Virus record (IMG/VR): IMGVR_UViG_3300028925_011754
Span: 1 to 44,209 of that record
Length of the DNA: 44,209 bases
Direction: 5' to 3' (one strand)
From: a virus
Shown here: positions 1 through 44,209 of the stretch, piece by piece
Numbering within the stretch: the stretch's first letter is position 1
Layout of the letters: each line of letters begins with the position of its first letter
The notes under the pieces: generated by a model
Databases searched by the model: none
Told to the model about the DNA's origin: nothing
Seen by the model: only the letters and a program-made list of their open reading frames with translations
Translations under genes and position numbers: made by a program

Positions 1-347
1 TCTTCAGTAACTTCAGCAAACATATTTTCTATATTTTCCATGATTTGTCTGGTTACTTCGTCAGAGTTATCAAAGCAAAAGCTTTCGCATGTTACTCTGT
101 TGTCGTAGTCAATACCATAATCAATACTGTAATTGCCAAGATCATCAAAGTCATAGCCTTCAATTGCTTCTTCAATCAACAGATGTAGCTTATCGTGTTG
201 CTGTGGAGTTAGCTTAGGCTTACTTAGATCATCGTGTTGCTTTTTAAGATCTGCTAGCTGCCCAGCATACTTACTAATTTCGATGTTGCTGTCAGAGATC
301 ATAGACTCTATAGTTCCGATCTTTACTTGTAATTCTTCTTTTGTCAT
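1..347 (-). CDS. Hypothetical acidic protein, cut by the left edge
   Basis: An open frame starts at the ATG complementary to 345-347 and runs without a stop off the left end, giving at least 115 residues. The N-terminal half (about residues 1-45) is predicted helical and charged, begins MTKEELQVKI and looks like a short coiled coil. The second half is strongly acidic, rich in Asp and Tyr. The leader is AT-only and there is no Shine-Dalgarno sequence. A promoter-like element lies 31 nt upstream. I do not recognise the family. It is the leftmost of a leftward array of small genes, probably expressed early, and its C-terminus lies outside the window. Confidence 0.7.
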   Translation of the reverse strand, partial: MTKEELQVKIGTIESMISDSNIEISKYAGQLADLKKQHDDLSKPKLTPQQHDKLHLLIEEAIEGYDFDDLGNYSIDYGIDYDNRVTCESFCFDNSDEVTRQIMENIENMFAEVTE

Positions 348-377
348 AATAGTTTAATTTAATTTAATATTCAGTTT

Positions 378-409
378 TATTATCTGTTAGTAATCGTTTT
401 AAATTTGTG
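378..409 (-). promoter_or_regulatory. Promoter-like element P1 (leftward)
   Basis: On the minus strand it reads CACAAA, 19 nt, GATAATA, matching seven other copies in the window. It sits 31-62 nt upstream of the partial gene that starts at 347, and its CACAAA end overlaps the last codons of the next gene (stop at 399). The GATAATA box is one base from a bacterial -10 TATAAT hexamer, so I read it as a leftward promoter. There is no experimental support. Confidence 0.6.
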
Positions 410-614
410 CAAGTTTATCAAACTCTTCACGTTCGTAGTATAATGCGTACAGTTGACTTTTAAGATCTGCTACTTTAGCAACCCAATAGGTTGTATCGCT
501 TACAAACCCATACTCTTGCCAATGCTCGGCTTGCTCTTCAGCGTGTGACAGTAGCTTCTTAAGTACTCTTTCGTTCTTGTATCTAACTACATTATGTGCT
601 TTTCTTCCACTCAT
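399..614 (-). CDS. Small hypothetical protein
   Basis: 71 residues, predicted mostly helical, starting MSGRKAHNVV. The N-terminus is basic and the middle is rich in Glu, Gln and aromatic residues. Its start overlaps the stop of the upstream gene by 4 nt (ATGA type), so the two are probably translationally coupled and transcribed together from a promoter further right. No motif identifies a function. The sequence is compatible with a small adaptor or inhibitor of a host protein, but this is only inferred from its place in a small-gene early arm. Confidence 0.65.
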   Translation of the reverse strand: MSGRKAHNVVRYKNERVLKKLLSHAEEQAEHWQEYGFVSDTTYWVAKVADLKSQLYALYYEREEFDKLAQI

Positions 615-1099
615 GATAGATCATATCTGTGGCCGTTAACAATCACTTGAACTTCAGGAGCAGTTTCTAAAGGCTTACTAAGTTCTTGTCTTATGTAATC
701 TAAAGAACTATCGCTTATTATATTTGTAGTTTTACGATAGTAATTCTTGATAATAAACTTAGCTAAGTATATCAGTCGATCTTCCCACTTTGGTATTAGT
801 ATACGTTCTGTGTTAGTATAATCTCCGTAAGACGATGGTACTTGCTCAGTTTTATTTATTTGGTAACAGCTAGATAAGTCTTCACTTATGTTACGCACAT
901 AGCCTGTTGAGTATGTAGCAAACTTGATAGGATAGCTAGTGCCAGGATATGCTCTTTGCATTGGTAACTCATATACTGTTGTACCGTTTTTACGTTGGCG
1001 CTCTGTTGTGATGTCTTTGATACCTAGTATCTTGAACAGCGTGTGTGCTTCTCTCGCACTTCTGATCTCTGTTGACATGTATTCTATATCTGTACTCAT
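611..1099 (-). CDS. Hypothetical protein of the early arm
   Basis: 162 residues, the largest complete protein of the left arm. It begins MSTDIEYMST, and a second Met at residue 8 is an alternative start. It has a mixed alpha/beta composition with many Tyr, Ile and Thr, and no signal peptide or membrane segment. The C-terminus overlaps the next gene by 4 nt, and the gene to the right ends 4 nt before this start, so 1316 down to 399 looks like one operon read from the promoter-like element at 1342-1372. I do not recognise the family. Confidence 0.65.
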   Translation of the reverse strand: MSTDIEYMSTEIRSAREAHTLFKILGIKDITTERQRKNGTTVYELPMQRAYPGTSYPIKFATYSTGYVRNISEDLSSCYQINKTEQVPSSYGDYTNTERILIPKWEDRLIYLAKFIIKNYYRKTTNIISDSSLDYIRQELSKPLETAPEVQVIVNGHRYDLS

Positions 1100-1103
1100 A
1101 GTT

Positions 1104-1316
1104 TTATCTTAAACAAGTGCCATAACCTTTTCGCCTGGACACCTTAGCGATTAGCGCTGCTTGCGCTTGTGATACTATTTGAATCGTGTTACCTGTTTTG
1201 TGGTTAGTGATAGGTGCTGACGCTACGCGAGCAACACTTGAACAGCTTACACAGGTTTTGTAGTTGTATTTTACTCTTATTGGGTGTACAACCTCACCGC
1301 ATTTGCAATATGACAT
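1104..1316 (-). CDS. Small zinc-ribbon-like protein
   Basis: 70 residues. Near the N-terminus are two cysteine pairs, CKC at residues 4-6 and CVSC at about 22-25, separated by a basic stretch. This layout suits a small zinc ribbon or treble-clef knuckle. The remainder is basic and ends with another Cys. Such proteins often bind nucleic acid or RNA polymerase, but here that is inference only. It is the first gene after promoter-like element P2. Its leader ends AAACAAACTACTATG, the form shared by several left-arm genes. Confidence 0.65.
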   Translation of the reverse strand: MSYCKCGEVVHPIRVKYNYKTCVSCSSVARVASAPITNHKTGNTIQIVSQAQAALIAKVSRRKGYGTCLR

Positions 1317-1341
1317 AGTAGTTTGTTTTTTGATTCATATA

Positions 1342-1372
1342 TATTATCTGCAAGTAATTAATTTGATTTGTG
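1342..1372 (-). promoter_or_regulatory. Promoter-like element P2 (leftward)
   Basis: On the minus strand it reads CACAAA, 18 nt, GATAATA, one of the best matches to the repeated element. The spacer contains AAATTAATT, shared with P3 and in part with P4. It lies 26 nt upstream of the zinc-ribbon-like gene starting at 1316. Confidence 0.65.
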
Positions 1373-1447
1373 TCGGTCGTGTACGAAGATGTCGAAAACC
1401 ATGTATAGCACTACGACTAACAATGTTACTATAGTCTGTGTCGTCAT
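1358..1447 (-). CDS. Possible 29-residue single-pass membrane peptide
   Basis: A minus-strand ATG at 1447 opens 29 codons. The peptide begins MTTQTIVTLLVVVLYMVF, a hydrophobic stretch long enough to cross a membrane, followed by a charged tail. The end of the frame runs into promoter-like element P2, which is an argument against it. A competing 36-codon frame starts at 1454 and overlaps it. I prefer this frame because the neighbouring gene at 1491-1601 also encodes a tiny membrane peptide. Confidence is low. Confidence 0.35.
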   Translation of the reverse strand: MTTQTIVTLLVVVLYMVFDIFVHDRHKSN

Positions 1448-1490
1448 AAGTCATATCTTTTTATTGCAACGACTAAATACCATAGAGCTA

Positions 1491-1601
1491 TTAATACCCA
1501 ACACCACTCGAACATATACCGTAGATTATAATTGTTAGTATTGCTATAAATCCTATATACATTATAAGATAGTTTATTGCTACTTTAGTTTTATTGCTCA
1601 T
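1491..1601 (-). CDS. 36-residue single-pass membrane peptide
   Basis: A longer open frame continues upstream to 1733, but the ATG at 1601 fits better because it overlaps the previous gene's stop by only 11 nt. From there the product is 36 residues: a short basic N-terminus (MSNKTKVAIN), one transmembrane helix at about residues 10-30 rich in Ile and Leu, and a Gly/Ser tail. The small phage membrane peptide could act on the host envelope or block superinfection, but nothing in the sequence decides this. Confidence 0.5.
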   Translation of the reverse strand: MSNKTKVAINYLIMYIGFIAILTIIIYGICSSGVGY

Positions 1602-1815
1602 TGTAAGATGGATTATATTGGCGGAACAACTCTGTTGCCATAGTGCCAAGTTCGTTATTGTTACACTCTTCCATAGTCTCTCTGATTCTTTCATACTCTG
1701 CTCTACCGCTCTTATACCAACGGTGGTCGTCACTCATGTTATAGTACCAGTCGTGTCCTTTTAGTAGTAACTCTAGTTTACTTAGTAGTAAGGGTGTTTG
1801 TTTTTTATTTAACAT
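1591..1815 (-). CDS. Small hypothetical protein
   Basis: 74 residues, hydrophilic, with a basic N-terminal third beginning MLNKKQTPLL and a more acidic remainder containing WYYNMSDDHRWYKSG. It has no signal sequence and no recognisable motif. It overlaps the upstream gene (start 2023, stop 1805) by 11 nt and the downstream membrane peptide by 11 nt, so all three are probably one transcript. Function unknown. Confidence 0.6.
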   Translation of the reverse strand: MLNKKQTPLLLSKLELLLKGHDWYYNMSDDHRWYKSGRAEYERIRETMEECNNNELGTMATELFRQYNPSYNEQ

Positions 1816-2023
1816 CTTCTTGTTTTATTTTAATTAGTATATCGTTTAAGTTTTCTACGTAAGATTGACCTATGATGTAATCTACATTGTCATTCTTGAC
1901 ATCGTAACTCATCCACTCAATCATATCTTCTATTGAGTTAACTGCTTCGATCTTGTCAAAGTCTTTTTGCCTTGCATCTTGACTACCTAGTAGTAGAGAT
2001 ACACTTATAAAAATTGCTATCAT
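1805..2023 (-). CDS. Small hypothetical protein with hydrophobic N-terminus
   Basis: 72 residues. The first 13 residues (MIAIFISVSLLLG) form a short hydrophobic segment that may be a signal or anchor sequence, though no basic residues precede it. The rest is acidic and helical (aspartate-rich), ending in lysines. If it is exported, the body would face the periplasm. The gene starts 1 nt after the stop of the upstream gene (2025-2252) and overlaps the downstream one. Function unknown. Confidence 0.55.
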   Translation of the reverse strand: MIAIFISVSLLLGSQDARQKDFDKIEAVNSIEDMIEWMSYDVKNDNVDYIIGQSYVENLNDILIKIKQEDVK

Positions 2024-2024
2024 A

Positions 2025-2252
2025 TTATCTTGTTGCTAAGCCGCCTAGTATATGGTTAGAGGTTAAACGTGCTTCTTTATCTTTGTTCCAATTGATCTCG
2101 TCAGAGTTGATGTAGCAAAAACCTTTGTGGTGGAACTGCTCAGACATTGGTATCTCTTCGTAGTTCTTAGGTAGTTGGTGAAGTTTATGAGGTATAAACT
2201 TAGTATTATTAAGAGTAATAATTTTAGTAGAATGGTATTTAATAGAGTTCAT
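2025..2252 (-). CDS. Small hypothetical protein
   Basis: 75 residues, beginning MNSIKYHSTKIITL, with many His, Asn and Lys and no membrane segment. It is the first gene after promoter-like element P3. Its leader, an AATAAT repeat ending AACTACTATG, is nearly the same as the leader of the gene starting at 2847. Lack of a Shine-Dalgarno sequence fits a Bacteroidetes host. I do not recognise the family. Confidence 0.6.
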   Translation of the reverse strand: MNSIKYHSTKIITLNNTKFIPHKLHQLPKNYEEIPMSEQFHHKGFCYINSDEINWNKDKEARLTSNHILGGLATR

Positions 2253-2285
2253 AGTAGTTATTATTATTATTATTATTTACAGTTA

Positions 2286-2316
2286 TATTATCTGATAGCA
2301 ATTAATTTAATTTGTG
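2286..2316 (-). promoter_or_regulatory. Promoter-like element P3 (leftward)
   Basis: On the minus strand: CACAAA, 18 nt, GATAATA. It lies 34 nt upstream of the gene starting at 2252. The block from 2250 to 2316 closely matches 2845-2906, so the promoter and leader appear to have been copied together. Confidence 0.65.
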
Positions 2317-2317
2317 T

Positions 2318-2530
2318 TTAGTCTTGAGTATATTTGTTAAGGTATTTAAGGTTTATCTTGTGTACAAGGGATAACAGTATTTCGTTTCTAGTTTCTTGCA
2401 CTTCTTTTACGAAGGCGTCATTAGATTCTTTGTGTTCACCTATATCAAAGATAACTTCTTCTACAGTGTTTTCAATATCGTTCACTAGATCTTCTAGTAA
2501 CTCGTTAGTAATAGTTTTGTATGTATACAT
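2318..2530 (-). CDS. Small acidic helical hypothetical protein
   Basis: 70 residues, acidic, predicted almost entirely helical (MYTYKTITNE, then Glu/Asp-rich). It starts 2 nt after the stop of the 59-residue gene upstream, so the two are probably coupled. A plus-strand open frame overlaps it (2334-2654) but reads against the arm and has a low-complexity Ser/Leu-rich product, so I treat it as antisense noise. Small acidic early proteins of phages sometimes mimic DNA or bind host polymerase. That is speculation here. Confidence 0.6.
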   Translation of the reverse strand: MYTYKTITNELLEDLVNDIENTVEEVIFDIGEHKESNDAFVKEVQETRNEILLSLVHKINLKYLNKYTQD

Positions 2531-2532
2531 AG

Positions 2533-2712
2533 TTATTTATATAAAGTGTTATACAAGTCATCAATTAGATCTTGCTCAGTTTCATTATCTTCTAGTTGGC
2601 AATCACATTCAACAAACTCTTGTATCTCTTCGTATACCTGTCGAGCAGACTTGATAGTCATTTGATGGTGAAAGTAATCGAGTGTATGATCGTTCCAGTG
2701 AAATGTAGTCAT
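2533..2712 (-). CDS. 59-residue acidic hypothetical protein
   Basis: A minus-strand ATG at 2712 gives 59 residues. The N-terminus is His- and aromatic-rich (MTTFHWNDHTLDYFHHQM) and the C-terminus is acidic, ending DDLYNTLYK. A similar ending, DDLYYTLKN, closes the next gene upstream, which suggests the two share a short C-terminal module. Spacing to the flanking genes is 6 nt upstream and 2 nt downstream, as expected for one operon under promoter-like element P4. Confidence 0.55.
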   Translation of the reverse strand: MTTFHWNDHTLDYFHHQMTIKSARQVYEEIQEFVECDCQLEDNETEQDLIDDLYNTLYK

Positions 2713-2718
2713 AGTAAT

Positions 2719-2847
2719 TTAGTTTTTAAGTGTATAATATAAGTCATCAGTGATAGTCTCGAAGTATTTATCGAAGTCATCATTAGTATGTAACTTGTAC
2801 ATCGATCTTAGTAGTAATTTAATGATTAGTAGTTTAATAGTATTCAT
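2719..2847 (-). CDS. 42-residue hypothetical protein
   Basis: A minus-strand ATG at 2847 gives 42 residues. A hydrophobic, basic N-terminus (MNTIKLLIIKLLLRSMYK) could be an amphipathic membrane-binding helix. The C-terminus ends DDLYYTLKN, like its downstream neighbour. The leader ends in AACTACTATG and promoter-like element P4 lies 29 nt upstream, which supports this very short frame being real. Confidence 0.5.
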   Translation of the reverse strand: MNTIKLLIIKLLLRSMYKLHTNDDFDKYFETITDDLYYTLKN

Positions 2848-2875
2848 AGTAGTTATTATTATTTGGTTACAGTTA

Positions 2876-2906
2876 TATTATCTGTAAGTGATTAATTTGA
2901 TTTGTG
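2876..2906 (-). promoter_or_regulatory. Promoter-like element P4 (leftward)
   Basis: On the minus strand: CACAAA, 18 nt, GATAATA, followed by a leader nearly identical to that after P3. It should drive the small genes at 2847 down to 2318. Confidence 0.65.
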
Positions 2907-2979
2907 TAAAGGTAGTATATTCGTTTAGTTGTAGAAAAGAAGAAGGGGATATACCACCTCCTCTCTCTACTTCTAATGA

Positions 2980-3213
2980 TTACTTGATTTCTAAGTGACG
3001 AGCGAAGGCAGGTATTACATTAGAGTTTGTGTAATTACCGTACTTAGTAAAACAGTTCATATTGTCAAACTTCTCTTGAAACTCATTGTATATCGAGTCA
3101 TGATTGTACTTGTAAGTACCTTTAGAAGTTGTCATTGTAATTACGGTGTTCTTACCTATTAAGGATTTACGGATAACGAAGCGCTTAGTAGTTAAAGAAT
3201 TTGATTTAGACAT
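2980..3213 (-). CDS. Duplicated small hypothetical protein, copy A
   Basis: 77 residues and clearly paralogous to the gene at 3900-4133. Both share LTTKRFVIRKSLIG near the N-terminus and KYGNYTNSN near the C-terminus, with the same length and diverged middles. The N-terminal half looks like a small beta-hairpin with basic residues. I do not recognise the family. Each copy has its own promoter-like element (P5 for this one), and two unrelated small genes lie between the copies. The retained core in both suggests a functional protein under selection. Confidence 0.7.
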   Translation of the reverse strand: MSKSNSLTTKRFVIRKSLIGKNTVITMTTSKGTYKYNHDSIYNEFQEKFDNMNCFTKYGNYTNSNVIPAFARHLEIK

Positions 3214-3257
3214 AGTAGTTTAATTATTAGTAGTTATTATTAATTTGGTTTCAGTTA

Positions 3258-3288
3258 TATTATCTTTACTTGTCTGATTAAATTTGTG
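3258..3288 (-). promoter_or_regulatory. Promoter-like element P5 (leftward)
   Basis: On the minus strand: CACAAA, 18 nt, GATAATA. The spacer differs from P2-P4, but both boxes and their distance are kept. It lies 45 nt upstream of copy A of the duplicated gene. The GC-rich structured block 3290-3354 abuts its upstream side. Confidence 0.6.
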
Positions 3289-3289
3289 T

Positions 3290-3354
3290 GAGGTGGCGGG
3301 TGAAAATGCTATACACGAGAAACGTGCTATACACGCCTTCGGCGTTGCCGCCTC
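3290..3354. repeat. GC-rich structured intergenic block with an 11-nt direct repeat
   Basis: This block stands out in an AT-rich arm. It holds TGCTATACACG twice (3307-3317 and 3325-3335, 18 nt apart), an outer inverted repeat GGCGG/CCGCC, and several short stems: CACG-AGAAA-CGTG, CGCC-TTC-GGCG, and on the minus strand GGCG-GCAA-CGCC with a GNRA-type loop. It lies between the stop of the gene at 3373 and promoter-like element P5. It could end the upstream transcript, bind a regulator of P5, or encode a small RNA. Confidence 0.5.
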
Positions 3355-3372
3355 AGTGCGTTGCATTTTGTA

Positions 3373-3591
3373 TTACACTCCCAATTCCATGGTAGTAATA
3401 TCATAGTATAGTGTATTCATTTCTTCAGGAGTAATATTAAATAATTCAATCATTTCTCCAATATATATTTCTTCAAATTCATCAGAGGTATGATCAATAT
3501 TAAGGTCAATATAATTTGAGTATTTTATTTTCTCAGTTTCCATTGAATAGAGATTAATGATTTTAAATTCTTTTAATTCTTGATTTTCCAT
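3373..3591 (-). CDS. Small acidic hypothetical protein
   Basis: 72 residues, strongly acidic, rich in Glu, Ile and Tyr, with no membrane segment. It begins MENQELKEFKIINLYSM. P6 lies 32 nt upstream. Acidic, compact and alone behind its own promoter-like element, it resembles early phage regulators or inhibitors in general character, but no family is recognised. Confidence 0.6.
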   Translation of the reverse strand: MENQELKEFKIINLYSMETEKIKYSNYIDLNIDHTSDEFEEIYIGEMIELFNITPEEMNTLYYDITTMELGV

Positions 3592-3623
3592 AATTTATTT
3601 ATTTATTAGTTTTATTATATATA

Positions 3624-3655
3624 TATTATCTTATTAAACTCTTAATGAGTTTGTG
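3624..3655 (-). promoter_or_regulatory. Promoter-like element P6 (leftward)
   Basis: On the minus strand: TTTGCACAAA, then 19 nt after the CACAAA, then GATAATA. Its extended upstream box with TTTG is shared with P7 (P1 has CTTG there). It is upstream of the acidic gene starting at 3591. Confidence 0.6.
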
Positions 3656-3661
3656 CAAACA

Positions 3662-3853
3662 TTACAAGTAAAGCGTAACATCTTCTTGATCCATTAGATC
3701 ACGTAGTGCGATCTTGTGGCTGAACGCCATATCCTCATCAAAGCCGAACCAGTGGTCGTAACAGTGTTGATGGTGAGTGATCTGATCTTCGATACTAAGA
3801 GTATCTGTAATTGTGTCTGGTAAGTATAGGTTGTATATATCTATATGTTGCAT
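3662..3853 (-). CDS. Small His/Asp-rich hypothetical protein
   Basis: 63 residues, rich in His, Asp and Leu, with a cluster HHQHCYDHW in the middle that could bind a metal. It begins MQHIDIYNLYL. It is about 46 nt downstream of copy B of the duplicated gene and probably co-transcribed with it from P7 or P8. Function unknown. Confidence 0.6.
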   Translation of the reverse strand: MQHIDIYNLYLPDTITDTLSIEDQITHHQHCYDHWFGFDEDMAFSHKIALRDLMDQEDVTLYL

Positions 3854-3899
3854 GTGAATAGTATTATTGGTTAATAAGGGAGAAGGAAGTAAGTAAAGG

Positions 3900-4133
3900 C
3901 TATTTAGCCTCTACTTGATGTTCACGTGCCCATGTTGGTAAGTTGTTACTGTTAGTGTAGTTACCATACTTGTTGAAACATTCCATAGTTTCTAAGTGTT
4001 CTTGATTAGCACTGTACACTGCATCGTGATCGTAACTGTATGTTACATCTTTCTTGTTAGTGAATGTAATGATAGTGTTAGTACCGATTAGTGACTTGCG
4101 AATTACGAATCTTTTAGTTGTTAATGTAGTCAT
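3900..4133 (-). CDS. Duplicated small hypothetical protein, copy B
   Basis: 77 residues, paralogous to the gene at 2980-3213, with the same KRFVIRKSLIG and KYGNYTNSN blocks. It is the rightmost gene of the leftward arm, hence the first one transcribed from the divergent region. The leader AATAACTACTATG is the shared left-arm form, and promoter-like elements P7 and P8 lie upstream. No functional motif is recognised. Confidence 0.7.
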   Translation of the reverse strand: MTTLTTKRFVIRKSLIGTNTIITFTNKKDVTYSYDHDAVYSANQEHLETMECFNKYGNYTNSNNLPTWAREHQVEAK

Positions 4134-4177
4134 AGTAGTTATTATTTAGTTATTAATTAATTATTTATTTATATTAT

Positions 4178-4208
4178 TATTATCGAGTATATTCAAATTA
4201 AATTTGTG
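4178..4208 (-). promoter_or_regulatory. Promoter-like element P7 (leftward)
   Basis: On the minus strand: TTTTGCACAAA, then 18 nt, then GATAATA. It lies 45 nt upstream of copy B of the duplicated gene, with an AT-only leader between. Confidence 0.6.
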
Positions 4209-4264
4209 CAAAACGTAAAAGTTTTTAACAGAACAAGATCGACTTAACTTGCTTTCGATATATA

Positions 4265-4295
4265 TATTATCTAGAGTTCACTAATAGGATTCGTG
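4265..4295 (-). promoter_or_regulatory. Promoter-like element P8 (leftward, one mismatch)
   Basis: On the minus strand: CACGAA, 18 nt, GATAATA. The upstream box differs by one base from the other copies. It is in tandem with P7, 56 nt further from the gene, and would give the outermost leftward transcript start in this divergent region. Confidence 0.5.
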
Positions 4296-4339
4296 AAGTG
4301 AAGCGGGGCTGGTAAAATAAAAAGCGTTTTTAGTTTGTG

Positions 4340-4365
4340 CGGGGCGGTGGGGGGGCCCGGGGGGT
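4340..4365 (+). other. G-run, possible quadruplex or origin/packaging signal
   Basis: Within a region of mostly A and T there are G4, G2, G7 and G6 runs (4341-4344, 4346-4347, 4349-4355, 4359-4364), with a CCC between the last two. A G-quadruplex using the three long runs (splitting the G7) is possible, as is a GGGCCC-centred stem. It lies between the outermost leftward promoter and the first rightward gene. Roles such as replication origin, transcription barrier or packaging signal are inference. The homopolymer could also be an assembly or sequencing error spot. Confidence 0.5.
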
Positions 4366-4404
4366 CTACACTATATATCAACATTTACAACGTCCTATAT
4401 ATTC

Positions 4405-4429
4405 GGGTACCCTTATATACGAGGTACCT
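4405..4429. repeat. Pair of 8-bp palindromes
   Basis: GGGTACCC at 4405-4412 and AGGTACCT at 4422-4429 share the core GGTACC. Their centres are 17 bp apart. Two similar palindromes less than two helical turns apart in the divergent region look like an operator pair for a dimeric regulator. No such regulator is identified here. The rest of 4371-4520 is AT-rich with no gene seen. Confidence 0.4.
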
Positions 4430-4434
4430 AATAC

Positions 4435-4482
4435 TGTGACACTAGGCTGTTAATTAAAGAAGAGTAATAGGCTATTGTCACA
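4435..4482. repeat. 7-bp inverted repeat before the rightward arm
   Basis: TGTGACA at 4435-4441 and TGTCACA at 4476-4482 are exact reverse complements, separated by 34 nt. The right arm lies 38 nt upstream of the first rightward start codon (4521). It may be an operator or part of the rightward promoter. The TGTGA half resembles many regulator sites, and the match is short enough to be chance. Confidence 0.35.
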
Positions 4483-4520
4483 CTTTTAACTTATAGCCGT
4501 TATCGAGTAATAGTATTAGT

Positions 4521-4784
4521 ATGACTAGACGACGAAGGCTTAATGGTAAAAGGCGATCGCCATTTGCAAAGCAAAACTTATCCCCTGAGGCTTCGGCTGC
4601 TAAGGCAGAAAGAGATCTTGCCTATGCTAACGGTCCTTATAAGTCAAAGCGCGCAGAGAATCAAAGAAAAAGACGTGCTGCAATTAAAAACGGTGTTGAT
4701 CTAACTGATAAAGACTACGATCATACTAAAAGTAAATTCGTATCTGTAAAAGCTAACCGCGGAGGATACGGTAAAGGAGTATAA
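4521..4784 (+). CDS. Small basic hypothetical protein
   Basis: 87 residues with an arginine-rich start (MTRRRRLNGKRRSPFAKQ), further basic clusters in the middle and a Gly-rich end. The segment DYDHTKSKFVSVKANRGG is of a type I recall in small proteins of other marine and Bacteroidetes phages, but I cannot name the family. It is the first gene of the rightward arm and ends 2 nt before the next start. The high positive charge suggests DNA binding or packaging inside the capsid, which is inference. Confidence 0.65.
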   Translation: MTRRRRLNGKRRSPFAKQNLSPEASAAKAERDLAYANGPYKSKRAENQRKRRAAIKNGVDLTDKDYDHTKSKFVSVKANRGGYGKGV

Positions 4785-4786
4785 CT

Positions 4787-5134
4787 ATGGCATACATTCA
4801 AAAGAACCATCCATTTCCAGTAACTAGCTGCGGTAGACGTAGATCTTTTATGACTACCGATAGTCCTGTAAAGTTAACTGATGCATCGTATGAAAAATCT
4901 AATAGAAAAATGCGATCTAAGTACAAGAGTGAAACTGGTAAGACCTTAGGTAGTAGACAGACTTCTGGAACAGGTAGTCGAAGAGTTAGTTTTGCATGTA
5001 GGTTTGCTGGAATGAAAGGACCAATGAAAAAGCCAGATGGAACAGATACTAGAAAAGCTATAGCTTTACAAAAATGGGGTTTTGGTAGCGTAGGTGCTGC
5101 TAGTAAGTTTTGCAGTAAAAATAAAAAATCATAA
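4787..5134 (+). CDS. Small basic protein with SPVK and GPMKK motifs
   Basis: 115 residues, basic. It carries SPVKLTD at about residues 26-32 and RFAGMKGPMKKPDG at about 73-86, followed by a tail with RKAIALQKWGFGS. The SPx/GPM-K motif recurs across this cluster and at the N-terminus of an ejection-type protein (32942-33841). It has three cysteines and no membrane segment. I recall similar small proteins in marine phages but cannot name a domain. A virion-associated role is inferred from the shared motif. Confidence 0.65.
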   Translation: MAYIQKNHPFPVTSCGRRRSFMTTDSPVKLTDASYEKSNRKMRSKYKSETGKTLGSRQTSGTGSRRVSFACRFAGMKGPMKKPDGTDTRKAIALQKWGFGSVGAASKFCSKNKKS

Positions 5135-5135
5135 C

Positions 5136-5252
5136 ATGGCGTTTAAAATGAAATCACCTTTAAAAGCATGCTGGAAATCTTACGTGCAAAAAGGTATGAA
5201 AAAGAAAGGTAATAGAACTGTACCTAATTGTGTACCTAGAAAAAAGAAGTAA
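5136..5252 (+). CDS. 38-residue basic protein with MAFKMK tag
   Basis: Starts at the ATG at 5136, 1 nt after the previous stop, and its TAA at 5250-5252 shares a base with the ATG of the phosphatase gene. The peptide opens MAFKMKSPLKACW and ends with VPNCVPRKKK. The pattern CW-x-Y-x3-G-x-K-K-x-PNCV is one I recall in many small marine phage proteins of unknown function. It has two cysteines and very high Lys. It is the shortest of five proteins in this cluster with the MAFKM start, and coupling to both neighbours supports it. Confidence 0.65.
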   Translation: MAFKMKSPLKACWKSYVQKGMKKKGNRTVPNCVPRKKK

Positions 5253-5794
5253 TGTTTAAAAACTTTGATACATCTTCGTTTGAGAAAATGAAACCACCAG
5301 GCAACAATACGTTCGATGCCATGCAAGAGATCAAAGATCTTAAAAAAATACCATTGAACAAAAAGTTTGTAAAAGAATACGACAATATTGAAGCTGCTTT
5401 TAAAAAAACGGCTGAAGAGCAAGGTTTAGATTATGATGATAAAATAGCTAAAAAGCTTATAGTTAATTCTGCTCCAGTGATATTAAAATTAAAAAAGCAT
5501 TTTGATAGACCAAGACCCAAAGAGCTTGCTAAAGAAATGAACATTAAAATTAAAGATATAGAGATGGATTCTATGAAAACAGCATCTTATCCGTCTGGAC
5601 ATACGGTACAAGGAATTTTAATTGCAAAAGTATTAGGAGATAAATATCCTAAAGCCAAATCAGCATTTGCAAAAACTGGGGAAAACATATCTTATAGTAG
5701 AAACGTTGCAAGAGCTCACTATAAGTCTGATAGTAAGATGGGTGAAAAGCTAGCTAACGCAATGTACAAACATGTTAACAATAAAGAAATATGA
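5252..5794 (+). CDS. PAP2-superfamily acid phosphatase (class A type)
   Basis: 180 residues, soluble. All three signature motifs of the PAP2/class A acid phosphatase superfamily are present in order: K-x6-RP (KKHFDRPRP, about residues 88-96), PSGH (in SYPSGHTVQG, about 114-117) and SR-x5-H-x3-D (SRNVARAHYKSD, about 149-160). In this family the second-motif His assists catalysis and the third-motif His forms the phosphoenzyme. Substrates range from lipid phosphates to nucleotides and sugars, and cannot be told here. There is no signal peptide and no transmembrane helix, unlike lipid phosphatases. It overlaps the next gene by 4 nt. Its setting among tagged small proteins raises the possibility of virion packaging. 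Confidence 0.85.
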   Translation: MFKNFDTSSFEKMKPPGNNTFDAMQEIKDLKKIPLNKKFVKEYDNIEAAFKKTAEEQGLDYDDKIAKKLIVNSAPVILKLKKHFDRPRPKELAKEMNIKIKDIEMDSMKTASYPSGHTVQGILIAKVLGDKYPKAKSAFAKTGENISYSRNVARAHYKSDSKMGEKLANAMYKHVNNKEI

Positions 5795-6009
5795 AACAGA
5801 AACTAAACAAAATAGCTAAAGAGCTAAAAGGTGCCAGCAAAATGCACGCTGGCCAAGCAAAGACTATTGGTAAGCTAGTAAAAAAATCACCTATGCTATT
5901 AAAACTGTCTGCAAGTTGTAAGGCCGCGGCTAGAAAAAAGTTTGACGTGTATCCTAGTGCTTATGCAAATATGTGGGCTTCTAAGACACAGAAAAAAGGT
6001 AAGTGCTAA
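5791..6009 (+). CDS. Small basic protein with YPSAYAN motif
   Basis: 72 residues. The N-terminal half contains VKKSPMLLKL, another instance of the SPM motif. The C-terminal half (about 43-72) is CKAAARKKFDVYPSAYAN followed by a basic Cys-terminated tail. The [KR]-x-V-[YW]-PSAYA signature is one I recall in many small proteins of marine phages and some large algal viruses, of unknown function. It overlaps the phosphatase stop by 4 nt and shares a TAATG with the next gene, so it lies in a translationally coupled chain. Confidence 0.7.
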   Translation: MKQKLNKIAKELKGASKMHAGQAKTIGKLVKKSPMLLKLSASCKAAARKKFDVYPSAYANMWASKTQKKGKC

Positions 6010-6290
6010 TGGCAATTAAAAACTCTACCTTTACAGGATCTGCAAATAAAAAGCGCATGGGTGACTTTAAGCACTCTGACGCACCTGATGCTAAAGGTAA
6101 GTTTAAAACAATGTCAGCTAGTTCTCTAGCTTCTTGGCTAATAAAGACTCGTAAAAGTAATTTATCTAAAATTATTAGTAGCTTAAACCAGCAAGTGGTT
6201 TTCAATAGAAAGAAAAATCCTAGTTATACAGCCAAGATGCGTAAGACTATGGATATAGTTAGAAAACGATTAAGTAAAAATAAAGCATAA
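6009..6290 (+). CDS. Small basic helical protein
   Basis: 93 residues from the ATG at 6009, which overlaps the previous TAA. An upstream GTG at 6003 is less likely. Sequence landmarks are DFKHSDAPDAKGKF at about 19-32, a helical middle (SASSLASWLIKTRK) and FNRKKNPSYTAKM in the C-terminal third. These segments look familiar from hypothetical proteins in marine phages and algal viruses, but I cannot name a family. It shares a TAATG with the next gene. Confidence 0.65.
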   Translation: MAIKNSTFTGSANKKRMGDFKHSDAPDAKGKFKTMSASSLASWLIKTRKSNLSKIISSLNQQVVFNRKKNPSYTAKMRKTMDIVRKRLSKNKA

Positions 6291-6568
6291 TGGCGTTTAA
6301 AATGACATCACCACTAGCTAAGGTTGCAAAAGTAAAGTCTAAAGGAGGAGGTACTAAAAAAGTATGCTTACCTAAAGCTAAGGTTGCTAGCATGAGTAAA
6401 AAGGCAAAACAAAAAGTTATTAATGCTAAAAGAGCTGCAGCGGCAAAAGGTGATTATAAAAGATCACCTAAAAGTAATGTTAAAGGAACTGGAAGTAGAA
6501 ATTTAAAAGACTGGATTAGTCAAGACTGGGTACAGGTTGCTAACCCAAGTAAAAAGTGTGGTGAGTAA
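6290..6568 (+). CDS. Small basic protein with MAFKM tag
   Basis: 92 residues. The tag MAFKMTSPLAK at the start is shared with neighbours. The body reads GGGTKKVCLPKAKVASM at about 18-34, then a basic helix, then an aromatic tail with DWVQVANPSKKCGE. This body looks like a small conserved domain I associate with hypothetical proteins of marine viruses, including algal large DNA viruses. I cannot name it with certainty. Two cysteines are present. High Lys content fits nucleic-acid association. Confidence 0.65.
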   Translation: MAFKMTSPLAKVAKVKSKGGGTKKVCLPKAKVASMSKKAKQKVINAKRAAAAKGDYKRSPKSNVKGTGSRNLKDWISQDWVQVANPSKKCGE

Positions 6569-6599
6569 GTAATAGTATTAATAACGTAAAAAAATAGAC

Positions 6600-6929
6600 A
6601 TGGCATTCAAAATGAAAGCGGGTTCTGAAGGCCCAATGAAGAAAAACTATCCGGCAGCATTTAAAATGAAAGATGGTAAGATGAAGCCCAAGAAAGCGGG
6701 TAAACTAGCAAAAGACACTAGAACTGATGCTCAAAAAGCAAAAGATAAAAAAGAATTAGAGCGACAAAATAGAATTCAAGCAAAATTTCAAAAAGACGCA
6801 GAGAGAAGTAAAAAAGATAAGCAGTACCAGCTAGAAAGACTAGGTTATTTTCAAGATGATGATGGTAAAATAGTTCGTCCAAAACAATTGCGTAAAACTA
6901 CTATAAAAAAAGATATTAAGAAAAAATAA
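6600..6929 (+). CDS. Lys-rich protein with doubled FKMK tag
   Basis: 109 residues, about one third Lys or Arg. It begins MAFKMKAGSEGPMKKNYP and immediately repeats the core as AAFKMKDGKMKP (about 19-30), so the tag is duplicated within the protein. The remainder is a charged coiled-coil-like stretch rich in Lys, Asp and Gln with no fold I recognise. The first tag is nearly the same as that of the next gene, which suggests recent duplication of the 5' end. It is preceded by a 31-nt A-rich leader. Confidence 0.65.
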   Translation: MAFKMKAGSEGPMKKNYPAAFKMKDGKMKPKKAGKLAKDTRTDAQKAKDKKELERQNRIQAKFQKDAERSKKDKQYQLERLGYFQDDDGKIVRPKQLRKTTIKKDIKKK

Positions 6930-6943
6930 AAATAAAATACATT

Positions 6944-7549
6944 ATGGCGTTTAAAATGAAAGCGGGTAAAGAAAGCCCTATGAAAAAAAACTTTGGAATA
7001 GGTAAAAACTTGCCAGATGGAAGATCTACTTCTTCTGCGTTTCAAAAACCAAAGGTTTCTTACGCCAAAGCTTTTGAAAACATGGAAAGAGTTCCAGGTA
7101 AAACTAGAATGAGCTTTAATAGAAAAAATCCTACTACTGGAGAGTTGTACGCAGATAGTCCTGGAGGATTATCAAAATTTACATCACAAGCTAAAGTTTA
7201 CAATACAGAAAAGAGTAAGCCTACTTCAAAGACTACTACTCCAGAGCTACCAACAATAAAGCCTAAGTTAACTCCAACAACAAGCAACTTACTAGGAACA
7301 ATCTCATCAAGTACTAAACCTAAAGCTAAAGATGAGACTAATATTAAGCTGAAGAAAAATAAACTAACTGGTAGAACTAAAGCTAAGACTGTAGAAAAGT
7401 TTGATGACAAAGTTATTAAAACAAAAAGCGTTACAGATAGAAAAGGTAACGTAAAGACTAAAACTAAAGAAAGAAAAAGAAGAGCAGGAAAAGGTAAGCA
7501 AAAGATCGCTAAAGCACTTACTAAACTTGCTAGCAAACTTATAAAATAA
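6944..7549 (+). CDS. Lys/Thr-rich protein with MAFKMK-SPMKKN tag
   Basis: 201 residues, very basic, low complexity after the tag (Lys, Thr, Ser, Pro). It opens MAFKMKAGKESPMKKNFG, the most complete form of the shared tag. The middle carries SFNRKNPTTGELYADS and the C-terminal third is almost all Lys/Arg/Thr. It looks intrinsically disordered and histone-like in composition. A DNA-condensing or capsid-internal role is plausible but inferred. A minus-strand frame at 7198-7569 is its low-complexity mirror and is not a gene. Confidence 0.65.
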   Translation: MAFKMKAGKESPMKKNFGIGKNLPDGRSTSSAFQKPKVSYAKAFENMERVPGKTRMSFNRKNPTTGELYADSPGGLSKFTSQAKVYNTEKSKPTSKTTTPELPTIKPKLTPTTSNLLGTISSSTKPKAKDETNIKLKKNKLTGRTKAKTVEKFDDKVIKTKSVTDRKGNVKTKTKERKRRAGKGKQKIAKALTKLASKLIK

Positions 7550-7575
7550 ACTTTAAAAAATAAACACAACAGGAT

Positions 7576-7803
7576 ATGGCATTTAAAATGAAAAATCTAT
7601 CTACAATGAAAATGGCTAAAAAAGCAGGTTCACCGATGGATATGGGCGCAAAGCCAATGAAAATGAAAAAAGGCTCTCCAATGGATAAAGCTTTAATAGG
7701 TGATCAAAACAACTTACCACCAGAGCTTAAAGCTAAAATCGAAGCTGCGCCAGAATCTCCTAAGAAGATGAAGAAAGCCGCTATGAAGATGAAAAAGAAA
7801 TAA
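7576..7803 (+). CDS. Met/Lys-rich protein with repeated SPMD motif
   Basis: 75 residues, of which Met and Lys make up a very large share. It starts MAFKMKNLSTMKMAKK and contains AGSPMDMG and KGSPMDKA plus several KMKK runs. It has no recognisable fold, so it is probably disordered. It is the last of the tagged cluster, and a perfect 6-bp hairpin begins at its stop codon. The repeated SPM motif in one short protein suggests that the motif, rather than a folded domain, is the functional part. Confidence 0.65.
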   Translation: MAFKMKNLSTMKMAKKAGSPMDMGAKPMKMKKGSPMDKALIGDQNNLPPELKAKIEAAPESPKKMKKAAMKMKKK

Positions 7804-7817
7804 CGGAAACACCGTTA
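7801..7817 (+). other. Perfect 6-bp hairpin at the end of the tagged cluster
   Basis: TAACGG (7801-7806) and CCGTTA (7812-7817) form a perfect stem with a 5-nt loop, starting on the TAA stop codon. No U-run follows, so it is not a standard intrinsic terminator. It may protect the 3' end or mark a processing point. Confidence 0.4.
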
Positions 7818-7845
7818 ACCACGTTATTAACCTAAAACCAAAATT

Positions 7846-8139
7846 ATGACGTACCTATATTACCAGACCACCTCAACAGGTGGCGAAATGAAAGTCAATG
7901 ATAAAACCAAAGCAGAGTGGGAGCACTTGGCTAACAAAGAGAACTGGAGGATAACTCAGTTACCTAATGGATTTTATCAAACCGAAGTATCTAACCCAAA
8001 GAACGAAGAGTGGCACGATGTTACTCGTCGAGAGACAATGGAAGGAGCTGAGTCAGCAATTGACGGAAGCGTTGACCACTTCTCTAATAAGTTAGAAGCA
8101 ACCAAAGGACCGAAGGTTGTTAAGACATTCAAGAAGTAA
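7846..8139 (+). CDS. Small conserved hypothetical protein
   Basis: 97 residues, opening MTYLYYQTTSTGGEMKV, with WRITQLPNGFYQTE near the middle and GPKVVKTFKK at the end. It is soluble with mixed alpha/beta composition and no membrane segment. I recall close relatives in uncultured marine phage contigs, always unnamed. It lacks the FKMK tag of the preceding genes and stands between that cluster and groEL, with A-rich leaders on both sides. Function unknown. Confidence 0.65.
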   Translation: MTYLYYQTTSTGGEMKVNDKTKAEWEHLANKENWRITQLPNGFYQTEVSNPKNEEWHDVTRRETMEGAESAIDGSVDHFSNKLEATKGPKVVKTFKK

Positions 8140-8170
8140 ACTAAAACCAAATTTAATTTAATTTAATATA

Positions 8171-9745
8171 ATGGAATTTAACAACCCTAGTCTTCTTATC
8201 AAAGACTTAAACTTTGGTGAAGACGCAAAAAGTAAAATAGGTGCAGGTGTAGAAAAACTAGCGAAAGCAGTTAAGTCTACATTAGGAGCATCTGGAAAGT
8301 GTGTTATATATGAAGACGCACGAGGAATACCGGTAATCACAAAAGACGGAGTAACCGTTGCAGAAAGCGTAGTCTTATACGACCCGGTTGAAAACTTAGG
8401 AGCTACTTTAATTAAAGAGGCTTCTAAAAACACAGTAAGAGAAGCCGGCGACGGCACTACAACAGCGATAGTTCTTGCTGAGTCCTTACTAAACACTATA
8501 AATCTTCCTGAATATAAGGATTCCGCTAATCGTGTTCTACGAGAAGGCGTTAAGTCAGGATTAATTAAAATCAACGACTATTTAGATTCAATAAAAATAG
8601 ATGTAACAGACGACAAGCTGTCTCACGTAGCTTCTATATCGTGTAACAATGATATTGAGCTTGGTTCTATTATAGCTGAAGCTTATAATCAAGTTGGCAA
8701 AGATGGTGTAGTATTAATGGAGTCATCGGAAACTGAAGAAACTTACGTAGATGTGGTTGATGGTGTGCAACTAAAAGATTGTGGTCTAACCTCACCTCAC
8801 TTTGTTACTAATGTAGACAAACAAAAAGCAGAGCTAGAAAATCCATTAGTATTAATATGCATGTCTGAAATACCTAACATACGTAAAATACAAAGCATAC
8901 TAGAACATGTTATTAAACATAATCGATCTTTGCTTATAGTAGCACCTGTTGCTCAGCAAGTAAAATCGGCGTTGCTTATGAATAAGGTTAAAGGTAACAT
9001 TAAAATCAATATTATAGATTTACCAGGCTTTGGTCCTACAACTAAAGACACTTGTGAAGACTTATCTATATTGACAGGCGCTACTTTGTTTAACGAAGAG
9101 CTTGGTGATGATTTAGACATGATTAAACCAGAAGATTTAGGAGAAGCTGAATATTCATCTACTGATGAAACAGACACTATTATAACTACTGTAGAAGGAT
9201 ATGAACAAGAACTAGAAGATCGTATTGATCAAGTTGCTAAAATGGTTGCAGATGAAAAGAACGGTTATATTAAAAAGAAGCTGGAACAAAGATTGTCTAT
9301 GCTTTCAGGTTCAGTTGGTGTTATTAAAGTCGGCGCCAATTCTAAAATTGAGCTTAAAGAAAAAAAGGATAGAGTTGAGGATGCGATATATGCAACAAAA
9401 GCAGCGTTGAAAGAAGGTATTGTACCTGGTGGTGGAATAGCTTTACTTAACGCGTCTACAATAATTAAGCCAACTAACGATGGTGAAAAGGTTATTCTTG
9501 AGTCTATTAAGTCTCCGTTTGAAACTATATTAAAAAACGCTGGGTTTGAGACTATAGGCTATCCAGATAAAGAAGGTTATGGTCTTGACGTAATAACTGG
9601 TGACGAAGTTAATATGGTTGACTTTGGGATAATAGATCCTGTGCTAGTAACTAAGTCAGCGCTTAAAAATGCAGTAAGCGTTGTTATGACTATTGTTTCT
9701 GCAGATTGTGTAATCTCAAACGCTAGAGCAGATGAAAGCAATTAA
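8171..9745 (+). CDS. groEL: Phage GroEL-like chaperonin
   Basis: 524 residues, slightly shorter than bacterial GroEL (about 545). The ATP-site residues are kept: TKDG with Asp59, AGDGTTTA with Asp94 and RVEDA with Asp404 (equivalents of E. coli Asp52, Asp87 and Asp398), plus EGIVPGGGIALL. The order is equatorial, intermediate, apical and back to equatorial, as in group I chaperonins. It is diverged elsewhere and lacks the Gly-Met tail. It probably forms an ATP-driven folding ring for phage structural proteins. The stop overlaps the groES start by 14 nt, so groEL comes first, the reverse of the usual bacterial groES-groEL order. The leader has three AATTT repeats. Confidence 0.93.
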   Translation: MEFNNPSLLIKDLNFGEDAKSKIGAGVEKLAKAVKSTLGASGKCVIYEDARGIPVITKDGVTVAESVVLYDPVENLGATLIKEASKNTVREAGDGTTTAIVLAESLLNTINLPEYKDSANRVLREGVKSGLIKINDYLDSIKIDVTDDKLSHVASISCNNDIELGSIIAEAYNQVGKDGVVLMESSETEETYVDVVDGVQLKDCGLTSPHFVTNVDKQKAELENPLVLICMSEIPNIRKIQSILEHVIKHNRSLLIVAPVAQQVKSALLMNKVKGNIKINIIDLPGFGPTTKDTCEDLSILTGATLFNEELGDDLDMIKPEDLGEAEYSSTDETDTIITTVEGYEQELEDRIDQVAKMVADEKNGYIKKKLEQRLSMLSGSVGVIKVGANSKIELKEKKDRVEDAIYATKAALKEGIVPGGGIALLNASTIIKPTNDGEKVILESIKSPFETILKNAGFETIGYPDKEGYGLDVITGDEVNMVDFGIIDPVLVTKSALKNAVSVVMTIVSADCVISNARADESN

Positions 9746-9989
9746 CCACTACGTAGTAGTAGATAAAATAAAAACTGAGCAAAAGAAAATTGCTGGGTTG
9801 ATAGTAACAGAAAGGGTTGATGAAGACAACAGGTTTTTTAAAGCTAATGTTATATCAGTAGGAAATTTAGTAGAAGGAATATCAAATGGTGACACAGTTC
9901 ACTACGATAGACACGCAGGACACGGAATAGAATTTAACGATAAGTTTTATTTTGTTATAAAGGCAAGTGATATTGTACTAGTAGATTAA
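9732..9989 (+). CDS. groES: Phage GroES-like co-chaperonin
   Basis: 85 residues, shorter than bacterial GroES (about 97). It follows the GroES plan: an opening strand MKAINHYVVVDKI, a loop with KKIAGLIVTE whose LIV fits the GroEL-binding hydrophobic tripeptide, then FFKANVISVGN, a GDTVHYDRHAG segment where GroES has its Gly-Asp turn, and a final strand ASDIVLVD. It overlaps groEL by 14 nt, so the two are surely co-expressed. It should cap the phage-encoded ring, although it might also work on the host ring, as T4 gp31 does. Confidence 0.85.
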   Translation: MKAINHYVVVDKIKTEQKKIAGLIVTERVDEDNRFFKANVISVGNLVEGISNGDTVHYDRHAGHGIEFNDKFYFVIKASDIVLVD

Positions 9990-10066
9990 ACACAAACCAT
10001 AAACTTTAATCCTTATACACAAAATCACAATCAATTAATTATTAATCATTTTAAAACTAAAAAAAA

Positions 10067-10432
10067 ATGGCAAACAAAAATGACACTTATCTGTACTTCA
10101 TGGAAGAAACAGATGGAGCATTCGATGGAGCAAACGACGCTATGTGTCGTCCTTTATCAACTTTTAGAGGCTTTGGTATCGTTGCTGCAACAACAACATT
10201 AGAGTTACACTTTGACAGCATGTTAGGTACAGGAGCAGATATTGCTGCTGTAGACAAAGCTGTATTAACTGTTACTGCTAACACGCAAAAGGCAATTATT
10301 AAATCTCTTACAGAGCAATTTAATGCACATCCACATGCGGCTTCTATGTTAGTTGTATCTGACGACTCTAACTCAGTATTTGCTCATCCAGATATTACTG
10401 GAGTAGCTATTACAGTAACTGCTGCTGCTTAA
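10067..10432 (+). CDS. Probable small virion surface protein
   Basis: 121 residues, no Lys/Arg excess, rich in Ala, Thr and Val, beginning MANKNDTYLYFMEETDG. It is compact, beta-rich and free of membrane segments. A 77-nt A-rich untranslated leader precedes it, the longest gap in this part, which suggests a transcription start or strong translation. Composition and codon choice resemble the major capsid gene. A decoration or other abundant head protein is my best guess. No family is recognised. Confidence 0.6.
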   Translation: MANKNDTYLYFMEETDGAFDGANDAMCRPLSTFRGFGIVAATTTLELHFDSMLGTGADIAAVDKAVLTVTANTQKAIIKSLTEQFNAHPHAASMLVVSDDSNSVFAHPDITGVAITVTAAA

Positions 10433-10438
10433 TCTTGA

Positions 10439-10879
10439 ATGAGATTAACTAGTCACGATTTACGTGAATTACAAATCCTAAAGTATTACAGGCTCACTAG
10501 AAAGTGGGCTTGTAAGACTTACGGGTTAACAGATGCCGATCTTGAACTTCTAATATTTTTAGATTGTCAAAAACGGTTTACAAGACAAGATTTTATTGAT
10601 GGTACTTACACCATGAGCTGGGATAAAACTCGGTGGGACAAGTTAAGAAAGCTAGGCTGGATTGAGGTGTGGAGACACAGGAATAGAACGACTATAAAAT
10701 ACTCAGTGTTTAAAACGTCGTTTAAATGCAGCCAATTAATAAGTAGAATATATAGGATGTTATTAGGCGAAGAAGATATGCCAACATCAGAAAGAAGTGT
10801 ATTTTACAATAACAAAACATATACTGACAAAGTCTTTAATAAGGCTATTGATGATATGATTAAAGACCCTCAAAGATAA
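10439..10879 (+). CDS. Winged-helix-like protein (MarR-type guess)
   Basis: 146 residues, mainly helical with a beta wing. The core reads LLIFLDCQKRFTRQDF, a second helix around WDKLRKLGWIEVW and RNRTTIKYSVFKTS, matching helix-turn-helix plus wing of MarR-like proteins. This region covers about residues 35-100. Similar proteins are common in marine phage late regions, sometimes annotated as MarR-like regulators. Here it sits between probable virion and lysis genes, so a regulatory role in late expression is possible. It ends directly before the next ATG. Confidence 0.55.
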   Translation: MRLTSHDLRELQILKYYRLTRKWACKTYGLTDADLELLIFLDCQKRFTRQDFIDGTYTMSWDKTRWDKLRKLGWIEVWRHRNRTTIKYSVFKTSFKCSQLISRIYRMLLGEEDMPTSERSVFYNNKTYTDKVFNKAIDDMIKDPQR

Positions 10880-11281
10880 ATGACATTTAAACTAGGATCA
10901 AGCAAAGGACTACAAGCACAAGGTGGAAATATAAATTCTACCATGAAGTTTAGAAAAGATCAAGATCTTTCTGTACCTGGCGTACCTGTTTATAAAAAGA
11001 AGTTAGATGGTGACGTATTGGGAGAGGCAAATATGGATGGAAGCATATACGTTAGTGAAAGCGTAGATCCAAATGATCCTATGATGAAAAGAGTTCTTAA
11101 TCACGAAATGCAACACGTCACAGCCATGAAGATAGGTAGCGAAACCTACGATGATAATGCTGTTTATTTTAAAGGTGAGGTTTGGCCTAGAGGCGAAGGA
11201 TACATAACAAATCCACACACTGGGCAAAAGATCAAAGAAGGTGATTCTAGATTGCCTTGGGAATCAAATAAAATACAATGA
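10880..11281 (+). CDS. Small HExxH zincin-like protein
   Basis: 133 residues. HEMQH at about residues 74-78 (in LNHEMQHVTAMKIG) is a zinc-metallopeptidase HExxH motif followed by a helix. Before it, VPGVPVYKKKLDG and LGEANMDGSIYVS look like the edge strands of a small zincin fold. The N-terminus MTFKLGSS resembles the FKMK tag of the upstream cluster. Targets could be phage head proteins, cell wall or host proteins. It overlaps the holin gene by 4 nt, which favours a role in lysis or virion entry. A third zinc ligand is not obvious. Confidence 0.6.
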   Translation: MTFKLGSSKGLQAQGGNINSTMKFRKDQDLSVPGVPVYKKKLDGDVLGEANMDGSIYVSESVDPNDPMMKRVLNHEMQHVTAMKIGSETYDDNAVYFKGEVWPRGEGYITNPHTGQKIKEGDSRLPWESNKIQ

Positions 11282-11694
11282 TACAAAACATTTTAGGCGG
11301 ATTATTTGGTAAAGTACTAGATAATGCAGAAGGAATTTTAGATAAAGTAATAACAACAGATAAAGAGCGTGACGAAGCTAAGTTGGCTATTAAATCTGTA
11401 ATGTTAGAAGCAGAGCGTGAAGCTTTTGCAAAAGAAGTTGAAGATCGTAAAGATGCACGTGATCTTTATAAAGATGATGCTGTTATTCAAAAAGTATTAG
11501 CAACGTTATTTACAGTAGCTTACTTTGGCATTACTTACGTAATGTTTAACTACTTTGTAAACAAGACAATAGATTTAGGTGAATTTGAAATTAGCTTTAT
11601 ATCTACAATATTTGGAGCTATGAGCGCTAAAGTAAATACAATAATCGACTTCTTCTTCGGTGGAAGTTCAAATAAAAACGAACAAACAAAATAA
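11278..11694 (+). CDS. Holin, three-transmembrane type (GTA-holin-like)
   Basis: 138 residues. The N-terminal half is amphipathic and charged (TTDKERDEAKLAIKS, then a Glu/Asp/Lys stretch). About residues 73-95 form a clear transmembrane helix and 100-126 a second hydrophobic region that could make one or two more, ending in FFFGGSS and a polar tail. This layout matches the GTA-type 3TM holin family, in which the cytoplasmic helical region precedes the membrane part. Such holins permeabilise the inner membrane at lysis. An endolysin is not obvious nearby. The HExxH protein overlapping it is the only candidate partner seen. Confidence 0.65.
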   Translation: MIQNILGGLFGKVLDNAEGILDKVITTDKERDEAKLAIKSVMLEAEREAFAKEVEDRKDARDLYKDDAVIQKVLATLFTVAYFGITYVMFNYFVNKTIDLGEFEISFISTIFGAMSAKVNTIIDFFFGGSSNKNEQTK

Positions 11695-11699
11695 ACAAA

Positions 11700-12458
11700 A
11701 TGGCAAATAAATTCTTTACAACAACAACAGAGCCGGTAATAACAAGTGGTGCTACTGCTTTCGGGGCAGATGATGCAATGTTTGACTGGACACCTATACA
11801 AATTCCAAAAGGATCTTGCGCTCTAGCAAGTATATCTGGATACATAATGGGTAAAAATGGCGATGACCAAGCTACTGGCGGAATTATTGATTTATTTTTT
11901 GCTAGAAGCATAGACGGAGTAGCACCTCCAACTATTGGTACTATAAATAGCGCTATATCAAAAGCTAACGCGGTTGCGTTTAGAAGACATCTAATTGGCT
12001 ATATGTCTTTAGACATGGACGAAAGAACAGACTCAACAGACCCACTTGCGTCGTATAACGCTTTTGGATTAGCTTTTAATTCCACAATAAACAACTCTTA
12101 TAATCCTATAATCATGGAAGCTGAAGCTGAAGCTAAGGCCAATGGATTTCAAACTATATACGTAGCTGGAGCTTCGCAGGCTGCTTTTGACTTTGGAACA
12201 GGAGTTTTATGTGCTGGAGAACACGCTGCAGACGACTTGACTATAGTTATAGATAATGGTAGTGGAGCTGCAAGTATTGCTCTTAACACTCTTGCTGTTG
12301 GAGATGAAATAGTAATATCAAACGACACTGCAATTGGAAAAATAACAGCTTTAACTAATGTACTTATAACCGTAGACGCTGCGCCAAACATTCTAGCGGA
12401 CAACGCTGAAATTGTTCCAAAATTTCCACTAAGATTTAGGTTTGGGTGGCAATATTAA
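11700..12458 (+). CDS. Probable virion structural protein
   Basis: 252 residues, beta-rich and acidic, rich in Ala, Gly, Asp and Thr. It begins MANKFFTTTTEPVITSG and includes FDWTPIQIPKGS and LFFARSIDGVAPPTIGT, which I recall from structural proteins in uncultured marine phages. It has no coiled coil or membrane segment. Its position 5 nt after the holin gene and before the terminase block suggests a head decoration or fibre-base protein. The exact virion location is not visible from sequence. Confidence 0.6.
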   Translation: MANKFFTTTTEPVITSGATAFGADDAMFDWTPIQIPKGSCALASISGYIMGKNGDDQATGGIIDLFFARSIDGVAPPTIGTINSAISKANAVAFRRHLIGYMSLDMDERTDSTDPLASYNAFGLAFNSTINNSYNPIIMEAEAEAKANGFQTIYVAGASQAAFDFGTGVLCAGEHAADDLTIVIDNGSGAASIALNTLAVGDEIVISNDTAIGKITALTNVLITVDAAPNILADNAEIVPKFPLRFRFGWQY

Positions 12459-12491
12459 ATAACAACTAATCAAATTAAATTAAATTAAATC

Positions 12492-12779
12492 ATGGCAAAA
12501 AGAAAAACACCTAAAACTGTTGACTTAAAACCTCAAACAGACAGAATCACAGAAGAACAGCTAAAGTCTTTACAAGGACTAGTCAAAGCTATTAATACTG
12601 CACAAGCAGATATTGGTGCTATTGAAGCTAGAAAGCACAACTTATTGCATCAAGTTTTTGAAATACAAGGTATGTTGGCTAAGCTTCAAGAGGAGTTTAA
12701 AGAACAGTATGGAACTGGAGACATTAACATTCAAGATGGATCTATTAGAAAACAGAAAGATGAGCAAGCTGATTCGTAA
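12492..12779 (+). CDS. Small coiled-coil protein
   Basis: 95 residues, with one long predicted coiled coil from about residue 20 to 80 containing regular hydrophobic positions (AQADIGAIEARKHNLLHQVF) flanked by charged ends. It may form a homodimer or prefoldin-like hairpin. Similar proteins precede terminase genes in related marine phages as I recall them, with no assigned role. The leader is a run of AAATT repeats. It overlaps the next gene by 20 nt. Confidence 0.6.
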   Translation: MAKRKTPKTVDLKPQTDRITEEQLKSLQGLVKAINTAQADIGAIEARKHNLLHQVFEIQGMLAKLQEEFKEQYGTGDINIQDGSIRKQKDEQADS

Positions 12780-12981
12780 AATTACCATTGGCAAGGATTA
12801 TAAGATTGACGCAATGCACTACTCTGTTGGACAGGAAGTGTATGGTGGTCATACTATTTGTGATATTATAGAAGAAGAAGATAAGTTCTCTATATATATT
12901 AAAAAGAAAAACAATATACTACCTTGGAAGGACTTCAATAAAAATATGGCTGTTTCCGTAGAGTACAACTTAGAATATTAA
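12760..12981 (+). CDS. Small conserved hypothetical protein
   Basis: 73 residues, starting from the ATG at 12760 (MSKLIRKITIGKDYKIDAM). An earlier Met at 12736 and a longer open frame exist but overlap the coiled-coil gene more. The core YSVGQEVYGGHTICDIIEE then YIKKKNNILPWKDFNKN looks like a small beta-barrel. I recall it as a conserved unnamed neighbour of terminase genes in marine phages. It shares the final TAATG with the GroES-like gene downstream, so the genes are coupled. Confidence 0.65.
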   Translation: MSKLIRKITIGKDYKIDAMHYSVGQEVYGGHTICDIIEEEDKFSIYIKKKNNILPWKDFNKNMAVSVEYNLEY

Positions 12982-13565
12982 TGCGAAGTGTCTACGGTTT
13001 TGTAATAAAGCCTAAAGGTGAAAGATACAAGAACACTTCTAAGGTTGGAGACAAAGAGCTAATAACTAACACTGAAGTTTATAGCTATCAACATGTTAAC
13101 AAAGAAGCAATAATTGTATCTTGCCCTATGGTAGGTAGTGATCTAGATTTATTACCCGGTGATACCGTTATCGTACATCATAATGTATTTAGAAGATGGC
13201 ACGACGTTAAGGGTAGAGAAAGAAACAGCAATAACTTTTTCAACGAGGAAACATACGTTATACACGCCGACCAAATGTTTTTAAAGAAAAGCAATAACAA
13301 GTGGGAGTGCTTCAAAGGTTATTGTTTTATTAATCCTATAAAAGAAACAGACGCTTACAGCACAGAGCTAGAAAAACCTAACGTTGGTGTAGTAAAGTAT
13401 TCTGATGGGACAGTTAACACTGGGGACGTTATTGGTTATAGACCAAAGACAAATAGTGAGTTTGTTTTTGAAGGAAAAAGGCTATACAGAGTTTTATCAA
13501 ATCTTATTACAATTAAATATGAATATCAAGGAGACGAAGAAGAGTATAATCCAAGCTGGACATAG
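12981..13565 (+). CDS. Tandem GroES-like (cpn10-fold) protein
   Basis: 194 residues that appear to hold two cpn10-like barrels. The first (about 1-115) starts SVYGFVIKPKGERYKN, has PGDTVIVHHNVFRRWHDV where GroES has its Gly-Asp turn, and closes with YVIHADQMF. The second (about 116-190) runs from GYCFINPIK through GVVKYSDGTVNTGDVIGY to LYRVLSNLITIKYE, repeating the same pattern. The RRWHDVKGRERNS loop is conserved in homologues I recall. It could be a cap for the phage chaperonin or an adapted structural protein. It overlaps terS by 47 nt. Confidence 0.55.
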   Translation: MRSVYGFVIKPKGERYKNTSKVGDKELITNTEVYSYQHVNKEAIIVSCPMVGSDLDLLPGDTVIVHHNVFRRWHDVKGRERNSNNFFNEETYVIHADQMFLKKSNNKWECFKGYCFINPIKETDAYSTELEKPNVGVVKYSDGTVNTGDVIGYRPKTNSEFVFEGKRLYRVLSNLITIKYEYQGDEEEYNPSWT

Positions 13566-13794
13566 AGCAGTTGAAGAGCTCATTAAAGTTGCTAAAGAAG
13601 CTATTGTTGATGGTGATGATGACATTACTGCCGATAGACTTAAGAACGCTGCTGCTACAAAAAAGCTCGCTATCTTCGATGCCTTTGAGATACTTGATCG
13701 TATACAAGAAGAAGAAGCTTTACTCGAGGGTAAGGTTACTGAAGAGAAGAAAGAGAAGGTTTTTAAAGGCTTTGCCGAAGGTAGATCTAAGTAA
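13519..13794 (+). CDS. terS: Terminase small subunit (probable)
   Basis: 91 residues from the ATG at 13519 (MNIKETKKSIIQAGH). A longer frame begins at 13405 but lies entirely inside the preceding gene. It is helical and acidic, with KNAAATKKLAIFDAFEILDR in the middle, typical of short terminase small subunits without an obvious DNA-binding domain. The main argument is position: it ends on the TAATG that starts the large subunit. It would recognise phage DNA and deliver it to TerL. Overlap with the previous gene is unusually long (47 nt). Confidence 0.65.
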   Translation: MNIKETKKSIIQAGHRAVEELIKVAKEAIVDGDDDITADRLKNAAATKKLAIFDAFEILDRIQEEEALLEGKVTEEKKEKVFKGFAEGRSK

Positions 13795-16016
13795 TGTACA
13801 GACAAACTTTATACGAAATAATAGAGCCAATAAAAAAGACTACAATAAGTAGGCTTAACAAAGGTAAGAAGTGGAAGCAAGGCTATAACAAGGAGCATGA
13901 TGTTGTTGTACTTAGTGACACTGGCCAAATAGGTGAAATATATAACATCCAGGGATTGCACATAGCCTTACCTAAGCCTCCTAAAAATGTGTATAGCAAC
14001 AAAGATAAAAAGTGGAAACAACTTGAAAAGCCTGAGATACTTAAGAAGATTAAAACAATATTTGACTGGAGGGCATACCCAGAAGATCAAAAAGAACAAT
14101 GGCACGAGTACATCGACGGAGAGTTCGACAAGCGCAACGGTGGTTTTTGGTTTAATAATAATGGAACGACTACGTACATAACAGGTACACACTATATGTA
14201 TTTACAGTGGAGCAAGATTGACGTTGGCGCACCAAACTTTAGAGAGGCAAATAGATTGTTTTTTATATTTTGGGAAGCGTGCAAGGTAGATAAGAGGTGT
14301 TATGGCATGTGTTACTTAAAAAATAGACGTTCTGGTTTTTCTTTCATGAGCTCTGCGGAGACCGTTAACTTAGCTACCATTTCAAGTGACTCTAGATACG
14401 GTATACTGTCTAAGAGTGGTGCTGATGCTAAGAAGATGTTTACTGATAAAGTTGTACCTATATCAATAAACTATCCTTTCTTTTTCAAACCAGTTCAAGA
14501 CGGTATGGACAGACCAAAGTCTGAGCTAGCATATCGTGTTCCAGCGAGTAAGTTTACTCGTAAGAAAATAGAAACTAACGAGAAGCTAGAAGAGATAAAA
14601 GGTCTTGACACTACAATTGACTGGAAGAACACAGGTGACAACAGTTATGATGGCGAAAAGCTTTCGCTACTAGTGCATGATGAGAGTGGTAAATGGGAAC
14701 GACCAGACAACATACTTAATAACTGGCGAGTTACAAAAACTTGTTTAAGATTAGGTAGTAGAATTATTGGAAAATGCATGATGGGATCAACGTCAAATGC
14801 TTTAGATAAAGGTGGTGATAATTTTAAGAAACTGTACAACGACAGCGATGTCAAAAAAAGAAATAGAAATGGTCAAACAAAATCTGGTTTATATTCTTTG
14901 TTTGTGCCAATGGAATGGAACTTTGAAGGATTTATTGATGAGCATGGACAGCCCGTGTTCAATACTCCAGAACGAGATGTTTGTGGACCAGACGGTGAAC
15001 TAATAGACGTAGGTGTAATAAATCATTGGGAAAACGAGGTCGATGGTTTAAGAGATGATCAAGATGCTTTAAACGAGTTTTATCGTCAGTTTCCAAGAAC
15101 AGAAGAACACGCGTTTAGAGATGAAACAAAAAATAGTATATTTAACTTAGTTAAGATATACGAACAAATAGATTATAATGAAGGTATTGGAAGCTCAGCG
15201 TCGGTAACAACAGGTAGCTTTCAGTGGGTTAACGGAATAAAAGACTCACAAGTTGTTTTTACTCCAAATCCTAGCGGTAGGTTTAAAATAAGTTGGGTTC
15301 CGCCTGCTAGACTTCAGAATAATGTAATAAATAAAAATGGAATTAAGTATCCTGGAAATGAACACATGGGTGCTTTTGGTTGTGACAGCTACGACATTAG
15401 TGGAACAGTTGATGGTAGAGGTTCTAATGGAGCTTTACATGGATTAACTAAGTTTTCAATGGAAGATGCGCCAGCAAACCATTTTTTTTTAGAATATGTT
15501 GCCAGACCACAAACCGCTGAAATGTTTTTTGAAGACGTGTTAATGTCATTAATATTTTATGGTATGCCACTGCTTGCAGAGAACAACAAGCCTAGATTAC
15601 TTTACTATTTAAAACGTAGAGGATATAGAGGTTTCAGTATGAACAGACCTGACAAAGTTTGGAATAAGTTATCTGTTGCAGAAAAAGAAGTTGGTGGAAT
15701 ACCAAACTCTAGTGAAGATATTAAGCAAGCTCACGCTGCTGCAATTGAAATGTATATCAACGATCACGTTGGAGTAAAAAGCGACGGATCTTATGGTAGT
15801 GTATATTTTAATGAAACACTTAACGACTGGGCAAAGTTTAATATAAACAAAAGAACAAAGCACGATGCTTCTATAAGCTCTGGGCTAGCTGTTATGGCTT
15901 GCAATAGAAACTTGTACAAGCCAACCGCTGATAGAATAATACAACCTTTGAACTTAACTGTTTCAAAATATAGTAACGATGGATTTTCATCTAAAATAAT
16001 AAATAATGGCTTATAA
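13794..16016 (+). CDS. terL: Terminase large subunit
   Basis: 740 residues, ATPase followed by nuclease. The Walker A region is atypical: LKNRRSGFSFMSS at about 175-187, with Arg-Arg-Ser-Gly in place of the usual Gly-Lys-Thr/Ser. Walker B is LLVHDESG with Asp296-Glu297. A coupling motif MMGSTSNALDKGG follows at about 325-337. The RNase H-like nuclease starts at GAFGCDSYDISG with Asp531. The enzyme pumps DNA into the prohead through the portal and cuts it. Start codon overlaps the terS stop, and the last 11 nt overlap the portal gene. Length and layout fit Bacteroidetes phage terminases. Confidence 0.88.
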   Translation: MYRQTLYEIIEPIKKTTISRLNKGKKWKQGYNKEHDVVVLSDTGQIGEIYNIQGLHIALPKPPKNVYSNKDKKWKQLEKPEILKKIKTIFDWRAYPEDQKEQWHEYIDGEFDKRNGGFWFNNNGTTTYITGTHYMYLQWSKIDVGAPNFREANRLFFIFWEACKVDKRCYGMCYLKNRRSGFSFMSSAETVNLATISSDSRYGILSKSGADAKKMFTDKVVPISINYPFFFKPVQDGMDRPKSELAYRVPASKFTRKKIETNEKLEEIKGLDTTIDWKNTGDNSYDGEKLSLLVHDESGKWERPDNILNNWRVTKTCLRLGSRIIGKCMMGSTSNALDKGGDNFKKLYNDSDVKKRNRNGQTKSGLYSLFVPMEWNFEGFIDEHGQPVFNTPERDVCGPDGELIDVGVINHWENEVDGLRDDQDALNEFYRQFPRTEEHAFRDETKNSIFNLVKIYEQIDYNEGIGSSASVTTGSFQWVNGIKDSQVVFTPNPSGRFKISWVPPARLQNNVINKNGIKYPGNEHMGAFGCDSYDISGTVDGRGSNGALHGLTKFSMEDAPANHFFLEYVARPQTAEMFFEDVLMSLIFYGMPLLAENNKPRLLYYLKRRGYRGFSMNRPDKVWNKLSVAEKEVGGIPNSSEDIKQAHAAAIEMYINDHVGVKSDGSYGSVYFNETLNDWAKFNINKRTKHDASISSGLAVMACNRNLYKPTADRIIQPLNLTVSKYSNDGFSSKIINNGL

Positions 16017-18447
16017 TACAGGTGTAGTTAGTAATTATTTTCCAAGTCAAGCTGTAAGTGATCTTGAAAAGATTAGTTTTGATTATGGTTTAAAAGTAGC
16101 TAAAGCTATAGAAGCTGAGTGGTATGGCACTTCAAACGGAGATGCTAGAACAAGAAACCAGGGCAGAACAAATAGGTATAGTGGTAATCAAAGTGACTTT
16201 CACAAGCTTAGACTATACGCTAGAGGTGAGCAATCAATAGAAAAATACAAAGATGAACTTTCGATCAACGGTGATTTATCTTATCTAAACTTAGATTGGA
16301 AACCAGTACCTATTATTCCCAAGTTTGTTGATATTGTAGTAAATGGTATTGCAGAAAGAACTTACGATGTAAAAGCTTACTCTCAAGATCCTAATGGTGT
16401 TCAGAAGAGAACAGAATACATGGAGTCTATTTTAGCTGATATGAGATCTAAAGAGCTAAATGATTTTGCTAAAAATGAATTAGGCGTAAATCTATACAAC
16501 AACGATCCAGCTAGTCTACCTGGCGATGAAGAAGAATTAGCTCTTCACATGCAGTTAACATATAAGCAAGCTATTGAGCTGGCAGAAGAACAAGCTTTAA
16601 ATGTTTTACTAGAAGGAAATAAATACGAAAACACTAAGAAAAGATTTTACTACGATTTAGCTGTGCTAGGTATTGGTGCAGTAAAAACTAACTTCAACAC
16701 ATCAGAAGGAGTTACTATTGATTACGTTGATCCAGCTGATTTAGTTTATTCCCACACAGACTCTCCTTATTTTGAAGATATATATTATGTTGGTGAAGTA
16801 AAAAGCATACCAATTAATGAGTTAGTAAAGCAATTCCCACATTTGGATCAAGAAGAAATTGAAGAAATAGCTTCTAAAAGCGGAGGACATAGAGCTGCTT
16901 TTGAGTCTTACAAAGAGCAAGATAACAATACGGTTCAGATACTATACTTTAACTTTAAAACATATATGAATGATGTTTACAAGGTTAAAGAAACTAGCAC
17001 TGGTGGTGAAAAAGCAATACCAAAAGACGACAGTTTTAATCCGCCTGAGAATATGGAAGGTGGTTTTCAAAAAATGCAAAAGTCTATCGAGTGTCTTTAC
17101 GAAGGAGCTTACATAATTGGGTGTGATAAGCTTATACAGTGGGAAATGTCTAAGAATATGATGAGACCTAAAAGTGATTACACTAAGGTTAAAATGAATT
17201 ATTCTATCGTAGCGCCTAGAATATACAAAGGTAAAGTTGAGTCTTTAGTTAGTCGTATTACTGGTTTTGCAGATATGATACAATTGACTCACTTAAAAAT
17301 ACAGCAGGTTATGTCTAGGATGGTTCCAGATGGAGTTTATCTTGACGCTGATGGTTTAGCTGAAGTTGACTTAGGTAATGGAACAAACTATAATCCTCAA
17401 GAAGCTTTAAACATGTTCTTTCAAACAGGTTCTGTTATTGGTAGATCTATGACGGCCGACGGAGACATGAATCCTGGTAGAATACCAATACAAGAAATAA
17501 CAAGTGGTAGTGGAGGCGGTAAACTTCAAAGCTTGATAGCTAACTACAACTACTATTTACAGATGATACGTGATACGACTGGTCTAAATGAAGCTAGAGA
17601 TGGTAGTATGCCAGATAAAAACGCTTTAGTAGGAGTTCAAAAGCTAGCAGCTGCAAATAGCAACACTGCCACAAGACATATATTACAAGCTGGATTATTT
17701 TTAACAGCTGAAACTTGCGAAGCTTTGTCTCTTAGAATATCTGACGTAATAGAGTACTCTCCAACTAAAGATGCTTTCATACAAGCTATAGGTGCTCATA
17801 ACGTTGCCACTTTAGAAGAAATGTCTGAGCTACACTTATATGACTTTGGTATTTTTATAGATCTAGCTCCTGATGAAGAGCAAAAAGCTATACTAGAAAA
17901 CAATATACAAGTAGCCTTGTCTCAACAAAACATAGACTTAGAAGACGCTATTGATCTTAGAGAAATAAAAAATATTAAGCTAGCTAATCAAATGTTAAAG
18001 ATTAGAAGAGCTAAGAAGTTGAATAGAGACCAAGCAATGCAACAACAGAATATTCAAGCGCAAGCACAAGCTAACGCACAGGCACAACAAGTTGCCGCAC
18101 AAGCAGAAGTTCAAAAAACGCAAGCTATAACTCAAATGAATGCACAGCTAGAGCAAACAAAGTCTCAACTTAGAATGCAAGAGAACCAAGCTGACGCTGT
18201 TCTTAAAAAATCTTTAATGGAGTTAGAATTTCAAATGAACATGCAGCTTAAGCAAATGGAAACTGACATACTTAATTCCAGAGAAGAATCTAAAGAAAAT
18301 AGAAAAGACGAAAGAACCAAAATACAAGCTTCACAGCAAAGTGAGCTTATAGACCAAAGAAAGCAAGGTACACCACCTAAAAAGTTTGAATCAGCAGGTA
18401 ATGATATACTTGGTGGATTTAACCTAGGTGGTTTTGAGCCTAGATAA
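16006..18447 (+). CDS. Portal protein
   Basis: 813 residues, large for a portal but in the range of podovirus and crAss-like phage portals. It carries LRLYARGEQSIEKYKD at about residues 67-82 and the segment WKPVPIIPKFVDIVVNG at about 103-119, which I associate with portals of Bacteroidetes phages. The middle is mixed alpha/beta, and about 665-790 is a Gln/Ala-rich coiled coil, as in the barrel domain of long portals. It would form the dodecameric ring at the vertex through which TerL packages DNA. The order TerL, portal, scaffold, capsid supports the call. Confidence 0.85.
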   Translation: MAYNTGVVSNYFPSQAVSDLEKISFDYGLKVAKAIEAEWYGTSNGDARTRNQGRTNRYSGNQSDFHKLRLYARGEQSIEKYKDELSINGDLSYLNLDWKPVPIIPKFVDIVVNGIAERTYDVKAYSQDPNGVQKRTEYMESILADMRSKELNDFAKNELGVNLYNNDPASLPGDEEELALHMQLTYKQAIELAEEQALNVLLEGNKYENTKKRFYYDLAVLGIGAVKTNFNTSEGVTIDYVDPADLVYSHTDSPYFEDIYYVGEVKSIPINELVKQFPHLDQEEIEEIASKSGGHRAAFESYKEQDNNTVQILYFNFKTYMNDVYKVKETSTGGEKAIPKDDSFNPPENMEGGFQKMQKSIECLYEGAYIIGCDKLIQWEMSKNMMRPKSDYTKVKMNYSIVAPRIYKGKVESLVSRITGFADMIQLTHLKIQQVMSRMVPDGVYLDADGLAEVDLGNGTNYNPQEALNMFFQTGSVIGRSMTADGDMNPGRIPIQEITSGSGGGKLQSLIANYNYYLQMIRDTTGLNEARDGSMPDKNALVGVQKLAAANSNTATRHILQAGLFLTAETCEALSLRISDVIEYSPTKDAFIQAIGAHNVATLEEMSELHLYDFGIFIDLAPDEEQKAILENNIQVALSQQNIDLEDAIDLREIKNIKLANQMLKIRRAKKLNRDQAMQQQNIQAQAQANAQAQQVAAQAEVQKTQAITQMNAQLEQTKSQLRMQENQADAVLKKSLMELEFQMNMQLKQMETDILNSREESKENRKDERTKIQASQQSELIDQRKQGTPPKKFESAGNDILGGFNLGGFEPR

Positions 18448-18469
18448 TTACTAATTTATATTTTATATT

Positions 18470-19648
18470 ATGGAAGAAAATGAAAAAGTAGCTGAAGAAG
18501 TTACGCAAGAAACACAAGACACTCAAGAGGTACAAGAAATTGAAAAGCCGATTGTTGATGATTCTAAGTTTGAGTCTGCCGGAGACGATTCGGTAATCAA
18601 AATAGATATGTCAACCCCTGTTGTTGAACAAGAACAAGTTGATGAAGTTGAAGACAACGCTGAAGAGCCTGTTGTTGAAGTAGTAGAAGAACAACCAGAG
18701 CTTGAAGTTGAACCAGAAGTAGAAGTATCTGAAAGTGCTTTAGAAGAAGTCACTGAAGAAGAGATAGCAGAAACAGAAATTGCTGTTGAAGAAGCTATAG
18801 CAGAATCTGAAGCTACAGGAAAAGCATTGCCAGAAAACGTTCAAAAGTTAGTTGACTTTATGGATGAGACTGGTGGAACGTTAGAAGACTATGTTAATCT
18901 TAATAAAGATTATTCTGAGCTAGACAACATGACTGCTTTAACAGAGTATTATAAAAAAACAAAACCGCATTTAGATGCAGAAGAAATAGAGTTTCTAATT
19001 GAAGACTCGTTTAACTATGATGAAGAGCTAGACGAAGAAAGAGATGTTAGAAGAAAAAAACTAGCGCTTAAAGAGCAAGTTGCCAGCGCGAAGGCCTACT
19101 TAGACGGGCAAAAGTCTAAATATTACGAAGAAGTGAAAGCTGGGTCAAGGTTAACGCCTGAAGCTCAAAAAGCTATGAACTTCTTTAACCGATATAACAA
19201 GGAATCGGAGCAGAATGAAAAAGTAGCATCAGAAGCTAAACTTAAGTTTAACAATAAAACCGATCAGGTTTTTAATGACAAATTCAAAGGTTTTGAATAC
19301 AACGTCGGAGACAAAAAGTATAGGTTCAATGTAAAAAACGCTAAAGAGGTTAAGAGTACTCAAAGCGACATTAACAATTTTGTCAAAAAGTTTTTGGCAG
19401 AGGATAACACAATGTCAGACGCTAAGGGTTATCACAAATCTTTATTTACAGCGATGAACGCAGATACTATTGCACAACACTTTTATGAACAAGGCAAGGC
19501 TGACGCTGTCAAGGACAGTATTAGCAAGGCAAAAAACGTTAACATGGCCCCACGACAAACTCACAAGACGTTTGAAGGTGGTGGTATGAAAGTAAAAGTT
19601 TTAGGCGAAAATTCTTCTGATTTTAAGTTTAAGATTAAAAAACGATAA
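18470..19648 (+). CDS. Scaffolding protein (probable)
   Basis: 392 residues. The first 120 are extremely acidic (Glu/Val/Thr repeats) and probably disordered, about 120-330 are helical and charged, and the C-terminus is basic (DFKFKIKKR). This charge layout plus its place between portal and major capsid genes is typical of scaffolding proteins, where the basic end binds the capsid shell and the protein leaves before packaging. No protease motif is seen. A minus-strand frame at 18523-18753 is a shadow of the acidic repeats. Confidence 0.7.
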   Translation: MEENEKVAEEVTQETQDTQEVQEIEKPIVDDSKFESAGDDSVIKIDMSTPVVEQEQVDEVEDNAEEPVVEVVEEQPELEVEPEVEVSESALEEVTEEEIAETEIAVEEAIAESEATGKALPENVQKLVDFMDETGGTLEDYVNLNKDYSELDNMTALTEYYKKTKPHLDAEEIEFLIEDSFNYDEELDEERDVRRKKLALKEQVASAKAYLDGQKSKYYEEVKAGSRLTPEAQKAMNFFNRYNKESEQNEKVASEAKLKFNNKTDQVFNDKFKGFEYNVGDKKYRFNVKNAKEVKSTQSDINNFVKKFLAEDNTMSDAKGYHKSLFTAMNADTIAQHFYEQGKADAVKDSISKAKNVNMAPRQTHKTFEGGGMKVKVLGENSSDFKFKIKKR

Positions 19649-19674
19649 TTTTAACAATTTAAAACAAATTAATC

Positions 19675-21156
19675 ATGGCATTAACTCCAGGAACTAATTT
19701 GAATAGCGTACCAACTGCTCAAAAGCAAACGTTATCTTCAAATTACTTAGATTTTACAGGCGGCACGGACACAACGTGGGCGCAACAATATTTACCAGAC
19801 CTTATGGAACAAGAGGCTGAAGTGTTCGGAAACAGAACAATTTCAGGTTTCTTATCTCAAGTAGGGGCTGAAGAAGCTATGACTTCTGACCAAGTTGTTT
19901 GGTCTGAGCAGTCTAGATTACACATAGCTTTAAAAGGAACAGTTATTACAGCTGGTTCTACTAACGGTACTTTTACAGTTATATCTGACATTGACGGAAA
20001 CATTTCTGGTGACGGATTTACTGTTGCTGATCACGGTGTTAGAACTAACGACGTTGTACTTATTGCTTCTGCTGGTATCGTTACACAATGTTTAGTTGTT
20101 GACGCTGACACAGCTGTTATTCAAGTTGAACCTTATGACAAAGCTGACTTAACTGGTCACGCTACTGGCGCAAGCGCTTCTACTTTATTAGTTATTGGCT
20201 CTGAATTTGCTAAAGGTACATCTTACAACGATGGAAACTTTGCTGCATCTACTTCAAGAACTGCTAACGAGCCAACTTTCAAGTCTTTCTCTAATAAGCC
20301 GATTATTATGAAAGATTACTACGAAGTATCAGGATCTGATGCATCTCGTATTGGTTGGGTTGAAGTTTCAGGTGAAGCTGGACAAAACGGTTACTTATGG
20401 TACTTAAAAGCTGAAGCTGATACAAGATCACGTTTCACTGACTATTTAGAAATGGCAATGCTTGAAAGCGTTAAAGGTTCTAACTCAACTGTTGTTGATG
20501 CTAGTTTAGGTGCTCCTAGTGATGCTTCTGTTGGTACTGAAGGTTTATTTGCTGCTATCGAAGATAGAGGTAATGTAACTTCTGGTGTTACTGGTATTAA
20601 CGCTACTACTGATTTAGCTGAGTTTGACGCTATTTTAGCAGAGTTTGACAACCAAGGTGCTATTGAAGAAAACATGATGTTCGTAAACAGAGCTACTAGC
20701 TTAGCAATGGATGACATGCTAGCTTCTATGAATTCTTACGGTGCTGGTGGTACTTCTTACGGAGTATTCGACAACTCTGAAGACATGGCATTAAACTTAG
20801 GTTTTTCTGGATTCCGTAGAGGATCTTACGACTTCTACAAGTCTGACATGAAATACCTAAACGACAAAGGAACTAGAGGCGGTATCAACTCTGCTGCTAC
20901 TTCTGCTGCAATTAGAGGGGTGATTGTACCTGCTGGTGTATCTTCTGTATATGACCAAATGTTAGGGAAAAACATGAAGCGTCCGTTCTTACACGTACGT
21001 TACCGTGCTTCTCAAACTGACGACCGAAGAATGAAAACTTGGGTTACTGGTTCTGTTGGAGCTGCTACATCTGCTTTAGATGCAATGCAAATCCACTTTT
21101 TAACAGAAAGATGTTTAGTTACTCAAGGTGCTAACAACTTTATGTTAATGAAGTAG
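19675..21156 (+). CDS. Major capsid protein
   Basis: 493 residues, rich in Ala, Thr, Ser and Gly, with a codon set fitting high expression. It starts MALTPGTNLNSVPTAQK. The N-arm and E-loop region lies at about 1-85. About 85-170 reads like an inserted beta domain (LHIALKGTVITAGSTNG, then VVLIASAGIVTQ). The remainder, with RRMKTWVTGSVGA near the end, fits the HK97-type P and A domains. It follows the scaffold, and an intrinsic terminator with a UUCG loop comes straight after. Size and context match major capsid proteins of podoviruses of Bacteroidetes. Confidence 0.83.
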   Translation: MALTPGTNLNSVPTAQKQTLSSNYLDFTGGTDTTWAQQYLPDLMEQEAEVFGNRTISGFLSQVGAEEAMTSDQVVWSEQSRLHIALKGTVITAGSTNGTFTVISDIDGNISGDGFTVADHGVRTNDVVLIASAGIVTQCLVVDADTAVIQVEPYDKADLTGHATGASASTLLVIGSEFAKGTSYNDGNFAASTSRTANEPTFKSFSNKPIIMKDYYEVSGSDASRIGWVEVSGEAGQNGYLWYLKAEADTRSRFTDYLEMAMLESVKGSNSTVVDASLGAPSDASVGTEGLFAAIEDRGNVTSGVTGINATTDLAEFDAILAEFDNQGAIEENMMFVNRATSLAMDDMLASMNSYGAGGTSYGVFDNSEDMALNLGFSGFRRGSYDFYKSDMKYLNDKGTRGGINSAATSAAIRGVIVPAGVSSVYDQMLGKNMKRPFLHVRYRASQTDDRRMKTWVTGSVGAATSALDAMQIHFLTERCLVTQGANNFMLMK

Positions 21157-21170
21157 AAATACTTTTTTTA

Positions 21171-21203
21171 AGCTACCCTGCCTTCGGGTGGGGTAGTTTT
21201 TTT
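21171..21203 (+). terminator. Intrinsic terminator after the capsid gene
   Basis: The arms CTACCCTGCC (21173-21182) and GGTGGGGTAG (21187-21196) pair over 10 bp with two G-U wobbles around a TTCG loop closed by C-G, the very stable UUCG tetraloop. T7 follows (21197-21203). The stem begins 17 nt after the capsid stop codon, a position typical for boosting capsid mRNA relative to downstream genes. Confidence 0.85.
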
Positions 21204-21226
21204 ATTAATTATTATTATATTATATC

Positions 21227-22069
21227 ATGGCTAAAAAGCAAACAACAAAGGCTAATGTAGCGCCTGAAATGAAAGCTACAAATGAAATGCAACAAGTTAT
21301 TATTGAAACAGCAGTTGCAGAAAAAAAAGTAGAAACTCCTAAGAACGATTGGGAGATCAAAGATAGATTGTACTATTTAAAAGGCAATAAAAAGCCTTTA
21401 TCAAGGATGATCAGATCTGCTAATATATTTTTCTTTGACGAAAGCAAAGGTTTTGAAAGAGAGTTAAAGTATTGTGAAAACCAAAGAACAGTTTTTGTTG
21501 ATGAAATGAAAGGTGATCAAAGATTATCTCACATCATATTTAGAAACGGAGCTTTGTTTGTACCAAAAGAAAAAACGGTATTACAAAAGTTTTTATCTTT
21601 ACATCACCCAGATAGAGATGTAATGTACTTTGAAAACAAGCCTGCTGAAGTTGCGGCTGATCAATTAGATTACATTGAAATGGAAATTGAAGCGTTAATG
21701 ATAGCTAGAGATTTAGATATTGATCTAGCTGAAGCTGTTATGCGCGTAGAGATTGGATCTAGGGTATCAGAGATGAGTTCTAAGGAATTAAAAAGAGATT
21801 TACTATTATACGCTAAAAGAAATCCTGGTTTATTCTTAGAATTAGTAAATGATGAAAATGTATCTTTAAGAAATACAGGTATTAAAGCTACTGAAATGGG
21901 TATATTAAAGTTATCTAGCGATCAAAGAACTTTTACATGGGGTTCTAACGATAGAAAACTAATGAACGTACCTTTTGACGAGCATCCTTATTCAGCTTTA
22001 GCATCTTGGTTTAAAACTGACGAAGGCATGGAGGTTTTCTCCAGTATTGAAAAGCGCTTAAACGCGTAA
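21227..22069 (+). CDS. Head-associated hypothetical protein
   Basis: 280 residues. The N-terminal 40 are Lys/Gln/Glu-rich and flexible, and the remainder is helical and acidic, with FRNGALFVPKEKT at about 105-117 and LHHPDRDVMYFENK at about 125-138. It has no membrane segment. It is bracketed by two UUCG-loop hairpins (21171-21203 and 22084-22109), so its mRNA level may differ from that of the flanking genes. Position just after the capsid gene suggests a virion or assembly protein. I do not know the family. Confidence 0.6.
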   Translation: MAKKQTTKANVAPEMKATNEMQQVIIETAVAEKKVETPKNDWEIKDRLYYLKGNKKPLSRMIRSANIFFFDESKGFERELKYCENQRTVFVDEMKGDQRLSHIIFRNGALFVPKEKTVLQKFLSLHHPDRDVMYFENKPAEVAADQLDYIEMEIEALMIARDLDIDLAEAVMRVEIGSRVSEMSSKELKRDLLLYAKRNPGLFLELVNDENVSLRNTGIKATEMGILKLSSDQRTFTWGSNDRKLMNVPFDEHPYSALASWFKTDEGMEVFSSIEKRLNA

Positions 22070-22083
22070 CTATCCTATGGTAG

Positions 22084-22109
22084 AGCAGCCACTCTTCGGG
22101 GTGGTTGCT
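22084..22109 (+). other. Second UUCG-loop hairpin
   Basis: AGCAGCCACTC (22084-22094) pairs with GGGTGGTTGCT (22099-22109) over 11 bp with two wobbles around TTCG. It resembles the terminator at 21171-21203, but it is followed by TAACTATAAAA and no T-run. It may act as a weak or factor-dependent terminator or as a barrier to 3' decay. Confidence 0.6.
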
Positions 22110-22130
22110 TAACTATAAAAAAAAGACATA

Positions 22131-22841
22131 ATGGCAGTAGATGTAAATAAAGTTTATCAAAGAGTTTTGGCTATCGCCAACAAAGAACAAAGAGGTTACA
22201 TTACTCCTCAAGAATTCAACATACTAGCTAATCAAGCACAGCTAGATATATTTGACCAGTATTTTTATGATCTTGGACAGTTTTTAAGAGTACACGGAAA
22301 CAACACTACGTTTGCGGATGCTGTAGAAATGTTAAAAGAAAAAATAAGTACTTTTGAAAAATACAATACTACAGTAGGATCTGGCGTTACTCTACCTACA
22401 GATCTTTATAGGCTAAACTGCGTTAGATTTAACAGTGTTGAAGCCGAGCTTATTTCTCTTAAAGATTTTTACAGAATACAAAACAGCTATTTACTATCAC
22501 CAAGAGACGAATATCCAATTTACATAAGGACAGAGGGCTCAATAAAAGTATACGGCCACACGTCAGCAACTAATCATGCTTTGTCGCAAAAAGTATCTAA
22601 CGTAGCATGTGACTATATAAAGAAGCCAAGCTTAGTAAACTGGACTTATAACGTTGTTTTAAGCAACGCAATATACAACTCTAGTGCAAGTGATGTTCAA
22701 CATTTCGAAGTTCACGAATCAGAAGAGTCTAATTTAGTGTATACTATTTTGAAGTTTGCTGGCATGGCTATTAAAGATCCTTCAGTATATCAGTATGGTG
22801 CTGGTGAAGAAATAAAAGATATACAACAAGAAAAACAATAA
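22131..22841 (+). CDS. Head-tail connector protein (probable)
   Basis: 236 residues, mostly helical in the first third (VDVNKVYQRVLAIANKEQRG), then a beta-rich middle around LPTDLYRLNCVRFN (about 85-98). This pattern of helical adaptor plus small beta domain, followed immediately by another connector-like gene and then the tail stabiliser, resembles the adaptor set of podoviruses such as P22 gp4 and T7 gp11. Which adaptor it corresponds to cannot be decided. It precedes the next gene by only 3 nt. Confidence 0.55.
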   Translation: MAVDVNKVYQRVLAIANKEQRGYITPQEFNILANQAQLDIFDQYFYDLGQFLRVHGNNTTFADAVEMLKEKISTFEKYNTTVGSGVTLPTDLYRLNCVRFNSVEAELISLKDFYRIQNSYLLSPRDEYPIYIRTEGSIKVYGHTSATNHALSQKVSNVACDYIKKPSLVNWTYNVVLSNAIYNSSASDVQHFEVHESEESNLVYTILKFAGMAIKDPSVYQYGAGEEIKDIQQEKQ

Positions 22842-22844
22842 TAT

Positions 22845-23738
22845 ATGGCTCAAATATCACAAACACAAGCGGGCTACTATGGCGCTTCAAGTGGTCATGG
22901 GGCTTATCAATTCACTTCACTTAGAGACATTATAAATGCGTTTCTTGTAATATACGTTGGAGAAGATAAGCTAATAAGTAAAATTAGCAAAACCGACGTT
23001 AGATTTCACGCTCAAAGAGCTTTGCAAGAATTAAGCTTTGACACTTTAAAATCAGTAAAGTCCTTAGAAATAGAAGTTCCATCAACATTACAAATGTCGC
23101 TTCCTCAAGATTACGTTAACTACGTTAAAATTACTAGAACAGACAGTAGTGGTATAGAAAGAGTTTTGTATCCAGCTATAAATACCAGTAATCCAACCGC
23201 ACCTTTGCAAACAGGTTCAATTGGAGATGAGGGCTTTATTGATGCTAACGCCGATGGTGCTATTGACCTACAATCAGAGTCTGATACTTGGACTGCGTTT
23301 AAAGGACAAACTGGTTCAAACGTTGGCGAAGACGCCTATAACTTTGATACTGATTTATTTGACTTATTTTTAGGTCAAAGATATGGTATAAATCCTGCTA
23401 ACGCGCAGATAAACGGAACGTTTTACATTGACGAATTAAATGGAAAAATACACTTTGGTTCTTCTATAGCTGGTAAAACAGTGACTGTTAAATACATAAG
23501 CGACAGTTTAGGTACGGATGCAGAGTCTAGAGTTCACAAGTTTGCTGAAGAAGCAATGTACAAGTGTATAGCATACGCTGTTGTAGCTAATAGAGCTAAC
23601 ATGCCTGAGTATGTTGTTCAAAGGCTTAGAAAAGAAAAGAAAGCAGCTACAAGACAAGCTAAGCTTAGATTATCAAACATTAAGTTAGAAGAAATATCTC
23701 AAATACTAAGAGGTAAGTCTAAACAAATTAAACACTAG
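22845..23738 (+). CDS. Second connector or tail adaptor protein (probable)
   Basis: 297 residues. An N-terminal helical region (about 25-75) with FHAQRALQELSFDTLKSV leads to beta strands such as LQMSLPQDYVNYVKI at about 85-99, a hydrophilic insertion with calcium-site-like DANADGAIDLQSE (about 137-149), and a basic C-terminal helix (RLRKEKKAATRQAKL). Similar proteins in podoviruses lie between portal ring and tail hub. Position between the adaptor and the giant tail protein fits. It has a Tyr/Gly-rich N-tail. Exact homology is not certain. Confidence 0.55.
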   Translation: MAQISQTQAGYYGASSGHGAYQFTSLRDIINAFLVIYVGEDKLISKISKTDVRFHAQRALQELSFDTLKSVKSLEIEVPSTLQMSLPQDYVNYVKITRTDSSGIERVLYPAINTSNPTAPLQTGSIGDEGFIDANADGAIDLQSESDTWTAFKGQTGSNVGEDAYNFDTDLFDLFLGQRYGINPANAQINGTFYIDELNGKIHFGSSIAGKTVTVKYISDSLGTDAESRVHKFAEEAMYKCIAYAVVANRANMPEYVVQRLRKEKKAATRQAKLRLSNIKLEEISQILRGKSKQIKH

Positions 23739-23741
23739 TAA

Positions 23742-26700
23742 ATGGCTGAGATTAAAAGAACTTTTCTCAAAAGCAAGATGAACAAAGATCTCGACGAGAG
23801 ATTAGTTCCTAGCGGAGAATATAGAGATGCTTTAAACATAGAGGTAACTACCTCAGAAGGAGCTAACGTTGGATCTGTTCAAAACTTAAAGGGTAACATT
23901 AATACTACGGTTGTAGATCATAATGGATTTTCTTTAATATCCGGCAGTAGAGCATTGAGCTCTAACGCTACTACTATTGGCGTGCACGCTGACGATTCTA
24001 CCAAAGCTATTTACAATTTTATCCACCTAGCTCAAGATCTCGTTGCTAATGGTATATACGTGGGTGGCACTAGGTTTACTGGAGTTAAGTCAGACTGTAT
24101 TACCGAATTTAAACCTTACTTAAATCAAGACGGTGGAGGAACAAGGCCTATTGTAGTTGACGTTTTTGAAGCTAGATCAGCAGCTACACCTTTCGTAGCA
24201 GGAGATAACGACAGAATAATAAGTGGATTAGAAACAGTTTTTACAGATTCTAGTGTTCAGGGTAGTAGCAGTGTTCCAGCTGGTATAAGAGTTGGGATGA
24301 GAGTTAGAAAAGTTAACCTTGACGGAGCTGCAGTAGACTCTGATAACACTAAAATATACGTAAAGAAAATACTAGGCTCTGACGAAGCAAACGGAAAAAT
24401 AGAAGTTACTGGTGGAGTATTTATTCCTTACAACCAAGTAGATCTTGACACTGGAGTTGTTTTTAAGTTTACAGCAGAAAGAGTTTTAAATTTTGAAGCT
24501 GGCGTTAACAAAATAGAAGAAAATACAGATGGAACTCCTTCTACTAAAACTCCTGAAGATAAGATCATATCATCGATAAATCTTGTTGACGATATACTTT
24601 ACTACACGGACAACAGAACAGAACCAAAAAGAATATCTCTTACTAGATTCAGAGAAAAACTTAGTTTTATATACAAGCACTCTTCGCACATCTGGAAAGA
24701 CGTTAGCGGAACTTTCGTAAAAACACCGCTAGAAGAGTCTTTAATAACGGTAATAAGAAAAAATCCTTTAACTCCACCTGTTGTAGAAACTATAACAACC
24801 ACGAGGCAGCCTATTGCTATTAGGGTTAACAATGCGGATGACTATGGAGATTTTGGAAATATTGTAACACAAGACGAACAAGGATCAGCGACAGCTTTTA
24901 ACTATTCAGAAGCTACTACCTCTCTGGTTTTGCTACTCGATGATGAATCACCTACTGGTGTCAGCCCTTTTTCTTTTACTACGGCAGAAAACGAGGTTTT
25001 TTTACCTGACGGTAGTAATATGCCTAACGGTAACAACCTACTAGCTTTATCTGCTTCAACAGAAAGAGTAAACTGGAGAACTGGTGATGTTCTTCAACTA
25101 ACTGGAAATATTACAAACTCAACTGCGCTAGTACAAATCCATCTTTCGCACGCAAATGGAGTTGTAGACGGAGATCCTACCCAAAACTTATTTACAACGT
25201 TTAGAGTAAAGTTAATTTCTACGTCGCAAGAATACACTGGCACCGAACCAGATGAGTCTTGGTTAGCAGAAATACATGATAGAGATAAAGTGTATGAGGA
25301 TGACTTTGTTTGCTTTGCCTATAGATATAAATATGTTGACGGTGAATATTCTGCAATATCACCATACTCTAACGTAGCTTTTAAAGCTGGTTTTTACTCT
25401 TATAATCCAATAAAAGGATTTAATGGTGGTATGGTTAACAGGGCAAAAAGTATAAAAGTATCTGATTTTATACCTCCTCACACACCTAGAGACGTTGAAA
25501 AAGTTCAACTTTTATTTAAGAAAACAAACTCAGCACTAGTCAACGTTATTAGAACTTACGAAAGAAATTCTTTTGACTGGAATATTCAAGGAACTATTGG
25601 TAGTAATTACAAAGGGGCGTTAGAAATAAGCTCAGAAGTATTTGGAGCGGCGCTTGGTGAAGATCAATCACTTAGGATATTTGACAATGTTCCAGTAAAA
25701 GCTAGATCTCAAGAGTTTAGCTCTAGTAGACTACTATATGGAAACTACCACGAAAACTATAACGTACAAGATGAATCTTTTACTAACATAGATCCTAGGA
25801 TTAATTCTGGATTTGAATCTTTGTTTACTGACTTTACCGCTAGTTTTGAAAGTAGTTCAAATATGAGTTCTACGCAGCCAAGCGTTGCGCCAGAGGGTAA
25901 TGATCTGGACTCTGACTTAATGTATCAAATTAGTACTGACTTAACTCCAGGCATCCCTGGCGGTCTTCAGAGTATGACGCCTAACTTCAATCCTCAAGAT
26001 TTTACAATTAACTATGCAGAAGGAACTAACGACACGGTATCGAATCCTTTTGGTGGTCTTCCAGCAACTATAGAAGTTGATCCTTCAAATGCCTACTCTA
26101 ATGTAATACCTGGCTCAAACTTAGTTTCTTTAGGGTGGCGTTGTTCAGAAGGGCCTTACTATGAGGCTTCGGTGTCTGGAAGTTACACTTTTAAAGCTAG
26201 CGTTGACGTAAAGTTTATGTATGCACAGTTTACAGCGCTTGCTGACAAACCAGCTAGCCATAAAGGATTATTTTTTGGGCTGGCAAGAACAACCAGCAGC
26301 GGCGAATGGCTAGATCATGAAAACCTACACGGCGATAACGGCGATTATAACTCTGTTACTATAAACGAAGCCAACCCAAATATACTGCATATTGAAGCTG
26401 TAAGCGGTAACAATTTAAACACAACAGTAAATTTTTTCAACAACGGAGCAGGACCATTTCAAAGTTTTTCTTTTGAAAAAACAGTATATCTAAACGCTGG
26501 AGAAAAAGTTGCAGCTGGATTCATAGGCTCGCACAAAATACTAAGTCTTACTAACGATGCTTACTATAATACACTTTCTGGCGCAGCGTTTGATGGTATT
26601 GCTGGTAACTTTCTTAGCTTGCCAATATTGAACAACTCTTACTTTGCAGTAACAAGTTCTCCTGGTGAAGTAGACACTTTTATTGGCGCACAAGCTAAAA

Positions 26701-29700
26701 GTTCTGTAAAGTCTGATAGAGAATACCAGGTTGGTGTAGTTTATTCAGATGAGTACGGTAGAGAATCTTCTGTACTAATAGGAAATAGCAAAGGTTTAAA
26801 AATTACCAAAGAATCTAGCAATACTCAAAACAGAATTTTTGCTAAAATACAAAACAAAGCGCCTTATTGGGCTAAGCATTACAAGTTTTATTTAAAAGAA
26901 ATAGCTGAAGAGTACCACAATATTGTTCTTTACAAAGCATACAGCACAGGTGGTTTAAATGATGATAACGATGCTGATGGAAACATAAACTTTGTCTGGC
27001 TAGCTTTTAACTCTGCTGATGTAAATAAAGTTTCTAAAGGAAGTTATTTAATACACAAGAAACAACACGGTAATACAACTGCTGTTTTAGATCCTAGCGC
27101 TAAGTATAGAGTGCTAGATATTATTGGTAACGCTACTATTGATGAAGAAGAAATAAGTGTTGGTGGTTTAGACTTAGATGCTTTAGGTGCTACTTTTGAT
27201 GACGTAAATGGAAAGTTTTTTGTAAAAATAGAGACAGACAATAACTTTGTGTTGAATATAGGTGACGGAGAATCTATTACAAATGATGAAAACGTAAGCA
27301 GTGGCGCTGTGTTTGAGGTTGTAAAAACTACACCCGTAGACATAGACTTGTTTTATGAAGTAAGCCAAGCTTTTCCAATTTACTTAGACAAGAACAATGC
27401 TAGCACGATTATAAAGGCTGGTGATGTAATTACTCTTGAAGAAGGCTGGAGTCAAAACGAATTCAACAACTGGAGTTTACAAAACCTAGCCGTTGTTGCT
27501 GGCGAACAATCTGCTTACTCTTTAGGTCAAAGCAACGTGCAATTCAATGAATCTGGCTCTGTTATTGTTACTCTTCAAGAAAACTTTAATTACGCTCTTA
27601 ACGCTGGATCTGACGCTAATAAAACACTTAGATTTACTAGACCAGATGGTAGCTACTACATACTAGCTGCCACAGGTCTTAACTTAGCTGGGAATACTAT
27701 AAGAATATATCCTTTTACTCACAAGACTTCTCAGTCTAACTTTTCTAGTAAACATTTGTTAAACTTTTTTAATTGTTTTACTTTTGGAAACGGAGTAGAA
27801 TCTGATAGAGTTAGAGACGACTTTAACGCCAACGTAATATATCCTTATACTAGTGTTGGTAAAGCAAGTGGATTCAAAGCCTCTCTACCTGATGATGATT
27901 ACAAAAGAAATCACAAGAAAAACGATATAATATTTTCTCAAATAAAAAACGAAGTTGGTGGTTTGAATAGAACTAACGAGTTTTTAATGGCAGAAAACAT
28001 TGTAAAAAGACTAAGCTCAGAGTACGGTAGTATACAAAAGTTGTTTACTAGAAACACAGACGTAATTGCTTTCTGTGAAGGTAAAGTCTTAAAAATACTA
28101 GCAAACAAAGATGCTTTGTTTAACGCTGACGGAAACTCTCAATTATTGTCTTCAACAAATGTTTTAGGTCAAGCAGTACCTTTTACGGCTGACTATGGCA
28201 TATCTAAAAACCCAGAATCATTTGCGGTAGACGAGTTTAGATCATACTTTGTCGATAAAGACAGAGGAGCAGTACTAAGGCTTTCTAGAGACGGTATAAG
28301 CGCTATATCAGACTTTGGTATGAAGGACTTTTTTAGAGACAATTTAAAAGACTCTGTAGTTTGCATTGGTAGTTATGACAGAAGAAAAGAAGAGTATAAT
28401 CTAACGATACACACATACGACTCTCCTAATCCTTCTAACAAAAACGTATACACACTATCATACAGTGAAAGCGCTAAAGGATGGATAAGCTTTAAGTCTT
28501 GGATAAAAGAGTCTGGAGTTTCTTTAAGCAATGATTACTACACTTTTAAAAATAGCAAGATGCACCTGCATCATGTTAATAGCAAGTTTCACAATAATTT
28601 TTATGGAACACAGCAAAAGTCTACTATAACGCCTATATTCAACGATTCTAGTGGTACAGTAAAGCACTTTGACACTGTTAGCTACGAAGGAACTCAAAGC
28701 AAGGTTATTAAGTTTACAAATGAAGTTGTTGACGGCGTTACTTATAACGATGGAGAATATTATAATGCTGTTGCCAAAAACGGATGGCACATAGAATCTA
28801 TAGTAACAGACTTACAGGAAGGTTATATAGACGAGTTTATTGACAAAGAAAACAAATGGTTTAATTATATAAAAGGAATATCTACTTCTCACACAAACCT
28901 TGCTGACGGAGATGTTACGAGCAACTTAGACTTTAACGAAATAAACATGCAAGGTATAGGTGACCTAAGTGCCAATGCAACGTCTAACGTTGGTGGTTTT
29001 AGCGAAGGGCACGATATTAACGTAAGTGTATCAAACTCCGACAACGCACAATGGTCTTCTGCCGGCTATGAGATTTACAATCAGTCTTCATACCCAGGAA
29101 CAGCAACATTTGTTATAATTCCAAATGCTGGATACGCGGTTGGAGCTGCAAACTTCAGCATTACCAACAGCTTACCCATTTGGATTACTAGTGTTTCTTT
29201 CTCTGATTCTACTATTGCAGGAACTGCTGACAATACTGTTATTGGTACAATAACTTTCTCAGGACAAACTCTTTCTTCAGATGTTTCTCATAGTTTACAA
29301 ATAGACACTGTTGCCGCACCAACGGCTATGCTATGGACAGGAAATATAAATATTTATGGTTCAGGAATAGGTCAACAGGGTGGTGAAACGTTTTCGCTAA
29401 CATTGAACGATGACTTTGTTGGTCAATTAATAGGACCAACAATAGAAAACGGTTATGCTTCTTATTTCGTAATAGCTTACATTTCCAGTCAAGCTAATAA
29501 TTTTTCACCTTTACTAAAGTTTTCTGCAAACAGCGGCGTTAACTACTTTTATCCTTTAAGTAACTTGTTGAGCACTTCTGTTAGCCCTATAAGCGAGGCT
29601 GAAAATTATAACTTTGAGCAACAAGTGCCAGGATCACTTAACGCTATTGCGGCTACAACTCAAGGCGTAGAAATAGAGTACGCATACCAAGGCGAAAACG

Positions 29701-32042
29701 TAGGTGTTGATCAAGACAACATAATAAGCATATATACTAACTCTCAGCAAGTTCAATGCGAGTTTAACAGCTATATTCCAGACGCTAGCAATGAAAATAC
29801 GCCAACCGCTACATTTGACGACAACGGTGGGTTTAACAATGTAGGATTAGTAACTAATGTTGGAACTCCATCTGTAAAAGTTGTTGCTACAGACGATGAT
29901 CTTGATTGGCTTACACCACAAACAATAACAAACTACATACAACAAGGCGGTGGCCCTGTATTAGGACAGGTTACCTCTGAAGCATGTAGCTTTACTCTTT
30001 CGCAAAACAACGGAAACACTAGAGATTTAGAACTACATCTTTTTTCAGCTATAAACAATACTAATACTCCAGATGACATACTAGCTATAAAACAACAAGA
30101 AGCTGATGTTATAAACGCTGGAATACAAATACAAAGCATTATAAACGAAGTTGGAAACCCTGACTATGGTCAAGTTTACGACAATTTAAACGGCACTACT
30201 TTTGGCTCAGGCGTTCCTGGCCCAAAACTTACGCAAGAGGCGTATCCACCTTTTATGCTGAGGGTTGTAGCAGACTGCAATGTGCAAGCAGGTGATGGTT
30301 TTTCTGATGCTAACTTCACAATAACATATTCTGATCCAGCAAATCCTTTTGCTCAGTCTAACGGACCAATACCAGTATATGGACCTGTTGTACCACATAG
30401 TGGAAACTTAAATGTTTCTTTTACAGATAACAATGGATCTTACGCTCATGCTCCTTTGATTTTACTGGAAAACGAAACAACTCAAGATAGAACTCTAACT
30501 ATTACTGTTACGCATCCAAGCGATAGCTCAGTAAGTAAAACAATAATTGTAACTCAAAAAGCGGCTTATAGTTCCGCTGATAACACTTTAAGATTTTTAA
30601 ACAACATCGGTGGTTTGGCTAACTCAAATACCTCACCTAACTTTGATGAGCTAGAACAGTTTTTTAACGATGTTGATCCTGAAGAAACAGTAGAAATATC
30701 TGCGAATGGTGGCTACAAAGAGTTATATATTAAAATTCCCAACGAAGACTATCAATTTATACAAGAAAATGCAACAGCAAATAATGAGCTTGCAGGGTCA
30801 GCTCTTCCTTCTGTCTCTCTACATGAAGCGCAGCTAGCTGGAAGCTACAATCCAGATGAGGGTGTACCTGGATGGTTGCAAAGCCCTGGTATAGATGAAA
30901 ACGGTAATCCAGTATTTAGTGGAGGTGATGAATACTACGTTACAGAAACTAATGTAGGTACATTTAGCTTAATACCTTTTTTCAATGGTTTTGTTCAAAA
31001 CTATTACGGAATAAACTTAGCTCAGTACTATTATGAATTTAATTTTACTGAAAACAACTATATTATACCAGGAAACTCTGTTCCTGATACTAGAAAGTTT
31101 GAGATTAGAGGTAAGCATCCTTTTAACAACACTGGGCAATACGATAGTAAAATAAAGATTAAACAACCAGCAACACCTTACGCTCAGTTTTTATCTATAG
31201 AAGATATAGTGGCTAGTGACACTGATAATAACGGAAACTATGTGGTAAATATTCCTGGCGTTGCAAACAATGGAACACCTCAATTTGGACAATGGTTAAA
31301 TGGGCAAAATATTTATTCCGATGAAGACTACACTGCAGGAAACGTTCCAGCTGGCCTTATTAGCTACGCGCTTTTTGAGCAAACTACACCTACTTGGCTT
31401 ATTGAATCAAGCGTAAACTTTAACTCTGGTACATCAACAACGCAAGATTATAACTGCCAAGTTGTTGTTCAGCCTAACTTTACAGGATTTACTAGAGAGG
31501 TTAACGTTAAAGTTGTAAACGCTAACTCTACTTTTGACTTCAACATAAATGGTCCGGCTATTGACGATACGTTTCAGCAATCAAGAAAAATAATAATACC
31601 TGGCGCTATAGGATTTTTGTATTTAGGAGATCAAAACCTTTCGCCTTTCATAGTCCAAAATTTTCTTCACACCGGAACTAACAACGATTTTTTAGTTAAC
31701 ATGAATGAATCTGAGGAAATACCGCCAAAGTCGTTGCCTCAATCCCAAGGAAACGTAAGCATGAGCACTGTAGTAAACTTTAACGGTCCAGTTCCTTACG
31801 TAGCAAACATTAAAATAAAAGAACAAGGTGAAGAAGATTATACTTTTATTACAGATGAAGCTGAAGCTACTTGGATTAGCGTTTTACCAAATATTTCAAC
31901 GCCAACGCAAAATGAAGTATCTCACAAGTTAAAAGTATCGTTTACTGGAACCGGTGGAGATCCAGGTTCAATATTAAAATTTGATGTTATTCACGGGGCA
32001 AATCAAAACTTAGTAAAATCTTACACTATATTTAGAGCATAA
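23742..32042 (+). CDS. Giant tail protein: stabilisation module plus BACON-like repeats
   Basis: 2766 residues. The N-terminus KMNKDLDERLVPSGEYRDAL at about 13-32 is a signature I associate with tail stabilisation proteins of crAss-like and marine Bacteroidetes phages (P22 gp10-like role). The module appears to extend to about residue 1640 and includes YQVGVVYSDEYGRESSVL near 995. From about 1720 on there are Ig- or BACON-like beta repeats, with DWLTP near 2053 and strand ends such as VTQKA (near 2270), IKIKQPA (near 2471) and IKIKEQG (near 2691). BACON domains are thought to bind glycans. A single chain may thus bridge the tail hub and receptor binding. The gene is one intact frame. Confidence 0.75.
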   Translation: MAEIKRTFLKSKMNKDLDERLVPSGEYRDALNIEVTTSEGANVGSVQNLKGNINTTVVDHNGFSLISGSRALSSNATTIGVHADDSTKAIYNFIHLAQDLVANGIYVGGTRFTGVKSDCITEFKPYLNQDGGGTRPIVVDVFEARSAATPFVAGDNDRIISGLETVFTDSSVQGSSSVPAGIRVGMRVRKVNLDGAAVDSDNTKIYVKKILGSDEANGKIEVTGGVFIPYNQVDLDTGVVFKFTAERVLNFEAGVNKIEENTDGTPSTKTPEDKIISSINLVDDILYYTDNRTEPKRISLTRFREKLSFIYKHSSHIWKDVSGTFVKTPLEESLITVIRKNPLTPPVVETITTTRQPIAIRVNNADDYGDFGNIVTQDEQGSATAFNYSEATTSLVLLLDDESPTGVSPFSFTTAENEVFLPDGSNMPNGNNLLALSASTERVNWRTGDVLQLTGNITNSTALVQIHLSHANGVVDGDPTQNLFTTFRVKLISTSQEYTGTEPDESWLAEIHDRDKVYEDDFVCFAYRYKYVDGEYSAISPYSNVAFKAGFYSYNPIKGFNGGMVNRAKSIKVSDFIPPHTPRDVEKVQLLFKKTNSALVNVIRTYERNSFDWNIQGTIGSNYKGALEISSEVFGAALGEDQSLRIFDNVPVKARSQEFSSSRLLYGNYHENYNVQDESFTNIDPRINSGFESLFTDFTASFESSSNMSSTQPSVAPEGNDLDSDLMYQISTDLTPGIPGGLQSMTPNFNPQDFTINYAEGTNDTVSNPFGGLPATIEVDPSNAYSNVIPGSNLVSLGWRCSEGPYYEASVSGSYTFKASVDVKFMYAQFTALADKPASHKGLFFGLARTTSSGEWLDHENLHGDNGDYNSVTINEANPNILHIEAVSGNNLNTTVNFFNNGAGPFQSFSFEKTVYLNAGEKVAAGFIGSHKILSLTNDAYYNTLSGAAFDGIAGNFLSLPILNNSYFAVTSSPGEVDTFIGAQAKSSVKSDREYQVGVVYSDEYGRESSVLIGNSKGLKITKESSNTQNRIFAKIQNKAPYWAKHYKFYLKEIAEEYHNIVLYKAYSTGGLNDDNDADGNINFVWLAFNSADVNKVSKGSYLIHKKQHGNTTAVLDPSAKYRVLDIIGNATIDEEEISVGGLDLDALGATFDDVNGKFFVKIETDNNFVLNIGDGESITNDENVSSGAVFEVVKTTPVDIDLFYEVSQAFPIYLDKNNASTIIKAGDVITLEEGWSQNEFNNWSLQNLAVVAGEQSAYSLGQSNVQFNESGSVIVTLQENFNYALNAGSDANKTLRFTRPDGSYYILAATGLNLAGNTIRIYPFTHKTSQSNFSSKHLLNFFNCFTFGNGVESDRVRDDFNANVIYPYTSVGKASGFKASLPDDDYKRNHKKNDIIFSQIKNEVGGLNRTNEFLMAENIVKRLSSEYGSIQKLFTRNTDVIAFCEGKVLKILANKDALFNADGNSQLLSSTNVLGQAVPFTADYGISKNPESFAVDEFRSYFVDKDRGAVLRLSRDGISAISDFGMKDFFRDNLKDSVVCIGSYDRRKEEYNLTIHTYDSPNPSNKNVYTLSYSESAKGWISFKSWIKESGVSLSNDYYTFKNSKMHLHHVNSKFHNNFYGTQQKSTITPIFNDSSGTVKHFDTVSYEGTQSKVIKFTNEVVDGVTYNDGEYYNAVAKNGWHIESIVTDLQEGYIDEFIDKENKWFNYIKGISTSHTNLADGDVTSNLDFNEINMQGIGDLSANATSNVGGFSEGHDINVSVSNSDNAQWSSAGYEIYNQSSYPGTATFVIIPNAGYAVGAANFSITNSLPIWITSVSFSDSTIAGTADNTVIGTITFSGQTLSSDVSHSLQIDTVAAPTAMLWTGNINIYGSGIGQQGGETFSLTLNDDFVGQLIGPTIENGYASYFVIAYISSQANNFSPLLKFSANSGVNYFYPLSNLLSTSVSPISEAENYNFEQQVPGSLNAIAATTQGVEIEYAYQGENVGVDQDNIISIYTNSQQVQCEFNSYIPDASNENTPTATFDDNGGFNNVGLVTNVGTPSVKVVATDDDLDWLTPQTITNYIQQGGGPVLGQVTSEACSFTLSQNNGNTRDLELHLFSAINNTNTPDDILAIKQQEADVINAGIQIQSIINEVGNPDYGQVYDNLNGTTFGSGVPGPKLTQEAYPPFMLRVVADCNVQAGDGFSDANFTITYSDPANPFAQSNGPIPVYGPVVPHSGNLNVSFTDNNGSYAHAPLILLENETTQDRTLTITVTHPSDSSVSKTIIVTQKAAYSSADNTLRFLNNIGGLANSNTSPNFDELEQFFNDVDPEETVEISANGGYKELYIKIPNEDYQFIQENATANNELAGSALPSVSLHEAQLAGSYNPDEGVPGWLQSPGIDENGNPVFSGGDEYYVTETNVGTFSLIPFFNGFVQNYYGINLAQYYYEFNFTENNYIIPGNSVPDTRKFEIRGKHPFNNTGQYDSKIKIKQPATPYAQFLSIEDIVASDTDNNGNYVVNIPGVANNGTPQFGQWLNGQNIYSDEDYTAGNVPAGLISYALFEQTTPTWLIESSVNFNSGTSTTQDYNCQVVVQPNFTGFTREVNVKVVNANSTFDFNINGPAIDDTFQQSRKIIIPGAIGFLYLGDQNLSPFIVQNFLHTGTNNDFLVNMNESEEIPPKSLPQSQGNVSMSTVVNFNGPVPYVANIKIKEQGEEDYTFITDEAEATWISVLPNISTPTQNEVSHKLKVSFTGTGGDPGSILKFDVIHGANQNLVKSYTIFRA

Positions 32043-32044
32043 TT

Positions 32045-32899
32045 ATGGCAATAACAACATTATTTTTTTCAATAGATCCACAGTCAACAGGCGCCGCTAT
32101 AGGTGACACTGCTTATTATATAGACGATGGCAACTTAGTTGCAACTGGTGGATTTGATACTAGCTCAAGCATTAATAATGTAATTAACATGGGCACTATA
32201 ACTGGTTTTGGTTTTCAAAACTCTTCTACCGTTGCTGCTATTAAATCAACACACATTATAGTTTTTACAAGTGAAACTTTTAACTCTGGAGATATAAACT
32301 TTGAATACGTAGTAAACAGCGGAGTTCCATATTCTAACGCTCAGACTTCGTCAAACTTTTTTCTTTACTACAATGCTGATCCTGGATACACTCAAAATCA
32401 AGTCATTAGCCCTGGTGTTCTCTCTACTGGAACGCCAAAAAAAATAGGTGTTGCGCCTTCTGGTACAGCAGCTGGTAGAGCCGCTAACTTTAAAAGTGCT
32501 ATTGAGTTTGCTTCTCAAGGAGCTTTAACTTGTGCTTTGTCTACTACTTCTGCAGCAAACGACACGCTAACAGTAACTCAAAATATAGCTGGAGAAAGCG
32601 GTAACTTACCTGTTAATGATTTTGTAGGTAACATGGATAGTATAACTTCATCTTTTCCTACTGCTTTTACTAGTGGAGCTGATGCAACAACTAGTTTTGA
32701 TGCTTATACCATGACTGTGGAAACAGACAACTTGTATGACTTGCCAACAACTAATGACTATATATTCTTTAGCAGAGATAATTCTGTAAACTTAAGTTCG
32801 CTAATAGGATACTATGCAGAGCCTAAGTTTGTAAATGACTCCACTAACTACGCGGAACTGTTTAGCGTAGGCTTAGGTGTAACAGAAAGCAGTAAATAA
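32045..32899 (+). CDS. Fibre-like virion protein (probable)
   Basis: 284 residues, beta-rich, full of Ser, Thr and Ala, with no membrane segment. The part SNDFVG-type aside, visible landmarks are TVTQNIAGESGNLPVND at about 178-194, a pattern common in fibre and adhesin proteins of marine phages, and AEPKFVNDSTNYAELFSVG near the C-terminus. It follows the giant tail protein by 2 nt and is likely a tail fibre or tail-tip component. Family not named with certainty. Confidence 0.55.
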   Translation: MAITTLFFSIDPQSTGAAIGDTAYYIDDGNLVATGGFDTSSSINNVINMGTITGFGFQNSSTVAAIKSTHIIVFTSETFNSGDINFEYVVNSGVPYSNAQTSSNFFLYYNADPGYTQNQVISPGVLSTGTPKKIGVAPSGTAAGRAANFKSAIEFASQGALTCALSTTSAANDTLTVTQNIAGESGNLPVNDFVGNMDSITSSFPTAFTSGADATTSFDAYTMTVETDNLYDLPTTNDYIFFSRDNSVNLSSLIGYYAEPKFVNDSTNYAELFSVGLGVTESSK

Positions 32900-32941
32900 C
32901 AACCTTAAAGTGTAATTATTAATAGATATAATTAAATCATA

Positions 32942-33841
32942 ATGGTAAACAAAAAAGAATCACCTATGAAGTTAGCTCCACTAGCCGCTATGGCTATAGT
33001 AAGTGGCGTTAAAGCGGGTGTTGATATATTTAGTGGTTTTGCTGCTAAAAGAAAAGCTCAAAAAGACTTAAAGAAACAGCAAGCAGAACTTGACAAAAGC
33101 ATGTCTGCTTATGAAAACTTTGACTTTAGAATTCAAAATCCTTACGAAGACTTAACTGTATCTACAGAGGGTCAAAAGCTAGCTAACGAACAAATGACAC
33201 AACAGTCCGCTAATACTTTGCAATCGCTAAAAGCAGGTACAACAGGTGCTGGAGCAGCGTCTTTAGCCACGGCTATATCTAGACAAGGTGCTTCAAATGC
33301 TAGAGCTGCGCAGGCTAGTACTGCTAACCAAGAGGCTGCTAACCAAAGATTAGCCGCGGGTGCTCAAGAGCAAATTGATCAAAATGTAAAACAACAAAAC
33401 TTTGGAAGAACAGAAACACTAGCGGCACTATCGCAACAAAATGTTGCTACGTCTCAAGGTATGTTAAACGATGCTAACGCTCAAATAACTGGTGGCGTTG
33501 GGGATTTACTAGGTTCTGTAACAAGCTTTGCGTCACAAGGCGGTTTTGGTGGTGGAGAAAAAACAATGACAGATCCAGTTGTTGGCAATATAGATGGTGA
33601 CGCTGCAGATGTTGCGTACAACACTAGAAGCGGTCAAACGTTTGGTATGAATAATCCAAGCACGCTAAACAAAACAGGAATCTTATACGAAGATCTTAAC
33701 ATGACAATAAAAAGATTACAAGAAGATCCAAACTTTAGACACTTGAACAGTGGTCAACTTAAAAGTATATTTGATGAGCAAAACCAAGGCACAGGTATAG
33801 GTTTTACTCCTAACTTAACGCTTGGAGGCATAACAGGATAA
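32942..33841 (+). CDS. Internal virion (ejection) protein, T7 gp14-like role
   Basis: 299 residues. It starts MVNKKESPMKLAP, which contains the SPMK motif of the small basic cluster, followed by a hydrophobic helix at about 14-36 (AAMAIVSGVKAGVDIFSGF). The middle is a long helical stretch rich in Gln and Ala with a Ser/Thr/Gly linker, and the C-terminal third is loosely folded. A short protein with one membrane helix and Ala/Gln-rich coils, ahead of a medium-sized and a giant protein, mirrors the T7 gp14-gp15-gp16 ejection trio. It would leave the capsid with the DNA and help cross the outer membrane. Confidence 0.65.
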   Translation: MVNKKESPMKLAPLAAMAIVSGVKAGVDIFSGFAAKRKAQKDLKKQQAELDKSMSAYENFDFRIQNPYEDLTVSTEGQKLANEQMTQQSANTLQSLKAGTTGAGAASLATAISRQGASNARAAQASTANQEAANQRLAAGAQEQIDQNVKQQNFGRTETLAALSQQNVATSQGMLNDANAQITGGVGDLLGSVTSFASQGGFGGGEKTMTDPVVGNIDGDAADVAYNTRSGQTFGMNNPSTLNKTGILYEDLNMTIKRLQEDPNFRHLNSGQLKSIFDEQNQGTGIGFTPNLTLGGITG

Positions 33842-33846
33842 TAATT

Positions 33847-35472
33847 ATGGCAAAAACAAACGCACTATTAGCAGGTAATGCTGCTATTAACAAAGCTAAA
33901 GCGGCTTCGGTAATAGACTACGGATCTATGCTTGACAAAAGCGTAGAAATATTAAACACAAGATTTCAACTAGCCAACGATACTACCGTTGCTTTTTTAA
34001 ATAACATGCCAGAAGACTTTTCTGCTGAGATTGTTCCAGTTGAAGGTAGAGAGCTTCTAACAAACTTTCTTAGAGAAAATAAAGATAGATATGCTGAGCT
34101 TTCAAAGACAGCAGGTAAGTACTCTAACAGACCTACTAGCGAAGAGTATTTAAACGCTACTAGAGAGCTAGACAAAATAAAAAACTCTTTTGCCTCTACT
34201 AAAGAATCTTTAGAAAACTTTTCTAAAACAAGAGAAGACGCAGCTAACAATGTTGGCAATTGGTCTCCGGCTATGACAGGCGTTGATCAAAACACTTATA
34301 AAGAAATAATAGGTAAAGAAGCTTATAAAAACTTAGAGTACACTACTGACGGTATATTTTATACCGATGCTGCTGGAAAAAGAACAAATATAAATGATTT
34401 AAGCGGTGTTGATACTAGAGCTTCAGGCGCAACAGACGCGCTTTACACTGCTTTAGATGCTAGTGCAAAAGCTGGTGGACAAGGATTAGAATTTACTTTT
34501 GATGAAAACGGAAATCCATCTGACTTAAATTCTAGGATGGTTTTAAGAAATGTAAACAACATACTGCTAGACAAGAAATCTGCAGCTGATTTGTTTATAG
34601 GTGGTGTTCCTGGTTACGAAGGAGACTTGAGCACAAATCCTTCTTATCAATACATAAACGAACAAGCGTCTTTAGGTAATGCAGATTATACTAGCATGCC
34701 TGTAGGAACTGATGGCAACGTAGACTTTACTAGTGACGAATATTTAATGAAACTAGAAGAACTTAAGTCAAACGTGCCTACAGAGTGGTTAAGCGGCTTT
34801 GTTATGGATATGATGAAGGACGCTAATAGTGAAGGGTTTGGTAAGTACAACGAAAGCGTAAAAACTAAAAGTGGCAAAGGCAGTGGCTTTGGAGATGAAA
34901 CAAATTTTGCTGGCTTCTTTACAGACCTTTACAATGGATCAATGATGAAAATACCTGGTCTTGGTCAAAAAGTTCAATACGCAAAATATAATACTGAAAA
35001 TCAACAAGTAGAAATATACAACTCTGACAGAGCTACGATTGGTGATCCAATGTCGTTAGGTGAGTTTATGGGTGAAGTTGGTGTTCCACAAGACGCTAGA
35101 CAAAAAGTATTAGACTACTTTACTGGAGCGCAAGATCCTGTATCAACAGAAACTAAAATGAGTCCGAAGGATGAAGAAAGAGTTAGAGATGCTTTTCCAG
35201 GAAGCAAAGAGGGTGGAAAGAAAATGAGAGTTGGTAGCAAAAATGATAACGACGACGATGAGGCTGTAGATAAACTAAGAACTTTATTTCCAGATATTGA
35301 AATTGATGTTTCAGAGTTTAATCTTAAAGAAAAAATAAGAATAGCAGATAAAGACTTTAAAATTAGAAGTGACGACTTTGATCCTCAGCAAGTTATAGAT
35401 CACTTAAACGATGTAATGTACGGCAAAAAATCTTCATCTAATAAGGTGGATGACGCATTAAACAAAAAATAA
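33847..35472 (+). CDS. Internal virion (ejection) protein, T7 gp15-like role
   Basis: 541 residues, acidic and mostly helical, beginning MAKTNALLAGNAAINKAK. The N-terminal 150 residues are long helices with regular Leu/Lys/Glu spacing. About 165-300 is Gly/Asp-rich and probably folded, and the C-terminal 100 residues are charged and partly disordered. There is no membrane segment and no enzymatic motif. It lies between a gp14-like and a gp16-like protein with gaps of 5 and 11 nt, so a middle component of the ejection apparatus is the simplest reading. Confidence 0.6.
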   Translation: MAKTNALLAGNAAINKAKAASVIDYGSMLDKSVEILNTRFQLANDTTVAFLNNMPEDFSAEIVPVEGRELLTNFLRENKDRYAELSKTAGKYSNRPTSEEYLNATRELDKIKNSFASTKESLENFSKTREDAANNVGNWSPAMTGVDQNTYKEIIGKEAYKNLEYTTDGIFYTDAAGKRTNINDLSGVDTRASGATDALYTALDASAKAGGQGLEFTFDENGNPSDLNSRMVLRNVNNILLDKKSAADLFIGGVPGYEGDLSTNPSYQYINEQASLGNADYTSMPVGTDGNVDFTSDEYLMKLEELKSNVPTEWLSGFVMDMMKDANSEGFGKYNESVKTKSGKGSGFGDETNFAGFFTDLYNGSMMKIPGLGQKVQYAKYNTENQQVEIYNSDRATIGDPMSLGEFMGEVGVPQDARQKVLDYFTGAQDPVSTETKMSPKDEERVRDAFPGSKEGGKKMRVGSKNDNDDDEAVDKLRTLFPDIEIDVSEFNLKEKIRIADKDFKIRSDDFDPQQVIDHLNDVMYGKKSSSNKVDDALNKK

Positions 35473-35483
35473 ATTATTAATAC

Positions 35484-38400
35484 ATGTTTGAACTAAACGG
35501 CGTAGAGCTAACATCACAAGACATAAAAAATTATGCTCAAGAAAACGATATGTCTTTTACAGAAGGCTATGAGTTTCTCTTAGGCAAAGGTCTTAAAGAG
35601 AAAAGCGTAGAGTCATCTGTTGGCCTTATGGAAAACTTGTTTCCACAAATAGACCCTGTTGAGGAAATAGAAGATGTTTCTTCTGTTAAAGACGCTGGCG
35701 TTTGGGCAATGACAGGTATTGTAGACGCTATGGATGACCTTGGGAATATTTTTACTGGTAGCGTGCAAAGAGCTAAGCTACTAGATCCAATAAGTAGAAT
35801 TAAAAAAGGTACAGCAACAGACGAAGATATTCAACAAGTTCTTGAGTTTAACAAGAATCCAGACATCGGCATGACTGACGAAATACTTAAGCAGGATTTT
35901 GAAAGAGAACTAATAGCTGAAAAGTATGGTAAACCAGCCGCGTTCTTTATGACGTTTTTTAAAGAAGGTACTGCGCAGAAATTTCTTCAAAGCACATTTC
36001 TTCAGGTTGGCGCTCTTGCAACAGAAAGAGGTAGAGCACAAGCCGCCAAAGGAGCTGGTATAGGAGTTGGTACAGCGGCATCGTTAAACCTTGTCCCTGG
36101 TTTAGCGTTTTTACCAGAAGAAATAGCTTCAATACCTATAATGGCGCTTTCAGGAGGTTATGCCGGGATAAGCCAAGCTTTAGAAGTTCAACTTACATTG
36201 TCAGAGCTTATTACCGAAGAGCTTTTAGAAAAAGGTATAAATGCTAACGACGCAACAGTAGAAGACGTTAGAGCCATAATGGAAGATGAAGAGGTGTTTA
36301 GCGATATTAGAAAGAGAGCCGTAAGAAGAGGTAACACTATTGGAACAATAGATGGTTTTACTGGTATTTTTCTGAAAGGAGCTATTAGAAAAGGTAGAGG
36401 CGTTACTAAGCGTAGTATACCTACTAGAAGCAGAACGTCAGGATATTTAGCAGGAAGTGCGTTTGAAACAGGTATGGGTTTAACCAGTGAATTAGCTGGG
36501 CAAATAGCAGGTGAACAAGACTTAGACATTACAGCTATACTTGAAGAAGGTTTTATAGATAAAACCATGGCGCCGGTAAGCCTTGCGTCTAACCTTTACA
36601 AAGGTCCTGCTACTTACAGCATAAACGGCAAAGAAGGTGATAGTGGAAAAATGTCTGCTAAAAAGTTTTTTAAATACGTAAATAGCTTGTCAGACACAGA
36701 GCTTTACGAGCAAATGCCTTTGTTTAAAGTAGAAAACGATAAGCTTGCTAGCAACATATTGAACCAAAGAGTTTACGATGTAGCTGTTGATATGGAAGTT
36801 GACACTAGAATTAACGATCCTAAAAAAAGAGCTGAAGCAATAAAACTTCAAAAAGAGCTTAATAAAATAAAAGACAAAAAAGGTGCTACTTACGATAAAA
36901 GAAGAAGCAAGTTAAAAGAAAAAATCAACGCAATAGCAGACGAGTTTGCTGACAATGAAGTTGACGTTACTAAAGAACAACAAAATGAAGCTATTAAGCT
37001 TGAAAGAAAAGACAACGTAAAAAAGTTAATAAAAAGCGAATCTGAAAAGCTAAAAGAAATGGGTAAAGACCTTGGAGGTCTTGATCTAGACGCTTACGAT
37101 ACGGAACAAGAAATGGTTGACGCCTTTGTAGCTGCAGGCGGTAACATAAACGAAATAAGTAGAGACGCTGACGGTAAGGTAACACAAGAAGCTTTGATAC
37201 TAGGCGAAAAAATGTTTATCAACATAGATCGCGCTGCTGCAATAGAATCTATAAATCCAGCATCTCACGAGGTACTACACAGAGTAATAGGTAACTCATT
37301 TGCAAGCCTTGATGAAGCTACTAGGCTTAAAGTTGCTGGAGGCTTTTTCAACACAATGACTAAGTCACAAAGAAAGTTTGTTACACAAAGACTTAAAGAT
37401 GATTACAATGTAGACACTGTTGATGATAGCTTTTTCAAAACTAATCAGGCAGAAGAAATATTTACAGTGTTTGCTCAAGGTATAAGAGATAATGATATTA
37501 CTTTTGATGAAGGATTGTTTAGTAAACTAGGTCTTATACTACAGGAGTTTCTTAGAAAGTCACCTATATTCAAGGGTAAGTTTAAAGGAGAATTTACCAA
37601 CGGTAAACAAGTGTACAATTTCTTAAAACAGTATAATCAAGACGTCGAGACTGGAAAGTTTAGTGAAAGAGTAAAAGACTTTGCCGCTGTAGACAGAGCT
37701 GACGAAACTAAAACCGCAGCGTCTAACAGACAGATTTCTGATGAAGCTAAAAATATACAAGCTGAAGTTGATGCGTTAGGTAAAAAAGCTGATGGTAGCA
37801 AGATGACTAAGGCAGAGTATGACGCTGGTCCTAACATCAAAGCATACGAAGAACTTATTTCTAAAGGCAAGTTAAGAACATTAATTAAAAACCAACTTGT
37901 AAAGCAAGGTATAGACATACAAGCAGAAGACGCTAATGTTAATGGAATACCTTTGCAAGAGTTTTTAGAAGATGTTGAAGGAAGGCTTACTACGGAAATA
38001 TTAAATTTTAATCCAGATAAAGAAACTACAACTCAAGGTAAGTTTGGACTTTCTGGTTTTATAAACCAAAGAATAATATTTAGAACTGGTGACGTTGCTA
38101 AAACTGGTAAGAAGAGAGTTGATACTAAGTCGCTAGATAAAGAGCAAGAGTCTGCAGGCGGAAAGTCTATGGCTGACAACATACAAGATAAAGAAGATGC
38201 TAGCTTAGAAGACTTAGAAACAGAAGATTTATCTGCTCAAGCGCAGCAAGACAAGAAGATAAAAGAAGATAAAGGAGAAGCTGGCATATTTTCTAAGCTT
38301 AGAAAAAGACTAACCTTAAAAGGACAACCTATACTAGGTGAAAGAACTAACTCTGAGTCTATTGTAAATACTATACTAGTAGAAGTAAGAAGAATATTTG

Positions 38401-41400
38401 TTTCAGAAAGAACACCTTTGTCTAGCGATAGTTTTTTAGCTAACTTAGAAAAGTCTTTAGACGCAAGATTATTTAAGCTTATAAAAAATGCTTTAGGTAC
38501 TAAAAAAGCTTACGATGACTTTATAATAGAAAACGCTTCTGAAATAGCTAATCTACCTACTAAGCACTTAGTTGCTTTAGAAAGAGAGGTTAAAGACGAT
38601 GCTGATCGTATGTTCACTGAGTTTGACAAAAAGCTTACGTCAAAAGAAGATGTTCAAAGAGCTGTAGATCAAGGACTATTAGACAAAGATGCTTTAACTA
38701 AAATAGACAAAGGACAAGCTGTTAATCTTTACAGAAAGAAAAACAACATAAACCTTGACAACGTGGTTAAGTTTTTTGACGCACCACCTGTAAACCCTAA
38801 GACTAGTAAGCGCAGTGGTTTAAAAGGTACTAGAAAAGATACATTGGCTAGAAGATTTGCTTTTGAGTTAGCTCAAGATGCTTTACCAGAGATCGCTAGC
38901 ATGCCTGAGGTTGCAGATTACAGAAGTTTAATAGATAATGCTGAGTTTGGTAAGGTTCAAATAAACGAGCTCTCTAGAATGATTAATAGAGAGCCTAGGT
39001 TAATGTTTTCAGAAACAAAAGCTTCAGGTAAAAGAGCGCCTCTTACTAACACACAAAAAGCGCTACAGAAAGGCTCAAATATAAGCGTCCCTGTTCAAAA
39101 TTATCTTGAAAAATTATTGAATGGCGAGCTTAAACAAAGTGAAATTGACGAAAATGACATAAATCAACTATTAGCTAACAAGTTTTTTTTAGAAAGACCG
39201 TATGAAAGAATTTCAGACAAAGGAATACTTAAAGACTTGCTAAGTGAAATAACAAAATTAAGAAAGAAAGGTTTTAAAACGCAGAAGATTTACAAAATGT
39301 ACGAGCAGCACTTTATTGCTTTAGCTAATGCCGTAATGCAAGAAAACTCTGCTATTTCCGCTGATAAGGTTGTTAGAGAAGGAGGTAGACCTGATCTTAC
39401 GTTTATATACGATAACAGCGGCACTATAGTTGGTGTTGAAATAAAAATGGATACAGCTAGAGGAGTTGCTCAAACAGCCTCATTTAAGCTTGTTAACGAT
39501 AAGTTTGAAGTTTCTTTTTCAAACCCTAATCCTCAAGACACACAGGCTGAACAAGATCTTCAAAATAAAATGTCAGAAAGGCTTGCGCAATTGCTTGAAG
39601 GCATTAGCTTTGACAATGAAAACCAAGGCGTAAGCACTGATGACGCTAATAAATTAAAGCTGATTTCACACACGTTCTTGAAAGATATGCGCGTTGAGAT
39701 TACTGCTGCTTACATTGCGGCGCACTACAACATGAAAAACTTACCAGAAACATTTATAAACATAGGTAACGCTGGCTTGTTCTATATGCTAGAGAATGTT
39801 GTAAAACCTGAACAATCAAAGTTCTACAAAGATAAAGTTAAAAAGCTTGTTAGCGAGGGTATAAGCGAGGCAGACGCTCAAAAACAAGCTCGCAAAGAGT
39901 TTGTAGAAACAAGAGAAATAACGATGAGAGTAGCTGAAGCCTTAAATATACCTGAGTTAAAGTCAAATCAAAAATTATACTTAGGCGCTAGACTAATTAT
40001 TAGTGACGCTAGAAAAACAAAAGGCAACACGCACAGAGTTACAGGTAAGATAGAGCCTCAAATAGATTCTAAAAACTTTGACAAGTCAACGTTTGGAAAT
40101 CTTTCTAATCCTAAAGACATGGCTAGGTTTGTTGAAGCTTTAAACAATGACTCAGTTAAGTACGGTTCAAAGTCTTCTAACAGAAACCTTCAAAAAGCGG
40201 CAATGAATGCTAGGCTAGTAGACAAAAACACTAAAGCCAAAGGTATTAGTATATGGGACTTTGATGACACCCTAGCTCAGACTAAATCTAATGTACTTTT
40301 CACTGATCCTAACGGCAAGAAAGGAAAGCTTAATGCAGAAGACTTTGCTAAGAAAGGAGCTGATCTATTGTCAAAAGGATACGTGTTTGACTTTTCAGAG
40401 TTTAGCAAGGTAACAGATGGTACGCCTGGGCCTTTCTTCAAAAAGGCTATTGACAGAATTAAAAAGTTTGGAAATAAAGATAACTTCATATTAACAGCAA
40501 GACCTGCCGACGCTGCTGGTCCTATTAAGCAGTTTTTAGACAGCTTAGGTTTAGACATACCTTTAGAAAATATAACTGGACTAACAAACTCTACTCCGCA
40601 AGCAAAAGCTCTTTGGATAGTAGACAAGGTTGCTGATGGATATAATGATATTTATTTTGCAGACGATGCTTTAGCTAATGTTCAAGTTGTTAAAGACGTG
40701 CTAGAACAGTTTGACATAAAGTCTGACGTGCAACAAGCTAAAATAAAAGCTAGTAATAGAAAAAGCGTAGACTTTAACAAGATACTAGAAAGAAAAACTG
40801 GTGTTCCTTTTGACGAAACATTTTCTAGAGCAAGAGCTATAAAGAGAGGTAAGGATAAGAATAAATTTCAATTGTTTGTTCCTCCAAGCGCTGAGGATTT
40901 TGTAGGACTAATATACTACATGATTGGCAAAGGCAGACAAGGAGAACAAGACTTTCAGTTTTTAAAGAAAAACTTAATAGATCCTTTTGCTAGAGCTAGT
41001 AGAGAGGTGGATATGGCTAGACAGTCGATAGTGAACGATTGGAACAACGTTAGAAAAAAACATAAAGCCGCGGTTAAAAAGCTAAGTAAAAAAATACCAG
41101 GCATGGATTACACTTATGATGATGCTATTAGAGTGTTTTTGTGGGAGATTACTGGTCAAGAAATACCTGGCTTAGATAAAAAAGAAATTAGAGAGCTAAG
41201 AGACGTTGTAGTAAAAAACATGGGGCTAATAAAGTTTGCTATGGATCTTAAGCTTATAGTACAACTAAAAGATGGATACGTTAAGCCCGGTGAATCATGG
41301 ACGGCTGGTAGTATAGCGTCAGATGTTAACGAAGCTGTAAACGACATTAGAAGAAGTGAGTTTTTACAAGAATGGTCACAAAACATTAAAGAGCTATTTA

Positions 41401-42881
41401 CCGAAGAGAACTTAAACAAACTTGAAGCATTGTTTGGAACTACATACAGACAGTCGCTTGAAGACATTCTTTATAGAATGGAAAAAGGTAAAAATAGACC
41501 TAAAGGAACAGACGCTGCTACAAATAGATTTATGAATTGGTTAGCTGGGTCTGTTGGTGCTATAATGTTTTTTAACGTTAAGTCTGCTGTTCTTCAAAAT
41601 ATATCTATATTAAACTACATAAACTACACAGATAATAACCCTATTCAAGCAGCTAAAGCTTTTGCTAATCAAAAGCAATACTGGGCAGACTTTGCTTTTA
41701 TATTTAATTCTGACTTTTTAAAACAAAGAAGATCTGGCCTTAACACACACATCGAGTCTAACGAGCTAGCTTCAATAGCTGCAAACGCGACAAATAAAGC
41801 TAGAGCAATACTAGCTTACTTGCTTAAAATAGGTTTTACACCTACTCAAATAGCAGATAGCTTTGCAATTTCAGTGGGAGGAGCAACATTTTATAGAAAC
41901 AGAGTAAAAAGATTTGTTAGTGAAGGCATGAGTCAAGCAGAAGCTGAAACACAAGCTTTTGCAGAGTTTAGAGAAACAACAGAAGAGTCTCAACAGTCTG
42001 CTAGACCTGATAGAATATCGAAGCAACAAGCTTCAAGCTTGGGAAGGTTATTGTTAAACTTTCAAAACTATCCAATGCAGCAAAACAGAATAATAAAGAA
42101 AACTGTTTTAGATATGAAAAACGGTAGAGGAGACATGAAGCAACATGTTTCTAGGTTATTGTACTATGGATTTGCTCAAAACATAATATTTTTATCTCTT
42201 CAAAACGCTTTATTTGCAATGCTGTTTGAGGAAGCAGAAGATGATGACGAGCTTTTAGACACTAAGACTGAAAGAATATTTAACGGTGTGGCAGACACGC
42301 TGCTTAGAGGATCTGGAATAGTTGGTGGAGTAATAGCTACAGTTAAGAATACTTTGTTAATGGCAGACAAGCAGCTAAAGAAAGGTAGAAAAGGTGAAGG
42401 CGCTAAAGTACTGATAGAAGTGGCAAATCTATCACCATCGGTAGGTAGCAAATTAAGAAAGATATATAAAGGATACAAAAGTGCAGATTGGGACAGAAAC
42501 GCTATATCAGAAATGCCTTTATACGATTCTAGAAATCCTATATGGAGTATATCTGCGCCAGTTATTGAAGCCACTACAAACGCACCTGTTGACAGAATTG
42601 TAAGAAAAATAAACAATATAAGACTAGCTCTAGACTCCAACTACTCTGCAATGGCTAGATTATCAATGTTTCTTGGTGTTAGTCCTTACGAGCTAGGTAT
42701 AAACCCAAGTAAAGATGTTAAAGACGCTAAGCAAAGAGCAAAAGACAAAAATAAAGGCAAAGGTAATCAGTCTACTTCTACTAAGAAAGGAGAAAAAAGA
42801 TGCAAAGCTGCTACTAGCTCTGGCCCACGATGTAAAAACATGACGAACAACAAAAACGGTAGGTGTTATGCTCACCAATAA
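35484..42881 (+). CDS. Giant multi-domain ejection protein, T7 gp16-like role
   Basis: 2465 residues. Visible elements in order: FELNGVELTSQDIKN at the N-terminus; a hydrophobic Gly/Ala-rich region at about 190-235; HEVLH at 595-599, a zinc-protease motif; a PD-(D/E)XK-like nuclease core with Pro1303-Asp1304 and Glu1319-Ile-Lys1321; a HAD phosphatase with DFDDT (Asp1592, Asp1594), ILTARP near 1671 and ADD at 1726-1728; hydrophobic segments near 2020 and 2240; and a C-terminal zinc knuckle with CKAATSSGPRC and CYAH. I infer that it is carried in the capsid and injected first, bringing several enzymatic activities into the host. Each motif is visible, but activity is not proven. Confidence 0.72.
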   Translation: MFELNGVELTSQDIKNYAQENDMSFTEGYEFLLGKGLKEKSVESSVGLMENLFPQIDPVEEIEDVSSVKDAGVWAMTGIVDAMDDLGNIFTGSVQRAKLLDPISRIKKGTATDEDIQQVLEFNKNPDIGMTDEILKQDFERELIAEKYGKPAAFFMTFFKEGTAQKFLQSTFLQVGALATERGRAQAAKGAGIGVGTAASLNLVPGLAFLPEEIASIPIMALSGGYAGISQALEVQLTLSELITEELLEKGINANDATVEDVRAIMEDEEVFSDIRKRAVRRGNTIGTIDGFTGIFLKGAIRKGRGVTKRSIPTRSRTSGYLAGSAFETGMGLTSELAGQIAGEQDLDITAILEEGFIDKTMAPVSLASNLYKGPATYSINGKEGDSGKMSAKKFFKYVNSLSDTELYEQMPLFKVENDKLASNILNQRVYDVAVDMEVDTRINDPKKRAEAIKLQKELNKIKDKKGATYDKRRSKLKEKINAIADEFADNEVDVTKEQQNEAIKLERKDNVKKLIKSESEKLKEMGKDLGGLDLDAYDTEQEMVDAFVAAGGNINEISRDADGKVTQEALILGEKMFINIDRAAAIESINPASHEVLHRVIGNSFASLDEATRLKVAGGFFNTMTKSQRKFVTQRLKDDYNVDTVDDSFFKTNQAEEIFTVFAQGIRDNDITFDEGLFSKLGLILQEFLRKSPIFKGKFKGEFTNGKQVYNFLKQYNQDVETGKFSERVKDFAAVDRADETKTAASNRQISDEAKNIQAEVDALGKKADGSKMTKAEYDAGPNIKAYEELISKGKLRTLIKNQLVKQGIDIQAEDANVNGIPLQEFLEDVEGRLTTEILNFNPDKETTTQGKFGLSGFINQRIIFRTGDVAKTGKKRVDTKSLDKEQESAGGKSMADNIQDKEDASLEDLETEDLSAQAQQDKKIKEDKGEAGIFSKLRKRLTLKGQPILGERTNSESIVNTILVEVRRIFVSERTPLSSDSFLANLEKSLDARLFKLIKNALGTKKAYDDFIIENASEIANLPTKHLVALEREVKDDADRMFTEFDKKLTSKEDVQRAVDQGLLDKDALTKIDKGQAVNLYRKKNNINLDNVVKFFDAPPVNPKTSKRSGLKGTRKDTLARRFAFELAQDALPEIASMPEVADYRSLIDNAEFGKVQINELSRMINREPRLMFSETKASGKRAPLTNTQKALQKGSNISVPVQNYLEKLLNGELKQSEIDENDINQLLANKFFLERPYERISDKGILKDLLSEITKLRKKGFKTQKIYKMYEQHFIALANAVMQENSAISADKVVREGGRPDLTFIYDNSGTIVGVEIKMDTARGVAQTASFKLVNDKFEVSFSNPNPQDTQAEQDLQNKMSERLAQLLEGISFDNENQGVSTDDANKLKLISHTFLKDMRVEITAAYIAAHYNMKNLPETFINIGNAGLFYMLENVVKPEQSKFYKDKVKKLVSEGISEADAQKQARKEFVETREITMRVAEALNIPELKSNQKLYLGARLIISDARKTKGNTHRVTGKIEPQIDSKNFDKSTFGNLSNPKDMARFVEALNNDSVKYGSKSSNRNLQKAAMNARLVDKNTKAKGISIWDFDDTLAQTKSNVLFTDPNGKKGKLNAEDFAKKGADLLSKGYVFDFSEFSKVTDGTPGPFFKKAIDRIKKFGNKDNFILTARPADAAGPIKQFLDSLGLDIPLENITGLTNSTPQAKALWIVDKVADGYNDIYFADDALANVQVVKDVLEQFDIKSDVQQAKIKASNRKSVDFNKILERKTGVPFDETFSRARAIKRGKDKNKFQLFVPPSAEDFVGLIYYMIGKGRQGEQDFQFLKKNLIDPFARASREVDMARQSIVNDWNNVRKKHKAAVKKLSKKIPGMDYTYDDAIRVFLWEITGQEIPGLDKKEIRELRDVVVKNMGLIKFAMDLKLIVQLKDGYVKPGESWTAGSIASDVNEAVNDIRRSEFLQEWSQNIKELFTEENLNKLEALFGTTYRQSLEDILYRMEKGKNRPKGTDAATNRFMNWLAGSVGAIMFFNVKSAVLQNISILNYINYTDNNPIQAAKAFANQKQYWADFAFIFNSDFLKQRRSGLNTHIESNELASIAANATNKARAILAYLLKIGFTPTQIADSFAISVGGATFYRNRVKRFVSEGMSQAEAETQAFAEFRETTEESQQSARPDRISKQQASSLGRLLLNFQNYPMQQNRIIKKTVLDMKNGRGDMKQHVSRLLYYGFAQNIIFLSLQNALFAMLFEEAEDDDELLDTKTERIFNGVADTLLRGSGIVGGVIATVKNTLLMADKQLKKGRKGEGAKVLIEVANLSPSVGSKLRKIYKGYKSADWDRNAISEMPLYDSRNPIWSISAPVIEATTNAPVDRIVRKINNIRLALDSNYSAMARLSMFLGVSPYELGINPSKDVKDAKQRAKDKNKGKGNQSTSTKKGEKRCKAATSSGPRCKNMTNNKNGRCYAHQ

Positions 42882-42900
42882 TCGTGTAATAATTAATACT

Positions 42901-43938
42901 ATGACACTAAGAATTATTATATTCTTGCTTTTAGTTTTATCTGCTAGTAAATCTGAAGCACAAATTAAAAAAGCTTTTAAGTTTTCTACGTTCTACGTAG
43001 CAGCTAACGGAGGAACTTCTTTGTCTGACAGAGATGTATACTCTGTGGATAATAGCATGCTAGTGTATGATACTATATTTACTCCTTTTGACTACTCACT
43101 AACAATGGGTATAAGGAAGATCAAGAGATTTCCATACGAAGCTAGAACTCAGTTTAAAGACGGTTTAGAAACTTCGTTTTCTGATGCTGCTAGCGTTGGA
43201 TTATCTCCGTTTGAGTATTTGTTCGAGCTAGACTATAGAAGACAAGAAGGCGTAGAGTACTTTGATCAAAACCACTTTTTAAGATACGTTAAGCCATTAT
43301 GGTTAGCTAAAGTAGAGTATTTAAAAGAAGGATTTGCAGATATAGAGTACTTTGAGTCTACGGCTAGACTAAGAATAAACTCTAAGAAGAAACTATCTTT
43401 TAATATTGGCGCTGTAAATAGACTAGCAGAGCCATACGGATACGATCCTTTAGAAGAGTGGACTATGTCTACTGGTAATGTTCACTACACGCAATTGGCT
43501 ATTCAGGAGGGATATAGCATTGATGTGTTTCAATCAGAGTATAAAGATCCGAACGGAAACATTGTTGCGAATAACTCTGCTGTTTGGGAAGAGGTAGTAA
43601 TACCTACTGTATTGAAAAATTATGTAGATAAAAAAAGAAATCAATTGCCACAACAACTACAAAACTCGCTAGTTATTGGCTTTGACTTCTATCATTATAA
43701 GAAAAACTTCTGGTTACATTCATGGGGTAATTTAATGCCATATCATTATGATAATGGCAATCAGTTTTCATATCACAACTTTAACGATGGAGAACAGTGG
43801 AACGATTACTCTGGTGGTTTAATATTTGGCTATAAGCTAAACAAAAGCCTAGGATGTTTCATAGAGGGTAAATATAACAAGTACTGGAATAAAGAGTGGT
43901 ACGATTTTAAAGCAGGGATAAATTACATAATATTTTAA
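42901..43938 (+). CDS. Secreted beta-barrel-like protein
   Basis: 345 residues from the ATG at 42901. An upstream start at 42868 would overlap the previous gene and hide the signal sequence. MTLRIIIFLLLVLSASKSEA is a clear signal peptide, with probable cleavage before Gln21. The mature part is beta-rich, with many Tyr, Phe and alternating strands (FDFYHYKKNFWLHSWGN), and ends YIIF with a terminal aromatic residue, typical of outer-membrane beta-barrels. I recall close relatives in marine phage contigs. A phage-encoded outer-membrane protein could block superinfection or aid release. Alternatively it is a secreted beta-rich virion-related protein. Confidence 0.65.
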   Translation: MTLRIIIFLLLVLSASKSEAQIKKAFKFSTFYVAANGGTSLSDRDVYSVDNSMLVYDTIFTPFDYSLTMGIRKIKRFPYEARTQFKDGLETSFSDAASVGLSPFEYLFELDYRRQEGVEYFDQNHFLRYVKPLWLAKVEYLKEGFADIEYFESTARLRINSKKKLSFNIGAVNRLAEPYGYDPLEEWTMSTGNVHYTQLAIQEGYSIDVFQSEYKDPNGNIVANNSAVWEEVVIPTVLKNYVDKKRNQLPQQLQNSLVIGFDFYHYKKNFWLHSWGNLMPYHYDNGNQFSYHNFNDGEQWNDYSGGLIFGYKLNKSLGCFIEGKYNKYWNKEWYDFKAGINYIIF

Positions 43939-43939
43939 C

Positions 43940-44209
43940 ATGGCAAAGGAGTTAAATGAAAACACTAGTTTTAAAGTTAGTGTACAAACGTTAATAGCAA
44001 TGGGGTTTGGTATGGCAACAGTTATAAGCATGTGGTTTGTTCTACAGGCCGATATAGCTGAGGCAAAAGAATTACCAGTTCCACCGCCACAAGATGTTAG
44101 CCGCATGGAGTTTGACATGAAAGATAAGAATATTAGGTTGTCTATTGAAAACACTGAGAAAGCTGTTGATGATTTAAAAGATAGACTTATTAGGATGGAA
44201 GATAAATTA
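43940..44209 (+). CDS. Membrane-anchored coiled-coil protein, cut by the right edge
   Basis: At least 90 residues, open at the right end. A polar N-terminus (MAKELNENTSFKV) is followed by one transmembrane helix at about 16-36 (LIAMGFGMATVISMWFVL), then a Pro-rich linker (KELPVPPPQDVSR) and a charged helix likely to form a coiled coil. The layout resembles inner-membrane spanin-type or holin-associated proteins, and relatives in marine phages are unnamed. It begins 1 nt after the stop of the beta-barrel gene, so it is probably part of a lysis or envelope module that continues outside the window. Confidence 0.65.
   Translation, partial: MAKELNENTSFKVSVQTLIAMGFGMATVISMWFVLQADIAEAKELPVPPPQDVSRMEFDMKDKNIRLSIENTEKAVDDLKDRLIRMEDKL

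Follow-up and report, generated by a model that had tools for sequence, protein, structure and literature searches.

Does a phage gene that looks like part of a structural cassette in fact encode a package of enzymes that enters the host with the DNA? This question is raised by one very large gene in IMG/VR virus record IMGVR_UViG_3300028925_011754 (positions 1 to 44,209; this whole stretch of 44,209 nucleotides is referred to as the window). The original prediction, made from the letters of a single sequence, had described the gene product as an ejection protein with protease, nuclease and phosphatase-like modules, hydrophobic segments and a C-terminal zinc knuckle, which, if injected with the DNA, would perhaps act against host defences or nucleoid proteins. 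The gene and the parts of its product are as follows.

35484-42881, + strand: gene for a giant, polyvalent-type, probable virion protein (2465 aa; 76 related loci)
35484-37103, + strand: residues 1-540, variable N-terminal region with no catalytic assignment (conservation profile, hydropathy)
37149-37761, + strand: residues ~556-759, predicted zincin (gluzincin-type) metalloprotease domain (HExxH at 595-599, third ligand E658)
37944-39053, + strand: residues ~821-1190, conserved module with a GTRKD-type motif (26 of 75 homologues by profile)
39111-39863, + strand: residues 1210-1460, exchangeable cassette of predicted PD-(D/E)XK nuclease type (E1274, D1304, E1319, K1321)
40203-40805, + strand: residues 1574-1774, predicted HAD-superfamily domain (motifs I-IV, Foldseek, dN/dS 0.02)
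40806-42773, + strand: residues ~1775-2430, constant all-helical C-terminal module with the motif FANQKQYW (72 of 72 loci; Foldseek against BFVD)
42801-42875, + strand: residues 2440-2464, CCCH zinc knuckle, DUF5763-like (pattern in 31 of 72 family sequences)

The giant gene and its family

The region from 35484 to 42881 is a single intact reading frame on the + strand, with an ATG start and no internal stop in its 2465 codons, and a check of the sequence placed every motif that had been named at its reported residues. A peptide search found relatives encoded on 366 IMG/VR stretches, from which 76 loci were retained; six query peptides were used, one of which lies inside the PD-(D/E)XK cassette, so that carriers of this cassette are over-sampled. 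The complete homologous reading frames range from ~2250 to 4300 aa, and conservation across the family is strongly modular. The giant gene is under purifying selection, with a dN/dS relative to the homologue L001 of 0.15 overall and 0.02 in the HAD domain, and the same comparison indicates purifying selection on every module.

In Pfam, NCBIfam, PHROG and PDB sequence searches the full-length giant protein gave chance-level matches and none that was significant; weak Pfam matches to LptE and DUF885 fell below the cut-off and were dismissed. A tblastn search of cultured phages with the giant protein and with the C-terminal modules of two homologues gave no match. The matches in genome contigs were exclusively to MAG contigs of mixed taxa, which are most likely mis-binned phage contigs and were left out of host assignment. 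The family is solid and is undescribed in the open literature searched, while injected multi-enzyme phage proteins are themselves an established concept.

Hydrophobic stretches do exist in the protein, as had been proposed, among them a weakly hydrophobic Gly/Ala-rich one at residues 192-210, but strong membrane-type segments are not evident: the hydrophobicity is modest, with five 19-residue windows scoring 1.3-1.5 on the Kyte-Doolittle scale and no clear transmembrane helix among them. The module at residues 821-1190 is strongly conserved where it is present. At the extreme C-terminus the proposed zinc knuckle is in place as C2440-x9-C2450-x10-C2461-x2-H2464. The Pfam family DUF5763 matches 9 of 49 members, with a best value of 7.8e-7, and does not match the protein of the window itself.

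Predicted catalytic domains and the exchangeable slot

The HEVLH sequence at residues 595-599, which had been taken for a protease motif, is unlikely to have arisen by chance, since HExxH occurs in only 0.4% of composition-preserving shuffles. In an alignment of 54 sequences, most of them 11–38% identical to that of the window, the sole invariant residues are His 595, Glu 596, His 599 and Glu 658. The HExxH motif is found in 69 of 75 homologues, and five of the other six are truncated contigs; the remaining one, L051, lacks it despite having a long reading frame. Models of the giant protein were of moderate confidence overall (pLDDT 66-67, pTM 0.35-0.49). In the AF2 model HExxH lies within a confident helix (block pLDDT 80-90) and Glu 658 in a later helix, and the order of secondary structure elements fits a zincin. 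Weak Pfam matches include the Zn-peptidase families Peptidase_M78, SprT-like and DUF5700. A Foldseek search with the whole model of residues 545-1560 recovered neither a zincin nor a PD-(D/E)XK fold. The prediction of a zincin at residues ~556-759 is based on signature residues and secondary structure order.

The sequences DFDDT at 1592-1596 and ADD at 1726-1728 had suggested a HAD core. A motif of the form D[FILV]D[DG]T occurs in 2% of composition-preserving shuffles, which makes chance an unlikely source of DFDDT, and the homologues strengthen the assignment: motif I is found in 75 of 75, and in an alignment of 43 sequences motif I (Asp 1592, Asp 1594 and Thr 1596), motif II (Thr 1671), motif III (Lys 1708) and motif IV (Asp 1727 and Asp 1728) are all invariant. 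Foldseek with a 906-aa AF2 model (pLDDT 67) matched class C acid phosphatases and other HAD proteins with probabilities of 0.96-0.99 and E-values of 0.2-0.6. Both lines support residues 1574-1774 as a HAD domain with a Rossmann-like core, phosphatase-type by prediction.

The third proposed activity started from a much weaker pattern, PDLTF at 1303 with VEIK at 1318-1321. Because 76% of composition-preserving shuffles contain a PD..ExK pattern, a nuclease call from a single sequence is unsafe and the motif as first reported could be due to chance. What rescues the call is the alignment of 16 carriers, most of them at ~20% identity, in which Glu 1274, Asp 1304, Glu 1319 and Lys 1321 are the sole invariant columns and form the PD-(D/E)XK quartet in its canonical order. 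In the AF2 model the helix 1269-1286 bears Glu 1274, Asp 1304 lies just before the strand 1305-1309 and ExK follows the strand 1315-1318, an order compatible with a PD-(D/E)XK core at moderate model confidence; a NOV_C match was found in two members at an E-value of 0.02. As with the zincin, the prediction of a nuclease cassette at residues 1210-1460 is based on signature residues and the order of helices and strands.

The predicted zincin and HAD domains are near-universal in the family and the PD-(D/E)XK cassette is exchanged. Residues 1565-2430 were found in 72 of the 72 loci compared, a further conserved region, that of the zincin, spans residues ~560-740, and the PD-(D/E)XK region was detected by profile in 18 of 75 homologues. 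On a tree of the C-terminal module the carriers and non-carriers are interleaved, with eight changes, at least seven of them forced by well-supported branches; a carrier (L029) and a non-carrier (L052) are near sisters. Such repeated gain or loss indicates that the slot between the zincin and HAD parts is exchanged among relatives. Nine loci (L019, L028, L035, L036, L042, L052, L058, L067 and L070) have other slot contents with an EHxxP motif ~110-135 residues ahead of the start of the HAD module.

The original prediction of several catalytic modules in one polypeptide thus stands to the extent that three catalytic-type domains and a zinc knuckle are present together and are conserved in homologues, whereas two of the folds were missed by Foldseek. 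Catalytic residues that varied among homologues would have spoken against it, and those of the zincin, PD-(D/E)XK and HAD domains proved to be invariant.

Genomic position and kinship with polyvalent proteins

Two groups of virion genes lie upstream of the giant gene.

13794-21156, + strand: TerL, portal, a 392-aa protein and the probable major capsid protein (phrog_6681, phrog_6547, phrog_13704; synteny with Cellulophaga, Flavobacterium and Maribacter podoviruses)
23742-32042, + strand: gene for a 2766-aa virion structural protein (phrog_14478)

The TerL, portal and capsid genes and those that follow are syntenic with the corresponding genes of Cellulophaga phages phi38:1 and phi19:3, Flavobacterium Elemovirus, Maribacter Panino and MW202828, and the virus is best explained as a podovirus related to phages of Bacteroidota. 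In those cultured phages a giant gene ends the structural cassette, and in the related loci the giant gene is on the same strand, in conserved order, directly after the virion genes, which supports the original reading of its product as a virion protein. Phi18:3 gp123, phi19:3 gp129, phi38:1 gp101 and Elemovirus gp18 occupy the same place as the window protein in the syntenic cassette. The first of these is a structural protein by MS/MS, as stated in its GenBank record, and Elemovirus gp18 contains a zincin by profile (E-value 3.6e-8). At the sequence level only the zincin is homologous to the giants of cultured phages, in Elemovirus gp18 and, weakly, in MW202828; the giants of phi38:1 and phi19:3 lack HExxH, and HAD motif I is present in none of the cultured-phage giants examined. 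The C-terminal module has no sequence homology to these counterparts, being too diverged, and for this reason the MS/MS result for phi18:3 transfers only by position and by weak fold similarity. By this analogy the window protein itself is probably packaged in the virion.

That fold similarity comes from a Foldseek comparison of the HAD-helical model with BFVD. The first four matches were to close homologues from viruses, one of which bears the name UDP-N-acetylglucosamine kinase; beyond these the matches were to PolyVal ART, LPD-containing and MuF C-terminal proteins with E-values of ~1e-10 to 1e-3, and to S0A015 of phi19:3 with an E-value of 6e-4 and a low TM-score (0.18). Judging from its length, S0A015 would be part of phi19:3 gp129, the 936-residue half fitting the 1871-aa protein. 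In Pfam, LPD support consisted of one weak LPD14 match, with none above the cut-off.

Polyvalent proteins combine several enzymes, have their genes close to virion genes and enter the host together with the DNA; in those from phages and plasmids the zincin is the hub domain and is believed to carry out processing of the chain (Iyer et al. 2017, PMC5512222). The window protein resembles them in combining the signatures of several unrelated enzymatic domains within a single chain, in the location of its gene beside late and virion genes, in the predicted zincin metallopeptidase hub and in a HAD-helical C-terminus that matches a fold of the large-polyvalent-domain type. It differs in its HAD and PD-(D/E)XK domains, in the pairing of an unchanging HAD-helical chassis with a slot whose content is swapped, and in the lack of a Pfam LPD above the cut-off; the terms haloacid, REase and phosphatase are absent from the main text of PMC5512222. 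The virion RNA polymerase of N4 is likewise a giant protein; it is injected and contains a zincin as well as a helical region for injection (PMC5512222), whereas the window protein has no recognised RNA polymerase module. The best reading of these sequence and model comparisons is that the giant protein fits the polyvalent class and adds predicted HAD and PD-(D/E)XK domains to it.

Three further genes of the window were recorded. A 356-aa reading frame at 42868-43938 (+) overlaps the 3' end of the giant gene. The N-terminus of its product resembles a signal peptide, in some relatives that of a lipoprotein, and the conserved C-terminus, EGKYNKYWNREWYDFKxGINYIIF, suggests an outer-membrane beta-barrel. 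Homologues are found in 55 of 76 related loci, in most cases immediately after the giant gene, with no match in Pfam or in cultured phages; possibly it serves in receptor masking or superinfection exclusion. A GroEL-like chaperonin is encoded at 8171-9745 (+; Cpn60_TCP1, 9.7e-49), as it is in Elemovirus and MW202828, both of which also have a GroES annotation. A PAP2-superfamily phosphatase-like protein is encoded at 5252-5794 (+; 4.1e-6, just under the Pfam cut-off).

Proposed role of the giant protein

We favor, with a probability of roughly 0.72, a virion-packaged polyvalent protein built on a HAD-helical chassis, with a zincin that would release its parts and an exchangeable cargo slot. 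The constant C-terminal module, consisting of the HAD enzyme and the long helical region, would serve for packaging and ejection; the zincin would cleave the polyprotein, or a host target, so releasing parts; and the slot between zincin and chassis would hold the cargo, here the putative PD-(D/E)XK nuclease. The pieces would enter with the DNA and act before the phage genes are expressed: the nuclease would attack host or competing DNA or RNA, and the HAD enzyme would dephosphorylate nucleic-acid ends, nucleotides or phosphoproteins. This reading is preferred because what stays invariant in alignments of deeply diverged sequences is the set of catalytic residues, because the HAD-helical model matches viral polyvalent proteins as well as S0A015, because the zincin is a polyvalent hub (PMC5512222) shared with the counterpart Elemovirus gp18, because the gene occupies a late position in the syntenic structural cassette, where the phi18:3 counterpart is a virion protein by MS/MS, because the PD-(D/E)XK slot was gained or lost at least seven times, and because every module is under purifying selection.

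A narrower form of this explanation, which we consider unlikely, makes the HAD domain an end-healing enzyme, delivered with the genome, that would repair or reverse cuts made by the RNA- or DNA-cleaving defences of the host. The spacing of HAD motifs I and II is 77-80 residues in 70 of 75 homologues and five have insertions; in two of the latter a P-loop kinase lies between the motifs.

Nested P-loop kinase (AAA_33/Zeta_toxin): residues 2065-2348 of the giant protein in L025 and residues 2022-2299 in L067

The best values among the members scanned were 1.5e-10 for AAA_33 and 5.9e-9 for Zeta_toxin. The polynucleotide kinase profile phrog_415 is the best phage profile in 38 of 43 members, and there are weak PDB matches to the PNKP phosphatase (E-value 0.76). 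However, the kinase occurs in only 2 of 75 homologues and may be a Zeta-type sugar-nucleotide kinase, and phrog_415 also matches in 14 of 14 control genomes and is thus a generic HAD profile. Class C acid phosphatases, which are the top Foldseek HAD matches, and polynucleotide kinase-phosphatases have motifs I-IV and the core fold in common with the window HAD, whereas the latter is embedded in a giant phage protein, and the PNK3P (PF08645) and HAD_SAK_1 profiles gave no match in 14 records. Identification of the domain as a PNKP phosphatase through phrog_415 was for these reasons rejected as proof.

Less probable still is a purely structural or ejection-channel protein in which the zincin would have no role beyond maturation of the protein at assembly, and the nuclease-like and HAD domains would be degenerate or serve in binding. 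Long helical regions and a gene that closes the structural cassette are what such a protein would have, and DdrB of P1 is processed before packaging (PMC5512222), but the catalytic residues of the HAD domain and nuclease cassette are invariant where present, with the dN/dS of 0.02 in the HAD domain, and cassette exchange is unexpected for a structural channel. An early-expressed, non-virion multi-enzyme protein lying downstream of the structural genes by chance is very improbable: no virion proteomics was found for this phage or its close relatives, but the conserved order and strand directly after the virion genes, the structural annotation of positional counterparts, including gp123 of phi18:3 by MS/MS, and the fold kinship with virion polyvalent proteins all speak against it.

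What began as a guess from motifs in a single sequence has become a family whose catalytic residues are invariant and in which a cassette slot can be recognised. A tentative extension is that this is a widespread, previously undescribed family delivered by the virion, with a HAD phosphatase and a helical tail as its constant delivery chassis. The enzymes carried would be exchangeable (a PD-(D/E)XK nuclease, a nested kinase for nucleotides or polynucleotides, other cassettes); the zincin would release them, and they would work during the first minutes of infection, among other things in end-healing of nucleic acids cut by host defence systems. The family also extends the polyvalent proteins to predicted HAD and PD-(D/E)XK domains and ties them to a cultured, MS/MS-characterised group of phages that is open to tests of packaging and ejection. 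With one chassis common to all and a slot that differs between relatives, comparison of slots over hundreds of metagenomic phages may offer a route to new early-infection enzymes of Bacteroidota-type phages.
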